In this document: piece after piece, positions 1 through 64,000 of the stretch
How the letters are laid out: each line of letters begins with the position of its first letter
How positions within the stretch are numbered: position 1 is the stretch's first letter
DNA from: Deltaproteobacteria bacterium
GTDB taxonomy: Bacteria > Desulfobacterota > Desulfarculia > Adiutricales > Adiutricaceae
Assembly (NCBI GenBank): GCA_031278635.1
Contig: JAITKA010000005.1
Location: forward strand, 1 to 64,000
DNA length: 64,000 nucleotides
Reading direction: 5' to 3'
The notes under the pieces: generated by a model
The model's input: only the letters and a program-made list of their open reading frames with translations
The model's database searches: none
Told to the model about the DNA's origin: nothing
Position numbers and translations under genes: made by a program

Positions 1-222
1 TCCGAGATTCCGGCCCATTTCAATCGGCCAGGCAATCACTGCCCCGGCCATCGGTCCTGGCCGCCTCCCGAACCATCGTCTTTCCCGCTTTTCCAGAGCC
101 GCAAAAATCCCATGGAATAGCCCTTCCCTTGGTTTGGCTGCCTAGCCGGTTAGGCTGTGTGTTATGACCAAGGATAGAAGGGCACAAGCGCTTTAATGAT
201 CCTTACCGCCTGTTTTCCGGCC

Positions 223-268
223 GGTACCTGATCTCGTGAATAAGTGGTACCTGATCTCGCGAATAAAT
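223..268. repeat. 23-bp tandem direct repeat, two copies (GGTACCTGATCTCGYGAATAARY)
   Basis: GGTACCTGATCTCGTGAATAAGT directly followed by GGTACCTGATCTCGCGAATAAAT. Confidence 0.85.
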
Positions 269-763
269 GGTGGCCAAAACAAGGCGTGAACGGGAAGTTT
301 TTTTATGGTAAAGGAACATACTAAGGCGCAAAAATAATTAATTTATGATAAATTAGATCGCTAATCAAAAACATAATCTTTTGACTTTGGGCAAGGTTTC
401 CGGGGATTATTCCCACGGTTTTTAGACATTTTAAATAGCCTATAGCAGGTTGGTATTTTGTGATATTTCTGAATTTTTTTGATAATTATATTGATAATGC
501 CTACTTTGTTTCGATTCTGTAGTAGTCGGAGGGAATTTTCTCTCATTTTCCCATTGACAGTCATCTGCTCTCGTGTTAAGCTTTTGTGAAATTTGCAATT
601 TCCCCTTTTTCACGACGAGCTGACCTCGCTTCGGATATAATAATTTAATTGTATCTATCAACGACTATTTGGCCAGATATTGTCCTCCCATAGTCGGCCA
701 ATATAAATTTCGTAGTTCTCAGTATTCTAAATTTAATTTAATATATATGCTTAGAGAAGTTAA

Positions 764-1606
764 ATGTCATATAAGATATTATTTTGCCTATTAACAACTT
801 TTTTGGTATTAATACATGCAAGTTCATTGGTGGCTAGTCCCGATGAAATTTCGGAAAAGACGGCCGAGCAATCCCAAGCCATAAGCCCGGAAGTTTTGTT
901 CACGACCTTGTTGGTTAACGCCGAGAAAGGTCAGCCTCAAGATATGATAAATGTTGGATATTTGTATGAAAGGGGTATAGGGGTCACCAAAAATTTTACC
1001 AAGGCGTTGCGTTGGTATGAAAAAGCCGCCCAAGCCGGTGAGCCTGAAGGTTACCATCGACTGGGCCTTTGTTATGAATCCGGTTTGGGTACCGCCGTCG
1101 ATCTGGCCAAGGCCGTTGACGATTTTCAGAAAGCCTCCGAAATGGGTTCGATTTCGGCCAAATATAAGCTAGCCTCTTATTATCTTTTAGGCACTTACTT
1201 ACCCAAAGACGAAACAAAAGGTATGGCTTTGCTCATCAATGCCGCTGAGGGCGGGAATTCCAACGCCGCGAACGAGTTGGCCGCCGTTTATTTAAAAGGC
1301 CTTTTCGGTCAAAAGGCCGATCCAGTCAAGGCCAATGAATGGTTTACCAAAAGCGCCGAGGCGGGCAATCTCCAAGGGATCAAAAACCTGGCCGTCATGC
1401 TCAAAGACGGTCTGGGGGCCAAAGAACCTTCCCCGACCGAGGCACTGCGCTGGTATTTGGTCCTATGGAAGGCCGGGGACAATAGTCCCGCCCTCAATAA
1501 AATGATTTCCGACTTGCGCGAAGGGATAAGCGAAAAACAAGCCAATCAAGCGGATCTGGACGCCGAAAAATGGCTCAAGGCAAGCCGGGAACGCTTGGTG
1601 CGATGA
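764..1606 (+). CDS. Secreted Sel1-like (SLR/TPR) repeat protein
   Basis: 280-aa ORF; N-terminal hydrophobic signal; repeated A..G...A...LG..Y..G.G...D..KA..W..KAA motifs. Confidence 0.9.
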   Translation: MSYKILFCLLTTFLVLIHASSLVASPDEISEKTAEQSQAISPEVLFTTLLVNAEKGQPQDMINVGYLYERGIGVTKNFTKALRWYEKAAQAGEPEGYHRLGLCYESGLGTAVDLAKAVDDFQKASEMGSISAKYKLASYYLLGTYLPKDETKGMALLINAAEGGNSNAANELAAVYLKGLFGQKADPVKANEWFTKSAEAGNLQGIKNLAVMLKDGLGAKEPSPTEALRWYLVLWKAGDNSPALNKMISDLREGISEKQANQADLDAEKWLKASRERLVR

Positions 1607-1837
1607 TGAAAATTGATGGCCATGCGAAAACCACAAATTTATAAAATATCAAATAAATAGCGATTATTTTTTACAAATTCATCAATAAAGACCATTCACT
1701 GCCAATTTTTATTGGCTTTCTATGTTTTCTTGCCTTAATATATTTTAATCAAAATTCTTCTGAGGCAAAAACGTAAATTTCTATTATTGATTCATTGTTT
1801 TTAAATATTTTATAATATATCATTTGTAGAGGCTAAC

Positions 1838-4800
1838 ATGTATCAATCTAAAACCCCAATCACTGAAAATAATCCGGAAGGACGGCGTCATAGGCCAAAC
1901 GGATCTGGCCAGGCTTTTCTGGCTCCAAGGTGGATCAACCTCCTAAGTTTCCCGTTGGCCGCTATTTTGGCTCTCTCATTTTTGAGTAACGCCTTTGCCG
2001 CCGACACCATTCACACGGAAGAATATTATTCAAACATAACTTCCGAGGAATTGAGGGAATTGGGCGGCCCGCTTGGTTATATACTTGCCGATGACGCTTA
2101 CACCATGAATCTTACCGGCTATGGCGTTACGGTTGGAATTATTGAAGGGGGATTTTTAGAAGATAAAAATGATCATATTGACTTCAAAGATAAGTCTTCT
2201 GCCAATCAATCAGGTGATTATTATGTCTATTTACTTCGTAGTCAAGTTGATGAAGATGATTTGACACATGGAATGAATGTGGCAGGCATCATCGGGGCGG
2301 CAAAAAATGACGTCGGTATGCATGGAGTAGCCTATAATTCGACTTTATATAGTGTAGGGATAGGCAGTGAACCAGTAACTGATGGATTAATCGACCTTGC
2401 CTTCTCGAAAATTAAAGAAAATAAGAATATATCAATACTTAATCTGAGCTATGGTCCATCAAAAAGTAATTTAATTGAGAATAAACCTACCGTAGCAGAT
2501 ATTGTTTTCATGAATGGATTTAACGATCTCATAACTAGTAATGATGTTTTGATAGTTACATCCGCTGGAAATGATGGCCGGCTATCTCCAGATTATTCTT
2601 CTAGTATGCTTGCTGTCATTAATGGAACGACTTTATATCGATACGGTGCTACACATAATAATGTTCATGATGTTATCATAGATCCTCTTTATATGCGATT
2701 GTCAAATTATCCTCAAACATTTATTGATGCTGGCCTTAATTTTGATCAGGGTTCTGTTTTATCATATGGGGAAAAATGGAAATATAATCTATTGTCCATT
2801 AGCGCCTTTAATCCCCGATACGAACCTACAAGCATATCATTTCTGGCGCCTATGACTAACCTTGGCAACGGAATGGCAGCTTCAACCTTACTGGCACCGG
2901 GTATGTTTATCTATGGTCCCGATTATTCAGAAAATTCAATTCAAGAATATTCTATTATGGGTGGGACCTCACAAGCGGCTCCCCATGTTAGCGGTGTCGC
3001 CGCCTTGGTTAAAGAAGCCTTTCCTTATTTAGGGGGCAAACAAATTGGTGATGTCTTACTCTCGACAGCCACAAAACTTTCATCGCTTGATCAATTACCA
3101 CGTTTTATATTATTACAAGAAACAACACTTGATGAAGAACAAGAAGAAGTTGAAAAAATTGTAGCTTATACATATGTTAGTAATAGTTTTAGTAGTGTCC
3201 TTTTTAATATTTATGAAGAAAATGAAATTGCAATATATATTGATGAATATAAATCTTATTATGGTTATATACTAGATTCTTCATTTAAAAGTGACATTAA
3301 AAAGGCTATGGATGATATTAGAATACTATCAGATGAAGCTTACATAAGCCTTTTCGGGCAGGGAATCGTTAACGCTGGAGCGGCCATACGGGGTCAGACC
3401 GTTCTTGACGCCAATCGTTTGATGGAAGGCGAAGTTTACATCCCCGCCAACTCCGTGGCAACGACGGCGCTTTACACGTTCGATCTTGGTTCGTATGACA
3501 GTTATTGGGGCCGGAGCATCGGTCAAGTCGTCAACACGACCTCGTCCAGCGCTTTGTATAATCTGCCGGTTGGTTTTCAGAAACTGGGGGTCGGTACGTT
3601 AACTTTAATGGGAAAAAACAAGTACCTTGGTGAAACCATTATAAAAGATGGCACCTTACGTCTGGCCAAAGGGGCTGAAATTTCGGGCCGAGTGGTGGTT
3701 GGCAGTCAAGGCACTTTGGCGGGGTTAGGGACCGTGTTTGTTGGTGCCCAAGGGTTAAATACCACCGAATCGAACATAGTCACGGGCACGCTATCCGTGG
3801 GAGGCGTTGATGCCACGGATTATGGGATAATGTCCTTTTACGGCGGTTTGGTCTTGGAAAGCACCGCTAAGGTTAATTTTGACCTTGGCTCCTTCTCTAC
3901 GTCGATAACGCCGGTAGCCGGTACTCACTACGACAGCATCAGCATACTCTCGGGGTCCCTGGTTCTTGATGGTTCGTTGTACATAAACGTCGCCCAATCC
4001 GGTGTTTACACCCTATTTGACTACTCCTCAGGAAGCTATTTAGGAAACATTAACCAAGATTACACCTTGTCGGATCTTAATATGACCGGTTGGTCCGGAA
4101 CCTTGACAAATGATCCCATCTTGAAGCAAATTTTGCTAAGCGTGTCCAACGAAACGGGCCAAGTCACCCGCGTTTGGCAGGGCACGGGCGAGAACTCAAA
4201 TTGGGACGTTAATGAGGGTAAGTGGACGGACAGCCAAGCCTTCGTGAACCAAAAAGGTAATGTTTTATCTTTTAAAGGTGTTGGAGAGGAAATTCGTCAA
4301 AAAGATCATTTTGAATTTGATACTTTAATATTCGATGCTACAGAATATGTAATTTGGTCAAATTATTACGCTTTAATAGCAAATCTAGCAGAAACCTCTA
4401 CCAGTGCGACCATTATCGTAACGGGCGATAATGCCGCATACATCAACTCTGACTTGTATAGTTACGATATTCCTTTGATTAAATCGGGGGATGGTCTCCT
4501 AGTTATAGGCAGTGGAAGAGCCGAACATCTAGGTCAAACGACAGTTCAAAAAGGGACGTTAGTTTCTTTAGGCAGTCCTGGGGCTTTTTCTAATGGTATA
4601 ATTGTAGAGGAAGGCGCCACTTTAGCAGGCGGGAATGTTATCCATGGACCAGCCGTAATCAAAGGAATTCTCGCTCCCGGGACTCAGGTAATGCATGAAG
4701 GCAGTATATACGCCGAATTTTACTTCCATAACGGGCTGACCCTAACCAGCACTGCCGTGTTAAAGTTGGATCTGGGGACAGACTCGTTGCGGGGGGATAC

Positions 4801-7800
4801 CTATGACACCATAAACGTCAGCAGAGGTAATTTTGTTATCGCCGGAAGCCTTAACGTAAACGCCTCCTCGGCGGGCACCTATAGGATTTTTGATTACGAT
4901 ACGGCGACTTACACTGGCGATATTTTAACCGATTTTTCTTCCACCAACTATGTTCTCGATGGCGTTAACGTTACCGGAACACTATATAATGATCCCATCG
5001 GCCATTATATTACGCTCACGCTAGCTCAATCATCACAAAGTGCTTATATTTGGAAAGGAACGGGCGTGAACGCAAGCTGGGGCTATTCTGATCAAGATGT
5101 TTTAGAGGGTAGATGGGAACATACTACTGGTCCTTCTTTTGAAGAATTAGGTAGTGTGATAACTTTTATCGATACGGGAGAAGAAATTACATTTAAGGAT
5201 AATTTATATTTCAATACCTTATTTTTTAACGCCGATAAATATACAATTAAAATGGATAGCAATAAAAGATTTATACCTGATTCATATAGTAAGATAAATG
5301 TATGTGAAGGTTGTACGGCTACATTATATACTAATGGATCTTATGGAAAAAATGGAGATAATATTGAAATAACAAAGGTTGGATTTGGGACATTAATTTT
5401 AGAAGGCTCCCATTATGGTCAAAACGATAATTTATTGTATAAAATAAACAATGGAACATTGATTACCAAGGGTGAATTCGATGGTTCCATTGAAGTGAGC
5501 GCTGGCGCCACCTTGCGAAACAGCAAGTTTCAACAGACTATAAAGTCGGTGAGTGGTTCTGGAACTTTAATTAGTGATTCTAGTACTACACTTAAAGTCT
5601 CGACGCTTAATTTTTTAGGAACACTCAGTGGTAATGGCACACTTGAAATAAACCAACAAGCAAATTTAGTCGATGCAAATAACTTATTAACTGGATATAC
5701 ATATTTAAAAAGCGCCACTTTGACGGCAAACGCAAAAGGTTTAAGTGGAAACATTATTCTTGACGATTATTCAAGCATTATTTTAAATCAAGGATATAGT
5801 GATACCCTTGATGTGGATATCGCTTATGGGAAATTTTATAAAACAGGTCCTGGTGAATTAGTTTTTACAGGTTCTAGAGGGGGTACCGGCGAGACGCATA
5901 TACAAGAAGGTATTTTAAGACTCCAAGATGGATCCATAAATGGGGGAAACGTATACGTTGGAATCAATAATTCTTCGTCCAATACCCCCGGTTTGGCTGG
6001 TTGGGGCACCGTTCACTACGAAACCACGGTTGAAACCCTTCTTTACGTTGGAACCAATGCTGCTAGCGGTGGTAAACTCTTAACATTCGATGACCTTACG
6101 TTAAAAGCTCAATCAAATACCTATTTTGATTTAAACGACTTGGGTACCGCTGGAGAGGACTATAACTCGGCCAGGGTTCTTGGGACATTTAAGGTTAACG
6201 GTAATCTCCATATAAATGCGAAAAAAACAGGTTTTTATACTTTATTTAGTGACATGTACTCAGTTAACTATCGCATAGACAGTCTTTATGATACTTTTCA
6301 AAGTGTTGAAGCCAAAGTTCTAGACAATATAGTCAATTATTATTTTAACGAATCTAATAATAGTATTAATATAATATTAACCGATAAAGATCTTACCAAG
6401 CGTGTTTGGACAGGTACTGGTCAAACGTATTCCAATGTAAGTTGGTCTAATACCGAAGGAAGATGGGAATTTTATCCTCAATGGGTTGAACATCCAAATA
6501 TGGAACTTGTTTTTAACGGGTTAGGAGAAACAATTAGAGTTTATGGAGCAAAAAACTTTGAAAAAATAACTTTTTCTTCTGATGGATATTATTTAACCGG
6601 CGACAATTTGCAAAATTTCTGGAAAAATTCCGACGGACATCAATCTAAAATTGACGTGGCCAGTAACATGACCGCGGTCATTTTAAACGACATAAACCTT
6701 TGGGATAACGCTTTCATAAAGGGCGGCCAAGGCACTCTGGTCGTAAAAAATATTAACGCCGGCCGTTCCGGTTTCATTTCTATCCAAGACGGCGTCCTTA
6801 TGGTTCAAGATGGAACTTTGAGGGCGCCATTCGTGTCCTCAAGTTTTGGCTCCACCTTGGCCGGGAGCGGAATCATTGACGGTTATGGCAATTTCACGAC
6901 CGGCGGCAAGGTGTCTCCAGGGGGTTCCGATCCTTCCGATTACGGGCGTCTCACTTTCACTTCCGGTTTGGTCGTCAAATACCTGGAATTCGATTTGGGT
7001 AATCCCCTAACGGCAGGGGTAACCTACGACTCGATTTCGGTTACCGGTGGTAGTTTGAATCTGGACTCTTCCACGCTTTTTACCCTAAACGCCTTGTCCA
7101 CTGGGACTTATACCCTTTTCGATTACACTGGTGCCACCTTCTCCGGAACCATCGATTTTGGCGAAGTGCCGGCCAGCGTTTCTCTAAACGGTTCCAACGC
7201 ATCGGTTGTCTTTGAACATGACGAGCTTTTGAAAATCATAACCGCTACCTTCGCCCCTCAGTCGTCCTCCCGCTCTTGGCTTGGCGAGGGAAGACAGAAC
7301 ACGCCCTGGACCAGTGACTCAGGTCATTGGACTGATGGCCAAGACTGGACCAATGATCCTGGCAATATTTTGAGCTTTGTCGGGGAAGGTGACAATATCT
7401 ATTCTGATGGGTCTAAACATTTTGAGTCCCTTTCCTTTCAGGCGGATTCTTTCAAAATAAACGGGGGGTCTCTGGAAATAAATCCCCTAACCGGTGACGT
7501 GGGTTCGGTCTACGTCGCGTCCGGCTATAAGGCTACAATCTCATCCCCGATCACGGGGGTCGATAAAATCCTGGAAAAGCAGGGAACGGGCACCCTGATT
7601 CTCGGATATATCGAAGGAAATCATTCCTATAGCGGAGGCACCGTCGTCAAATCCGGAACCCTACGGCTCGATGAGGTCAATTTACCGTACGGGAATTTCA
7701 CGTTAAGCCCCGGGGCCACGCTGTCGGGGGTCGGAACCATCGCGGGTCCGGCCACGATCGAAGGTATCCTTTCACCCGGTAACGAGGAAGAGAAATCGTA

Positions 7801-10800
7801 CTACCTTAATTTCGGTTCTGGGCTGACCTTGACAGGTTCGGCCACGGTCATTTTCGATTTGGAAAGTGCGGGAAACCCGGGGTACCGCTCTGACCTGATC
7901 AAAATCACCTCCGGTGATTTGATTCTGGCCGGAAACTTAGTGGTGAGGGCGGATTCCTCAGGTTCGTACCAGTTATTCAATTACGGTGGCGCTAACTATT
8001 CTGGCAACATTGACAACGCTTTTTCCTCCATTGTCGCTACGTTGAACGGTTCCTCCATCACCGGGATCTTGGCCAATAACCCCGTGGATTCCATTATCAC
8101 CTATACCATTGCCGCAACCGACCAAACCGCCAAGACTTGGGAAGGAGATGGCAGCGGCGGTACTTGGGGTTACGGTTCCAACGGTTGGAACGACGGAACT
8201 TCCGGGGAAGGTGATACTTCGGGACTCGTGGTCACTTTCTCAGGGACGGGGGAGACGATAACGGTCGTTGCTTCCGGCGCCGAGAATGATTCCATGAACT
8301 TCGATACCCTCACGTTTTTGTCAGACGATTTTACACTTACCGGTGACAAATTGGAAATCGACCCGAGTTATGGCTCAAACGACGTGGGGGTTATCAGCGT
8401 TGGACAGTCATTGACAACGACCATCGAAAACACCATCGTGGGTGTGGGAAAAACCCTGCGGAAGGTCGGCGGAGGAGAACTCGTACTGACCGGACCGAAC
8501 GAGTACGATGGCGGGACTGTCGTGGCGGCGGGAACTTTGAGGGGCGATACGGGCAGTCTGTCCGGGGAAATCGTAAACGACGGTGTTCTCGTTTTTAATC
8601 AAGGGGACGCGGGTGACTTCGATGGAGTTTTGATGGGCTCCGGCACCGTGACCAAAGAAGGTAGCGGGGATCTGGTTCTCACCCAAGCAAACTCACACCA
8701 GGGAACGACCGTCATAGAGTCCGGGCGGATAGTCGCCGCCGCTGACAACGCCTTGGGGTCCGGTTCCTATTCCGTAAGTGAGTCGGCGGGCTTGGCCTTA
8801 CAAGGCACTTCCCAAACCGTAAGCGGCGTTTCCGGCCAAGGCTCGATAGATCTCGGAACCGGAAGCCTCGAGGTGGCTACGGCCAGCGGTAATGATTACA
8901 CTTACGGGGGTGGGATTTCTGGCTTGGGCGCCCTCATCAAAACGGGGCAAGGCACCTTGACCCTGACCGGTGAAAACGGCTACGCTGGCGGAACGAAAGT
9001 CTCGGGGGGTGTCTTAGCCGGTGACACCGCTTCCCTGCGAGGCGACATCGTCAACGACGCCCAGGTGGTATTTTATCAAGAAGACGACGACTCTTACGAC
9101 GGTCTAATGTCCGGCGAGGGAGCGCTAATCAAAAACGACCAAGGCGTTTTGACCTTGACGCAACGGAATACTTTCCATGGGGATAGCCAGGTCGCCGCCG
9201 GAACGCTTAAGGCTGGAACCGAAGGCGCATTGGGCTCCGGCTTTTACGAAGTAAGCGAAGCGGCCACGCTTGATCTGAACGATTTCGATCAAACCCTGTC
9301 GGGTCTTTTTGGCTCGGGCCAGATAAGTCTTGGTAACGCCACTCTTACGGTAAACGGTGACGAAAGCTCATATTTTGTGGGTTCCATCGACGGTGCCGGC
9401 TCTTTGGTTAAAGAAGGCGAGGGCATCTTCGTTTTCTTTGGTCAAAATTCCTACGAAGGGGGGACAACCGTCTCGGAAGGCGCGTTGGTTGGAAATTCGC
9501 TCAGCCTATCCGGGGACATCACCAATAACGCGACGCTTACGTTCAGTCAAGAAACCGAAGGTGTATTTGATGGGACCCTGGACGGTAGCGGGGTGTTGAA
9601 AAAAATCGGCTCCGGTAAACTGCTTCTCGATAATTTAGCCGATACCATGGGCTCGGTTTTGGTGGAAGCGGGATCCCTTATAGTTGGATCAAGTGAGTCT
9701 AATTCAAGCGCCAAATTGTCCGCCGACTCGGTTGAAGTCGGCGAGGGGGCTCTCCTGGGTGGTCATGGAACCATTGAGGCCGATGTCTTTATCTTAAGCG
9801 GAGCGATGTTCGCGCCTGGGAATTCCTACGGCACAAGCCAAGTCGATGGGGATCTTCGTTTTGAGGCTGGCGGGTACTATGACGTCGAGGTAAATCCGCA
9901 AGACCAATCCGTAAGGGACAAGACCGTGGTCAGTGGCACGGCCTACCTAAACGGTGCCATTCTTAGGCATATTGACACCGGGGGAACGGCTGAAGATTAT
10001 CTGAACAAACAATGGAGCATCTTGGAAGCCGGTACCATTGACGGGCAATTCTCCGAGGCGGTCTCCACTTTGGCCTTTTTGAACCCCACCCCCGAATATA
10101 CCGCTACCAAAGTCACGCTTTCTTTCGAGCTAAGACCCGTCTTCTCGGATACGGTGACCACCCAAAACCAAAAAGGCGTGGCCTCAAGCATAGAATCTCT
10201 CCCTGCGGGCAGCGAGCTGTTCGAAAGGGTGGTGACCACGGCTAACATCGATAACGTTGAGGCCATGATGGATCAACTTTCGGGCGAGGTTTTCAGCTCT
10301 CTCCACTCAGTTATCAATCAAATTAGCTCATTGATTACCCAAAGCGTAGTCAATCACGTGGCCAATTTTAGCCATGTAGCCGCCATGTCAAACTACGCCC
10401 CGGCTTCAGGGGAAAGAGTCACGAGTCATAGCCTGTGGGTTTCCCTTGGTGGCTCATACAGCGTCTTGAATGGCACCGACGAAGCCGGCAAAGTATTCAT
10501 AAGTGGCGCTGAGTTCTCCGGCGGCTACGATCTCAATCTGGCCAATGGCTGGTTGGCCGGTTTGGTTTTACATTTTAACGACAAGAAACTTCGGGTTGAT
10601 GATCGTTCGTCGGAAGTAGACGCCAACAGCTTCGGAACCTCGCTCTATTTTGGTCGAAATTTCGATCTTGACCGGGGAAGCTTCCGCCTTTTACTTGGCG
10701 GGAATTGGACCAGGCATAATATCAACAGCGAACGTCGTATCACCCTCCCAGACGTTCAGACTCTCAAGGCGTCGTTTAAAGCAGACTCATACCAAGTCTT

Positions 10801-11251
10801 TTTGGAGGCTTCATATGCGGCCTATCTTTCCTGGGGCGGGGTCGTGGAGCCCTTCGCTTCATTTGGCTGGACCGATTTCCACGTGGACGGATTCCGGGAG
10901 ACCGGCGGCTATGCGGCTTTGACCTCCAGCTCGGAGCGTAAGGACAATACCTTCTCGAATGTGGGTTTACGTGTGTCGGCCCCATTGGGGGAGCGTTTCT
11001 CCATGGACGCCAGTCTGGGCTGGAGCCATCAATTCGAGAACTCGGATCAAAAAAAGTACCTGGCTTTTACCGAAGGGGGGAATCGCTTTTCCGTTAACGG
11101 TGTCTCTTTCAGCCGCGATGAACTGGAAGTTGGACTCCGGGGAAACGTCAAGGTCAACGACAACTGGAAACTGGGCTTGCAATACAACGGTGATTTCGGA
11201 AACAACGGGCAAAACCATTCTGGCTCCCTGGTCGTCACCTCCACCTGGTAA
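1838..11251 (+). CDS. Giant autotransporter: N-terminal S8 subtilisin-like domain, beta-strand-repeat passenger, C-terminal autotransporter beta-barrel
   Basis: 3137-aa ORF; THGMNVAGIIGA and GTSQAAPHVSGVAAL S8 motifs; many GTLTLTG.N.Y.GGT.V..G.L passenger repeats; C-terminal barrel ending ...SGSLVVTSTW. Confidence 0.93.
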   Translation: MYQSKTPITENNPEGRRHRPNGSGQAFLAPRWINLLSFPLAAILALSFLSNAFAADTIHTEEYYSNITSEELRELGGPLGYILADDAYTMNLTGYGVTVGIIEGGFLEDKNDHIDFKDKSSANQSGDYYVYLLRSQVDEDDLTHGMNVAGIIGAAKNDVGMHGVAYNSTLYSVGIGSEPVTDGLIDLAFSKIKENKNISILNLSYGPSKSNLIENKPTVADIVFMNGFNDLITSNDVLIVTSAGNDGRLSPDYSSSMLAVINGTTLYRYGATHNNVHDVIIDPLYMRLSNYPQTFIDAGLNFDQGSVLSYGEKWKYNLLSISAFNPRYEPTSISFLAPMTNLGNGMAASTLLAPGMFIYGPDYSENSIQEYSIMGGTSQAAPHVSGVAALVKEAFPYLGGKQIGDVLLSTATKLSSLDQLPRFILLQETTLDEEQEEVEKIVAYTYVSNSFSSVLFNIYEENEIAIYIDEYKSYYGYILDSSFKSDIKKAMDDIRILSDEAYISLFGQGIVNAGAAIRGQTVLDANRLMEGEVYIPANSVATTALYTFDLGSYDSYWGRSIGQVVNTTSSSALYNLPVGFQKLGVGTLTLMGKNKYLGETIIKDGTLRLAKGAEISGRVVVGSQGTLAGLGTVFVGAQGLNTTESNIVTGTLSVGGVDATDYGIMSFYGGLVLESTAKVNFDLGSFSTSITPVAGTHYDSISILSGSLVLDGSLYINVAQSGVYTLFDYSSGSYLGNINQDYTLSDLNMTGWSGTLTNDPILKQILLSVSNETGQVTRVWQGTGENSNWDVNEGKWTDSQAFVNQKGNVLSFKGVGEEIRQKDHFEFDTLIFDATEYVIWSNYYALIANLAETSTSATIIVTGDNAAYINSDLYSYDIPLIKSGDGLLVIGSGRAEHLGQTTVQKGTLVSLGSPGAFSNGIIVEEGATLAGGNVIHGPAVIKGILAPGTQVMHEGSIYAEFYFHNGLTLTSTAVLKLDLGTDSLRGDTYDTINVSRGNFVIAGSLNVNASSAGTYRIFDYDTATYTGDILTDFSSTNYVLDGVNVTGTLYNDPIGHYITLTLAQSSQSAYIWKGTGVNASWGYSDQDVLEGRWEHTTGPSFEELGSVITFIDTGEEITFKDNLYFNTLFFNADKYTIKMDSNKRFIPDSYSKINVCEGCTATLYTNGSYGKNGDNIEITKVGFGTLILEGSHYGQNDNLLYKINNGTLITKGEFDGSIEVSAGATLRNSKFQQTIKSVSGSGTLISDSSTTLKVSTLNFLGTLSGNGTLEINQQANLVDANNLLTGYTYLKSATLTANAKGLSGNIILDDYSSIILNQGYSDTLDVDIAYGKFYKTGPGELVFTGSRGGTGETHIQEGILRLQDGSINGGNVYVGINNSSSNTPGLAGWGTVHYETTVETLLYVGTNAASGGKLLTFDDLTLKAQSNTYFDLNDLGTAGEDYNSARVLGTFKVNGNLHINAKKTGFYTLFSDMYSVNYRIDSLYDTFQSVEAKVLDNIVNYYFNESNNSINIILTDKDLTKRVWTGTGQTYSNVSWSNTEGRWEFYPQWVEHPNMELVFNGLGETIRVYGAKNFEKITFSSDGYYLTGDNLQNFWKNSDGHQSKIDVASNMTAVILNDINLWDNAFIKGGQGTLVVKNINAGRSGFISIQDGVLMVQDGTLRAPFVSSSFGSTLAGSGIIDGYGNFTTGGKVSPGGSDPSDYGRLTFTSGLVVKYLEFDLGNPLTAGVTYDSISVTGGSLNLDSSTLFTLNALSTGTYTLFDYTGATFSGTIDFGEVPASVSLNGSNASVVFEHDELLKIITATFAPQSSSRSWLGEGRQNTPWTSDSGHWTDGQDWTNDPGNILSFVGEGDNIYSDGSKHFESLSFQADSFKINGGSLEINPLTGDVGSVYVASGYKATISSPITGVDKILEKQGTGTLILGYIEGNHSYSGGTVVKSGTLRLDEVNLPYGNFTLSPGATLSGVGTIAGPATIEGILSPGNEEEKSYYLNFGSGLTLTGSATVIFDLESAGNPGYRSDLIKITSGDLILAGNLVVRADSSGSYQLFNYGGANYSGNIDNAFSSIVATLNGSSITGILANNPVDSIITYTIAATDQTAKTWEGDGSGGTWGYGSNGWNDGTSGEGDTSGLVVTFSGTGETITVVASGAENDSMNFDTLTFLSDDFTLTGDKLEIDPSYGSNDVGVISVGQSLTTTIENTIVGVGKTLRKVGGGELVLTGPNEYDGGTVVAAGTLRGDTGSLSGEIVNDGVLVFNQGDAGDFDGVLMGSGTVTKEGSGDLVLTQANSHQGTTVIESGRIVAAADNALGSGSYSVSESAGLALQGTSQTVSGVSGQGSIDLGTGSLEVATASGNDYTYGGGISGLGALIKTGQGTLTLTGENGYAGGTKVSGGVLAGDTASLRGDIVNDAQVVFYQEDDDSYDGLMSGEGALIKNDQGVLTLTQRNTFHGDSQVAAGTLKAGTEGALGSGFYEVSEAATLDLNDFDQTLSGLFGSGQISLGNATLTVNGDESSYFVGSIDGAGSLVKEGEGIFVFFGQNSYEGGTTVSEGALVGNSLSLSGDITNNATLTFSQETEGVFDGTLDGSGVLKKIGSGKLLLDNLADTMGSVLVEAGSLIVGSSESNSSAKLSADSVEVGEGALLGGHGTIEADVFILSGAMFAPGNSYGTSQVDGDLRFEAGGYYDVEVNPQDQSVRDKTVVSGTAYLNGAILRHIDTGGTAEDYLNKQWSILEAGTIDGQFSEAVSTLAFLNPTPEYTATKVTLSFELRPVFSDTVTTQNQKGVASSIESLPAGSELFERVVTTANIDNVEAMMDQLSGEVFSSLHSVINQISSLITQSVVNHVANFSHVAAMSNYAPASGERVTSHSLWVSLGGSYSVLNGTDEAGKVFISGAEFSGGYDLNLANGWLAGLVLHFNDKKLRVDDRSSEVDANSFGTSLYFGRNFDLDRGSFRLLLGGNWTRHNINSERRITLPDVQTLKASFKADSYQVFLEASYAAYLSWGGVVEPFASFGWTDFHVDGFRETGGYAALTSSSERKDNTFSNVGLRVSAPLGERFSMDASLGWSHQFENSDQKKYLAFTEGGNRFSVNGVSFSRDELEVGLRGNVKVNDNWKLGLQYNGDFGNNGQNHSGSLVVTSTW
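2095..3090 (+). other. S8 peptidase domain within the autotransporter
   Basis: GVTVGIIEGGF (Asp-region), DLTHGMNVAG (His), IVTSAGNDG (oxyanion Asn), GGTSQAAPHVSG (Ser). Confidence 0.85.
4169..8300 (+). repeat. Five long-period passenger supermodules beginning with (R/K)xWxGxG...W....G.W
   Basis: RVWQGTGENSNW, YIWKGTGVNASW, RVWTGTGQTYSNVSW, RSWLGEGRQNTPW, KTWEGDGSGGTW at about 4.17, 5.04, 6.40, 7.27 and 8.13 kb. Confidence 0.8.
10390..11251 (+). other. C-terminal autotransporter beta-barrel domain
   Basis: Alternating amphipathic strands from SLWVSLGGSYSVLNG to the C-terminus; typical position and length. Confidence 0.8.
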
Positions 11252-11271
11252 ACCTCCCCGCCGCTCGAACG

Positions 11272-11315
11272 AAAGGGCTTCTTCGCTAAGGCGAAGAAGC
11301 CCTTTGCCGTTTTCA
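11272..11315 (+). terminator. Rho-independent-like terminator after the autotransporter gene
   Basis: AAAGGGCTTCTTCGC-TAAG-GCGAAGAAGCCCTTT followed by GCCGTTTTC. Confidence 0.85.
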
Positions 11316-11956
11316 AATAATCATATGGCGAATAATTATACTAATACAGGAACGATGAGAAGAATACCCATCCATGCATTATCGGGTATGGTTATAAAAC
11401 AAATTTCTTTCGCAACAAGATAAATTTACATAGTAATAGATAGATTATCTGTACTAGTATCCTTGAATTTATATTTCTCAATATGAAGCATGATCAGTAT
11501 AAATTCTTCATAATGCATAAAGTTCCCTTAAAAGCGTCCAGTTCAACATTCACGGTTTTATCTATTGTCCAAATAAATTAAGCCATCTGTCTTCTGAGTG
11601 AGCGGCACTTGCGTTAAGCATGACTTCATATAGGCTCGTCAACATAAGGCTTACAGCCTGCCTCTCATCGCTGTCAGCTTTCCCGAGATATGAGACAAAA
11701 TATGGCGGTATTGAAGTTTGATCCCCTTATCGTTACCAAAATATGGAACACTAAGGTTCTCGTTTTTATCCATGAACTATATAAACAGTATCTTCAGACC
11801 AATTTCATAATCCACCGTAACGGCCATGTTACCTCTGGACGCAACCGCTTCGTGTTGGCGTTTCAAAGTGGCCAGCATATGATACCCGTTAACGACGATG
11901 GAATGGAATGGTAATGGCATCTTCGGAAATAGAGTGATGCCTTTGCTGAGTCCATC

Positions 11957-12008
11957 GAAGGTTAGAGTCGAAGGTTAGAGTCGAAGGTTAAAGTCGAAGG
12001 TTAGAGTC
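11957..12008. repeat. 13-bp tandem repeat (GAAGGTTARAGTC), about 4 copies
   Basis: Repeated cgaaggttagagt units abutting the 3' end of the DUF4405 gene. Confidence 0.85.
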
Positions 12009-12703
12009 TATAATCGACCTCCCGCTTGATTTGTGGCTCGGCGATAAGCCAGCAATTTCAAGGCATAATGAATCGCGCAGACATAAACGCCCATAATCGC
12101 CAAGTTGCCGGTGAATAAGAGAACGACTGGCCTGTCTGGGGGCCAGAAGTCGAAGGAATAACCAAGGAACAGTTTAGCGCCCATGTTCCGGTCGAAAGAA
12201 GCGTACACGCCGTAAATGACTATCAATGCGGCAACAATTCGAATAATGATAGTCCAAATAGGTCGCTTTCGGGCACAAGGCGTAATTTTTTGGGTCGCGG
12301 CCATTATCATTTCCCAGCGCATACCGAGGTGCAGGGATATCAGGATCAGGCCCCAATACGCGGCTAGGGTATGCGTCTGCCTGATAGCCATGCCCCCGTT
12401 GAACCCCATGAAGGCAAAGACTGTCCTGGAGAGCAATACCCCGGTGATTAGCAACGTTGCCATCGCGGTCAAAAGAAGAAGATTGATGGCCACGTTCATC
12501 ATTCGCCTGAAATTGCGCGTAGCCTTGAAAGGGGTCCTATACCAGCGCCGGTTAAAGGCGTTATGGACGACGAGCAGGACGAAAACGCTAACCCCGATCC
12601 ATTCATGGGGCGCATCTCCCGTAACCCGGTAAGCCATCGCGAACGGGAGAAGCGCCGTCATGCATAAGTCGATAGCCAGCCTGACGTTCAGACCCAAAGG
12701 CAT
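12008..12703 (-). CDS. DUF4405-type multi-helix membrane protein (cytochrome b561-like topology)
   Basis: 231 aa, several TM segments, conserved His (VVHNAFNRRWY, HTLAAYWGLILISLHLGMRW). Confidence 0.75.
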   Translation of the reverse strand: MPLGLNVRLAIDLCMTALLPFAMAYRVTGDAPHEWIGVSVFVLLVVHNAFNRRWYRTPFKATRNFRRMMNVAINLLLLTAMATLLITGVLLSRTVFAFMGFNGGMAIRQTHTLAAYWGLILISLHLGMRWEMIMAATQKITPCARKRPIWTIIIRIVAALIVIYGVYASFDRNMGAKLFLGYSFDFWPPDRPVVLLFTGNLAIMGVYVCAIHYALKLLAYRRATNQAGGRL

Positions 12704-12711
12704 TTTGCGAC

Positions 12712-13272
12712 TTACTTTCCTAGACCGATTTTGTTAAGCCAAGCGGTTATGTCGCTATTTAACGACCTCCCGCCGGTGTAATGGACCGAAAGAGCCTCAA
12801 GAATCTTGGAATTCGGACTGAGTTTTGCGATCGCCGCGACGCTTTGCCCAAGGAGCCCTCCCCCGTGACTGCAAAAAGGAACGACGGTTTTACCGGTAAA
12901 ATCGTAACTCTCCAAAAAAGTGGCTACGGGCATTGGGATTGAGGCCCACCAGTTGGGGTACCCGATGAAAATCACGTCGTATTGCCCCATGTTCTCGACC
13001 CGATTTTTGAGCGGTGGCCTGGCTTGGTCGCGCTGGCCCCGCAGCGCCTCATCAAGGACAGTGTTGTAGTTAGTGGAGTATGCCCGCGAGGGTACAATCT
13101 CGAAAATATCCCCACCGGTTTGTTGTTGAATTTGCTGGGCTATTCCACGGGTATTGCCGCTCCACGAGAAATAGGCCACGAGAATTTTCGAGTTTTCAGC
13201 CTGAGCCGCTTTCACTAACCCAGCTATCGAAAAAAATAAAGTTGCGAATAATATCAAGGCCATTTTCATCAT
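12712..13272 (-). CDS. Flavodoxin with N-terminal signal-like sequence
   Basis: ILVAYFSWSGNTRGIAQQI FMN-phosphate loop; GYPNWWASIPMPVATFLESYDFTGKTVVPFCSHGGG; leader MMKMALILFATLFFSIAGLVKAAQA. Confidence 0.88.
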   Translation of the reverse strand: MMKMALILFATLFFSIAGLVKAAQAENSKILVAYFSWSGNTRGIAQQIQQQTGGDIFEIVPSRAYSTNYNTVLDEALRGQRDQARPPLKNRVENMGQYDVIFIGYPNWWASIPMPVATFLESYDFTGKTVVPFCSHGGGLLGQSVAAIAKLSPNSKILEALSVHYTGGRSLNSDITAWLNKIGLGK

Positions 13273-13294
13273 TTTTCCCTTTACAAAAAAAAGT

Positions 13295-14128
13295 TTATTT
13301 GGCGTTTCGGGCCAGCCGAAAGCCGATATTAAAAACGCCGTTTACTGGCGGCATGGGGGAGCGATACGCTGAACGCACGTGCTTGGGGAAGTCGTTCCAA
13401 CCTCCGCCCCGGACGACGCGATACGTACCAGTCTCTGGGCCGGAGGGCGCGGTCTGTGCCCCCACGGCGTAGGCGCCATACCAGTCCCAGCACCATTCCC
13501 CCACGTTACCGTGCATGTCGAACAAACCCAGCGGGTTGGGGCTGTAGCTGTTCACCGGCGCCGTTTTTCCTATGTAGCTTCCGATAACGCGCCCGCTTGA
13601 GTCATTGTCGTAGCCGTAATGGTTGTAGAAATTGGCCTGCCTTTCCGTGATGGTTTTTCCCGTATTGAAAGGCGTCGTCGTTCCCGCCCGGCAGGCGTAC
13701 TCCCATTCCGCCTCAGTCGGCAGGCGGTAGCCGTCGGCGTCGCGGTTCCAGGTGACCGTTTCGCCATCAATCGTATAAACGGGCTTGAATCCCTCATGCT
13801 CGCTCCGGATATTGCAATACCTCACGGCGTCAAACCACGTCACGTTTTCCACCGGAAGGTCTTCCCCTTTGGTGGCGCTGGGGTTGTTTCCCATAAGGGC
13901 CGCGTATTCACGCTGGGTTACCTCGGAGGGGGCGAGATAAAAATCCCCCACCGTCACCGGGCGCTGGGTCTCGTCTTGCCCTCGCTCTGGTTCTTCCCCG
14001 GGGCTTCCCATTGAGAAGGTACCGCCTTTGACCAGGACAAAACCTTTCGGCGTCTGGGCGTAGGCTGTCCCGGCATGGAGATATGCAGCAAACAGTAATA
14101 AAAGTAGCAGTGATTTATAGATCATCAT
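13295..14128 (-). CDS. Secreted SUMF1/FGE-fold protein
   Basis: FVLVKGGTFSMGSPGEEPER, PVENVTWFDAVRYCN, GYRLPTEAEWEYACRAG, GNVGEWCWDWYG, RVVRGGGW; signal peptide. Confidence 0.88.
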   Translation of the reverse strand: MMIYKSLLLLLLFAAYLHAGTAYAQTPKGFVLVKGGTFSMGSPGEEPERGQDETQRPVTVGDFYLAPSEVTQREYAALMGNNPSATKGEDLPVENVTWFDAVRYCNIRSEHEGFKPVYTIDGETVTWNRDADGYRLPTEAEWEYACRAGTTTPFNTGKTITERQANFYNHYGYDNDSSGRVIGSYIGKTAPVNSYSPNPLGLFDMHGNVGEWCWDWYGAYAVGAQTAPSGPETGTYRVVRGGGWNDFPKHVRSAYRSPMPPVNGVFNIGFRLARNAK

Positions 14129-14213
14129 ATAAATTTACCCTCCTTTGGAAATTTTGGTTTCGCTATTTGATGCATATTTTTATTTGGCTTTTTTATTGCT
14201 TTTTCGCATCATA

Positions 14214-14954
14214 TTAGCGTAAATTATCGTAATCCTCGTTTGTTACCGGTTCTATCCACTCGTTTGTCGCACCCTCAGCCGGTACCTCAATCGAGAGATG
14301 CGAGAACCAACGGTCCGCCGCCGCGCCGTGCCAGTGTCTCACCTCGGGCTTAATGTTTACCGCATCCCCTGGTCGCAGCTCGCGAGCTTTATCGTTAAAT
14401 TCCTGATAGTACCCTCTGCCCCCTGTCACAAGAAGAATTTGTCCACCTTTGTGGTGGATATGCCACCAATTGCGGCAAGAAGGGGCAAAGGTGACGTGCG
14501 CTACCCGAACGCCTTCGGTGGTCAGCCTCATCAGATAGCTTTGACCGGTGAAATACTTGGCATAAGCGTCGTTCGGCTCCCCGAGCGGGAAAATCGCGCC
14601 CGTTCCGATTGCGTTGGTCGCTAAGCCGTTATTCTCGGGCCAGATTTCTTTTGCCACGCGGAAAGCCGCCCATGCCTTCGGCCAGCCGGCGTAAAAGGAG
14701 AGATGGGTGAGAATCTCGGCGATTTCTTCTTTCGTGATGCCATTCTCTTTCGCCTTGCTCAGGTGAAACGCCAGGGATGGGTCAAAAATCCCGCCCGTGA
14801 TCAGCGCCGTGACGGTGATCATGCTGCGATCACGGGGAGACAGCTGCTTTTCCCGCGACCATACCTCCCCAAACAACACATCGTCATTCAGTTGAGCGAA
14901 CTGTGGAGCGAAATTACCTAGCGAGTCCCTGCCCGCCGTTACTTTCTTGTTCAT
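14214..14954 (-). CDS. Carboxymuconolactone decarboxylase-family / cupin fusion protein
   Basis: N-terminal CMD motif (LSPRDRSMITVTALI...LTHLSFYAGWPKA); C-terminal cupin (WHIHHKGGQILLVTGGRGYYQEF...RPGDAVNIKPEVRHWHGA). Confidence 0.88.
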   Translation of the reverse strand: MNKKVTAGRDSLGNFAPQFAQLNDDVLFGEVWSREKQLSPRDRSMITVTALITGGIFDPSLAFHLSKAKENGITKEEIAEILTHLSFYAGWPKAWAAFRVAKEIWPENNGLATNAIGTGAIFPLGEPNDAYAKYFTGQSYLMRLTTEGVRVAHVTFAPSCRNWWHIHHKGGQILLVTGGRGYYQEFNDKARELRPGDAVNIKPEVRHWHGAAADRWFSHLSIEVPAEGATNEWIEPVTNEDYDNLR

Positions 14955-15311
14955 TTTCGTATACCTCCGTTGATACGGCCTACATAGTCAACCTTTGGCA
15001 ACATAACCTCGTCAATAAGACTAACCGTGACCAAGCTGGCCGGGTTAACGCCCTGGTTGGCGATTTGAGCTCTTACGGCTTTTTTAGCTCTAAAAACAAA
15101 AAAAACAGGTGCCTCGAATGGAAACACCTGCATTGTGACTTAACAATTTATGTATGTAAAATACTTATTTTTAATCTTGATAAATGCCTTGTAGGCATAT
15201 CAAGGCGAGTACCATCACCGCGACCGTGGGTGCGGCATCGAAATAGTCCAGGGCCATTCAGAAGGTTTGGGACGGTCAAGGTGGAGCGTAATTGTGTCGC
15301 CGAAAATCAAA

Positions 15312-15340
15312 ACCGCCAAGGCTTATCCGTCCTTGGCGGT
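15312..15340. terminator. 10-bp-stem hairpin, terminator-like
   Basis: ACCGCCAAGG cttatccgt CCTTGGCGGT; no strong U-tract. Confidence 0.45.
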
Positions 15341-15387
15341 CCATATGCCGACAAAATTTGGCGTCTGTTAGGTGTTTGCCCGGTGGC

Positions 15388-15442
15388 GTTTAGGAATTTG
15401 GGCAGTTTGGAATTTGGGCCGTTAGGTATTTGGGCCGTTTGG
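15388..15442. repeat. 16-17-bp tandem repeats (GTTWGGWATTTGGGCM)
   Basis: gtttaggaatttgggca / gtttggaatttgggcc / gttaggtatttgggcc / gtttgg. Confidence 0.8.
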
Positions 15443-15685
15443 TAAGCTAGCGATTATCAGAGATTTTTTGGGCATTTTTAGGTATTTACCAAGCCGGGTT
15501 TCTTGTTCCCGTTTCAGATAACTATACAGATACCTATACAGATACATAAAAATTTTGAGTTGTCAAGAGCTTTTTAGAGGCCAAAGTAGACAAAAAAGAC
15601 AAAAGAAAAACCCTAAAAACCGTTGATTTTATAGGGTTTCAATGAATCTATTTCGGTCTAGTTAAATTTACCTAAATTAGGTGTT

Positions 15686-15763
15686 TGGCGTCCCCAACCG
15701 GATTTGAACCGGTGTTGCCGGCGTGAAAGGCCGGTGTCCTGGACCAGACTAGACGATGGGGAC
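15686..15763 (-). tRNA. tRNA-Glu (anticodon TTC)
   Basis: GTCCCCA...TGGGGAC acceptor stem, anticodon loop CTTTCAC, GGTTCAAATCC T-arm, encoded CCA. Confidence 0.95.
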
Positions 15764-15959
15764 AAAATTCATGGTGCCAAAAGGGTCGTAACTTATTTTG
15801 GTTAAACCGATTTGGCTGGTCTACCGATAGAGCTTAACGTCACAATGTAACTATTTTCGGGGAAAGTGTCTAGAACTTTTTTCATTATTTCCCAAAGTAA
15901 TTCATTTGGGTAGCCAGATAGCTTGTTTTTTGGCTAAAATTATGTAAAAAGTTTTTTGG

Positions 15960-16035
15960 TGGTGGGCCGTGCGAGACTTGAACTCGCGGCCCCCTGCTTA
16001 AAAGGCAGGTACTCTACCGACTGAGTTAACGGCCC
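15960..16035 (-). tRNA. tRNA-Lys (anticodon TTT)
   Basis: GGGCCGT...ACGGCCC acceptor stem, CCTGC-CTTTTAA-GCAGG anticodon arm, GAGTTCAAGTCTC T-arm, encoded CCA. Confidence 0.95.
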
Positions 16036-16628
16036 CCACAATTTAAGTTCTAGATAGCCGCCGAAAATAGAGCCTTTACGAAAGCATGGCAGTCCGGTTT
16101 GTCCAAACAAAAGCCTAACCCGTAAGGACATTCGCCTATTTTAGCCAAAACGGCACTTACCGTCAAGATAAAAATTACGGTTCGAAAGGTAACCGAGCGA
16201 GAATTCGTTAGGCCAGCTAAAGGGTCTCACGGACAGGCAGAAATGAGTCAATCATCGCCAAGGCCCGTTCCGGGCCCGGCAACGATATTAGCCCTGATTG
16301 AAGATAGTTAAAGAGGAGCGGTATTTTGCGGGGGCGGGCGTTTGCCCGTGGGCCGCCAAGGATCCGCTTGGGTTTGCCAGCGCTCGCGAGGGGCTGGGGA
16401 TGGCTAGGGATCTGCCCGTGGCGGGTTAGCGGGCGCGAAGGCATGGCAGTTAGGGGGTTTCCCGGAGCGTTCGGTCGTGGCCGGTACGGGGCCGGGTATT
16501 TGCTGGCGAGGCCAAAAATATATGGTGGCCTCCTAAGGGTTCCAATTTAGTTCGTTGAGAGATTTTTTCGGCGAAGTTTTGAGGCCGTTTAGACCTTGAT
16601 TAAGGTCATTGCTGGTTTGATATGACAT

Positions 16629-16703
16629 AGAAATTTGGCTCAGTGATTGGGCTGAGCTATGGGAATTTCTGTTTAGGTATTTTAAAGCAGAAGAAATTCT
16701 GCT
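16629..16703. ncRNA. Pair of consecutive hairpins; candidate small structured RNA
   Basis: AGAAATTtgGCTCAG...CTGAGC...AATTTCT nested stem, then AGCAGAA-GAAA-TTCTGCT; no plausible ORF. Confidence 0.3.
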
Positions 16704-17496
16704 AAAATGGACCAACTTTTTAACTAAGAGGGATTAAACAAAATTTTTAGCTGGGCTTATCTTTTTTCTTATCCCTGTCTGAGCCTCAGCCAAAATCTTT
16801 GTAATAATACCGGATATATTGACTATTTTTAGGTTTGATATTATATTCTATGATACATAAACGAGAGGTAGCCTTCCAGAGATTATCATACCTGCTAAAA
16901 AATTAAAGCTTTACTTGAGAGTAAATATAGGTTAATATATCGCATGGATTGAATATTTTATAGGGCCCGAGAGATTAAATTATCCTAATATACTAGACAA
17001 GCTCATAAACTATATTTTAAGTACATTGGATTTCAAAATTGTATAATTAATTAAAGTTTATTGTACTCTCATGAAGGCGCTATGGGCTTTAGTTTTTAGT
17101 TACTAACCGTGGTAAATCCATCTCAGGCTTGCTTTAAGGATGCCTTCCGGGCTTGTTAGGAGTTACGACTGGCGAGGGAATGAATTTAGCGAAAAAAGCA
17201 ATGATATTTCAGGCTTAAAATGGTACATAGGACTCCAAGGATTGGCCGGTTCAGATTGTCCGGATAGGCCGGATAGGGGAGGGGGAAAGCCCCCGAAGCT
17301 TTGAACGGCTTAAATTTTTTGTCGCGAATGAAACCCCTTTTTTGGTACCGAGCGATGCCCTCCTCTGTGGATTAAGGCTGGCTTTGGTTTGAAAGCTAAA
17401 GATCGAGCCGGGAATTTTCAGGGATAAAAATCTTTGAACTCATGATTGGCCCCCTTTTCATGGTATGATAATATAAGATTGTCAAGGAGTCCTTCA

Positions 17497-20400
17497 ATGT
17501 CAAATGAGTTGACAGCATTTCTCAATTTCACGTTTGAGAAAAAGCAGACTGAAACCAAGGTTGTTGAGGATGATGCCATCTCCAGCGTCTTGCGTTGGCA
17601 GCTCAATTGGCGGGAGTACGAGAGCTACCTTAGAAGCCTGGGCATAGACGCAAGCTCCGATACCAGGCCCTCCCTTTTGCGCTACGGAAACCCCCAGCCC
17701 GACGTCAGGGTTTTGGACGATCTCATCGACTTTCAAAAACATCTGCGGGGCACGATCAAGGAAATAATCAAAGATAAAAGGATAACCCCCTCTAACTATT
17801 CCAGGTTTTTCTCCGAGTCCAACGGCGTTTCGACCTACCTACCTTTGCCCGAAAACCTAAGCTACGATATAACCCCTGATAACATCGAAAGTTTAAACCT
17901 CCGGTACGGCTATGACGCCGCCACGTACCGGATTTTCATGTCCGCGGTCATTAGCGGCATGATTGTCGATAAATCCATATTCGATTTGGCCATCGACAGC
18001 GAAGGTCGTTTTTACATGGATGAGTTCGGAAGGGGGAAAACGACCATTTTCGATAGCACCCTAAGCGATCCCCGGCGCGGCCAAGGCGGGGGAGTTCCCC
18101 ATGGCGAGGGGTGGTCACGGCCCGCTAACCAATACCAAACCCTGAGGCCGTTGCCCGGTTCCAGCCAGCCCCAGACCGAGGGGCTTGGGACGGGAGGTTA
18201 TCCCGCTCCCGGGAACGGGGCCTACAACGGGCCTGCGGTAGGCCCGGCTCCCGAAAACCTTGGATTTTCCGCAGGGTTGATAGACATGCTGGCCGCGGCC
18301 ATAACCGAGCGTTTATCCGAGGCGAAAAAGCCCGCCCCGGCCAATGCCGATTCCCCCGTTGGGACGGCCCATACCATCGAGCCCGATGAAGACATCGCCC
18401 AGGATATCAGTAACGTCTCCCTTGAGGAGCACGAGGCCTATTTCTCCAGATCTTCCAAGTTCGTGGGAGCCGACGAGGATTTTGATTTCATCTGTATCCC
18501 GGAGGTGAGCGGGCCGGCGACCGGTGCTGGCCAAGGCCAAGCGGGCTTGGCCGAGACGCCGCGGGCGGATGATTTTTCGCGAGAGGCCCAAACGACCCCC
18601 CAGGGTAGCCAAGGCCTCTCCGCCCAGGGGGAATCGGCCCTGGGCCACGGGTCAATCCCGGACCAGGGGTCAGCCCAGAACCACGAGACGATGGTCCAGG
18701 ATATCCTTTCCGAAATGGCCATGATTTCCTCGGCCAATGTCGCCGATTTCAACACCCGCCTTCAGGAAATGATCAATGGCCCCGGTATGCCGCCGATGGG
18801 TGAAGGTAAGAAAGGCCCCCGTTACGGGACCGGGCCAATGGCCGATTCTACCACGGGTGGCGCCTTCGCCTCGGGGCTGACCGGGGCGCAACGCGAGGAT
18901 CATGAATATTCAAGCCCTGACGCCATTTCTTTCGAGTCCGATGAGAATTTCCAAAACGCGGATTTTATTCTCGAAGAGGTCGTTCAAGGGTCACAGATGG
19001 CGGATTTTGGGGACGACGAGCCCTTACTTTTGGAAGAGATCGTCTATGATAACAAAGTTATCGACGATGAAGATGCTTATAACCCATTCATCATCGAGAT
19101 TCCCCAAAATGATCACTCTCTGGGCTTAAGCGATGAGCCTTTGATCGATAACGCGCCCGGCCCGGAAAAAGACCCGGAGGAACGAACCTTCCCGCCTTTG
19201 ACCGAGCCCCTGATCGAGACTTTCGCCGCCCCCATAATCGAAAGCGAGCCCCCGGAACCCTTCGATACCCTGGCCCCCGCGCTCCAAAATACCGAGCCCC
19301 CGATTACCGACGCCCCGGTATCCGGCCTCCCGGTAACGGACCAGGCCGAGCCAAGCCCCGCGGCCCTGGAAGGGCCAGCGACTGACTCTTTCGACTCCCA
19401 GGGGACCGTGGCCGACCCACCGGCGGTCACCTCAACGGATTTGGGCCCCGAGCCCTCGGCCTTTGACCCCGTCGGCCTTTCGGCCGTGGGCGGGGCCCCG
19501 GAAGGGCCCAGCGCCCTGCCCCAGGACGCTGCCCTGGGGGCCGTGGTTATCCGCCCGGCGATCCCTTCAACCAATTTGGGCCCCGAGCCCTCGGCCTTTG
19601 ACCCCGTCGGCCTTTCGGCCGTGGGCTGGGCCCCGGATGGGCCCAGCGCCCTGCCCCAGGACGCGGACCTGGGGGCCGTGGTTATCCGCCTGGCGATCCC
19701 TTCAACCAATTTGGGCACCGAGCCCTCGGCCTTTGACCCCATCGGCCTTTCGGCCGTGGGTGGGGCCCAGGAAGGGCCCTGGGCCATGCCCCAGGACGCG
19801 GACCTGGGGGGCGTGGTCACGCGACCGGCGATTCCGTTTACTTATTTGACTTCCGAGCCCTCGGATTTTGACCCCATCGGCCTTTTGGTTGGGGGCGGGG
19901 AGCCGGAGGGGTCCTGGGCCATGCCCCAGGACGCGGACTTGGGGGCCGTGGCCGTTAGCCCGGCTATCGCCCCAAAGAAAATGGGTCCGGGGCCCTCGGC
20001 CTTTGACGCCATCGGCCTTTCGGCCGTGGGCGGGCCGCAGGTGGGGACCAGCTCACTGCCCCAGGACGCGGCTCTGGAGGCGGTGGTCATTCGCCCGGCG
20101 ATCGGGTCATCGAGTTTGGGTCCCGATCCCTCGGCCTTTGACGCCATCGGCCTCACGACCGCCGGGGGGGCGCAAGCCGTGGCCTACGCCATGCCCCAGG
20201 ATGCGGACTTGGAGGCCGTCGTTGCCCTCGTGGCTTCGCTGCCGGAAAGCGTTCCCGAGCCGGCCTCAAGGCGGGGGGAGGCCCAGGACGATGAGCCCAT
20301 GGACGAGATTTTGGACCTGGGGGTGGTAGCCGAGACGTTGGAGGTTTTTGGCGTCCCGGTGGCGGCGGGCCAAGGCGTTGCCGAGGAAGGGCCGGAGGGC

Positions 20401-21198
20401 GTCACGGGCGATTATCGCGGCGGGGAAAGCCCTTCAGCGTCCGGGCCAACCGATTTGGGTTTGTCGGACCCGCTGGGCCCTGACACCGGGGAGCCGGCCT
20501 CGGCGGCCGGGGAGGGGGCTTCGAGGAAGGAAAGCGTCCTCGAGAAGATGGCCCGTAAGTACCGGAATTTCGATCCGGCCTACTTTGGCGTTGAGGTCGG
20601 TGGCGACGGGGAGCCCGGCGAGACCCCGGCGACCGAGGCGGGCGGTGGCGAGCCGGCGGTAAGGTATGTCGATGACAGCCTGGATCAATCCCTGGTAAGC
20701 GGGCTGGAGCTGCCTTCCGCGGGCGAACTCCACTTGGAAGAAGGGGCCAACGTTTCGGCCGTGGGGCCGGGGGTTAACGGCCAAGGGACATTGGCCGGGG
20801 AGGCCTTGGAAGGCGCCCCCGAGGCTGTCGCGGAATCCGACCCGGCTGGGGAGGATTACGAGGAGCCGGTGCTCCTTTTGGATCAAGTCGTCGAGGAAGG
20901 CGAGGCCTTCACGGATTACGGCGCGGCGGGGCATGACGAGGCGCCGTACGATGAGACGCCATACGACGAGGTGGCGGAGGCCGCGGGGGAAGCCCCGGTG
21001 GAAGAGATGATCCAGTATCCGCTTGAGCCGTGGCCGGAGGGATTCAAGGGCAGCGACGATCAGCCGGTCGAGCACCTGCTGGCCACCATGGAGGAGAGGC
21101 TTTTCAGGAAGCGCCAATCCAGGACCTATTTGGTCCCGTCGGGGGCGAATGAGGCCAACTGGCAGGCCATGCGTAAAATTAGGCTCAAAGGCATGTGA
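17497..21198 (+). CDS. Large acidic Pro/Ala/Gly-rich protein of unknown function with internal 45-aa tandem repeats
   Basis: Long ORF; ATG at 17497 preceded by AAGGAG, preferred over the 17446 start; conserved-looking ~190-aa N-terminal region, low-complexity middle, distinct C-terminal segment. Confidence 0.85.
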   Translation: MSNELTAFLNFTFEKKQTETKVVEDDAISSVLRWQLNWREYESYLRSLGIDASSDTRPSLLRYGNPQPDVRVLDDLIDFQKHLRGTIKEIIKDKRITPSNYSRFFSESNGVSTYLPLPENLSYDITPDNIESLNLRYGYDAATYRIFMSAVISGMIVDKSIFDLAIDSEGRFYMDEFGRGKTTIFDSTLSDPRRGQGGGVPHGEGWSRPANQYQTLRPLPGSSQPQTEGLGTGGYPAPGNGAYNGPAVGPAPENLGFSAGLIDMLAAAITERLSEAKKPAPANADSPVGTAHTIEPDEDIAQDISNVSLEEHEAYFSRSSKFVGADEDFDFICIPEVSGPATGAGQGQAGLAETPRADDFSREAQTTPQGSQGLSAQGESALGHGSIPDQGSAQNHETMVQDILSEMAMISSANVADFNTRLQEMINGPGMPPMGEGKKGPRYGTGPMADSTTGGAFASGLTGAQREDHEYSSPDAISFESDENFQNADFILEEVVQGSQMADFGDDEPLLLEEIVYDNKVIDDEDAYNPFIIEIPQNDHSLGLSDEPLIDNAPGPEKDPEERTFPPLTEPLIETFAAPIIESEPPEPFDTLAPALQNTEPPITDAPVSGLPVTDQAEPSPAALEGPATDSFDSQGTVADPPAVTSTDLGPEPSAFDPVGLSAVGGAPEGPSALPQDAALGAVVIRPAIPSTNLGPEPSAFDPVGLSAVGWAPDGPSALPQDADLGAVVIRLAIPSTNLGTEPSAFDPIGLSAVGGAQEGPWAMPQDADLGGVVTRPAIPFTYLTSEPSDFDPIGLLVGGGEPEGSWAMPQDADLGAVAVSPAIAPKKMGPGPSAFDAIGLSAVGGPQVGTSSLPQDAALEAVVIRPAIGSSSLGPDPSAFDAIGLTTAGGAQAVAYAMPQDADLEAVVALVASLPESVPEPASRRGEAQDDEPMDEILDLGVVAETLEVFGVPVAAGQGVAEEGPEGVTGDYRGGESPSASGPTDLGLSDPLGPDTGEPASAAGEGASRKESVLEKMARKYRNFDPAYFGVEVGGDGEPGETPATEAGGGEPAVRYVDDSLDQSLVSGLELPSAGELHLEEGANVSAVGPGVNGQGTLAGEALEGAPEAVAESDPAGEDYEEPVLLLDQVVEEGEAFTDYGAAGHDEAPYDETPYDEVAEAAGEAPVEEMIQYPLEPWPEGFKGSDDQPVEHLLATMEERLFRKRQSRTYLVPSGANEANWQAMRKIRLKGM
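19435..20244 (+). repeat. Six tandem 135-bp (45-aa) coding repeats
   Basis: (T/S)xLGPEPSAFDPVGLSAVGGAxEGPSALPQDADLGAVVIRPAIPS repeated six times; offset of 135 bp between copies 1 and 2 checked. Confidence 0.92.
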
Positions 21199-21214
21199 TA
21201 TAGCCGATGTTTTT

Positions 21215-21245
21215 AAAAAAGCCGCCCCTCGGGGCGGCTTTTTTT
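21215..21245 (+). terminator. Rho-independent terminator
   Basis: AAAAAAGCCGCCCC-TC-GGGGCGGCTTTTTTT. Confidence 0.92.
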
Positions 21246-21288
21246 ATGAACATGGGCCTAAAGGGTGAAATTTAAGGCGATATCGTTG

Positions 21289-22329
21289 TCATGGTTTGGC
21301 GGGGGTGAATTTCGTCTGGCATTTTTGGCAGGCCGGGGGCAGGGCCCCGAAGGGGGATTTTTGAAGGCTGTCGCGCAGGGATGATATTTTGGGGCCGTCC
21401 CATATGGCCTGGAGACCCTGGCCGGCCTGGCCCAGGGTTAAGCCCAGCCCGGAGAGGTCGCAGCAGGGAAGGACGCTTGAGTCGTGCCGCACCATGAGCC
21501 TTTTGAAGGGCTGGGCGCAGCGGCCGGAGGGCGGGGCGGGGGAGGATGGGTCGTCGGGAAAGAGGGGCGGGGCCTCGTCGTCGAAGCGGCCGTAGCTTTG
21601 GATGGAGAAAAAGTCGGCCTTGTTTTGCCAGCGCCCGAGAAAGGCGGGTAGCTCTGCCTGGTTAATTTTGGTCAGGCAAAAGCTCAGGCGGACCAGGGGC
21701 AACCTGGAGCCGGCCGCGCGGCGGAGGGCCAGCAGGGTGAGGATGTTTTCTTCCACGAGGCCCAGATCGGAGCCGGGCCTCATGGCGGCGTAGGTCGCGG
21801 GGGTCACCGCGTCAAGGCTTACCATTATCCGGGTCAGGCCCGCCTGGATCAGCTCTTTTGCGACCGTTTCGCCCAGAAGGAGGCCGTTGGTGTTAAACAT
21901 GGCCTCAGAGAGGCCCTTTTCACGCCCGTAGGCGACTATCTCGGGAAGGTCCTTGGACGTGAGCGGTTCCCACAGGCCGCCGAAACCCAGGGAGGCCTGG
22001 CCGTTCTCCGCCCCCTCGTCGATCATGGCCTTCACCTCGGGGAGGCTAAGTCCGGAGGGGGCCGGGGGGTCTTTTCTCGTGGCCATGGGGCACATGGGGC
22101 AACGAAGGTTGCAGACGGACCGCAGCTCGTAGTCGACGTGGAGGGGGAAGGGGGGTATCAGTTTGAAGCTCTTGGCCAGATCCCAGCGCCTTCGGTAGTC
22201 GTCAAACCTTGGCCCCAGTTCCTGGGACAAAACGGCCAGGGGGTCGTTTTTGGCCAGGAATCTCGAGACGTTTCTGGAGTCGCTAAAAACCGGGTCCAGC
22301 GGGGGAGCGGTTTTTTGGGGCGCGGTCAC
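21289..22329 (-). CDS. Radical SAM protein (SPASM-like C-terminus)
   Basis: CNLRCPMC cluster motif; C-terminal cysteines CAQPFKRLMVRHDSSVLPCCDLSG and CQKCQ. Confidence 0.87.
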   Translation of the reverse strand: MTAPQKTAPPLDPVFSDSRNVSRFLAKNDPLAVLSQELGPRFDDYRRRWDLAKSFKLIPPFPLHVDYELRSVCNLRCPMCPMATRKDPPAPSGLSLPEVKAMIDEGAENGQASLGFGGLWEPLTSKDLPEIVAYGREKGLSEAMFNTNGLLLGETVAKELIQAGLTRIMVSLDAVTPATYAAMRPGSDLGLVEENILTLLALRRAAGSRLPLVRLSFCLTKINQAELPAFLGRWQNKADFFSIQSYGRFDDEAPPLFPDDPSSPAPPSGRCAQPFKRLMVRHDSSVLPCCDLSGLGLTLGQAGQGLQAIWDGPKISSLRDSLQKSPFGALPPACQKCQTKFTPAKP

Positions 22330-22336
22330 GGCGCGG

Positions 22337-23620
22337 TCACAGGTAAGCCTCGGCCAGGCCGTAGGGGTTTTGGGGCAGGCCGAGCCTGACCATGACCACC
22401 TCGCCGGGGTTGGCCTTGGAGTCGGGCTGGAGGAGGGCCGGGATGTAGTTGTCGGTCAGGACTTTCATCCGCCCGCTGCGGTGGAGAGTGTTTTCGATTA
22501 TGGCCCTGCGGGTGTCGCCGATTTGCGGGGCCAGAAATTCGGCCCTTTTTACGGTATCGAGTTTTTTTAGCTTGGATACCCGGGCCCTTTTGACGTCCGA
22601 GGGGATTTGATCGTTGAGGTTGAAGGCTTTGGTGCCCGGCCTTGGCGAAAACGGGAAGACGTGTAGATAGCCGAAGGGGAGGCCCTCCGTCAGCTCAAAC
22701 GTCTCCAGGAAATCCTCCTCCGTCTCGCCGGGAAAGCCAACCAGGATGTCGGTCCCGATATTGACGTGGGGAATCAACACCTTGAGCTTGACTATGAGGC
22801 AGGCGACCTGCTCCCTTGTGTAGGGCCTGCCCATGCGGTCCAGTATGGCGTCGCTCCCGCTCTGGATGGGGGTGTGGACGTGGGGCATCAGCCAGTCGTA
22901 ACCCAAAAGGGCGTCCACTATCGGCGGGACCTCCAGGGGCTCCAGGGAACTAAGCCTGATGCGCATGTCGGTCAGCCTGTGCCCCAGGACCCGGTTCGTC
23001 TCGGCCAGCAAGGTCGCCAGATCTTGGCTGGGCTCCAGGTCGCGGCCCCAAAGGCCCAGGTGGATGCCGGTCAAAACGACTTCCTTCTCGCCCATGGCCA
23101 GATAGGTCTCAAGGCCCGACAGGACCCGGCCGAGGTCGAAACTGCGGGACGGGCCCCTGGCGAAGGGCACCGCGCAGTAGGCGCAATAGGCGTCGCAACC
23201 GTCCTGGATCTTGTGTAGGGCCCTGGTCCGCCAGGGCTTGGGGTCGCCGAGGTCCCCGATGGGTTCCGCCCTGGGGGAGACCAGGGTCGTGCCGGAAGGC
23301 ATTTTCACCAACTCGGCCAGGGAGGATTTTTGGGCCTGGCCCAATACCAAATCGCAAAGGCCCTGGAGGCGGTCGGGGCTTATCTGGGCCAGGCAGCCAA
23401 CCCCGATGACCTTGGCCTGGGGGTTATGGCGCCGGAGCCGGCGGAGTATGCTGATGGCCTCGCTCTCGGCCCGGCCCGTCACGGCGCAGGTATTCAATAC
23501 CACCAAGTCCACGTCTTTGGGGGCTGAGAGCTCATAACCGCTGGTTTTTAGCATCTCAAGCATGGCGGTGGATTCAAACTGGTTGACCTTGCAACCCATA
23601 TTAATAATAGAAGCCTTCAT
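22337..23620 (-). CDS. mtaB: MtaB-like tRNA t6A37 methylthiotransferase
   Basis: MGCKVNQFES UPF0004 domain; CDAYCAYCAVPFARG radical SAM motif; IGTDILVGFPGETEEDF; TRAM-like end. Confidence 0.88.
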   Translation of the reverse strand: MKASIINMGCKVNQFESTAMLEMLKTSGYELSAPKDVDLVVLNTCAVTGRAESEAISILRRLRRHNPQAKVIGVGCLAQISPDRLQGLCDLVLGQAQKSSLAELVKMPSGTTLVSPRAEPIGDLGDPKPWRTRALHKIQDGCDAYCAYCAVPFARGPSRSFDLGRVLSGLETYLAMGEKEVVLTGIHLGLWGRDLEPSQDLATLLAETNRVLGHRLTDMRIRLSSLEPLEVPPIVDALLGYDWLMPHVHTPIQSGSDAILDRMGRPYTREQVACLIVKLKVLIPHVNIGTDILVGFPGETEEDFLETFELTEGLPFGYLHVFPFSPRPGTKAFNLNDQIPSDVKRARVSKLKKLDTVKRAEFLAPQIGDTRRAIIENTLHRSGRMKVLTDNYIPALLQPDSKANPGEVVMVRLGLPQNPYGLAEAYL

Positions 23621-23741
23621 TTACTTACTTATAAAACCCTTTAAATAGCTATTTATCATGAGAAAGAGCGTTTAGTTTTGTCGGTGGGCTAACGGGACTT
23701 ACGAAAAACGTCGGCGGGTTAACCAAAACCCGCAATCCTGG

Positions 23742-23854
23742 CCGGGGGCAACCCCCGGAGTGGGGGCTTAAGTAAACCGTGAACCTTGCCAGGGGCTTTC
23801 CCCGGCTCGCGGCGAGGCCTTTTCGCGCATGGGGGAAAGTGCCTGGCCAAGGTT
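23742..23854. repeat. Intergenic hairpin pair: CCGGGGG-CAA-CCCCCGG plus a ~22-bp imperfect inverted repeat
   Basis: Arms AACCTTGCCAGGGGCTTTCCCC (23782-23803) and GGGGGAAAGTGCCTGGCCAAGGTT (23831-23854). Confidence 0.75.
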
Positions 23855-24004
23855 TATTTTAATTGTTTTTTCGCCTTATCCGAGAATTTTAGTCGCGGTC
23901 AAAGGCTATTTTTTTCGTGACTAAATAACGGCGTTTCTTGGCAAAAACCCGTGCCGAAAAACGTTGCGAATGGCAAAAGCCATAAAAAAACGCCTGGCGG
24001 TTGG

Positions 24005-26044
24005 TTATTTGTTGACCGGGAACAGGACCACCTTGCCGGCCAGGTCCTCGTCGGTGAAAACGGCCAGGGAGACGGCGATGGACGGCATGGTCAGGGTTTG
24101 GGGGAGGCTTGGCGAAAAGGAGCGGCCCCCCAGGGTGAATTTGGGCCTGGACAGTTCCAGCCTGTTTTCCAGCTGGACTTCCTTGACGGTCACCTGGGTT
24201 CCGGGGCTTAGGCCCCAGCGTTGCCCCAGGGCCAGGACCTTCTCCGTGCCGTTGGCTTCCAGGGTCACGGATTTAAGCCTGGGCTGGGATATCTCGAGAT
24301 AGGCGGCGGCCAGGAGCTCGGGGCCATGCTCGGCGCCAAGCTGGAAGACCCGGTGTCCTTCCAGGTCCATGGCGAACCTTGCGATCATGTCCTTGGAGGT
24401 GTCGGCGGTGGTGCCCTTGTCGTTCCCTTTGGTGTCGCCTGGGCGCCCTATGAAACCCCTTAGGTTCATGACGGTATCGGAGGGCAGCGGGGTTTGGGTT
24501 TCCAGGTCGACCATGGTTACCTTGGCCCCATGCCTTAGGGTCAGGGTCTCCCCGGGCCGTAGTACGAGCCTCCGGCCATCGACTTCCAGTATGAAACCGC
24601 TCACGCCGTTCACGGTCCCGGCGGGCTCGGGCCCGCCTTGGCCCGTGGCCATTCGATCGAGGGGCGTCATGGTCAGGCTCCCGGCGGAGGCTATGGCCGG
24701 CGGCCCGTTCCTGTCCAGATCGGCGGTCGTCAGGGTCAGTTTTGCCGGCGCCGCCGGGGGATCCATGGGCGGCATGGTCATGCCAGGGAGCCAACCGGCC
24801 CCGGCCTCGACCGGGGCCACCTGGCTGGCCAGGAGAAGCCTGGGGCTGGTCTCGGTCGAGCCGGGCGGCAATAGCTTGAGGGAGATCTGCCCGAAGGTCT
24901 GGTTGTCCTTCCTGGCTATGATTTTAGTGGGTTTCTTTATCGTAAGAGGCATCCTGATGTCGTTGAGGCTTCCGGCGTCAAGGACGTCAACCGATAGGCC
25001 CCGGTCGTAATTGGCCCCGATGTGTACCACTTCCACCGTGTTCCCTGGGGCGATCATGAGGGTCTGGCCGTCGGCCACGGCCACCGGGAGCTCCCCGTTG
25101 ACCGATATGACCAGGTAATGGAGGACGGCCGGGTCAAGGTTTATCCTGGGCTGCTCCGGGATGACCCCGTACAGTTGCATGAAGGCGTTGACGGCCAGAT
25201 TGTGCTGGTGGATTTTCATCTCCAGGGAGGGGAGCTGCTTGGAGGTCTCGATGCCGAAGGCCGGGATGCCCAGTTTGGTCAGGGCGTAGAAGGTGGCGGA
25301 TTTTCTTTGCTCCGGATGGTCGGAAGTATCGCTTAGGGTGTCGTGGTTGGAGAACCTGAATTTATAGCGCTCCTCCGGGATATCCTCGTTTATGATCTCG
25401 GAGGCCCTGCGGGCGTAATCGCCCAGGTTGATGTCCCTGCCCGTTTTGGGGTCGGTGTAGACCTCGGCGTCGGCGATGATGCATTGGCCATAGCGGGAGG
25501 GGTTGGCCATTTCGCTCTCCCAGGCCGTCCTGAAAAACCCGTTGCCGTCGTGAAGGTTCAAGAACAAATCGCTTTCGGCCATGAGGTTTTTGATGATCTC
25601 GATGCGGTCCCGGTCCGGGTCCATGTCCTGGACCCCGTCGAACTTGCGGTTCATGTCCCCGTCCGGTCCACGGTCGAAGAGGATGATCGACTTGAAATTG
25701 GCCCTGGGGACGACGATGAGATTGCCCCTTTTCAGGGCCATGTCCACGTACAGGTCGGCGGACAGGAAGCCGCCCGGCTCGTCGCCCTGGATCCCACCCA
25801 TAACCATTATGGTGGGCCCCTCGTAGCGACCGTAGATTTTGTATATTTCCAGTTCCTGGGGGGTTCCCTCAAAATAGACGATATGCTGGCGATCCGACTG
25901 ACCCTGGGCCGCGAGGGGGACAGGGAGGGTCAAAAACACGAAGGCCAAAGCCCCAAAAAAATAACCTATGGCGATTCCCAAGCCTTTACGAATATTTTTG
26001 GGGGCTTCGGTCGCGGTGGATTTCATTCCGCGCCAAGGCATCAC
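24005..26044 (-). CDS. M99/M14-like carboxypeptidase (Csd4/Pgp1-like peptidoglycan D,L-carboxypeptidase family)
   Basis: GGIQGDEPGGF (Gln-x-x-Glu in place of HxxE), NLHDGNGFF, long multi-domain C-terminus, N-terminal hydrophobic segment. Confidence 0.75.
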   Translation of the reverse strand: MMPWRGMKSTATEAPKNIRKGLGIAIGYFFGALAFVFLTLPVPLAAQGQSDRQHIVYFEGTPQELEIYKIYGRYEGPTIMVMGGIQGDEPGGFLSADLYVDMALKRGNLIVVPRANFKSIILFDRGPDGDMNRKFDGVQDMDPDRDRIEIIKNLMAESDLFLNLHDGNGFFRTAWESEMANPSRYGQCIIADAEVYTDPKTGRDINLGDYARRASEIINEDIPEERYKFRFSNHDTLSDTSDHPEQRKSATFYALTKLGIPAFGIETSKQLPSLEMKIHQHNLAVNAFMQLYGVIPEQPRINLDPAVLHYLVISVNGELPVAVADGQTLMIAPGNTVEVVHIGANYDRGLSVDVLDAGSLNDIRMPLTIKKPTKIIARKDNQTFGQISLKLLPPGSTETSPRLLLASQVAPVEAGAGWLPGMTMPPMDPPAAPAKLTLTTADLDRNGPPAIASAGSLTMTPLDRMATGQGGPEPAGTVNGVSGFILEVDGRRLVLRPGETLTLRHGAKVTMVDLETQTPLPSDTVMNLRGFIGRPGDTKGNDKGTTADTSKDMIARFAMDLEGHRVFQLGAEHGPELLAAAYLEISQPRLKSVTLEANGTEKVLALGQRWGLSPGTQVTVKEVQLENRLELSRPKFTLGGRSFSPSLPQTLTMPSIAVSLAVFTDEDLAGKVVLFPVNK

Positions 26045-27006
26045 TTATCCTCGATTAAAATTTTCTTTCTAAAGACCAATCGTTTCGTCTCCTCCTGCCA
26101 GGAAACCACCTCGGCGTTCAATATCTTGGCCCCTTCCGGGATCTGGGCCTGGGCCCTGACCAACTTTGAGGCGACGATGTTGTACTTGGACCCCAGCTCC
26201 CAGCCCTGCTGGGGTTTGGTCAAATCTATGGCCGGGGCCGAGACCAGGGATATTTTCCCGTCGGGATCGCTTAGGGCCAAAATGACCAAAACGCGCCCCT
26301 TGACCCTCTGCCCGGGCGTCCCGTCCTGGCGCAAGAGAAAGGTGACGTTCCCGCTGGCTGAGACCTCAAAATCATCGATGTCCAGGGCGACGGGATTGTT
26401 AACGCTCCCGGTGGCCTTATGCCATGCCTGCCAGGCGGCCTGGAGGGGGTCGCCCTCGTCCCCCTCGGCCTCGGTCGCCGGTTCCCGCGACGGGTCGGCT
26501 TCCGGGGTCACGGCGGCCTCGGCGGGGTCGGCGGGTTCACCGGTCTCCGCCGCCATGTCACCCAGGGCGGCCTGGACGACCGGGTCGGGCGGGGTTTCCC
26601 CCTCCGTCTCCGTGGGCTCGGGCACGCCGACCAGCCCAACCTCGGACTCGTCGGTCTCGGACATGACTATGGCCCTATCGAGGATTTCCAGGATTCTCCT
26701 GGCCTCCTCCGGTGCCATGGCCACCGTTTCCTTGTACTCGCGCAGCTCGTTATATTTGGTCACGATGTCCAGCTTGGAGCCGAGCGAATCCCTCTCCAAG
26801 GTTAGGTCCACGAACCGGTGGGTCAGGTAGGCCAAGGCGACCAAAATCAATACCGAGAGAATGCCCAATATCCAGAAAAAAATCGGGGAAAAGCTTAGCC
26901 TGCGAGTTTGGCCGTCGGCGCTAAGGACCAATATATGTAGTCTCTTGGGTCCCTGGTCCCGGCGGGCGAAGGCCTTGAGCGAGTTAGTGTTGGGGAATTC
27001 GGACAA
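26041..27006 (-). CDS. Single-TM envelope protein of unknown function
   Basis: One N-terminal TM (FFWILGILSVLILVALAYL), coiled/acidic linker, globular C-terminus; 4-bp overlap with the next gene. Confidence 0.75.
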   Translation of the reverse strand: MSEFPNTNSLKAFARRDQGPKRLHILVLSADGQTRRLSFSPIFFWILGILSVLILVALAYLTHRFVDLTLERDSLGSKLDIVTKYNELREYKETVAMAPEEARRILEILDRAIVMSETDESEVGLVGVPEPTETEGETPPDPVVQAALGDMAAETGEPADPAEAAVTPEADPSREPATEAEGDEGDPLQAAWQAWHKATGSVNNPVALDIDDFEVSASGNVTFLLRQDGTPGQRVKGRVLVILALSDPDGKISLVSAPAIDLTKPQQGWELGSKYNIVASKLVRAQAQIPEGAKILNAEVVSWQEETKRLVFRKKILIEDK

Positions 27007-27019
27007 ATGGCCTCCTTTA

Positions 27020-28921
27020 TTATGGCGTCGCTTGGAAAGATTCGGAGACGATCCGCCATTGTCCGTCCCTGGCTCCCAAAGCCAGGGTTTTCAGCCCCTG
27101 ATCGCCATGCCTGTCGCTTTTATAGCTCTGGACGAAGGTGACCGTGGCCTGGTCGCCGGAAACGTTCACGACCACGTCGCTGGCCTCGACCGAGATGTTG
27201 CCGGCTTCTTGGAACCTACGGCTACGGTATCGTTTAAAAGAGTTTAAATGCAGGTTTAAGTCCTTAAATAAAAAGTCTTTGGCATAAAAAGAAAAATAAG
27301 CCTCCTCGTCCTTGGCCGACCAAGCCCGAAGCCAGGCCCCCAATAGCTCGGAGGCCGCCTCGGCGGTCAGGGCCGAAGGCGCCGCCGGTGGTTCGCCCGC
27401 GTCAAGGGCGGCGACCTGGGCGGGTTCCGGCTCGGCCGGCTCGGTCGCTGGCTCGGCCGTGGCCGCCGCTTCCTGGGGCTCCGGCGGGGCCGTCTCGGGC
27501 TCAGTCACGATTTCGGCCTCGGCGGGGGCGGGCTCGGCCGGCGGGGGCGGGGCTTGGTTTTCCTTGATCAACTGGGACCCGACTATCCCCAGGGTCACGG
27601 TGGAGCTGGCCGCCACCATCGTGGGCGTGGCCATGCTACCCGGGCCCGCGTCCCTGGTGACCGGCAGGGGTTCCTCCTGGGCGCTTAGGCTGGCCAAAAC
27701 CGTGACCTCGGAGGCCTTGGCGTTCTGGCTGCTCCTCTGCTCCAGGGCGGCCCTGGCCGCCTCGTCGGCCGCGGCCTGGGCTTGGGTCTGGCCCTCGGGG
27801 GCTTTATTCTCGGCCACCAACGTGGGCGCCGCCGGGAGGATCGCCCCGGCCGATGCCGAGGCGGCAGGCTCGGACAGCTGGGCCACGGCCAAGGGCGGCG
27901 TGGTCAGGGCCTCGGACTTTTGCTCGGCCGTCAGCCACTTCACCGGCGGGGGGCCGGGAAGCGGCCCGTATTCCTCGGCTATGATCCGCCACGCGCCTAC
28001 CCGCCCCTTGAGATACAGCCTTTTGAAGCCGAGAGACCTAAAGCGCCCGTCGCCCCGGTAGTCCTGGGTGAAGCTGGCGATGACCGTGTCCCTGTGCCTA
28101 TAGATCCTGAGATCGGTGATGTCGATCTCGATTTTCTTGTACCCGGCGGCCACCCTTGTCTTTCGGTCCATCCAGGCCTTGTGGTTCATGCCGTCGGAAT
28201 TGTAGAAAGGATCGTCGTAATGGGAGGCGTACGCGGGGATGTTCTTTGACGACCATGCCTTTCGCCAATCCTCGACGAAAGCGCTCACGTCGTCGGCTTC
28301 TTTTTTTAGATCCTCTTTGGGTACGAAATTTACCTGCTCGTAGACCAGAATGGGCGTATCGTTAAGCTTAATCTCGTCTTCCAGGGCGGCGATATCATGG
28401 TTTTGTATCTCGATGCAACCCTCGGAATCGTAATCGACCAACGGTTTGTTGATGCCATGGGCCCAGATGCCGTCCCCGCCCCGGCCGATTTTCCGGTCAT
28501 AAAAATTCGGGTAGTCCATGGGATAGGCCAAAATCCCATAGATATCGGGTAGCTCGGAGGGCAAAAGCTTTTGGTTGAAAATGTAATACCCCTCGGGGGT
28601 TTTTTTGTCCCCCCGGATTAGCTTATCGCCTTTGATCATGCCCGTGGAACAGGGAAGGATTTTCTCGAGCCAAACGTTTCCTTGACCGTCGTGCCTATAT
28701 ATGAAAAGGAGCTGCTCGGCCTTGTTGACCACCATGATAAGCCCGGCCCTCTGGCCTGGGTAGATAATGGCATCGGGCAGGACCGGGTCGGTTTGCTGGG
28801 CCATGGCCCCAAAGGGGACGGCAAGCATGGCCAAGGCCACCACCACCCCAAACAGGGCCAGCGACGGGAACCGGCATAAGTAGGCAAAAACGTTGCTATT
28901 ATTCGCTAGGCGTCGACTCAA
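27020..28921 (-). CDS. L,D-transpeptidase/carboxypeptidase-fold (YkuD) protein with two NTF2-like domains (Csd6/Pgp2-like)
   Basis: IWAHGINKPLVDYDSEGCIEI YkuD motif; two repeats of SAFVEDWRKAWSSKNIPAYASHY / LLGAWLRAWSAKDEEAYFSFY. Confidence 0.83.
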   Translation of the reverse strand: MSRRLANNSNVFAYLCRFPSLALFGVVVALAMLAVPFGAMAQQTDPVLPDAIIYPGQRAGLIMVVNKAEQLLFIYRHDGQGNVWLEKILPCSTGMIKGDKLIRGDKKTPEGYYIFNQKLLPSELPDIYGILAYPMDYPNFYDRKIGRGGDGIWAHGINKPLVDYDSEGCIEIQNHDIAALEDEIKLNDTPILVYEQVNFVPKEDLKKEADDVSAFVEDWRKAWSSKNIPAYASHYDDPFYNSDGMNHKAWMDRKTRVAAGYKKIEIDITDLRIYRHRDTVIASFTQDYRGDGRFRSLGFKRLYLKGRVGAWRIIAEEYGPLPGPPPVKWLTAEQKSEALTTPPLAVAQLSEPAASASAGAILPAAPTLVAENKAPEGQTQAQAAADEAARAALEQRSSQNAKASEVTVLASLSAQEEPLPVTRDAGPGSMATPTMVAASSTVTLGIVGSQLIKENQAPPPPAEPAPAEAEIVTEPETAPPEPQEAAATAEPATEPAEPEPAQVAALDAGEPPAAPSALTAEAASELLGAWLRAWSAKDEEAYFSFYAKDFLFKDLNLHLNSFKRYRSRRFQEAGNISVEASDVVVNVSGDQATVTFVQSYKSDRHGDQGLKTLALGARDGQWRIVSESFQATP

Positions 28922-29529
28922 AGCTTGGCCCTTTTAAGGAGGCTGATCTCCCGGCTACCATAGGGGCAATCCAAGACCAGTATAGGATTTTGGTCCCATA
29001 GACCGTCAAAAGATACGGCTAAAACCTTTTCCCAAGGGTTAAATATGGGGAAATAATCTACTACGAAATTACCCTTAAGCAGCTCTTTATTGGTAGAGTC
29101 AGTCTTAAGGCCGCCGCCGGTTCTAAGCGATAGCCTAAACCGGTTGTTCTTTAAAATATCCTCGTCCTGAATATCGCGGGTATAGAGACCGACCAATACC
29201 ACGATCCTGCCCTTTGACAGCCATGTATTGATCTTCTCCATAAAACGCGGGTCCACGCCCCACTGGTTTCTGGCCTCGGCCAAAACCCTGTCGTCCAGGG
29301 CCAGGGCGTTTAGCATAATGGGCAGGACGTCACCCCTATCCGTTAGCTCATAAATCTTGTCGGAGACCGCCGTGTTCTGGATTAAATCTATCCAGTTCCT
29401 GTGCTTGGCTTCCAACTGCCGGCGACCGGGATCCATGGGACCCACGGCGCAACCCGCAACGGCCACGACAAATCCTACTATCGCCAACGCTTTAAGGGTC
29501 AGGGGAAAAATACGTTTAACCATTTCCAT
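28918..29529 (-). CDS. Putative lipoprotein
   Basis: Lipobox-like VAGC after the hydrophobic leader; overlaps the YkuD gene start by 4 bp. Confidence 0.72.
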   Translation of the reverse strand: MEMVKRIFPLTLKALAIVGFVVAVAGCAVGPMDPGRRQLEAKHRNWIDLIQNTAVSDKIYELTDRGDVLPIMLNALALDDRVLAEARNQWGVDPRFMEKINTWLSKGRIVVLVGLYTRDIQDEDILKNNRFRLSLRTGGGLKTDSTNKELLKGNFVVDYFPIFNPWEKVLAVSFDGLWDQNPILVLDCPYGSREISLLKRAKL

Positions 29530-30347
29530 ACGATAAGCCTTCTAAAAATGAATGCCTAAACTGTTATATTGTACTAATTAAGGCGGTTGCATACAAGTGC
29601 TCATGATAAGTACAAAGTATTGGCCGACAATCGAGAATCCTCGATACATGATCCATAACGATCACGGCCCTTTTTTGCCGCCAAGCCGATACCCCTTCCC
29701 TAAACGGCCTTCCCCGGCCGCCAGCCTAAACTCCCAAGCCAGGCGCCCCGCGATTCCCCGACCATGGCCCTATACCGTTTCCCCAGGTTCGCGCGAAGGT
29801 CAACCGAAGCCTTGCCCTTGGTTAGCCGGTCAAATGACTGCGTATTTGAGACATCTTATCAGAAATGACTAGATAATGCCAGTATCTTGACAGTAAAACT
29901 AAGCTTCTAAAATTAACTGACAAAATAATACGCCTTTATAAGTAATTATATATAAAAATATAATTTTATAGTGAAGTAAAATTTCGAGCCAAGTAAAAAA
30001 CGTGTTTAAAGAAAATAGCATTATATTTATATGTTTTAGAAATTTTGAAAATAAATTGTCAGCATTAAATAAATTATCAGTGATTATTGGCTTGTAATAT
30101 TAATAAAGTTAAAACACTTATATAATAAAATAGGATTATAGACCTAAATTTGCCATCTTAGGTTAGCGCCATTGATTTGGCGTATTTTTTTGCTTTGGCG
30201 TAAGCAAGCGAAAGGGTACGTGATTCTCAATCAAGGTTGGGCTTTGAGAATTTAGGGCAACAAAACGATGGTGCACCGTCAAGGGGCTTGAAGCGACTTC
30301 AGAAGGATCTGAGCCACGTGTCATGAGCCTGTCTCGTGGGTATGGAC

Positions 30348-30690
30348 TGGGCATTATGCTTAAGAAGGCGGTGTTGGGTGGGCATTTTGTTTAAGTAAAA
30401 AATGACGTGATTTAAAGATAACGTACCTTGGATTGAAATTTATGGATTGGAAGAACTAAAAGTTGCGACAATAATAAAAGAGTTAATGATGAAGTAGAGT
30501 ATTTGTCAAGGCCATCTTTAGGGATGTGACTGGTCAGTATGCATAGTAGTTAGGTTTGAAAATGTGCATTATGCATAAGCAAAAAAAGAGAGTTTTAAAA
30601 GATAGAGGACCGTGGAATTTAATTTTAAGCTTAGAAAGGCCTAAACGATACGGAATTATGAAAAGCGTTAATGATGAAGTAGCCGATTAA
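30348..30690. repeat. Degenerate intergenic repeats, period about 185 bp
   Basis: GCATTWTGYWTAAGYAAAAAA...GTTAATGATGAAGTAG at about 30382-30500 and 30566-30685; extra GCATTATGCTTAAG at about 30350. Confidence 0.7.
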
Positions 30691-31239
30691 TTTATTTCTT
30701 TCTTGGGGGTATTAGCTCAATATTTTTGGTGACAGGCTAGGTTTTTTAGTGTATCGTAGAGTTACCTCAAAATGTACCCAAATAATGCGCCTTTTGGTAG
30801 CCAAGGTATTGGCTGTCGTGGTGGGCGCGGATTTCTTGCGTGGTAACGACGTTGTAGATTTTAGTTGTTTGTGGTGACTATGTAAGTGGTCTTGATGGGA
30901 ATATTAACGACTGATATGCGACTGATATTAGATAGAAAGCTAGATTATAGTCAACGGCAAGCATGTTGGGCAAAAAAAATGCTAGGGAGTTAATTTCGAT
31001 GAACACATTTTTTTAGTCCGCCTATCCACGCAAGTAAAGATTGACGTTCAAAATTAGGTGACTTTAGTGATTAAGTCAGGGTCCTAAAAAATGTAAGAAG
31101 GTACAATATGGTTAAAGGAGTTAATGAGGACCTAGACGATTTGTTTTACGGGGATTCGGATTCATAATTCCGATTTTTACAAGACAGGCTTTGATTGATC
31201 CCGTAAGATAAGCTTAATCAAAAATCTCCTGGGCAAACC

Positions 31240-31600
31240 GAAATTAAAAGCCATAGCTTTGGTTTGTTGCCATGACAAAGTGACACGCGCGCGAGGGTTT
31301 CTTCAGGCTCTGACCGTCTGCGGCCAGAGGCGAAATTCTCAGGGGAAGCTTGCCGATGGGGTGCGATCGGTAGCGCGTAGGTTGCTTTGGCCACCAAGGG
31401 TATCGTTTGTCCACGGAAAAGGACGTGGCCGGGAGACCGACGAGAGCGAAAGCCGTGGGTTTGTCATGGGGTCAGGACGGGTCCCTATGAAGGCGCGAAC
31501 CTCGGCGCGCCAGCTGGCATGGATCCTACCATTATGCAAAAAGGTCCGGACCCGTTTTGGCTTCCCGAATAAGGCTGAGGAAAAAACGAAAGTAAAGTTA
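31240..31600. ncRNA. GC-rich, hairpin-rich island in AT-rich intergenic DNA; candidate structured RNA
   Basis: Hairpins CTCTGACCG-TCTG-CGGCCAGAG, CCACGgaaaaggaCGTGG, GGCGCGaacctcggCGCGCC; contrasts with AT-rich flanks; no recognisable protein. Confidence 0.35.
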
Positions 31601-31680
31601 TAGTACTTTAGATATTAAGTTAAGATCCTAACATTCCTCAGAACGATTCATAAATTCAAAATAAGTAATGAGTTTCACCA

Positions 31681-32200
31681 TAATTTTGTCTGTCCTGCTA
31701 TGATTTTATAATTCCGTTTTTTACAAGACACGTTTTGTCATTTGAAGTATCCTTGCAGGACAACGAAAAAATTTTCCAACCACAATTAAATAGCGAATGT
31801 CCATAATACTACGAAAAATTTATATTTAGGGCTCTTGATCAAAAGATCATTTGAATTAATTAAAAATCTGACATTGCGCTGTTTGATCGAATAGGTGCTG
31901 GCCTTAATTAACTGCCGTATTATTTAGGCAATAGATCCTATAATTTTATTTGTCCTGCAATGAACTTATAATTCCGTTTTTTACAAGACAGGTTTTATCG
32001 TTTGAAGTATCATTCCCGGACATCGAAAAAAGTTTCCAAAAATAAATAAATCGCAAAAGAACATTTTACGCTAAGACTTTATATTTATCGCTTGTGATCA
32101 AAAGATTATTTGATCCAATAAATAAAACCTTACCTTTTGCGTTTTGATCAAATAAGTGGCGTCTATAATAAAGACCCATATTGTTTGTGTATAGATAACT
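31681..32200. repeat. 260-bp tandem direct duplication upstream of the ALDH operon
   Basis: Copies at 31681 and 31941 share TTATAATTCCGTTTTTTACAAGACA, GTTTGAAGTATC, TGATCAAAAGAT, GTTTTGATCAAATAAGTG in the same order. Confidence 0.88.
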
Positions 32201-32288
32201 TTAACTCTATCTATGACTAGTCTGGTCATGACTTTCGTGTCCAGATTTAACTTTCGGACGTGATGCGTCTGAATACAAGGGAGCTAGT

Positions 32289-33659
32289 ATGTCAGTTCAA
32301 GAACAAATCGACACGATGATCGAAAGGTCCCGCGCGGCGCTAAAGGTCCTGGCCACGTATGACCAAGAAAAGATTGACGCGTTGTGTAAGGCCTGTTGCA
32401 TGTCCTACAGGGAACACGCGATCGAGATGTCCAAGGAAGTCATCGAGGAAACCCGGCTGGGCAACTATGACCACAAGATTATGAAGAACATGGGGACCCC
32501 GGACGGTCTCTGGTTGGAAATCAAAGGCAAAAAGAGCGTGGGCATCATTGAGGACGATCCCAAAACCGGCTTGATGAAGGTCGCCCACCCCAAAGGCTTG
32601 GTCGTCGTCGTGGCCCCCACCACCAACCCCAACATGACCGCTTTGGTTAACAGCGTGCTGTCCATCAAGGGCCGCAACACCGTCATAATTTGCTCTCACC
32701 CCAGGGCCAAGAAAACCACGGTTAACACGGTCAAGATCATGAGCGATGCCATGGAAGCCCTTGGCGCGCCCAAATACATCATTCAGGCCATCGAGGAGCC
32801 CTCGGTCGAGCTCACCCAGAAAATGATGTCCCTGGCCGACATCATCATCGCCACCGGCGGCATGGCCATGGTCAAGGCGGCTTATTCCTCCGGTAAACCC
32901 GCCTACGGGGTCGGCTCCGGCAACGTCCAGTCCATCGTCGATCGCGACTTTGACCTGAAAGCGGCCATCGGGATGATAGTCATGGGCCGCTCCTTTGACA
33001 ACGGCCAGGTTTGCGCCTGCAACCAAAGCGCCATCGTCCCCGAGGAGAAGCTCCCGGAAGTCATCCAGCTGCTCAAGGAGAACGGGGCCGCCTATTTCGA
33101 TGATCCCGCCGACATCGACAAGATCCGTCAGACCGTCTTCAAAAACGGCGTCCACAACTCCGCGGTCGTCGGTCAATTCCCAAAGACCATCGCGGACCTG
33201 GCCGGGGTTAAGGTCGATGAAAAAGCCTCCATTATCGCCGTGTTGGGCGACCCGAACAAGGTTGGCGCCAACGAGCTCCTGTGCGGCGAGAAGATGTGCC
33301 CCGTTTTGATCGTGATCCCGTACAAGACTTACGATCAGGCCCTAGAGATCGCCAAGGCTAACCTGCTTTACAGCGGGGCGGGCCACAGCTGCTGCGTCTA
33401 TTCCAATACCCAGGAAAACATCAATAAGGTCGGTCTGACCATGCCGGTTTGCCGGGTTCTGGTCAACCAGCCGGGCATGGGCGCGGCTAACGCCTTCGGG
33501 AATAACGCCCTGTGCTCCACCTCGACGCTGGGTTGCGGTACCTACGGCAACAATAGCTTGGACGAAAACCTTAACTACCGGCACATGATCAACGTCACCC
33601 AGGTGGCCAAGGTCAATCCCAGTTTCGTGCCCGTCCCCGAGGATCAAGTCTACAAATAA
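32289..33659 (+). CDS. CoA-acylating aldehyde dehydrogenase
   Basis: 456 aa, AdhE-N/EutE/SauS-like; VVVVAPTTNPNMTALVNSVLSIKGRNTVI; SFDNGQVCACNQSAIV catalytic Cys region. Confidence 0.88.
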   Translation: MSVQEQIDTMIERSRAALKVLATYDQEKIDALCKACCMSYREHAIEMSKEVIEETRLGNYDHKIMKNMGTPDGLWLEIKGKKSVGIIEDDPKTGLMKVAHPKGLVVVVAPTTNPNMTALVNSVLSIKGRNTVIICSHPRAKKTTVNTVKIMSDAMEALGAPKYIIQAIEEPSVELTQKMMSLADIIIATGGMAMVKAAYSSGKPAYGVGSGNVQSIVDRDFDLKAAIGMIVMGRSFDNGQVCACNQSAIVPEEKLPEVIQLLKENGAAYFDDPADIDKIRQTVFKNGVHNSAVVGQFPKTIADLAGVKVDEKASIIAVLGDPNKVGANELLCGEKMCPVLIVIPYKTYDQALEIAKANLLYSGAGHSCCVYSNTQENINKVGLTMPVCRVLVNQPGMGAANAFGNNALCSTSTLGCGTYGNNSLDENLNYRHMINVTQVAKVNPSFVPVPEDQVYK

Positions 33660-33721
33660 CCACGCTAAGCCGGGGCCCGGCCGGGCCCCGGCCCGCCTAA
33701 ATAAAAGAAGGATATTCGAAG

Positions 33722-34627
33722 ATGGAATACTACAAAGATTGGGACGAGGTCATAAAAAGCGTCAGGGGCGGCGACAAGGTCAAAAAAGTCGTCGTGGCTT
33801 CTGGCCAGGATGACCATAGCATCGAAGCCGTGGCCAAGGTGGCCCAAGACGGTTTAGTCAGTCCCGTTCTGGTGGGCGATATCAATTTGATTAAGCCTTT
33901 GCTTGATAAATACGGCCTCAAGGTTGACCCGGAAAATATCCACCATCAACCGGACCCGAACGAGGCGGCTAAGACGTCGGTCAAACTTATCAAGGAGAAT
34001 AAAGGCGACTTTTTGATGAAAGGGAGCCTGGAGACGAGCCAGCTTCTTAAAGCGGTGGTCGATAAGGAGAACGGTCTAGGCAAAGGTAGGCTTATGAGTC
34101 ACGTTGCTTACCAGCAAATGCCCGCTTACCACAAAATGCTGGTCTCTACCGACGGGGGTATGGTCGTTAACCCGGATCTGTTGCAAAAAAAAGAGATCCT
34201 ACAAAACGCAGTCGATACGCTGTTGGCTTTGGGTTACGACAAACCGAAAGTCGCCGTGTTGGCGGCGGTTGAAAAGGTCAACCCGAAAATGCCCGAGTCG
34301 GTTGACGGCGAGGCCTTAAAAATCATGAACCAGAAGGGGGAAATCACCGGCTGCGTGGTCGAGGGCCCCATTTCCATGGATTTGGCCTTGGTCAAAGAAA
34401 AGGCCGTGATCAAAAAGTATGAGAGCCCGGTGGCGGGCGACGCCGACATTTTGCTGGTGCCAAACATAGTCACCGGGAACTGCGTGGGCAAGGCTTTCAT
34501 CGAGATGGCCGGGGCCAAGATGGCCGGGCTAATCGTGGGGGCCAAGGTTCCCATAGTGGTCACCTCGAGGGCCTCGTCGGCAGAGGAAAAGTACCTCTCC
34601 CTGATATTGGCTGCCGCTGGCGCGTAA
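33722..34627 (+). CDS. Phosphate acyltransferase, phosphate butyryltransferase-like
   Basis: 301 aa; FLMKGSLETSQLLKAVVDKENGLGKGRLMSHVA; GPISMDLAL; ADILLVPNIVTGN. Confidence 0.88.
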   Translation: MEYYKDWDEVIKSVRGGDKVKKVVVASGQDDHSIEAVAKVAQDGLVSPVLVGDINLIKPLLDKYGLKVDPENIHHQPDPNEAAKTSVKLIKENKGDFLMKGSLETSQLLKAVVDKENGLGKGRLMSHVAYQQMPAYHKMLVSTDGGMVVNPDLLQKKEILQNAVDTLLALGYDKPKVAVLAAVEKVNPKMPESVDGEALKIMNQKGEITGCVVEGPISMDLALVKEKAVIKKYESPVAGDADILLVPNIVTGNCVGKAFIEMAGAKMAGLIVGAKVPIVVTSRASSAEEKYLSLILAAAGA

Positions 34628-34639
34628 TAGGATAAGGAA

Positions 34640-35704
34640 ATGAGCGAGAAGATCTTAGTCTTAAACCCAGGCTCCCAGTCAACCAAAATCGCCATGTATA
34701 ACGGTGGCGAAAGAAAGTGGCAAAAAAATATCGAACACTCCATAGAGGAACTAAAAAAATACCCCAATGTCTATGATCAGACGGACATGCGTTACGAACT
34801 GATCATAAAATCGGTGGCCGAGAATAATGACACCCTGTCCGATCTCTCGGCCGTGGCCTGCAGGGGTGGCCCGGTGACGGTATACAAAAGCGGTGGCTAC
34901 GAGGTTACCGACGAGTTGATTAGGCTCGCCAGGGAAAAGCCGATGTCCATTCACGTTTCCAACGCGGCGATGGGGATTGGCAAAAAGATAGCCGATTCCT
35001 TGGGGGTCAAGTGCTACATATACGACGGCGTCACGGTGGACGAGATGATCCCCATCGTCAAAGTCACCGGGCTAAAGGAAATGAGCCGTCGGGGCCAGGG
35101 GCATACCCTGAACATGCGGGCCGCGGCCATAAAACTGTGCGAGCAAAACGGCTGGGACTATTACGCCAAAAATATAGCCGTGGCCCACCTAGGGGGCGGC
35201 ATCACCCTCAGCTTGCACAGCAACGGGGTGATCATCGACATGATCTCCGACGACGAAGGGCCTTATTCCCCTGAACGCGCCGGGGGCCTGCCAGGGTTCC
35301 AGCTGATAAATGAATGCTTTTCGGGGGCCTATACCGAGGAATCCATGTTTAAGCGCATCCAGAGGGCCGGGGGCTTGATGGCCCACCTGGGCGTCACCGA
35401 CATAAGGGAGGTTGAAAAGAGGATCTCGGACGGCGACCAAAAGGCCAAGCTTGTCTATGAAGCCATGGCCCTAAACGTGGCCAAAAACCTAGCCAAGCTG
35501 GCCGTAACCGTGAAGGGTCAGATTGACTCCTTTGTTTTAACTGGCGGTATCGCCTATTCCGAATATTTCTGCGGAATGGTGATCGACTACATTCAGTTTT
35601 TAGCGCCTGTTTCGGTTCTTCCTGGGGAAAATGAGATGGATGCTTTGGCCTTTGGGGTAGCAAGGATCCTTAAGGGTGAAGAAAAGCCTAATAAGTTTAA
35701 CTAA
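34640..35704 (+). CDS. Acyl (butyrate-like) kinase
   Basis: ASKHA fold: ILVLNPGSQSTKIAMY; RGG; SRRGQGHTLNMRAAA; VAHLGGGITLSLHSNGVIIDM; FVLTGGIAYSEYF. Confidence 0.9.
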   Translation: MSEKILVLNPGSQSTKIAMYNGGERKWQKNIEHSIEELKKYPNVYDQTDMRYELIIKSVAENNDTLSDLSAVACRGGPVTVYKSGGYEVTDELIRLAREKPMSIHVSNAAMGIGKKIADSLGVKCYIYDGVTVDEMIPIVKVTGLKEMSRRGQGHTLNMRAAAIKLCEQNGWDYYAKNIAVAHLGGGITLSLHSNGVIIDMISDDEGPYSPERAGGLPGFQLINECFSGAYTEESMFKRIQRAGGLMAHLGVTDIREVEKRISDGDQKAKLVYEAMALNVAKNLAKLAVTVKGQIDSFVLTGGIAYSEYFCGMVIDYIQFLAPVSVLPGENEMDALAFGVARILKGEEKPNKFN

Positions 35705-35711
35705 CCTAAAT

Positions 35712-35741
35712 CCCTTAGGATCACAAAAATGATCCTAAGGG
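35712..35741 (+). promoter_or_regulatory. Perfect 11-bp-stem hairpin between the kinase and MFS genes
   Basis: CCCTTAGGATC-acaaaaat-GATCCTAAGGG without a following U-tract. Confidence 0.7.
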
Positions 35742-35819
35742 CTGGGAGAGGCTAAACTCTTTGGCTAAAACCAAATCACCGGACGCTTCCCTTGGGCGGC
35801 ACCGAGAAATAGGATTCAT

Positions 35820-37049
35820 ATGAGTCAAAACACGCCGGCAATAACCGCGGGCTCTGGACCTAGCGGCTTACGATACCTCTACTTGGCTTTAGGGATAGTG
35901 CTTCTTCTAGCCATGGGTCTCGTTTACGCTTGGTCGATTTTCGTTCCGCCCTTGGCGGCCGAGTTTGGTTGGGACCCCTCCAAAACTTCCATGGGTTTCA
36001 CCATACTCATGTCCATGTTCTGTTTAGGCGGTATCGCGACAGGGCTTATAACAAAAAAATACCCGGTCGGCTTGGTGGTTTTTTTAAGCGCCCTTTTGGT
36101 CGGTGGGGGCTTTTACGCTTCTTCAACCCTCCAGAGTTTGGCCGGGTTATATCTCTTTTTTAGCGTCATGGTCGGCTTAGGCGTCGGGATGACGTATAAC
36201 GCCGTATTAAGCTCGATCCTCAAGTGGTTTCCCGACAAAATCGGTTTGATTTCCGGTTTATTGATGATGGGATTTGGCTTGGGGAGTTTCATCTTAAGTA
36301 CCGTCGGCACTTCCTCGATCCAAAATTATGGTTGGCGCGCGACATTCGTAAGGCTGGGCATAGTTTACTTCTTTGTCATTTTAATCTGCTCATTTTTTGT
36401 TAGACCTCCAGGGCCCGGAGTCGTTTTCAAAAAACCAAGCCAGGTGAAAAAGAAGGCTGAAGATGGCTTAGAGCTTCCAGCCAGCCAAATGTTGAAACGT
36501 CAAGCTTTTTGGTTCTTTTTCCTATGGGCCGTTGTCTTAACGGCGGCATCGCTGATGGTTATCGGCGCCGCCACACCCATAGCCAGAAGTTTAGGGGCCG
36601 ATAGTATTAAGGCCGGGTTCTTAACCGGGATGATAGCCATATCCAATGGTTGCGGCCGAGTCATTGCCGGTGTCTTACACGACAAACTGGGCCGTAAAAT
36701 AGTCCTCCCCATATATAGCGTTCTTTTCACGGTAACCGGTTGCGTTCTGTATCTGGCAATAACCAGCCAGAGCTTAACCCTGATCACCGTTGGTTTTCTG
36801 ATGACCGGCTTGGCCTACGGCGGTATCCCGCCCTCAAGCTCTACCGTGATCAGTCGCTTTTATGGGCAAAAAAATTACTCCTTAAATTTCAGCTTGGCCA
36901 ATACCAGTATTTTGGCGGCATCCTTCCTAGGCCCGGCTTTGGCCGGTCAAATGCAGTCAAAAAGCCAAAGTTATGGCAGTACTTTTATGGCCATCATCAT
37001 TTTTGGGGTTCTTTCGATAGCATTTTGCTTCAAGATTAGAAGACCATAA
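35820..37049 (+). CDS. MFS transporter (oxalate/formate antiporter-like)
   Basis: 12 hydrophobic segments; GLVYAWSIFVPPLAAEFGW; GLGVGMTYNAVLSSILKWFPDKIGLISGLLMMGFG. Confidence 0.88.
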   Translation: MSQNTPAITAGSGPSGLRYLYLALGIVLLLAMGLVYAWSIFVPPLAAEFGWDPSKTSMGFTILMSMFCLGGIATGLITKKYPVGLVVFLSALLVGGGFYASSTLQSLAGLYLFFSVMVGLGVGMTYNAVLSSILKWFPDKIGLISGLLMMGFGLGSFILSTVGTSSIQNYGWRATFVRLGIVYFFVILICSFFVRPPGPGVVFKKPSQVKKKAEDGLELPASQMLKRQAFWFFFLWAVVLTAASLMVIGAATPIARSLGADSIKAGFLTGMIAISNGCGRVIAGVLHDKLGRKIVLPIYSVLFTVTGCVLYLAITSQSLTLITVGFLMTGLAYGGIPPSSSTVISRFYGQKNYSLNFSLANTSILAASFLGPALAGQMQSKSQSYGSTFMAIIIFGVLSIAFCFKIRRP

Positions 37050-37129
37050 CCCCTTAAAACAATTTTTGTCCCAAAACCAAGCCAGGAAAAGCAAACGCGA
37101 GGCTATATAGGTTTTAGATAGGAGACGAC

Positions 37130-38293
37130 ATGTTCAATTTTCTCTTGCATCAGTCAGTCAGAATTCTCTTTGGCGCCGGTACGAGCCAACAGGTCGGCGA
37201 TCTAGTCAAGTCCCTGAACAGGAAGAAGGTCTTTATCGCTACCGATAAAGGCATCGTTCAGGCCGGCATAGCCGAAAAAATCATTGGCGCCGTCAAGAAG
37301 GCCGGTCTGGACTACATCCTTTTCGACGAGATCCTGCCTGACGCCCCGGCCAAGTTCGCCGAGGAAGGCTACAAGGTCTTAAAGGACTCCGGGGCCGATG
37401 CCGTCGTCGCGTTGGGCGGGGGCAGCACCATTGACACCACCAAGGCCATCAACCTCCTCAGGTTTAACGACGGCCCCCTGATGAAGTACACCGAGGGCCC
37501 GCCGGCTTGGGCGATGGTTAAGGCCGCGCCTGGCCTTATCGCCATCCCGACCACGGCCGGGACCGGTTCCGAGATGTCCGACGGCGTTATCATCGCCGAC
37601 GAAAACCACGTCAAAAGGACCATCCTTAGCCCGCTGGTCATGCCGGAGTACTCGATCCTGGATGCCGAGCTGTTGCTGGGCGTTCCCCCGCACATCCTGG
37701 CCTCCACCGGCCTCGACGCCCTTTCCCACAACATCGAGGGTTACCTGGTTAACCTGTCCGTCCATCTCACCGACGTCATCTGCCTGGCCGCCGCCGCTTC
37801 CATCCTGAAATGGCTGCCGATCGCCTTTAACGACCCGAAGGACATCGAGTCAAGGTCCCACCTGATGGCCGCCTCGGCCCTGGGTGGCTGGATGTTGGCT
37901 AACGTCCACTGCAACAGCGGCCACTCCTTCGCCCACGTCTTGGGCTCCCTCTTCGGCATGCCCCACGGCTTTGGTTGCGCCTACGCCATGCCGCCGGTCA
38001 CCGAGTTCAACGCCCCCGTCGTTCTCGAAAGGACGAAGACGGTCGGCGAACTCTTTGGGCTGAAGTTCGGCGCCAACGAGAGCCCCGAGGAGGTCGGCAA
38101 GAAGGTCAAGGATGCCATGATCCACTTTAGGGACGTGACCTTGAAGCTCAAAAAAGCCAAAGAGTTCAACTACGATCCGGCCCGTTTTGAGGAAGCCAGT
38201 AATTTGGTCCTCAAGGAAGCTTTCCAGATGTTCAACCCGAGGGAGATGGATCAAAAACAAGCTCTCGCCATCATCAAAGAGATCTACGCCTAA
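37130..38293 (+). CDS. Iron-containing (group III) alcohol dehydrogenase
   Basis: VALGGGSTIDTTKAI; IPTTAGTGSEMSDG; STGLDALSHNIEGY; GHSFAHVLGSLFGMPHG metal ligands. Confidence 0.92.
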   Translation: MFNFLLHQSVRILFGAGTSQQVGDLVKSLNRKKVFIATDKGIVQAGIAEKIIGAVKKAGLDYILFDEILPDAPAKFAEEGYKVLKDSGADAVVALGGGSTIDTTKAINLLRFNDGPLMKYTEGPPAWAMVKAAPGLIAIPTTAGTGSEMSDGVIIADENHVKRTILSPLVMPEYSILDAELLLGVPPHILASTGLDALSHNIEGYLVNLSVHLTDVICLAAAASILKWLPIAFNDPKDIESRSHLMAASALGGWMLANVHCNSGHSFAHVLGSLFGMPHGFGCAYAMPPVTEFNAPVVLERTKTVGELFGLKFGANESPEEVGKKVKDAMIHFRDVTLKLKKAKEFNYDPARFEEASNLVLKEAFQMFNPREMDQKQALAIIKEIYA

Positions 38294-38304
38294 CGACGTG
38301 GACA

Positions 38305-38334
38305 AAAGCCGTGGGTTACCAAACCCACGGCTTT
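38305..38334 (+). terminator. Terminator-like hairpin after the Fe-ADH gene
   Basis: AAAGCCGTGGGTTaccAAACCCACGGCTTT. Confidence 0.8.
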
Positions 38335-38356
38335 AAAGTCTCCGGAGGCAGTTTCC

Positions 38357-39271
38357 ATGCAATACAATCACCAAGTGTCGATATTGTTGCCAGAGCAGCC
38401 TGGTTTTTTCTTTAGGGACAGCCGAATCCGAACCGACGTTTGCCTTTGGAATCCGTTGGTAAAAAAGAATTTGGGCTGCTTTTTTGAATTCACCACTGGC
38501 GCGAATGATGAAGTCCTCCAGCTTGTACCGGATAACTGCCTAAGCTTCTATTTTTTCCTAAACGACGCTCCTGAAGGGTTTATCGCCGGACCTCACACGA
38601 GCTCTAAAACAATCAATTTGCCGGCCCACACAACCATTCTTATTTTCAAACCTTTGACCATCCTAAAAACGAAATTCACCGCCAGCTTCAGCCAGGATAG
38701 CATCGAGGATGTTTATCCACTGGACATATTCTTTAAAAATAGCCCCCTTCTGGCCAAACTTACCGAAGCCCATGGTTATACCGAGCGAAAGGAGATATTT
38801 CTCTCCGAGGCTAGGAAGCATCTATTGGTTCCACAGTACGGTTCGTCTAAGTATGGATCGGATCTGGTAGACGAGATGCAACTTTTGATTTGTCGCACCA
38901 AAGGACAAAAAAAGGTTAAGTATATTGCGCAAAAGATGGGTTATTCTGAAAGATACTGTCATTTGCTGTTTAACGAAGCGATTGGTATGTCCTTGAAACT
39001 ATATTCAGAGGTTATTCGTTTTCAGAACGTGATTAAGATGTTCTTTCACCAAACCACTAACTTTTTGGAAGTGGCCTTGGCCAACAATTTACATGACCAA
39101 GCCCATCTTTATCATGTCGTTAAAAGGTTTACCTCTTACGCTCCCAGCGAGTATTTGAGGACTTTTTATAAATATGAGAATTTTGGCCTGCCCGTTAACG
39201 CAGTTCAGCGCGACTACAAAAACTCACCTGAGCAAGGTGAAAGTGAAATGCCAAAAGCGTTTCAAATTTGA
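38357..39271 (+). CDS. AraC-family transcriptional regulator
   Basis: C-terminal double HTH: VKYIAQKMGYSERYCHLLFNEAIGMSLKLYSEVIRFQNVIKMF...LANNLHDQAHLYHVVKRFTSYAPSEYLR. Confidence 0.82.
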   Translation: MQYNHQVSILLPEQPGFFFRDSRIRTDVCLWNPLVKKNLGCFFEFTTGANDEVLQLVPDNCLSFYFFLNDAPEGFIAGPHTSSKTINLPAHTTILIFKPLTILKTKFTASFSQDSIEDVYPLDIFFKNSPLLAKLTEAHGYTERKEIFLSEARKHLLVPQYGSSKYGSDLVDEMQLLICRTKGQKKVKYIAQKMGYSERYCHLLFNEAIGMSLKLYSEVIRFQNVIKMFFHQTTNFLEVALANNLHDQAHLYHVVKRFTSYAPSEYLRTFYKYENFGLPVNAVQRDYKNSPEQGESEMPKAFQI

Positions 39272-39309
39272 TTGTTCGAACTCCCACTCCCAGGAGGTTT
39301 CAATATAAA

Positions 39310-40524
39310 ATGACCGAATCGAATAATACCGCTCCCCAGGAAAATCCCCAAAACAAAGTACCCGGCTACGCTTGGGTAATATTGTTATTGGTATATTTCG
39401 CTTCCATCGCAGCCCCGCTTAATCAGTTTAAGGTCCCGCCGGTCATGGGCCTGCTCATCGACAGCTATACCCTGACCCTGGCCGTGGCGGGCATGCTCAT
39501 GGGCATTTTCGCCCTGATCGGGGCCATACTGGCCTTGCCCTCCGGCTTCATCATGGGCCGGATCGGCGTGAAGAACGCGGGCCTCACGGCCCTGTTCTTC
39601 CTGATGGCCGGGAGCGCCCTGGGCGCCGTGGCCACCACCACGACGGTCCTCATGACCAGCCGCGTCCTTGAGGGCGTGGGTATGTGCCTCATTTCCATCG
39701 TGGCCCCGACGGCCCTGGCCCACTGGTTCCCGCCCAACAAGCACGGCCTGGCCATGGGCATCTGGGGTACGTGGGTGCCGCTGGGCAGCATCATTTCCTT
39801 CGCGATCTTCCCGTCCATAGCCGCCAAAAGCTCCTGGCCGGGCGTCGCCTGGGCCAGCTTCGGCTACACCGCCGTCCTGTTCGTCCTCTTCGCCATCCTC
39901 TTCCGCATGCCCAAGCCAGCGGACGGCTCCGGCCCCCCGGCCAAGCCGACCTTCCAGGCAGAGATGTCGAACATGGTCAACGTGGTCAACAAAAGCGGCC
40001 CCTGGCTCCTGGCCTTCTCTTTCTGCGGCTACATGATGCTGACCATCTCGCTCATTTCCTTCCTGCCCACCTATTTCGGCACGGTCAGGGGCATGGCTCC
40101 CCAGCAGGCAGCCAACGCCTCCCAGCTTTACCTCATCGCCAACATGCTGGGCATCTTCCTGGGCGGGGTCCTCTGCGACAAGTACGGTAGCCGCCGCGTG
40201 ATCATGTACCCCTACATAATCGCGGCCATTATCATGATCTTCCTCTTCGCCCCGGGGAACCTCCTGTACGTAACCATGATCGCCGTGGCTTTCATCGGCC
40301 CCTTCGGCGTCACCCCCTCCTTCGCCGCCGCCCCCCAGCTGGTGGCCCCACAGGACGCCGGCCGCGCCATGGCCGTGCTGGCCCTGGGCCAAAACCTGGG
40401 CATGGCCGTGGGTCCCCCGATTTTCGGCAAGCTGGCCGAGACCTCCTGGACCTACGCCGCCTATTTCACCGTCCCGGTGGTCCTAATCGCCGCCTTCCTG
40501 GCCTCGCGCCTTAAAATCCGCTGA
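39310..40524 (+). CDS. MFS transporter
   Basis: 12 TM segments; ATG at 39310 preceded by AGGAGG, preferred over the 39268 start. Confidence 0.87.
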   Translation: MTESNNTAPQENPQNKVPGYAWVILLLVYFASIAAPLNQFKVPPVMGLLIDSYTLTLAVAGMLMGIFALIGAILALPSGFIMGRIGVKNAGLTALFFLMAGSALGAVATTTTVLMTSRVLEGVGMCLISIVAPTALAHWFPPNKHGLAMGIWGTWVPLGSIISFAIFPSIAAKSSWPGVAWASFGYTAVLFVLFAILFRMPKPADGSGPPAKPTFQAEMSNMVNVVNKSGPWLLAFSFCGYMMLTISLISFLPTYFGTVRGMAPQQAANASQLYLIANMLGIFLGGVLCDKYGSRRVIMYPYIIAAIIMIFLFAPGNLLYVTMIAVAFIGPFGVTPSFAAAPQLVAPQDAGRAMAVLALGQNLGMAVGPPIFGKLAETSWTYAAYFTVPVVLIAAFLASRLKIR

Positions 40525-40556
40525 CGGGCCACCCGTCCCCTAGGCGCGCGAACGCG

Positions 40557-40585
40557 AAAAGCCCCCGTCCAAACGGCCGGGGGCT
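40557..40585. terminator. Bidirectional terminator between convergent genes
   Basis: AAAAGCCCCCGtccaaacggcCGGGGGCTTT. Confidence 0.88.
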
Positions 40586-40611
40586 TTCTCTTTGGGCAAG
40601 GCGGGCTGGCC

Positions 40612-41868
40612 TCAGTCGCTTTTGGGGAGCCACCAGTCATCGTCCCGGGTCAATTCCTCGAAAAGGCGGCTCAGGATATCCGGGGTGCCGAAATCGGCCG
40701 TTTTGGTAAGGACCGATAACTGCCCGGCCGAGGCGAAGACGATGCCTTGGGTCAGGTCGGAACGGATCCAGAGCTCGTCGAGATTCATGGCCATGAGGGT
40801 TTGCATGGCCAGATCCCCGCCGGAGATGAAGATGGATTTGTATTGGCGGTTCTTGACCAGATCGGCGGCCAGGATACCAAATTTCTCGTTTATGACCCTC
40901 AAGGGGTACTTTTCCTTAAACTCCTCGTCGTCGCCTTTGTCCGGCAGGGTGATGATCAAAGGGCGGGAATGGACCAAAAGGGGTACGGTCAAGCCGTGGT
41001 CGTTAAGGAGGTTTTCCACGTTTACCGTTAATATCTCGCCGTCGTGCTCGTCGGCCAAGATCTTGAACTGTTCGTTCAGTTTTTTGGAATAGGAGCCGCC
41101 GAAGAATATGATCGGCGTCTGGGGAACGGGCGGGTGGAACTCGTCCTCCAACCAGTTGCGGTTTCTGGTCGCGTAAAGGTCGGCCAGGATCCCGGCGAAG
41201 CCCAAAGACCCGGAAAACAAGACCCGGTCGGCGAATTCCCTCGACCCTTTAACCAAAAGGTCCAGGTCGTAGTCGAACTCGGCGTCGCAGGCCACGATGA
41301 ACCGCGTGCCCTTGGAGAGAAACTCGTTTAATTTTTGTTCTATGGCGTCGGGACCGTTCCGGATCTCGTCGATTTCCAGCGACTCGACCCTGAGATCGTG
41401 ATCCTCGGACATGACCATTTTCAGGCGGGAATCCAAGACGGGTTTGACGGGGTCCTGGGAGTATTGGGTGGTGTGGATGGGTTTATCCTCTACCATGTGG
41501 ACGCCTTTTATGGTGGTCCGGCCCAATTCCGGGTCCGCCGGGGCGACCAGGGCGAAATCAAGCTCGTCGAAGGTTTTTAGGGCCGTGGCGATTTCATGCC
41601 CCACGCATCCCCTAAGGCAACTATCGATCCTCTTATATATAATTCTAGGTCTATGATCGTTTAAAAGAGACTTTATTTTCCCAAGGGCCTCGGGGATTTT
41701 GGACGGTTCGACCGCCCGCGTGTTGGCGTTTACCGCCAAAACTCCTTTTATCCCCGACCAATCGGCCTTTTTGAGGCTAACCAGTTTGACCGGGCCGCTT
41801 TTGGTGAATTTGGCCGCCGTATCGGTACAGCCGGTTAACGTGTCGGCAATAATTAGCGTTTCGATCAT
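40612..41868 (-). CDS. DUF1537 / four-carbon acid sugar kinase family protein
   Basis: IIADTLTGCTDTA N-terminal motif; YKRIDSCLRGCVGHEI; VAPADPELGRTT; ISGGDLA; C-terminal nucleotide-binding domain. Confidence 0.85.
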   Translation of the reverse strand: MIETLIIADTLTGCTDTAAKFTKSGPVKLVSLKKADWSGIKGVLAVNANTRAVEPSKIPEALGKIKSLLNDHRPRIIYKRIDSCLRGCVGHEIATALKTFDELDFALVAPADPELGRTTIKGVHMVEDKPIHTTQYSQDPVKPVLDSRLKMVMSEDHDLRVESLEIDEIRNGPDAIEQKLNEFLSKGTRFIVACDAEFDYDLDLLVKGSREFADRVLFSGSLGFAGILADLYATRNRNWLEDEFHPPVPQTPIIFFGGSYSKKLNEQFKILADEHDGEILTVNVENLLNDHGLTVPLLVHSRPLIITLPDKGDDEEFKEKYPLRVINEKFGILAADLVKNRQYKSIFISGGDLAMQTLMAMNLDELWIRSDLTQGIVFASAGQLSVLTKTADFGTPDILSRLFEELTRDDDWWLPKSD

Positions 41869-42791
41869 GGACTCGACTCACTTAGAAGCCTAGAGGCAAC
41901 GAAAAAGTAACTTAAAACAAAATATAATTGTATTTTAAGTTTAAAATTAATGGCCAAAAAATATTTTCAAAAATATTAAAAATAGTTATTAACAGGCTTA
42001 TATTTTACAACAAGTCTGAAAAATTTTTGGCGATTGTTTTAAGATCTCGATAAGCGATATTAAAATAAAAAATTAATCGTAAAAGTAAATCGCTATACGA
42101 AACCTTCTATTAGACTAATTCAAAAAGATTTTTCTGTTAATTTTAGGTGATTATTGAAGTCATTTTGGAATGGATAGGTTTTACGTGGTCACCAACAAGG
42201 AAAGGGTAAAATGGCCATGGTTCAAAGATCTTCCTGACACTTTCCAGCCGGGATGTGGCTGAGCGATCAAGGGGGCGAAAATCGTCGCTCAGAGAGAGGT
42301 TAAACTGATACATTATCTCTTTTGATTATACAGATTTTTGGCTTAAAGATCCAGAGCCATATAACTACCCGAATTTTAAGCTCTTCCTTTCCGACGATTG
42401 ACAATAATACATGGACGCGCCGGCTCTTGAACCCCCGCCAACCCTTCCCGCGGCCCACTCGCCGGCCTTCATTGAAACGCCTATCCCCGCCCCGGCGAAA
42501 GATTGGCGGGGATAAAGAGGGCGTTGGGACTTAAAGCGGGAAATTCGCAAAGAAAGGTGGGTTTAAGGGGCCAAAATCTTACGTCTTTTGGAAAGGGGCG
42601 AGCCTTATCGGCGAAAAAGATTTTAGGGGTGGGTGGTTTTCGGTCGGCCCGGGGCGGTACCCCGTATGGTCAGAGGGCGGAAAACGGTACCGCGCGGTAA
42701 TTCCCGGGGCAAGGGGAAGGCCGGCAGAGCCTAGGGCAAGCGGACTTTTGGCATGGTCAGGGCGCAATCCCCGCGTGTTTGTTTCGGGCCA

Positions 42792-43301
42792 TCAGTTCCC
42801 GGCCGAAAGGACGGCGGTTACGTCGCCCCTACCGAGAACGTCTCTCAACCCGTCGGGGGTAATGCCCATTATTTTCCCCAATCGAGTGTAACCCCAAGTG
42901 TTGGTTCCATAGAAAATCACCATTTGGTTTCCTTGATACAGCATAATGTCCCCGATGACGGCCCTAATTCGCGTGTCGCCGGCGGTCAGGCTCTGGCCCA
43001 GCGAACCGACTTTTTCAAAGCCGCCATGGTCACGCATTTGAACGGTCAGGGGTTTGCCCGATAATAATACGGACAATTCCCTCGCCGCGGCGGTGTCCGC
43101 GTACGTGGCGGTGAGTGACGCGTCCCCGACCTTGAGATTAAAAGTCGCCATTTCGGATGTCTCCGTTTGGGATGGCGCCCCGGCCGGCGGCGCGCCTGAC
43201 ATATTGGCGGCCGCCCCCGTAGCGACGCTTTCGCGGACGTTTAGCGTCATGACCGAGAAGGCGAGGGCCGTTACCAGCGGAATCCATGGGCGCCTTCTCA
43301 C
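42792..43301 (-). CDS. Exported cyclophilin-like-fold protein
   Basis: YADTAAARELSVLLSGKPLTVQMRDHGGFEKVGSLGQSL...GDIMLYQGNQMVIFYGTNTWGYTRLGKI; N-terminal hydrophobic leader. Confidence 0.82.
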   Translation of the reverse strand: MRRRPWIPLVTALAFSVMTLNVRESVATGAAANMSGAPPAGAPSQTETSEMATFNLKVGDASLTATYADTAAARELSVLLSGKPLTVQMRDHGGFEKVGSLGQSLTAGDTRIRAVIGDIMLYQGNQMVIFYGTNTWGYTRLGKIMGITPDGLRDVLGRGDVTAVLSAGN

Positions 43302-43313
43302 GTCTGGGCCTCC

Positions 43314-44060
43314 CTACCAAGGTTGCGTCGTCGGCCCGACCGTAAACTCGCTTACGTTCGTACCCTCGGGCTGGTCGATGGCGAACGCGACGATATTGGC
43401 CACGCTGACCGGATCGATCGCGAATTTTTGATAGAGCGCCTCGAAGTGTTTCAACGTGTCCCCGTCGGTGATGGTGTTCAAAAGCTCGGTGTCGATCGCG
43501 GCCGGATAAATAGTGGCAGTGCGGATATTCGTTCCCTCCTCGGCGGATTCAATCCGCAGGGCCTCCAAAAGCGCCCGAACGGCCCATTTTGTCGAGCAGT
43601 AGACCGCGCTGCCGGGATAGGCCTTGAGGCCCGCCACCGACGAGGTGGCGATGACATGGCCGGACCTTTGCGCGATGAACCCGGGCAAAACGGCGGCGAT
43701 ACCGTTTATGACGCCTTTGAGGTTGACGTCCACCATCCGATCCCACTCGTCCGTCTGCAGTCTCGACAAAGGGGAGTTGGCCATGATCCCCGCGTTCAGG
43801 AATATGGCGTCCACTTTGCCATACTCCGCTATGGCGAGTTTGACCAGCTCCTGGCTGTCGGCGGGTTTGGTCACGTCGGTCACCCGGTAAACGGCGCGCC
43901 CGCCGTCAGCCCGCAGGGCCTCCGCGAGAGCCTTTAACCTATTCTCCCGGCGGGAACCGAGAACCAGGTTCGCGCCTTTTTTGGCCAGCAGCTTCGCCGT
44001 CGCCTCCCCGATGCCCGACGAGGCGCCTGTGACGATGACGGTTTTGTTTTCGATAGCCAT
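43314..44060 (-). CDS. SDR-family oxidoreductase
   Basis: VIVTGASSGIGEATAKLLA; NAGIMANSPL; SSVAGLKAYPGSAVYCSTKWAVRAL. Confidence 0.93.
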   Translation of the reverse strand: MAIENKTVIVTGASSGIGEATAKLLAKKGANLVLGSRRENRLKALAEALRADGGRAVYRVTDVTKPADSQELVKLAIAEYGKVDAIFLNAGIMANSPLSRLQTDEWDRMVDVNLKGVINGIAAVLPGFIAQRSGHVIATSSVAGLKAYPGSAVYCSTKWAVRALLEALRIESAEEGTNIRTATIYPAAIDTELLNTITDGDTLKHFEALYQKFAIDPVSVANIVAFAIDQPEGTNVSEFTVGPTTQPW

Positions 44061-44063
44061 GAT

Positions 44064-44735
44064 TCATTCCTCCGTTATGGTTCTAATTATTCTTGCCGGT
44101 ACCCCGCCGGCTATGGCGTTGGCGGGCACGTCACCCGTGACCACCGCGCCAGCCGCGATGATGGCGTTTTCGCCAATGGTAACCCCGGGCAAAACGGTCG
44201 CGTTGGCCCCTACCCAAACGTTCTTGCCTATCGCGATTGGGGCGGGCCGCAAATCGTGCCGCTCGCCGAAGGGGACCCCATGGTTTAGCGTGGCCAAAAC
44301 CACGCAATGGCCGATTAGGGCCCCGTCGCCGATGGTTATCCCGCCTTGGTCTTGGAACCGGCAACCGGAATTGATGAACACGCCTTTGCCCAGGCTGATG
44401 TTTTTCCCGCAGTCCGAGTAAAAAGGCGGGAAAAGCCCGAAGTCCCCGTCAACCGGTTTGCCCGTCAATTCGGACATCAGGGCGCGGATTTCACCCGGCG
44501 TGCGGTAGGCGCCGTTCAGCTTCGCGGTTATACGTAGGGCTTCCTGGGCCGCCTCGTCCAGAAACCGGGACAACTCGGACCCCGCCCTGACATACTCGCC
44601 GTTTTTCAGGCGGGCCAAGAATTCGTTCGCTCGCAATGGGATACCCCCGTATTTCCGCGTAAAGAAAAATTTTAAGTCCCGGCCTAAAAAATAGCAAATA
44701 CTTATATTGAATGATAAAATATGTTTATCAGGCAT
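44064..44735 (-). CDS. Hexapeptide-repeat sugar O-acetyltransferase (maltose acetyltransferase-like)
   Basis: GKNISLGKGVFINSGCRFQDQGGITIGDGALIGHCVVLATLNHGVPFGER...GVTIGENAIIAAGAVVTGDVPANAIAGGVPARIIR; a downstream start is possible. Confidence 0.88.
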   Translation of the reverse strand: MPDKHILSFNISICYFLGRDLKFFFTRKYGGIPLRANEFLARLKNGEYVRAGSELSRFLDEAAQEALRITAKLNGAYRTPGEIRALMSELTGKPVDGDFGLFPPFYSDCGKNISLGKGVFINSGCRFQDQGGITIGDGALIGHCVVLATLNHGVPFGERHDLRPAPIAIGKNVWVGANATVLPGVTIGENAIIAAGAVVTGDVPANAIAGGVPARIIRTITEE

Positions 44736-44780
44736 ACTTAGTCATGCGGCAACGATGACTCCATAACGCGGTAGGGTATC

Positions 44781-45662
44781 ATGGAACTACGGGTTTTAAG
44801 GTATTTTCTTGCGGTAGCGCAGGCGAGGAGCGTTTCCGGCGCGGCGGCTATCCTGCACCTCACCCAACCCACCCTTTCGCGCCAGCTTATTGACCTGGAG
44901 GATGAGCTTGGCGCGAAGCTGTTCGTCCGGGGCCGCAAATTCGCGCTCACGGAAAAGGGGGCCTTGTTGCGAAAAAGGGCCCAGGAAATCATCGAACTTG
45001 CCGACAAGGCGGCCGGGGAATTCTCGGCGCCCGGCGAAGCGGTAAGCGGGGCGATTCACATAGGCGGCGGCGAAACGGACGCCATGCGCCTGATCGCCAA
45101 GGCGGCGGTGAGTTTCAGCCGAAAACACCCGCGTGTGAGCTACCACCTGCACAGCGGGAACGCCGAGGACGTATCGGAGCGGCTCGACAAAGGGCTTTTG
45201 GATTTTGGTCTGATAATAGCCCCGACGGATTTACGCAAATACGACACGATCCGTTTGCCCGCCTCGGATACCTGGGGCCTTCTAATGCGCAAGGACAGCC
45301 CGCTAGCCAAGCTGGGCGCCATACGACCCGAGGACGTCAGGGACGTCCCCCTGATAAGCTCACGGCAGCGACTGGTGAGCGGCGAGTTGTCAAAATGGAT
45401 TGGGCGGGATTTTGACGCCTTGAACGTCGTGGCTACCTACAACCTGATTTTCAACGCCGCCCTTATGGTCGAGGAGGGACTCGGCTACGCTTTTTGCCTC
45501 GACAAGCTCGTGAGCGCGGCGGGAAGCGAGGCGATGTGCTTCAAACCCCTTGACCCACCCCTTGAGTCAACGGTGAACATCGTCTGGAAAAAATATCAGG
45601 TATTCTCGAAGCCGGCGGAGAAATTTTTGCAAAGTTTGAGGGACGAATGGGGATGGGAGTGA
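44781..45662 (+). CDS. LysR-family transcriptional regulator
   Basis: MELRVLRYFLAVAQARSVSGAAAILHLTQPTLSRQLIDLEDELGAKLFVRG; divergent from the acetyltransferase/SDR genes. Confidence 0.95.
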   Translation: MELRVLRYFLAVAQARSVSGAAAILHLTQPTLSRQLIDLEDELGAKLFVRGRKFALTEKGALLRKRAQEIIELADKAAGEFSAPGEAVSGAIHIGGGETDAMRLIAKAAVSFSRKHPRVSYHLHSGNAEDVSERLDKGLLDFGLIIAPTDLRKYDTIRLPASDTWGLLMRKDSPLAKLGAIRPEDVRDVPLISSRQRLVSGELSKWIGRDFDALNVVATYNLIFNAALMVEEGLGYAFCLDKLVSAAGSEAMCFKPLDPPLESTVNIVWKKYQVFSKPAEKFLQSLRDEWGWE

Positions 45663-45701
45663 TAAATATGGCCATAGTTAGAGCGAAAGTTCCATTAACA
45701 C

Positions 45702-45722
45702 CTAGACATGACCACTGTCTAG
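45702..45722. repeat. Inverted repeat downstream of the LysR gene
   Basis: CTAGACA-tgaccac-TGTCTAG. Confidence 0.7.
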
Positions 45723-45833
45723 AACCATACAACCCATAGAGCCACCTTTTTCCCGGCACAGGTTTCGAACGAATAACCCAAGGTGGTACATGAGCCGGAA
45801 TAGGAAAGGGCCGTTGGTTCTCAAGTCGCCGGA

Positions 45834-45925
45834 GTTAGCGACGCCGAATCTCAACGTTATAGGAGGGGTAGGCCAGATCAAACACAAATAGTGTCAAATC
45901 AGACCCTTAAGCGTGATAAACCGAT
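45834..45925. repeat. Degenerate direct repeat, copy 1
   Basis: GTTAGCGACGCCGAATCTCAACGTTATAGGAGG...AGTGTCAAATCAGACCCTTAAGCGTGATAA; matches 46815-46904. Confidence 0.75.
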
Positions 45926-46140
45926 TGAACGTTAACCAAATACAAAAGGCGGCAACCCATGATGTTAGCGAAGGAACCACTTGCTAACAAAAAGAGAGAG
46001 GAGCTACCGCCTAATGAATGGTTACACTGAATGGTAACAAGAGAGCCTCAAAAAAGACAGCCATAGATCAAGTCGCCGGAGTTCAGCCGGAGTTCACGCT
46101 TCAAGGCTCTCCCATTCCAAAATCTTTAGTGAATGGACCA

Positions 46141-46767
46141 TTAATTTTTAAATTTTAGGCTATTGAAATACGATAGGCAGATTGGTTCTTGGGTTAAGTC
46201 GAGATCTTTTCCATAGTCCGGGCCGCCACCCATAATATTGTTGCCACATTCAAGTTTGATAAGTTTGTCTTTATGTAAAGCGAAATAGATCGCCGTCATG
46301 TAGGCTATATCGGCATTGCTTTGATAAGCCCTGAGTTTAACGGCGGGTATACTCCCCGAGCTAATGATTGGGTCTTGAGATAGAACCCCAGGTATCTGAC
46401 TGGCTACTGTTTTCCAGAACTCATCTAATTTCTTGAGATCCCAGGTACCTTCTGTTTGTAATGTTGCTTCAGTAATATCATTGGGTAAGTTTTCAATACC
46501 TACCGTTAGGTAAAAAAAGGCATCCCCACTTCCTTCTTCGTCTTGATATACAAAAGTTTGTATATAATCTTCTTTAGAGAACTCCGAAATTTTTTCGTAG
46601 TCAGGTGGGTATATAAGGGTAAATTCATGACCAGCGGTTTGGGTATTTCTTTCAGAGCTGTACTCAACCCAAGTCGTTCCATCTTGCGAATAAACCGGCC
46701 CTGGGAAAACGACCATGACTAGAAAAAGCAAAGAAATAGCTAGCAAAGGAAGGGTTTTATTAATCAT
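46141..46767 (-). CDS. Secreted protein of unknown function
   Basis: 208-aa ORF with signal peptide MINKTLPLLAISLLFLVMVVFPGPVYSQ. Confidence 0.75.
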   Translation of the reverse strand: MINKTLPLLAISLLFLVMVVFPGPVYSQDGTTWVEYSSERNTQTAGHEFTLIYPPDYEKISEFSKEDYIQTFVYQDEEGSGDAFFYLTVGIENLPNDITEATLQTEGTWDLKKLDEFWKTVASQIPGVLSQDPIISSGSIPAVKLRAYQSNADIAYMTAIYFALHKDKLIKLECGNNIMGGGPDYGKDLDLTQEPICLSYFNSLKFKN

Positions 46768-46814
46768 GGGAAAACCTCATATGGGATTGAGGCGTTGATT
46801 TTTCTGTTGTCACG

Positions 46815-46904
46815 GTTAGCGACATCGTACATCAACGCTATAGGTGGTAAAATTAAACTAATAATAAGCATCAAATAAGATTTATTATTATGATAAGGTT
46901 AAGG
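46815..46904. repeat. Degenerate direct repeat, copy 2
   Basis: GTTAGCGACATCGTACATCAACGCTATAGGTGG...AGCATCAAATAAGATTTATTATTATGATAA. Confidence 0.75.
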
Positions 46905-47570
46905 GTTGACTAAAAACATTATATCTTTAGATATTAGTAAATAAATTGATTGAACATGTATGAAGGCCTATTTAAATAAATGTAATGAATTTATGAATGA
47001 AATATAGAGATGACTGTTTTTTTAAGTGATTAGTTAATGGCAGATAGTAGTCATGATACCATATAACCATAACTAAGATTCCCGGGCAATGTCAATACGC
47101 ATTGATTGATTATGCCCTTGATACTTATAGGCAGATTGGTTGTTAAATTAGCGTATAAAATTTTGTAACTTATTTGTAATCTAATTGTATCGGTCTGGTT
47201 ACCGTACTTGAAAAATGAATCAAAAAAATGCTTGATACGAAAGATTATAGCTCACCCAAATTAGGTATACAAGATGGGTAAACGGGATGGCCTAATGAGA
47301 TGGCCTAATGGGTGTGGTGCCGCGTATCGGGGATTCACCGGAAACGCTTGAGGGGGCGGGGCCGATAGGGCGCCCTTTGATTGGGGATGGCCAAAAGGTA
47401 AGCGCAAGATGGCGAGGCGCGACCGCCAGGGCCTGGGGGACTAAACGGCCAGGGGTCGGTTTGGGCGGGTTTTTCCGTGGGGGCTATGGGGAAGGTAGTG
47501 GGCCGGCCCCGGTTTGGCTAACGATGGCGTTATCGTCCGTCGCCTCGAACGGGGGCCGGCGGGATGGGGC

Positions 47571-48680
47571 TCACGAGGCGGCCTGGAGGAGGGGGAGGGG
47601 CTCGTCGTTCCCAAGGCGCGATATTTCGCCGAATTTGTCGGTCACCTTGAGGAAGATTTTGACCAAGGCCTCGTCGAAATGGGTACCCGCGCCCTCGACT
47701 ATTATGTTTATGGCCTTATCCAGGGGCATGGGGGGCTTGTAGGGCCTTTCGGAGATTAGGGCGTCGAAGACGTCGGCTATGGCCATCAGGCGGCCCTCCA
47801 GGGGGATGTCGTAACCGGCGAGCCCGTTGGGGTAACCGGAGCCGTCCCACTTTTCGTGATGGGTGCCGGCGAAGATGGCCGCGTGGTGGAGGTAGCTGTG
47901 CTCGGAGGTTTTGGCGGCGATCTTGTTTATGGCCTCGACCCCGAACAGCACGTGCTTTTTCATCTCCTCGAATTCGTGGGGCTCGAGTCGCCCGGGCTTA
48001 TTGAGGATGGCGTCGCTGATGGCTATTTTGCCCACGTCGTGGAGTTGGGCCGACTGGAGCAGGAAGTCCAGGTTCCAGTCACGGACCTCATCGTGGTAGA
48101 GCTTTTCCTCAACCATTTTGTTGAGGAGAACCTCAAGGTACATTTTAGTCCTGGTCACGTGGCCGCCGGTCATGTTGTCCCTAAACTCGACCATCTCGGC
48201 CAGGGTCGACAGGACGGCGTTCTGGAGGTCGAAGACCTCGCTGGTCTTTTGCTCCACCATGATTTGGAGGTTATCGTTGTAGTCCTTGAGCTTGGCCCTT
48301 TGGCTGACCATCAGGAGGTGGTTTTCGATCCTTTTGAGCAAAAGGGGCGCCGAGAAGGGCTTTATGACGTAATCTATGGCCCCGAGGCTGAGGCCCTCGA
48401 GCTCGCTGCTCTCGTCGTTCATCGAGGTCAGGAAGATGACCGGGATGTCGGCGAAGCGATCGTCGGCCTTGAGTTTTTTTATCGCCTCGTAACCGTCCAT
48501 CTCCGGCATCATGACGTCCAAAAGGATGAGGCCGGGGCTCACGTGTTCGAGGAGTTGGAAAAGTTTGGCCGCCGAGGGCACGGGGTAGACCTCGTAGGCT
48601 TCCTTAAGCATGTTCTTGCCCATGGCCAGGTTGGCGATGTTGTCGTCAACGAGCATTATTTTGGTCCGTTTTGAATCCAT
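47571..48680 (-). CDS. Response regulator with HD-GYP domain (RpfG-like)
   Basis: REC: IMLVDDNIANLAMGKNML...LILLDVMMPEMDGYEAI; HD: LLQSAQLHDVGKIAISD; HHEKWDGSGYPNGLAG. Confidence 0.94.
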   Translation of the reverse strand: MDSKRTKIMLVDDNIANLAMGKNMLKEAYEVYPVPSAAKLFQLLEHVSPGLILLDVMMPEMDGYEAIKKLKADDRFADIPVIFLTSMNDESSELEGLSLGAIDYVIKPFSAPLLLKRIENHLLMVSQRAKLKDYNDNLQIMVEQKTSEVFDLQNAVLSTLAEMVEFRDNMTGGHVTRTKMYLEVLLNKMVEEKLYHDEVRDWNLDFLLQSAQLHDVGKIAISDAILNKPGRLEPHEFEEMKKHVLFGVEAINKIAAKTSEHSYLHHAAIFAGTHHEKWDGSGYPNGLAGYDIPLEGRLMAIADVFDALISERPYKPPMPLDKAINIIVEGAGTHFDEALVKIFLKVTDKFGEISRLGNDEPLPLLQAAS

Positions 48681-48827
48681 GGGAAAATTCCTTTTATTAT
48701 AAAAACCGGTAATGATCGGTTAATAGTTCGTGTTTAAATAATAATTCAAATCAGCGTATATATTTAGTATCGTCGTTTTGAGCCCGGCCCGCGCTGGGTG
48801 GATAGGCCCGGCGCGGGGGGGCGAAGG

Positions 48828-51785
48828 CTACGCCACGTTGGACAGGCGATCAAGGATCTGCTGGAAGTCCAGGTGGTCTATCTTTTCCCTGAGCCAGGGC
48901 GTTAAGTGGGGATCCTCGGAATACATGAACGACTCTAGCTCGTCGATGGCGTCGTCTATCCCGTCCATGTCATAGGAAGCGCAGGCGTCCTTTAGTTTCA
49001 AGAGGAGATTCGGATCCGGGGTTTCCTTGACGGGCCGGTTGTCCTGGGCCTCGTTGGCGGAAAGGATCTCCTCAAGGCCTTTGGTCAGGCCGTTCACGGC
49101 GTCAAGGAACTGTCGGTTATACGTCTTGACGTAATCGACGTCGCCGTCGGCGGCCTTGTGCTCGAGGTTTTCGGCCAGCTGGCCGACCTCCTTGGCGCAG
49201 ATGCCGTAGCTGCTGCTCTTGACGCCATGTATGGCGATTATGTAGTTCTTAAGGTCGGCGTAATCGGGGTCGGTTAGCTGATCCATCAGCTCGGCCACGC
49301 TTAGGGCGTAGGACCTGACGACCTCCAGGTAGACCTCCTTGTCGCCGGAGAAGCGCTTGAGGCCCTCGCGGACGTCCAGGCCTTTGATCTTGGCCAGGGG
49401 CTCAAGGTCGTCGCCGTCCGGGGCGGGCGGCCCGGGGGCCGCGGTCCCGTCATGGCCGTTCGAACCGGACCCGTTCTTGCCGTTGGCCCCTTTGGGGTCA
49501 CTGGCGGCCTTGGCGCCGGCCCCGCCCCCTTCGGGGGCGGGCTTGAGGCCCATGGCGTCGTCGACGATGTGTTGGACCTCGGCCGCCTCGGCCTCGAGTT
49601 TGGCGAGGTACTCGGCCTCCTTGACCTTGTCGCGGACGAACTGCCTTAGGGCCAGATCCATGCGCTTCATCTCGATGGGTTTGGTCAGGAAGGCCTGGAA
49701 GCCGTTCTCCAGGAACATCTTTTCGTTGCCGACTATGGCGTTGGCCGTCAGGGCGATGACGGGGATATTTCTGGCGTAGTCGGTACCGATGTCCTCGCGG
49801 ATGCGGCGGACGGCCTCGATCCCGTCCATGCCGGGCATCATGTGATCCATGAACACGGCGTCGTAGAGGACCTTTTCCTCGGTGAGCTTATCGATGGCCG
49901 CCTGCCCGCTGGTCACGCAGTCGACCTGCATGCCGTAAGGCTTAAGCATGCCCCTGGCCACGTCCAGGTTCGCCTTGACGTCATCGACCACCAGGACCCT
50001 GGCGTAGGGCAGGGCCGTTATGGCCATGTCGTTTTGGAGCGTGCGGCTTTGCCTGAGCTCGAGGTTCTCGAGGTTATCGGCCACGTTCTTGCCGATGGGC
50101 ACGTCGGTCACGAACTTCTGCTTGATGGTGATGGTGAAGGTCGAGCCCACGCCGTACTCGCTCTGGATTTCGATGCGGCCGTCCATCATCTCGACCAGGC
50201 TCTTGGTTATGGCTAGGCCCAGGCCGGTACCTTCTATTTTCCGGTTACTTTTGGTATCGACCTGGCTGTATTCGGAAAAGAGTTTCGAGAGGTCCTCGGG
50301 CTTTATGCCGATGCCGGTGTCCTTGACCTTGACGGTGAGGAAGAAATCGGAGCCGTCCCGCTCGCCGGTGACCGATAGGTCGACGTTTCCTTCCATGGTG
50401 TACTTAAAGGCGTTGCTCAGGAGGTTGTTGATCAGCTGCCTCAGCCGGAGCTCGTCGCCGAACAGGCGGCTAGGGAGCTTGGAGTCGAGCTCCAGGCCAA
50501 ACTCTATGGGCTTGTCGGTGATGCGGATAAGGTTAACCGTCACCGTGTCGTTTATCAGGCTGGCCAGGTCGTAGTCGACGGGGATCAGCTCGAACCTCCC
50601 GGCCTCGATTTTGGTGATGTCGAGGATGTCGTTAACGATCCCCAGGAGGATTACGCCGGCCGAGTGGATCTTTTGCAGGCTTTCCTCCTGATCGTCCTCG
50701 TCGGTGTGGCCATGGAGGATCAGTTCCGAGAACCCGATGATGGCGTTTAGGGGCGTCCGCATCTCGTGGCTCATGTTGGCGAGGAAAGTGGTCTTGGCCT
50801 CGGAGGCGCTTTTGGCCTCGGAGGAAAGCTCGGCCACCTTGGCGTACTGTAACTCGATGGTCTTAAACTGCCTATCCAGGATGCCGGAGGCCCAGAAGGC
50901 CAGGAGGGCCCCGAGGCTCACGAACAGGATGGTCATGACCATCATGCCCCGGTCAACCTGGGCCGCGGGGGACTCAGAGATGGGCGCGGACACTCCCAAC
51001 ACCCAGCCCACCGGGGCGGTGGTGAGATGGGTAAAGACGACCACCCGTTCCTTGCCCTCGAAGGTGTAGCGCCCGCTCCCCGACTGGTATTTCAGTAGCC
51101 GCCTCATGGAAGCCTGGGTGGACAGGATGTCCTTGCTTTGGCCCGGATCCCAGAGGGGGTTGTAGCGGTTGCCGACGTAATAGCGCCTGTTGTTGGCTAT
51201 AACCGTGCCCTCGCGGTCCACGATGAAGATTGAGCCGCTCTTCCACAGCTTGTAAGGTTCCAGGAGTTTGGTGAAGTGCCAGCCGGAGATGGTCACGCTC
51301 ATGATCATGTTCGAGACGGGCACCAGGATGTAGAAGACCAGCTCGCCCGAGGGGTCATGCCTGGTCGTGGTGATGACCGAGTCGCCGTTAAAGGATCTCC
51401 TGGAGTAGTCGCCGAAAAGCATGTCCGGGCCGGCCTGGGGATAACCGTAGCCGGCCACGACCATCCCGCTTCTGGCCATGACGTTGATGGCCTTGAAATC
51501 GTGGTTTTTGGCGGTCTCGTCTTGCAGGATCCTCTGCCAGTTGTCCATCGGGGCGGCGTAAAGGCGATTCACGATGGCGTTCGCCCTCGACATCAGGAGG
51601 TTTATCTCCGCGGACACGAAGTGCTCGGCGATATCCATTATAACGGTCAGGTTACCCGTGACGGTCTGCTCGACGCCTTGCCTAATGAAATACAGACTGG
51701 TCCCGATGATGGTTATCACCACCATTATGACTATGCCGACGATGATCGAGAAAATTTTAAATCGGAAGGTCATGGCGTCACCCAT
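48828..51785 (-). CDS. Hybrid sensor histidine kinase (Cache-like sensor, HisKA, HATPase, REC, Hpt-like)
   Basis: FLANMSHEMRTPLNAIIGFSEL; GTGLGLAITKSLVEMM; AVFMDHMMPGMDGIEAVRRI; Hpt-like IHGVKSSSYGI. Confidence 0.94.
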   Translation of the reverse strand: MGDAMTFRFKIFSIIVGIVIMVVITIIGTSLYFIRQGVEQTVTGNLTVIMDIAEHFVSAEINLLMSRANAIVNRLYAAPMDNWQRILQDETAKNHDFKAINVMARSGMVVAGYGYPQAGPDMLFGDYSRRSFNGDSVITTTRHDPSGELVFYILVPVSNMIMSVTISGWHFTKLLEPYKLWKSGSIFIVDREGTVIANNRRYYVGNRYNPLWDPGQSKDILSTQASMRRLLKYQSGSGRYTFEGKERVVVFTHLTTAPVGWVLGVSAPISESPAAQVDRGMMVMTILFVSLGALLAFWASGILDRQFKTIELQYAKVAELSSEAKSASEAKTTFLANMSHEMRTPLNAIIGFSELILHGHTDEDDQEESLQKIHSAGVILLGIVNDILDITKIEAGRFELIPVDYDLASLINDTVTVNLIRITDKPIEFGLELDSKLPSRLFGDELRLRQLINNLLSNAFKYTMEGNVDLSVTGERDGSDFFLTVKVKDTGIGIKPEDLSKLFSEYSQVDTKSNRKIEGTGLGLAITKSLVEMMDGRIEIQSEYGVGSTFTITIKQKFVTDVPIGKNVADNLENLELRQSRTLQNDMAITALPYARVLVVDDVKANLDVARGMLKPYGMQVDCVTSGQAAIDKLTEEKVLYDAVFMDHMMPGMDGIEAVRRIREDIGTDYARNIPVIALTANAIVGNEKMFLENGFQAFLTKPIEMKRMDLALRQFVRDKVKEAEYLAKLEAEAAEVQHIVDDAMGLKPAPEGGGAGAKAASDPKGANGKNGSGSNGHDGTAAPGPPAPDGDDLEPLAKIKGLDVREGLKRFSGDKEVYLEVVRSYALSVAELMDQLTDPDYADLKNYIIAIHGVKSSSYGICAKEVGQLAENLEHKAADGDVDYVKTYNRQFLDAVNGLTKGLEEILSANEAQDNRPVKETPDPNLLLKLKDACASYDMDGIDDAIDELESFMYSEDPHLTPWLREKIDHLDFQQILDRLSNVA

Positions 51786-52056
51786 TTTCGCCTCCCGGCC
51801 CTCCGCCGGGAAACGCCTTTAATTCCAATGCCAAAGGATATTTTTGGGCCAAAGGCTATCAATTTCGTTTCGTTTCCCTCGGCTCTGGGCCCCGAAATCG
51901 GGAGCGGGGTTAGGCCGTCGTTTTTGGATCTCATGGCTTTTGGTGTTTTACGGCCAACCGTTGACGCCGCCTTTGGAATCGGCGCCTCGGTTGGGTGTTC
52001 CCGGCGTCCGTCAGGGCCGTTACGCGACCCCAACGCCGGGTGCCTTCGTTAGGTTT

Positions 52057-52162
52057 CCCGGGGGCTGGGCAACCCCCGGGGGCTCATTCGTCAGGTCCCT
52101 TTGGCGAGCTGTGTCGCCGGGGGCCGTCGGTCGGTTCGGGGGGTCGGGCAAGCCCCCCGTGG
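52057..52162. repeat. Two G-tract hairpins in intergenic DNA
   Basis: CCCGGGGGctgggcaaCCCCCGGG and GGGGGGtcgggcaagCCCCCC. Confidence 0.7.
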
Positions 52163-52618
52163 GTTTAACGGCTGGACATTAAAAAAAATTCTAGGTAAAC
52201 TAACGTTCATATAGGGTATGGTTGAAAGTTACTCGCCTGTCCTTGTGGGTTTTCCCGGTTTTCGGATTCGGCTTCGGCCGATCAAAACGAATGAACGGTC
52301 GTACATAAAGATTATAAGAAAAAATTTTTAATCGGTCAACAAGAAAATTGTAATAAAAACTACCGTTCAGCCGGCCTAATTTTTGGCTGAATTGACTTCA
52401 GTTATAATTATGGGAAAGTTTATTGGAAGATACATAGATAAGTTAGCCAAGAAATTTGTCAATATATAAACAGATAAAATTTATAAAATTATTTAATAGT
52501 TATGTTTGTTAACAATTAAGTGGGTAATGTCAGTTATATGTTCAATCTTGAGCAGACTACAATCTTCCTCGAGTCAGTCGCCTCACGCACCAAACAAATT
52601 TTCATTTTTTAAAAAATT

Positions 52619-52708
52619 ACTAACGCTTGTTAGGCCACTAAATTTGTCTGCTTTCTGATCGAGCCTTGCGTTCGCAAGAAAATAAGCAATGTGACTAACG
52701 TATGTTAG
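52619..52708. promoter_or_regulatory. Duplicated operator-like palindrome ACTAACGNWTGTTAG
   Basis: ACTAACGCTTGTTAG (52619-52633) and ACTAACGTATGTTAG (52694-52708), 75 bp apart. Confidence 0.55.
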
Positions 52709-53104
52709 TTCACTTTTGCCTATGGCCCGTACGCGTAGGGGGTAAAAACCAAACCGGGATCAAGCGGGGTTTTTGGCGGCCGGTTAAGCTTCGGTCTCGA
52801 TTATGCCATTGATTTTCAATGGAAAAGCCATGGCCTTGGCCGCGAGATGGGGGGCCTGGAAGGGTCGGGGGCAAAAAAAGGCTTTGGTCCGGGCGGGATA
52901 GGGCTGTGGCCACGGATGCCTTACGGGCTGCGTTGGGGCACATTCGGCTGGCCAAAACCGGCAATATTTTGTAGTATGGCACATTAAGCTGGTATGGATG
53001 GAGGCTCCGGGACGGGCGAGGTTTTCGTGAGGCCGGGGAAAAAGCGTGGGATAGGCGGGCGTTTATAACCGTAGGGTCAAAATTTAGGACGATCGCGCTC
53101 AATT

Positions 53105-53785
53105 ATGGAAAACAGAGAGAAAATCATAACCATCGACGGCCCGGCGGGTTCGGGCAAGTCCACCCTGGCCAGGAATCTGGCCCAGGCGCTGGGCTGGGCC
53201 AACCTCAACACGGGGTCCATGTACCGGGCCGTGGCCCTGGTGGCCAACGAGCGGGGGATCGCCCCCAGCCAGGAGAGGGAGGCCAAGGAGCTCGTGGATT
53301 CCATGGATCTGCGGCTGTATTGCGAGAACTCGGAGACGCTGGTCATAGTCGGTGACCGGGACGTGACCGGGCTTCTCGGGAGCCCGGAGGTCTCAAGGCT
53401 CAGTTCGCGGTACTCGGCCATCCCCGGGGTCAGGGAGGCCCTGCTGGGCGTCCAGAGGCGCATCGGGGAGAGGGGTTTTCTGGTGACCGAGGGGCGGGAC
53501 ATGGGCACGGTGGTCTTTCCCTGGGCGGCCCTCAAGTTCTTTCTCACGGCCTCCCCGGAGGTGCGGGCCCTGCGGCGCCAGGGGCAGCTGGCCAGGGAGG
53601 GGGTTTACGTCGAGATGGCGGAGATCCTGGCCGACATCGCCGCGAGGGACCACAGCGACAGCACCCGGGACGTGGCCCAACTTAAGCCCGCCTTGGGGGC
53701 CATTCACATCGACAGCTCAAACGTCAGCGCCTTCGAGGTCGAGACCGTGATGATCGGCCAGGCCAAGAAGGTCTTTGGCCTCTGA
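53105..53785 (+). CDS. cmk: Cytidylate kinase
   Basis: ITIDGPAGSGKSTLARNLAQALGWANLNTGSMYRAVAL; TEGRDMGTVVFPWAALKFFLTASPEVRALRR; RDHSDSTRDVAQLKPALGAIHIDSS. Confidence 0.95.
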   Translation: MENREKIITIDGPAGSGKSTLARNLAQALGWANLNTGSMYRAVALVANERGIAPSQEREAKELVDSMDLRLYCENSETLVIVGDRDVTGLLGSPEVSRLSSRYSAIPGVREALLGVQRRIGERGFLVTEGRDMGTVVFPWAALKFFLTASPEVRALRRQGQLAREGVYVEMAEILADIAARDHSDSTRDVAQLKPALGAIHIDSSNVSAFEVETVMIGQAKKVFGL

Positions 53786-53823
53786 GCCCCCGCCTTTCTG
53801 GTTTTTCCCCGGAAGGGCTTGGG

Positions 53824-54870
53824 TCACCGTGGGGGCCCGCCAGGGGGGAACGGCGGGTAGCCGTGCGCCGTGGGCGGGAGTTGGCCGGCCGCGGCGGCCG
53901 AAACGGTGATAAGGCCAACGTGCTGGTTCCATTTCTGGAGCCCGTGTAGGAGCTCCCGCTCCAATACGCCCCTCTGGGCGGCGTAGAATTCCGTGATGAA
54001 CTGGCGCTCGTGGCCAGGCGGGATGGGATCGGGGTAGCCTATGCGGGCTTTTATTTTTTGGGCCACCAGGTCCAGGCCGGACAGGGGGGCCCCTTTGGGC
54101 ATGGGCAGCCCGTCGGCCCGGCGGAGCATGTCCTCCAGTATCCGGAGCTCGTGGTAGCCGTAGATGTCCAGCTGGGCGGGGGTGAAGGCGAAGGCGCCTT
54201 GGGCCGTGGGGGCGGCCTGGCTTAGATCCTCCAGCAGCGTCGGCTCGGGCCGGGTTATGACCATGGTCCCGCCGATGGTGTCGCCCAGCCTAAGGCGGTC
54301 ACGGGTTACGAGCGGGAGGAAGGAGGCCCCGATGACCCAGACGAAAAGGAGCCACGAGTAATCGCCGGTCGCCATCCCGGCCGGGACGGAGAAGAAGAAA
54401 TAAAGGGGGATGTAGTACTCCAGCTGCCTTGTGAGGTTCCTGGCCACGATGGCCGTGGGCGTCAGCTCGCCGCCGCGGCGGTTCACGACCATGATGCGGG
54501 CCATGGCCTTGCCGGGGGTCCTCCCGCGCCAGGCGAGCTCGAAAAAAATGAAGTAGACGTTGAAGACGATGAACGAGAGGAGTTTGGCCAGCGAGGAGGC
54601 CACATCGGGGGAAAAGTCGGTGGCCTCCAGGATGGCGTAAACGATGAACATGGCGAAGAGGATTATCAGCGTGTCGAACAGGAAGGCCGAGAAGCGGGCG
54701 TCGTGCGGGGCCAGGATCATGTGCAGGGTCAGGCCCTCGGGGCTCACGATGGTCCGCAGGAGGCGCGGGGGTTTCGCGGCCCCGGCCTGGGCGGGGGTGC
54801 GGGGGTCCCGGTTCCCGGAAGGGCGGGGGCCGGCCTGACGGGTGGGCCTTATGGGGGCGGCCTGGGTCAT
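53824..54870 (-). CDS. RDD-family membrane protein
   Basis: RFSAFLFDTLIILFAMFIVYAIL...FFELAWRGRTPGKAMARIMVVNRRGGELT. Confidence 0.88.
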   Translation of the reverse strand: MTQAAPIRPTRQAGPRPSGNRDPRTPAQAGAAKPPRLLRTIVSPEGLTLHMILAPHDARFSAFLFDTLIILFAMFIVYAILEATDFSPDVASSLAKLLSFIVFNVYFIFFELAWRGRTPGKAMARIMVVNRRGGELTPTAIVARNLTRQLEYYIPLYFFFSVPAGMATGDYSWLLFVWVIGASFLPLVTRDRLRLGDTIGGTMVITRPEPTLLEDLSQAAPTAQGAFAFTPAQLDIYGYHELRILEDMLRRADGLPMPKGAPLSGLDLVAQKIKARIGYPDPIPPGHERQFITEFYAAQRGVLERELLHGLQKWNQHVGLITVSAAAAGQLPPTAHGYPPFPPGGPPR

Positions 54871-55982
54871 GGGGCGCCGCCCGCGGGGTTGGCGGGGTCC
54901 TTTCGCCCGCTCATGAAGTACAGTAGCCAGAAGGCGCCCGTGGCGAGGGCTATGGCCAACCGGGTGACGGTGTTGTCGATCAGTTGCCGAAAGCAGCCTT
55001 CCAGGATGCCGGCCACGAAGAGCATGATTATGACCCCAATCATGACCGTCGCGGCGTCGCCGCCGCTTTTGCCGAGGTTCTCGAGCCTGGAGCCCTGGCC
55101 GGGCAGGATGATCTTCTCGGCGAGGCTAAGGCCCGCCGCCCCGGCCAGGACGATGGCCGCGAGTTCCGTCACCCCGTGGATGCACAGCCAGCCCATGAAC
55201 TCTATCCCCAGTCCCTTCTCGAAGTGAAGGGCGATGATGGAGCCCATCATCAGCCCGTTGGAAATGATGAGCATGACCGTGGGGATGCCCAGGAGAAAGC
55301 CGAAACTGAAGCAAAAGATGGCCACGATGGTGTTGTGGCGGAAGAGGAAGGTGGCGAAGTGGACCAGCGCCTCTTCCAGGCCGCGCCAGCCGCCATAAAT
55401 TTTTGCGGCCAGTTGCTCCCTCGTGGCCGAGAAATCGCGGCCCATGGCTAGGTCTCTGGAAATGAAAATATCGTAATTGCCGTTATCGATAACCACGGCC
55501 ATGTAGGCGGCTAGGGTCGAGAGGAAGGTCAGGACGAAAGCAATCAGGATATGGTATTTTAGGGCGCGAACGGAGCGGGGGAGACCGGTTTTGAAAAACT
55601 TACCGGCCAGCCCCAGGATGGAGTCCCTGGGCCCATAGACGGCCAGATAGGCCCTGAGCGACAGGGCCTCAAGGTAACCCACCAGGTAGCGGTCCAGGAT
55701 GGTGCCCCTGGCCACGGCCAGCGACGAGAGCTCGGCCTGGTAAAGCAAGGGCAGGTCCATGGCTTCCTTGTCGGTCAGGGAGTCAAGGCCCTTTTTCTCG
55801 AGCTTGGAGACCAGGGCCTCGAGCCTCAGCCAGCTCCCCTCCCGGCCTTTCCTGAAGCGGGCGCTGCGGATATGCGCGTCGGGCTGGTAGCCCTGGGCCG
55901 GGCCCACGGGGCCCCCGGGGCCCATTGGTCCCGCGGGGCCCATTGGGGACGCGGTCGGCGGGGTGTATTGGTTATGGGCCAT
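54867..55982 (-). CDS. SpoIIM-like (stage II sporulation M family) membrane protein
   Basis: HNTIVAIFCFSFGFLLGIPTVMLIISNGLMMGSIIALHFEKGLGIEFMGWLCIHGVTELAAIVLAGAAGLSLA. Confidence 0.88.
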   Translation of the reverse strand: MAHNQYTPPTASPMGPAGPMGPGGPVGPAQGYQPDAHIRSARFRKGREGSWLRLEALVSKLEKKGLDSLTDKEAMDLPLLYQAELSSLAVARGTILDRYLVGYLEALSLRAYLAVYGPRDSILGLAGKFFKTGLPRSVRALKYHILIAFVLTFLSTLAAYMAVVIDNGNYDIFISRDLAMGRDFSATREQLAAKIYGGWRGLEEALVHFATFLFRHNTIVAIFCFSFGFLLGIPTVMLIISNGLMMGSIIALHFEKGLGIEFMGWLCIHGVTELAAIVLAGAAGLSLAEKIILPGQGSRLENLGKSGGDAATVMIGVIIMLFVAGILEGCFRQLIDNTVTRLAIALATGAFWLLYFMSGRKDPANPAGGAP

Positions 55983-57300
55983 CAGAGTAGGCCCCTCCGT
56001 TTTATGGCCAGGTACTTGTTCAGGATGGCCGCCGAGAGGGCCTTGGGCGGGACGTTCACGGCCTGGACGCCGAGCCTGGTCAGCCTCTCCAGGACGATGG
56101 CCCTGTCGCGGATGAAGGAATCGGCGATGACGGAGCCGGCGATGTCCAGGGCGCTCCTGGGCTCCCTGTCCCTATGGCTTTCCAGGATGGGGTCGGGCGA
56201 GCAGACGAAAATGACCGAGTGTTTCTTGGAAAGGGAATTGAGGGCCTCGATCATGAACTCGGCGGAAATGTGGTCGATGAACTCGGTGAAAAAAATAATC
56301 AGCGAGCGATGGGGGACCCTCGCCCGGAGATCGGCCATGCAGGCGGCGAAATTCGTCTCTTCGTGGCTGTAATTAAGGCCGGCGGTGAAGGCCTGGAGGC
56401 GCGAGAAGAACGAGCGCCCCTGGCCCGGTTTCAAGAAGGCGTTGAAAGTCATGGCGAAATCCGCCGCCCCGACCATGTCGCCGCTCAGGAGGCCGACCCA
56501 GGCCATGAGGAGGGCGGCCCTGACGTAATGATCGAGCTTGGGCAGGCCGTAAACGGGCTCCCGCATCAGCCTCCCGGTGTCGAAGGCCAATATGACGTGG
56601 TGGTTCCTTTCCTGCCTGAACTCCTTGGCCAAAAGCTTGTGGTGGCGGGCCGAGCGCTTCCAGTCGATGAAACGGTTATCCATGCCCTGGTAATATTCCG
56701 CCAGGGAGTCGAACTCGGTGCCCTCGCCCCTGAAAGGCTGGAGCTTCAGGCCCGGATCGGTCTCCCTCAGGAAAAACGAGAGGGCCTTCTCGTGGAGCCC
56801 CACGACCGACTGGATCGAGTCGGCGGTGAGCCCGCGCATGTCTACGGCCCTTTTGAAATAACACAGCCCGAGCGGGCCCGGCCAGCGAAGCCACAGGGTG
56901 CGGTACTCGATCCTGCCCCTCCGCCCGGGGCGCACGGAAACGGCCAGATCCAGGGACTTGCCAGGCATGGTCCCGGCGACGGCGGGGCCCGCGGCGTCGC
57001 TCAGGGGGCCGGCCAGCTCGAGGGCGGCCTCGAAGCGGGGGCCGTAGCCCAGGGCCTTTTCCGTGGCCCTGAGGCGCACGGTCACCTTGGCCTCCTGGCC
57101 GACGGGTATGGTGGCCGGGTACTCGTGATTGACCTCGATTGCCATGGTTTTGCCGAGGAGGTAATCCAGGGCCAGGAGGGCCAGGCAAGCGAGCGGGTAG
57201 ACGAGGGCCCAAAAGGGCTGGCTCCCGAAACCGGCCAAAAGCAAGGCGGCCAGGGGCACCGAGACGGCGAACAGCCAGGCCAGCCTGACGGTGGGGCGGG

Positions 57301-57304
<4 letters not shown>
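55982..57304 (-). CDS. DUF58 domain protein
   Basis: RPFRGEGTEFDSLAEYYQGMDNRFIDWKRSARHHKLLAKEFRQERNHHVILAFDTGRLM. Confidence 0.93.
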
Positions 57305-58257
<953 letters not shown>

Positions 58258-59514
58258 TTTCCAGCTCCTTGCGGAATTTATAAAGTTTGGCCGCGCGGTC
58301 GAGCATGGCTTGCCCGGAATTGCCGGCCCTGGCCTTGGCGCCCATGGCCTTTAGGGAAGAGAGGCCGGGGCTCACGCCCTTGGCCCTGGCCGCCCGGTCA
58401 AGCCAGCGCGTCAAGTCGTCGTCGGGGAGAGCCGGGGCGTGGAGGGCCTTTCCGGCCCACTGGACGGTCATCCTCCGGTAGGCCTCCAGGACCGCCGGCA
58501 GCAAATTGGGCCTGGCCATTAACCTGGAGCTATTTTCTATCAGTTTCGACTTGCCGAAAGCGACCCCCTGGGGGACGGGGACCGCGCCCCCGAAACGTTT
58601 GCCGAGGGCGGCGGCGAAAATGATGGCCGAGCAAACGATCAGGATGGTCACGATTATCAAGGGATACTCGAGAAGCGGCCCGAAAACGGGGGAGCCCGAG
58701 AAATCGCCCTGGGGGTTGCCGGTCAAGGCCTCGAAAAAGGCCACCCGGTCGGACAGGCGCTCCCGCCCGACGACGTAGCCGATCAGGCCCAGGGTGAAGG
58801 CGGCGTTCTCGCCCTGGCCAAGGCCCATGTTGTTGGCCACGTCCGGATCGGAGACGGCGTAAACGACCATTTTTGCCGTCTCGAAGCGCCCGACCAGGAT
58901 GCCCCCGGGCGCCCAGACGATGGGCTCCACGCCCAGGCCGTCGTTGGCGCACCAGAGCTGGATTTCCCCCTGGCCCGCCGGTGCCGGGCCATCGAAGGCC
59001 AACGAAAACCCCTCGGGCCCTGGCCAGGGGACCCTTTCGACCACCGGGACCATGGTCCGTTCCATCATGAGCGAGATGGCCCATTCCGGTAACGACTTGT
59101 CCGCAAGGCTCTCCTCGGCCACCCAACCGGCCACGTCCGGGTGGCTCGAGTAACCCCACTTGTTGGCGAAAACCAAGGCCGTTAGCTTCCCGCCGGAGTG
59201 GCGCTCGTTGGCCTTATCGTAGATGATGGCGGAGATGCCGTTGACCACAAGCGTCAGCTCGCCGACCTGGCCGTGATCGGAAGTCCGCCCCAAGCGCCTG
59301 ACGCCCTGGTCCCCGTTTGCACCCAACATATCGTACAGTCCTGCGAAACCCACGGCAGATGGCGATAAAATAGTGTCCTTCGGGGCATATTTTGAGATGC
59401 CGTTTTTGGGTTTAAGTTGCGGCACCACGAGAAATATCAAAACCAGGCCGACGGCGATGGTCGCGACCAGGATAAGGACGCCGATAAAAGTCGGATCGTA
59501 TTTTTTCCGCTCGC

Positions 59515-59632
59515 TCAAAGGCTTTCCCAAAAATAAACGGCTGGCCCTGGGGCTTGGTTGTGGCCCCCCACGCCCAAAGGCTTTCCCGGAGATAAACGGC
59601 TGGCCTAGGGTTTGGTTGTGGCCCCGGACAAG
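59515..59632. repeat. 59-bp tandem duplication at the DUF4129/DUF4350 gene junction
   Basis: caaaggctttcccaaaaataaacggctggccctggggcttggttgtggccccc then cccaaaggctttcccggagataaacggctggcctagggtttggttgtggcccc; offset 59 bp. Confidence 0.85.
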
Positions 59633-60330
59633 ATGGCCAGGAAGCCGTCGAAGGTATCCCTCAGGCCGCGGTACTGGTCCATGTCGGGCCTGAGCCCCCC
59701 AAACCACGTGGGCTCGACGGCCCCGACGATTTGGCCCAGGGATTGGGTGGCGGCGGGGGCCAGGTTGAGGGAATCGACTATCTCCCGGCTGGTGAAGGAG
59801 CTGGGGAGGGCGACGTTGGCCCGTTTTTTTAACTCCTCGATGGTCTCCAGCAAAAGGAGGTGCATGGCCTCGACTATGCGCCCCTGGCCGGCCAGGTCGT
59901 CGGCCTTCAGTCCCGTGTCGATCAGCGCCTTGGTGTCGATGTCGCCATCGGCCGCCTTTACCCCCGGGTCTTTCTTTGGCGCGGCTTTTATCGCCCCCAC
60001 TATGGCCTTGAAGAGCAAATAAAGGAGGATGACGGCCGTGGCCACGGCCATGACGATGAAGGGCTCCCTGGGGATTTTGGCCAAGAAACGTTGACGGGGC
60101 GGGGCCGGGCCCCCTTTCTCGGTCTGGAGGTTATACCGCTTGACCGAGCGCCGGAAGGTCTCGCCGGCCTTGGACGCGTCGGCCCAGGCCGGCGGCGCCG
60201 AAGGCTCCCCCGGAGCCGCCTGGGCCCAAAGGGCCCCCGGGGCCAAAAGCAGGCAGGCCAAAACGAGGGCGGCCCCCGCCCGGGCGGGGGTTTTGAAAAA
60301 ACCCGAAAGGTTGGAGGGCTCGTGGGCCAT
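59605..60330 (-). CDS. DUF4129-like membrane protein
   Basis: Signal peptide, TM, C-terminal LLLLETIEELKKRANVALPSSFTSREIVDSLNL; context with MoxR/DUF58. Confidence 0.75.
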   Translation of the reverse strand: MAHEPSNLSGFFKTPARAGAALVLACLLLAPGALWAQAAPGEPSAPPAWADASKAGETFRRSVKRYNLQTEKGGPAPPRQRFLAKIPREPFIVMAVATAVILLYLLFKAIVGAIKAAPKKDPGVKAADGDIDTKALIDTGLKADDLAGQGRIVEAMHLLLLETIEELKKRANVALPSSFTSREIVDSLNLAPAATQSLGQIVGAVEPTWFGGLRPDMDQYRGLRDTFDGFLAILSGATTKP

Positions 60331-60451
60331 GTTCCCGCGTTGAGTAAAAATGTAAGGGGCGAAAGGGTTTTTGGCGCGATAACCGTGTGATTGCTGGGAT
60401 GATTCTAGCCCAGAGGGGTGGGCTTGTCAAATAGGCCGGTGGGGTCGGTCA

Positions 60452-62317
60452 TTAGGAGGGGAGGCTTGGGTCGGGCTCGGTGAGGTTCAGGCTTTCCTCG
60501 TAGCGGGGGATGATCTCGGAGGGGGGGCCGGAGGCGACGATGCGGCCGGCGTCCATCCAGTGGATTATGTCGCAGTCGAGCACGGTGGTCAGGCGGTGGG
60601 CGATGACTATGGTGGTCATCTGGCCCTTGACGTTGTGGATGGTGTTCCGGATGGCGTTTTCGTTGGCCTGGTCAAGGGCGCTTGTGGCCTCATCGAAGAT
60701 GATGACCTCGGGCTTGGCGAAGAGGGCCCTGGCTATGGCCACCCGCTGGGCCTCGCCCCCGGAGAGCGAGCGGCCGGAGGATCCGGCCAGCTCGATATCG
60801 AGGTTTTTGGGGTCCCTGACGACGAAATCAAGGGCGGCCAGCTTGCAGGCGGCCAGGACCTTGCCGCGGTCGTAATCCCGGCCCCATTCGCTGAAGGCCA
60901 CGTTGTCGGCGAGGGTCCCCTCCATGAGCAGGGGGTTTTGGGGGACGTAGCCGAGCTTGAGGAGATAGGCCGCCCGGGCCGAGGGGGTCGGTTCCTTTCC
61001 GTCGATCTCGAATATGCCCCCCGTGGGGGAGACCAGGCCCGAGAGGAGGAGGGCCAGGGTGCTTTTCCCCGCCCCGGAGGGCCCTATGAGGCCGACGTTT
61101 TGGCCCTTCCCGATGGTGATGCTGACGTTTTTCAGGATGAGGTCCTGGGTGTCCGGGTAGTGGAAGTAGGCCTTTTTCAGGGTCAGGGTCTCCCGGAACT
61201 CGAAATCCGGGTCCGGCTCGGGCAGGGGCTCGGGATCCTCTTTGGCGAAGCCCTCCAGGAGATCCAGGCACAGCATGCCCCTCTGCCTGTTGCCCCGGAT
61301 GGCCACGCTGTAGGCGAGGCTCCTCGTGACTATCGGGAGTATCCTCCAGGCGGTGAGCATCAGTATCGAGGCGGCGGCGACTATCTCCTCCATGGGGATG
61401 TGCCGCGAGAGCATGTAGATAACCAGGCCGCCTATGGTACAAAAACCCACGCATTCCATGATTATCGAGGGTATGTAGGTACTAAAGGTGACAAAGATCC
61501 TAGCTTTAAGGCCTTTGTTTATGGCATGTTCCATTTTCTGGATGGCCATATCCTGCTGGTGGTAGGTGATTATCTCCCTGACGCCTTTGGTCATGGCCAG
61601 CATGACCATGTTTTCCTCCACCGAGGTCTCGGTGTGGATTTTCCCGGCCCTGTCGAGGTGGTTTTTGATGGAGGTATAGAGGGCCAGGCTCGAGACGGAG
61701 AAGCAGACCACGACCACCAGGGTAAGCTTGGGCTGGGCGATGAACAGGCTGACGAAAAGGAACAGGCAGCAGATGATGTTGGTGTATAGCGATAAAAGCT
61801 GCACCGTTAGGCTGGCTAGGGCATCCCTTAGGAGTATTTTATGGACTATGCCCGAGCTCTCGGCGGATATATGCCAGTAATATGACTTACTCAGGAAGCG
61901 TTTTATGGTCTCCCTGGCTGCGTAATTTGCGACTTTCTCGGAATATGACGTGGTGGAGTGACTGGTAATGGCCGACAAAACGCTCTTGAGGCAGACGAAA
62001 AGGATCATGAAGGAGCTGGTGAAACCGACCATCCTCCTCGGGGTGGAGACGTAATCGCCCAGGGGCGGGACCAAATCGAGAAAGGCCCGGACCAGGAAAT
62101 GGTTCATGGCCGCCTCGGGCGAGGCCACGCTGATGGCGAAAAGGGAGAGGACCAGAAGGGTGAGCGTCTCGGTCATGGCCGAGGTCACCTGGAGGAAAAA
62201 GACGAACCAGTAGGAGAATTTAAGGCGCCTGGGCAAGACCCGGTAGATGCGCAGGCTGTCGCTGACGATGAAGTCCCAGAACATGCCGGGCAACTTATGC
62301 GGCCAGACGAATTTCAT
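60452..62317 (-). CDS. ABC transporter, fused permease/ATPase (exporter type)
   Basis: Six-TM domain plus GLIGPSGAGKSTLALLLSG Walker A, LSGGEAQRVAIARALFAKPEVIIFDEATSALD. Confidence 0.94.
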   Translation of the reverse strand: MKFVWPHKLPGMFWDFIVSDSLRIYRVLPRRLKFSYWFVFFLQVTSAMTETLTLLVLSLFAISVASPEAAMNHFLVRAFLDLVPPLGDYVSTPRRMVGFTSSFMILFVCLKSVLSAITSHSTTSYSEKVANYAARETIKRFLSKSYYWHISAESSGIVHKILLRDALASLTVQLLSLYTNIICCLFLFVSLFIAQPKLTLVVVVCFSVSSLALYTSIKNHLDRAGKIHTETSVEENMVMLAMTKGVREIITYHQQDMAIQKMEHAINKGLKARIFVTFSTYIPSIIMECVGFCTIGGLVIYMLSRHIPMEEIVAAASILMLTAWRILPIVTRSLAYSVAIRGNRQRGMLCLDLLEGFAKEDPEPLPEPDPDFEFRETLTLKKAYFHYPDTQDLILKNVSITIGKGQNVGLIGPSGAGKSTLALLLSGLVSPTGGIFEIDGKEPTPSARAAYLLKLGYVPQNPLLMEGTLADNVAFSEWGRDYDRGKVLAACKLAALDFVVRDPKNLDIELAGSSGRSLSGGEAQRVAIARALFAKPEVIIFDEATSALDQANENAIRNTIHNVKGQMTTIVIAHRLTTVLDCDIIHWMDAGRIVASGPPSEIIPRYEESLNLTEPDPSLPS

Positions 62318-63219
62318 CTCTTACCCTTGGCCCTTGGCCGCTGGCCCCGGCCCTTTTTCGGGCCGGCGGGCCCCGGCCCGGCCGGCTTGCGAGGCTCCCG
62401 GCCCTGGACCGGGAGATCCCGGACCGGGCGCTTGAGGCAATAAGCCAGAAGGATTACGCCGATGGCCAGCATCGGGAGCGACAGGATCTGGCCGCGGCTA
62501 AGGAAAAGCTGGTCGTTCGCTCCCTGGCGCTCCTTTATGAACTCCACCAGGAAGCGCCCCAGGAAATAGAGGATCAAAAACAGGGCCGAGAGGACCCCGC
62601 GGGGCCGGTTTTGGCGGCCCAGGAGGCGGTCGGCCGCCCCCAGGGCGGCCAGGACGAAAAGGCCCATGGCGAACTCGACCAGCTGGCTGGGGTAGCGGGG
62701 CGGGCAGAGCTCGGGCGGCAGCTGCTCGTAGACGGGGAACCTGACCCCGAACGGGCCGTCGGTTACCCGGCCCACGATCTCGGAGTTGAAAAAATTGCCC
62801 AGCCTGACCATGGCCGCCCCCAGGGCGGCGGAAAAGGAGAAGCGGTCGGTCACGGCCAAAACGGGCAGCCGGTGCCTTTTGGCGTACCAGATAAGGGCCA
62901 GCGCAAGGCCGATGGTCGCCCCGTGACTGGCGAGGCCCCCCTCCCAGACCCTGAACAGCCAGGCGGGGTCCCTAAGCAGCCGGTCTATATTATAAAAGAG
63001 GACGTGCCCCAGGCGGGCCCCAAGGATAAGCCCGACGAAGCCCGGCAGGATGATGTCGTAGGCGTCGTCGGCGGTCCCCCCGGCCCGTCTCGTCTGGCGG
63101 TAAAAGAGGACGAAGCCCCCCAAAAAGACCAGGGAAAATATGAGGCCGTAATAGCGGACGGCAAGCCCCGTCCCAGGGACCTGAAACAATACCGGATCGA
63201 TGTCCCAAACGAGAGCCAT
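62314..63219 (-). CDS. lgt: Prolipoprotein diacylglyceryl transferase
   Basis: VRYYGLIFSLVFLGGFVLF; VWEGGLASHGATIGLALAL; GAAMVRLGNFFNSEIVGRVTDGPFGVRFP; YPSQLVEFAMGL; GRFLVEFIKERQ. Confidence 0.94.
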   Translation of the reverse strand: MALVWDIDPVLFQVPGTGLAVRYYGLIFSLVFLGGFVLFYRQTRRAGGTADDAYDIILPGFVGLILGARLGHVLFYNIDRLLRDPAWLFRVWEGGLASHGATIGLALALIWYAKRHRLPVLAVTDRFSFSAALGAAMVRLGNFFNSEIVGRVTDGPFGVRFPVYEQLPPELCPPRYPSQLVEFAMGLFVLAALGAADRLLGRQNRPRGVLSALFLILYFLGRFLVEFIKERQGANDQLFLSRGQILSLPMLAIGVILLAYCLKRPVRDLPVQGREPRKPAGPGPAGPKKGRGQRPRAKGKR

Positions 63220-63273
63220 GGCGCGAGTCCGCTAACCTCCCCAAAAACCCAAATAAGCCTGGGTAAAAACGCG

Positions 63274-63363
63274 AATGATGTGGGGCTATGCCCCCGTGGC
63301 CGGGCCGGCCGCCCCGAAAATGATGTGGGGCTATGCCCCCGTGGACGGGCCGGCCGCCCCGAA
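63274..63363. repeat. 45-bp tandem repeat, two copies, upstream of lgt
   Basis: AATGATGTGGGGCTATGCCCCCGTGGMCGGGCCGGCCGCCCCGA repeated with offset 45. Confidence 0.9.
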
Positions 63364-63410
63364 ATGGTCACACGGAACGGCCCCCTGATCAAAAACGGGC
63401 CGGGCTAAGA

Positions 63411-63445
63411 AAAAATCCAGGGCCCTTGCGGGACCCTGGATTTTT
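63411..63445 (-). terminator. Terminator downstream of the ompA-like gene
   Basis: AAAAATCCAGGGcccttgcgggACCCTGGATTTTT. Confidence 0.9.
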
Positions 63446-63497
63446 CAAGGGTTATCCACGGGGCCCCGGGGGGACCCCTTTGGGAAAACGCGGTCGA

Positions 63498-64000
63498 TTA
63501 CTGGACGTCGGATCCGGTGAAGACGCCAACCACGCGGCGGTTTTCGGCCCGGCCGGCGGCGGTGTCGTTATCGGCGACCGGCCTGGACTCGCCATAGCCA
63601 ACCGAGGTGACCTTGCCGGGGCTGACGCCGAAGTTGGAGACCAGGACGTTGCGGACGGCGTTCGCCCGGCGCTCCGAGAGCCTCTGGTTGTAATCGTCGT
63701 TACCGATGCTGTCGGTGTGGCCCTCGACCACGGCGGTGGAGCCGGGATGGGCGTTCAGGAAGTCGGCGACTTTCTTGACCTCGGGCAGGTAAGCCTTCTT
63801 GACGACGGCCCTGTCGAAGTCAAACTTGATATCCATGCGGATGGTCACGGTGATGGGGCAGCCATCGGCGTCGACCCTGTAGCCGGCGGGGGTCCCGGGG
63901 CACTTGTCGTAGGGATCGCAGACGCCGTCGCCGTCCTCATCGCGGCAAACGGGATTGGCGCCAACCTGGAAGGTCAGACCGGCGGTGATGGCCGGGGCGT
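63498..64000 (-). CDS. OmpA-family peptidoglycan-associated outer-membrane protein (5' end beyond window)
   Basis: Frame continues past the listed ATG to the edge: ...CRDEDGDGVCDPYDKCPGTPAGYRVDADGCPITVTIRMDIKFDFDRAVVKKAYLPEVKKVADFLNAHPGSTAVVEGHTDSIGNDDYNQRLSERRANAV. Confidence 0.93.
   Translation of the reverse strand, partial: APAITAGLTFQVGANPVCRDEDGDGVCDPYDKCPGTPAGYRVDADGCPITVTIRMDIKFDFDRAVVKKAYLPEVKKVADFLNAHPGSTAVVEGHTDSIGNDDYNQRLSERRANAVRNVLVSNFGVSPGKVTSVGYGESRPVADNDTAAGRAENRRVVGVFTGSDVQ

Follow-up and report, generated by a model that had tools for sequence, protein, structure and literature searches.

The window, a stretch of 64,000 nucleotides from a Deltaproteobacteria bacterium, encodes a CoA-acylating aldehyde dehydrogenase (ALDH) next to enzymes that could link an alcohol to a carboxylic acid, which raises the question of the substrate of this locus and of its direction of work. 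The initial annotation described an ordered same-strand set of seven genes for ALDH, phosphate acyltransferase (Ptb), acyl kinase (Buk), an MFS carrier, an iron-containing alcohol dehydrogenase (Fe-ADH), an AraC-family regulator and a second MFS carrier, and suggested that it might serve an organosulfonate.

A seven-gene unit present twice in the genome

We found all seven genes, in this order and on the + strand, at 32289-40524 (Table 1), and each assignment is backed by Pfam and NCBIfam profiles. The intergenic gaps are, in gene order, 62, 12, 115, 80, 63 and -4 bp. The interval first assigned to the set, 32289-41868, contains it but ends with a DUF1537 gene on the opposite strand that had gone unmentioned. 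The two MFS carriers belong to different families: the first is of the SfMCT/oxalate-formate antiporter (OFA) type, and the second has no close characterised relative and was common, among the compared loci, only to the copy described below.

Table 1. Genes of the unit and the convergent neighbour, with window coordinates.
Feature	Position	Strand	Evidence or remark
CoA-acylating ALDH	32289..33659	+	PF00171; best solved match SucD 8cei, 430 bits; tree and residues
Phosphate acyltransferase (Ptb family)	33722..34627	+	PF01515, NCBIfam, blastp, tree
Acyl kinase, butyrate kinase family (Buk)	34640..35704	+	TIGR02707; Buk2 1x9j, 264 bits; PF00871
OFA-type MFS, probable monocarboxylate transporter	35820..37049	+	NF049980; SfMCT 6g9x best solved match
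Iron-containing alcohol dehydrogenase (Fe-ADH)	37130..38293	+	PF00465, PF25137
AraC-family regulator	38357..39271	+	PF12833; alignment
Second MFS carrier	39268..40524	+	PF07690; blastp
DUF1537 (D-threonate-kinase-like) gene	40612-41868	-	Convergent; outside the duplicated unit

The genome from which the window was taken (3.41 Mb, 92% complete) encodes all seven genes a second time on contig C52, as a complete copy with identical gene order. The copies align in a single 8.3-kb blastn match with 77% DNA identity (window positions 32242 to 40505), which starts just before the start codon of the ALDH and stops close to where the second MFS gene ends, both flanks being unmatched. Since the dN/dS between the copies is 0.10-0.23 per gene, all seven genes appear to be retained by purifying selection in both. 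The repetition of the seven genes in order, together with the recurrence of the ALDH-Ptb-Buk core in other phyla, excludes a chance juxtaposition: the seven genes are a real unit. The DUF1537 kinase is no part of it because it is absent from the C52 copy, and a role of the locus in ascorbate or threonate metabolism was rejected on the same grounds. This idea came from Streptococcus zalophi, where the ALDH copy sits after an ascorbate-type operon. The open reading frames read in the neighbourhood of the cluster, and those of the C52 copy, included no lyase, diol dehydratase or shell gene. No other compared genome of the same family had an ALDH that exceeded 42% identity to that of the window.

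The acyl pocket and the sulfonate question

The ALDH has the catalytic motif CACNQ (CSSEQ in SucD), with Cys242 and His366. Its closest solved relative is SucD of Clostridium kluyveri (8cei, 44% identical), in which Lys70 and Ser243 hold the distal carboxyl of the acyl chain; PduP has hydrophobic residues at these two positions (PMC10249356). The window enzyme retains the catalytic cysteine and histidine of SucD, but the contact residues Lys70, Ser243 and Thr395 are replaced by Thr, Ala and Met. Across the clade of the window ALDH, position 70 is Thr, Ser or Phe, position 243 is Ala and position 395 is Met, Ile, Val or Pro, and the more distant ALDHs of Streptococcus and Enterococcus have Ala70 and Met70. 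Lysine is retained at position 70 in SauS-like ALDHs and in SucD-type ALDHs encoded near mutase or succinate-CoA-ligase genes (L147, L148), and a paralogue on contig C14 has Arg. The lack of Lys70 throughout the clade argues, with contacts read from one structure, against an acyl group that ends in a sulfonate or carboxylate, and the kinship of Ptb and Buk described below points the same way. An acyl group that is uncharged at its far end, and hence not sulfoacetate, sulfopropionate or succinate, is thus very likely from these residues and from the relatives. The interconversion of succinate semialdehyde and 4-hydroxybutyrate (SucD/4HbD type), to which the best solved match would lead, was rejected as highly improbable, given the two missing contacts to the distal carboxyl and the Lys70 of the SucD-type relatives.

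The organosulfonate proposal fared no better. It would have the unit dismutate sulfoacetaldehyde or 3-sulfopropionaldehyde, or reduce sulfoacetate, and it has in its favour that an acylating ALDH, an Fe-ADH and an MFS carrier resemble the SauS/SarD/SauU layout. Yet the window ALDH scores only 347 bits with the SauS model NF047625 (cut-off 600), and its Fe-ADH 172 bits with the SarD model NF050025 (cut-off 700), which no Fe-ADH of the genome passes. Placed in a tree against the SauS type, the ALDH has Thr70 instead of Lys and falls in a clade apart from the SauS-like ALDHs, which are proxies for verified SauS and score 517-535 bits on NF047625, themselves below 600. The precedent was also wrong: SqwK and SqwL were cited as a phosphate acyltransferase and a kinase, whereas SqwKL is a CoA ligase, as is its analogue HpfYZ, which is ADP-forming and of the succinate-CoA-ligase family (PMC11659671; PMC11489063). 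The window genes match PF01515 and PF00871, and not the ADP-forming CoA-ligase fold. We therefore removed the sulfonate claim, which had rested on this precedent, and regard such a substrate as improbable in view of the profile scores, the tree and the pocket residue.

The organism itself probably handles sulfonates, although not visibly by means of the seven-gene cluster. An unlinked operon on contig C64 encodes a glycyl radical enzyme that scores 1370 bits with a DHPS-type model (cut-off 1000), along with an activase, an aminotransferase and taurine-type ABC genes; this is the other observation in favour of a sulfonate substrate. The ALDH on C14 is nearer to SauS (469 bits) and is accompanied by an Fe-ADH and a TRAP transporter. 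Sulfonate metabolism is plausible in this organism, with these two loci as better candidates for it than the seven-gene cluster.

Related loci and a possible arylacetate link

A genome scan identified seven related ALDH loci with 41-56% identity, in Lutispora, Cuneatibacter, a Spirochaetaceae MAG, two Clostridiales MAGs, a Deltaproteobacteria MAG and Streptococcus zalophi, and whole-genome and plasmid searches added further ones. The clade is rare (395 Desulfobacterota genomes and 348 and 351 genomes of two other families gave almost no new members), so the counts of genomic contexts are small. Relatives of the module occur in Bacillota, Spirochaetota and other Desulfobacterota; they mostly retain ALDH, Ptb and Buk, with the alcohol dehydrogenase exchanged. 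The core is retained in L088-L091, L093, L144, L145 and L052, where the partner is an Fe-ADH (L088), a zinc alcohol dehydrogenase (L144, L145) or a different zinc enzyme (L052). In Cuneatibacter, genes for an Fe-ADH, ALDH, Ptb, Buk and an OFA carrier lie side by side. Enterococcus gilvus and E. raffinosus (L144, L145) encode the ALDH, a phosphate acyltransferase, a butyrate kinase and the zinc alcohol dehydrogenase, whose best solved matches are 5tnx and the benzyl alcohol dehydrogenase 1f8f (311 bits vs 202 for others). Within the family to which the window belongs, genome G035 combines Ptb, Buk and ALDH with yet another zinc alcohol dehydrogenase and a Phenol_MetA_deg protein. A Deltaproteobacteria MAG encodes an ALDH and an Fe-ADH beside such a protein, and has a second ALDH near a putrescine-aminotransferase-like enzyme. 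The loci in which Phenol_MetA_deg proteins are neighbours of related ALDHs are L108 and L052.

Relatives of the window Fe-ADH adjoin ALDHs of the same clade in L088, L092 and L146, and alignments show that regulators related to the window AraC protein recur beside such ALDHs in other phyla. Some loci have no Ptb and Buk (L092/L108 and L107); an aminotransferase is encoded in L107. Several Clostridiales and Spirochaetaceae copies (L087, L089-L091) have amidohydrolase neighbours, which together with OYE neighbours prompted the idea of a possible enamidase or ring-opening function, for which these proteins had no informative solved relative. Taken together, the loci suggest that ALDH, Ptb and Buk form a core and that the enzyme supplying the aldehyde is swapped from one locus to another. 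An ALDH clade that travels with Ptb and Buk in this manner would represent a recurrent modular route.

The window Buk passes the butyrate kinase model TIGR02707 (375 bits, cut-off 289). This family also includes aryl kinases, and the match leaves the substrate unfixed. Outside the genome, the nearest Ptb by blastp and in the tree is 66% identical and is part of an operon IorA-IorB-Buk-Ptb in G035, whose IorA shares 75% identity with an IorA scoring above the IOR_alpha cut-off. Homologues of Ptb and Buk linked to 2-oxoacid oxidoreductases make phenylacetate or hydroxyphenylacetate and ATP, and the IOR-linked kinase of C. difficile has its highest activity on phenylacetate and 4-hydroxyphenylacetate (PMC13285125).

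The OFA carrier scores 287 with NF049980, just under the cut-off of 320. Compared with the lactate carrier SfMCT, it retains Y119, N276, R280 and Y331, so that Arg280, Asn276 and Tyr119, which bind the carboxylate, are all conserved. It has Pro in place of Phe335, a residue whose replacement by Ala in SfMCT increased transport (PMC6573034).

A candidate route and its alternatives

From the encoded enzymes we rather favour a self-contained catabolic module that would link a primary alcohol or aldehyde to a carboxylic acid, by oxidation or dismutation of a neutral and perhaps aromatic substrate. By analogy with their families, Fe-ADH (whose family Asp and His residues are conserved) would interconvert alcohol and aldehyde, ALDH would interconvert aldehyde, CoA and NAD(P) with acyl-CoA, Ptb would exchange CoA for phosphate to give acyl phosphate, and Buk would transfer the phosphate to ADP, releasing the acid with a yield of one ATP per acid. 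The monocarboxylate-type MFS would carry the acid, probably outwards, and the AraC protein would regulate the unit. The enzyme set thus supports the chemistry originally put forward, conversion of aldehyde into acid and alcohol with gain of ATP, or the reverse. We consider oxidation or aldehyde dismutation the likely net direction. In an acid-reducing electron sink, an imported monocarboxylate would be activated by Buk and Ptb and reduced to the alcohol. Every step is reversible and two carriers are encoded, but activation would cost ATP, and elsewhere the ALDH adjoins enzymes that would form aldehydes from amines (L107), which favours oxidation. This alternative is accordingly unlikely.

The nature of the acyl group is less clear. 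Classical butyrate formation, which the initial annotation had already doubted, was rejected: PF00441 acyl-CoA dehydrogenases have no match in the 92% complete genome, against matches in nine of 14 controls, and the organism therefore very probably lacks the classical route to butyryl-CoA. A module for short-chain aliphatic substrates (propanol, butanol, isobutanol/isoamyl type), that is, the clostridial Adh-Ald-Ptb-Buk branch used alone, fits the activity of the Ptb and Buk families on C3-C5 acyl groups, the match of Buk to the butyrate kinase model and a pocket that is hydrophobic as in PduP. We nevertheless find it somewhat doubtful, because the nearest Ptb and Buk outside this cluster type are IOR-linked and one partner alcohol dehydrogenase resembles benzyl alcohol dehydrogenase. 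A tentative alternative, to which we give a little more weight although less than an even chance, is that the acyl group is aromatic or bulky, as in the conversion of arylacetaldehyde or 2-arylethanol into arylacetate. The observations counted for an aromatic substrate were the IOR-linked nearest Ptb, the Phenol_MetA_deg neighbours (weak evidence for aromatics) and the benzyl-alcohol-dehydrogenase-like partner. The amidohydrolases (L087, L089-L091) and the aminotransferase (L107) are not fully explained by such a substrate, and the 40-66% identity of ALDH, Ptb and Buk to their nearest relatives leaves room for other specificities. More speculatively, and on balance doubtfully, distant anaerobes may share an undescribed ATP-yielding anaerobic route from arylacetaldehyde or arylethanol through an acylating ALDH, arylacetyl-CoA and arylacetyl phosphate, with interchangeable aldehyde-forming enzymes (Fe-ADH, zinc alcohol dehydrogenase, aminotransferase, perhaps amidohydrolase). 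A literature search for an acylating arylacetaldehyde route with Ptb and Buk found none in the collection of papers covered.

Several known systems resemble the module in part. The SqwD-SqwKL and HpfX-HpfYZ branches also pair an acylating ALDH with ATP-forming conversion of acyl-CoA into acid, and have an alcohol-forming side branch, but they use CoA ligases where the window has Ptb and Buk, and the contact lysine is absent from the window ALDH. The clostridial Adh/Ald-Ptb-Buk acid/solvent branch has the same four activities and the same ATP-yielding acid branch, whereas the window set stands alone as an operon that includes AraC and two MFS carriers, in a genome that lacks acyl-CoA dehydrogenase, and its ALDH forms a distinct clade. 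The operon of E. gilvus and E. raffinosus follows the same module logic, with ALDHs 45-47% identical to that of the window; it differs by its zinc benzyl-alcohol-dehydrogenase-like enzyme, a TetR instead of an AraC regulator and the lack of an OFA carrier, and is itself uncharacterised. HpdJ/HpdK, acting with a 2-oxoacid:ferredoxin oxidoreductase (PMC13285125), are Ptb/Buk homologues that likewise convert acyl-CoA into acid and ATP, and the nearest relative of the window Ptb is in an IOR-linked operon. This likeness refers to the phylogenetic nearness of Ptb and Buk to IOR-linked homologues. In the window, unlike in that system, the acyl-CoA would come from an aldehyde by way of the acylating ALDH and not from a 2-oxoacid. 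If the substrate is aromatic, an ATP-yielding aldehyde route would join the recently characterised route from arylpyruvate to arylacetate of gut anaerobes.

Sulfonate-related loci elsewhere in the genome

For sulfoacetate, the locus on contig C14 of the same genome (L043) is a better candidate than the window cluster. Its ALDH scores 469 bits with the SauS model (cut-off 600) and has an arginine at SucD position 70. The operon on C64 (L118), which is unlinked to the window, encodes a glycyl radical enzyme that is matched by the DHPS-type model NF048011 with 1370 bits (cut-off 1000). From its gene content, this operon would let the organism that carries the window use organosulfonates, with DHPS or isethionate as the candidate substrate.

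Coordinates of the window features and compared loci (G000, the window's genome)
Location	Coordinates	Feature
Window	1838-11251	Autotransporter, 3137 residues, subtilase domain and PATR repeats
Window	17446-21198	Open reading frame, 1250 residues
Window	24005-26044	Peptidase_M99 family protein
Window	29530-32288	AT-rich stretch, 2.76 kb, directly upstream of ALDH
Window	40612-41868	DUF1537 kinase, convergent with cluster
L041 (G000:C169)	6409-18000	EutE/PduP-type ALDH, Ptb, two Buk, regulator, Fe-ADH, OYE-type protein, OFA carrier
L043 (G000:C14)	8223-16444	SauS-closer ALDH, CitE-like protein, CoA-transferase-like protein, Fe-ADH, TRAP transporter
L089; also L087, L090, L091	3078-16644 (L089)	Same-clade ALDH with amidohydrolase-type neighbours
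L093 (Streptococcus zalophi)	4756-14237	ALDH, AraC, Ptb, Buk
L118 (G000:C64)	4823-12534	DHPS-type glycyl radical enzyme, activase, class III aminotransferase, taurine-type ABC transporter

Surroundings of the window cluster

The AT-rich upstream stretch (GC 0.39 vs 0.54 in the cluster) has neither an evident gene nor an Rfam match. Such a stretch also precedes the second copy of the cluster, on C52 (0.38), and the two are dissimilar to each other. The N-terminal part of the DUF1537 kinase resembles D-threonate kinases (167 of 450 bits), and none of the nearby genes was recognisable as a partner for it in threonate use. Further away, the 1250-residue frame had no Pfam matches at 1e-5. Peptidase_M99 is a family of cell-shape carboxypeptidases from helical bacteria.

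Related modules in other contexts

Four same-clade ALDH genes lie beside hydrolases of the Amidohydro_3 or Amidohydro_2 type, along with a Lumazine_bd_2 protein and an AraC protein, with a BaiCD-like OYE as an additional neighbour in L089; these loci may represent another aldehyde-producing route. In S. zalophi, the tabulated genes directly follow genes resembling the ascorbate (ula) operon. At three loci in genomes of the window's family (L045, L047, L049), Ptb and/or Buk adjoin IorA(-IorB), and these loci are probably operons converting arylpyruvate to arylacetate plus ATP outside Clostridia. The module on C169 has the same composition as the window cluster, and their OFA carriers are 54% identical, but its EutE/PduP-type ALDH is unrelated to the window's.
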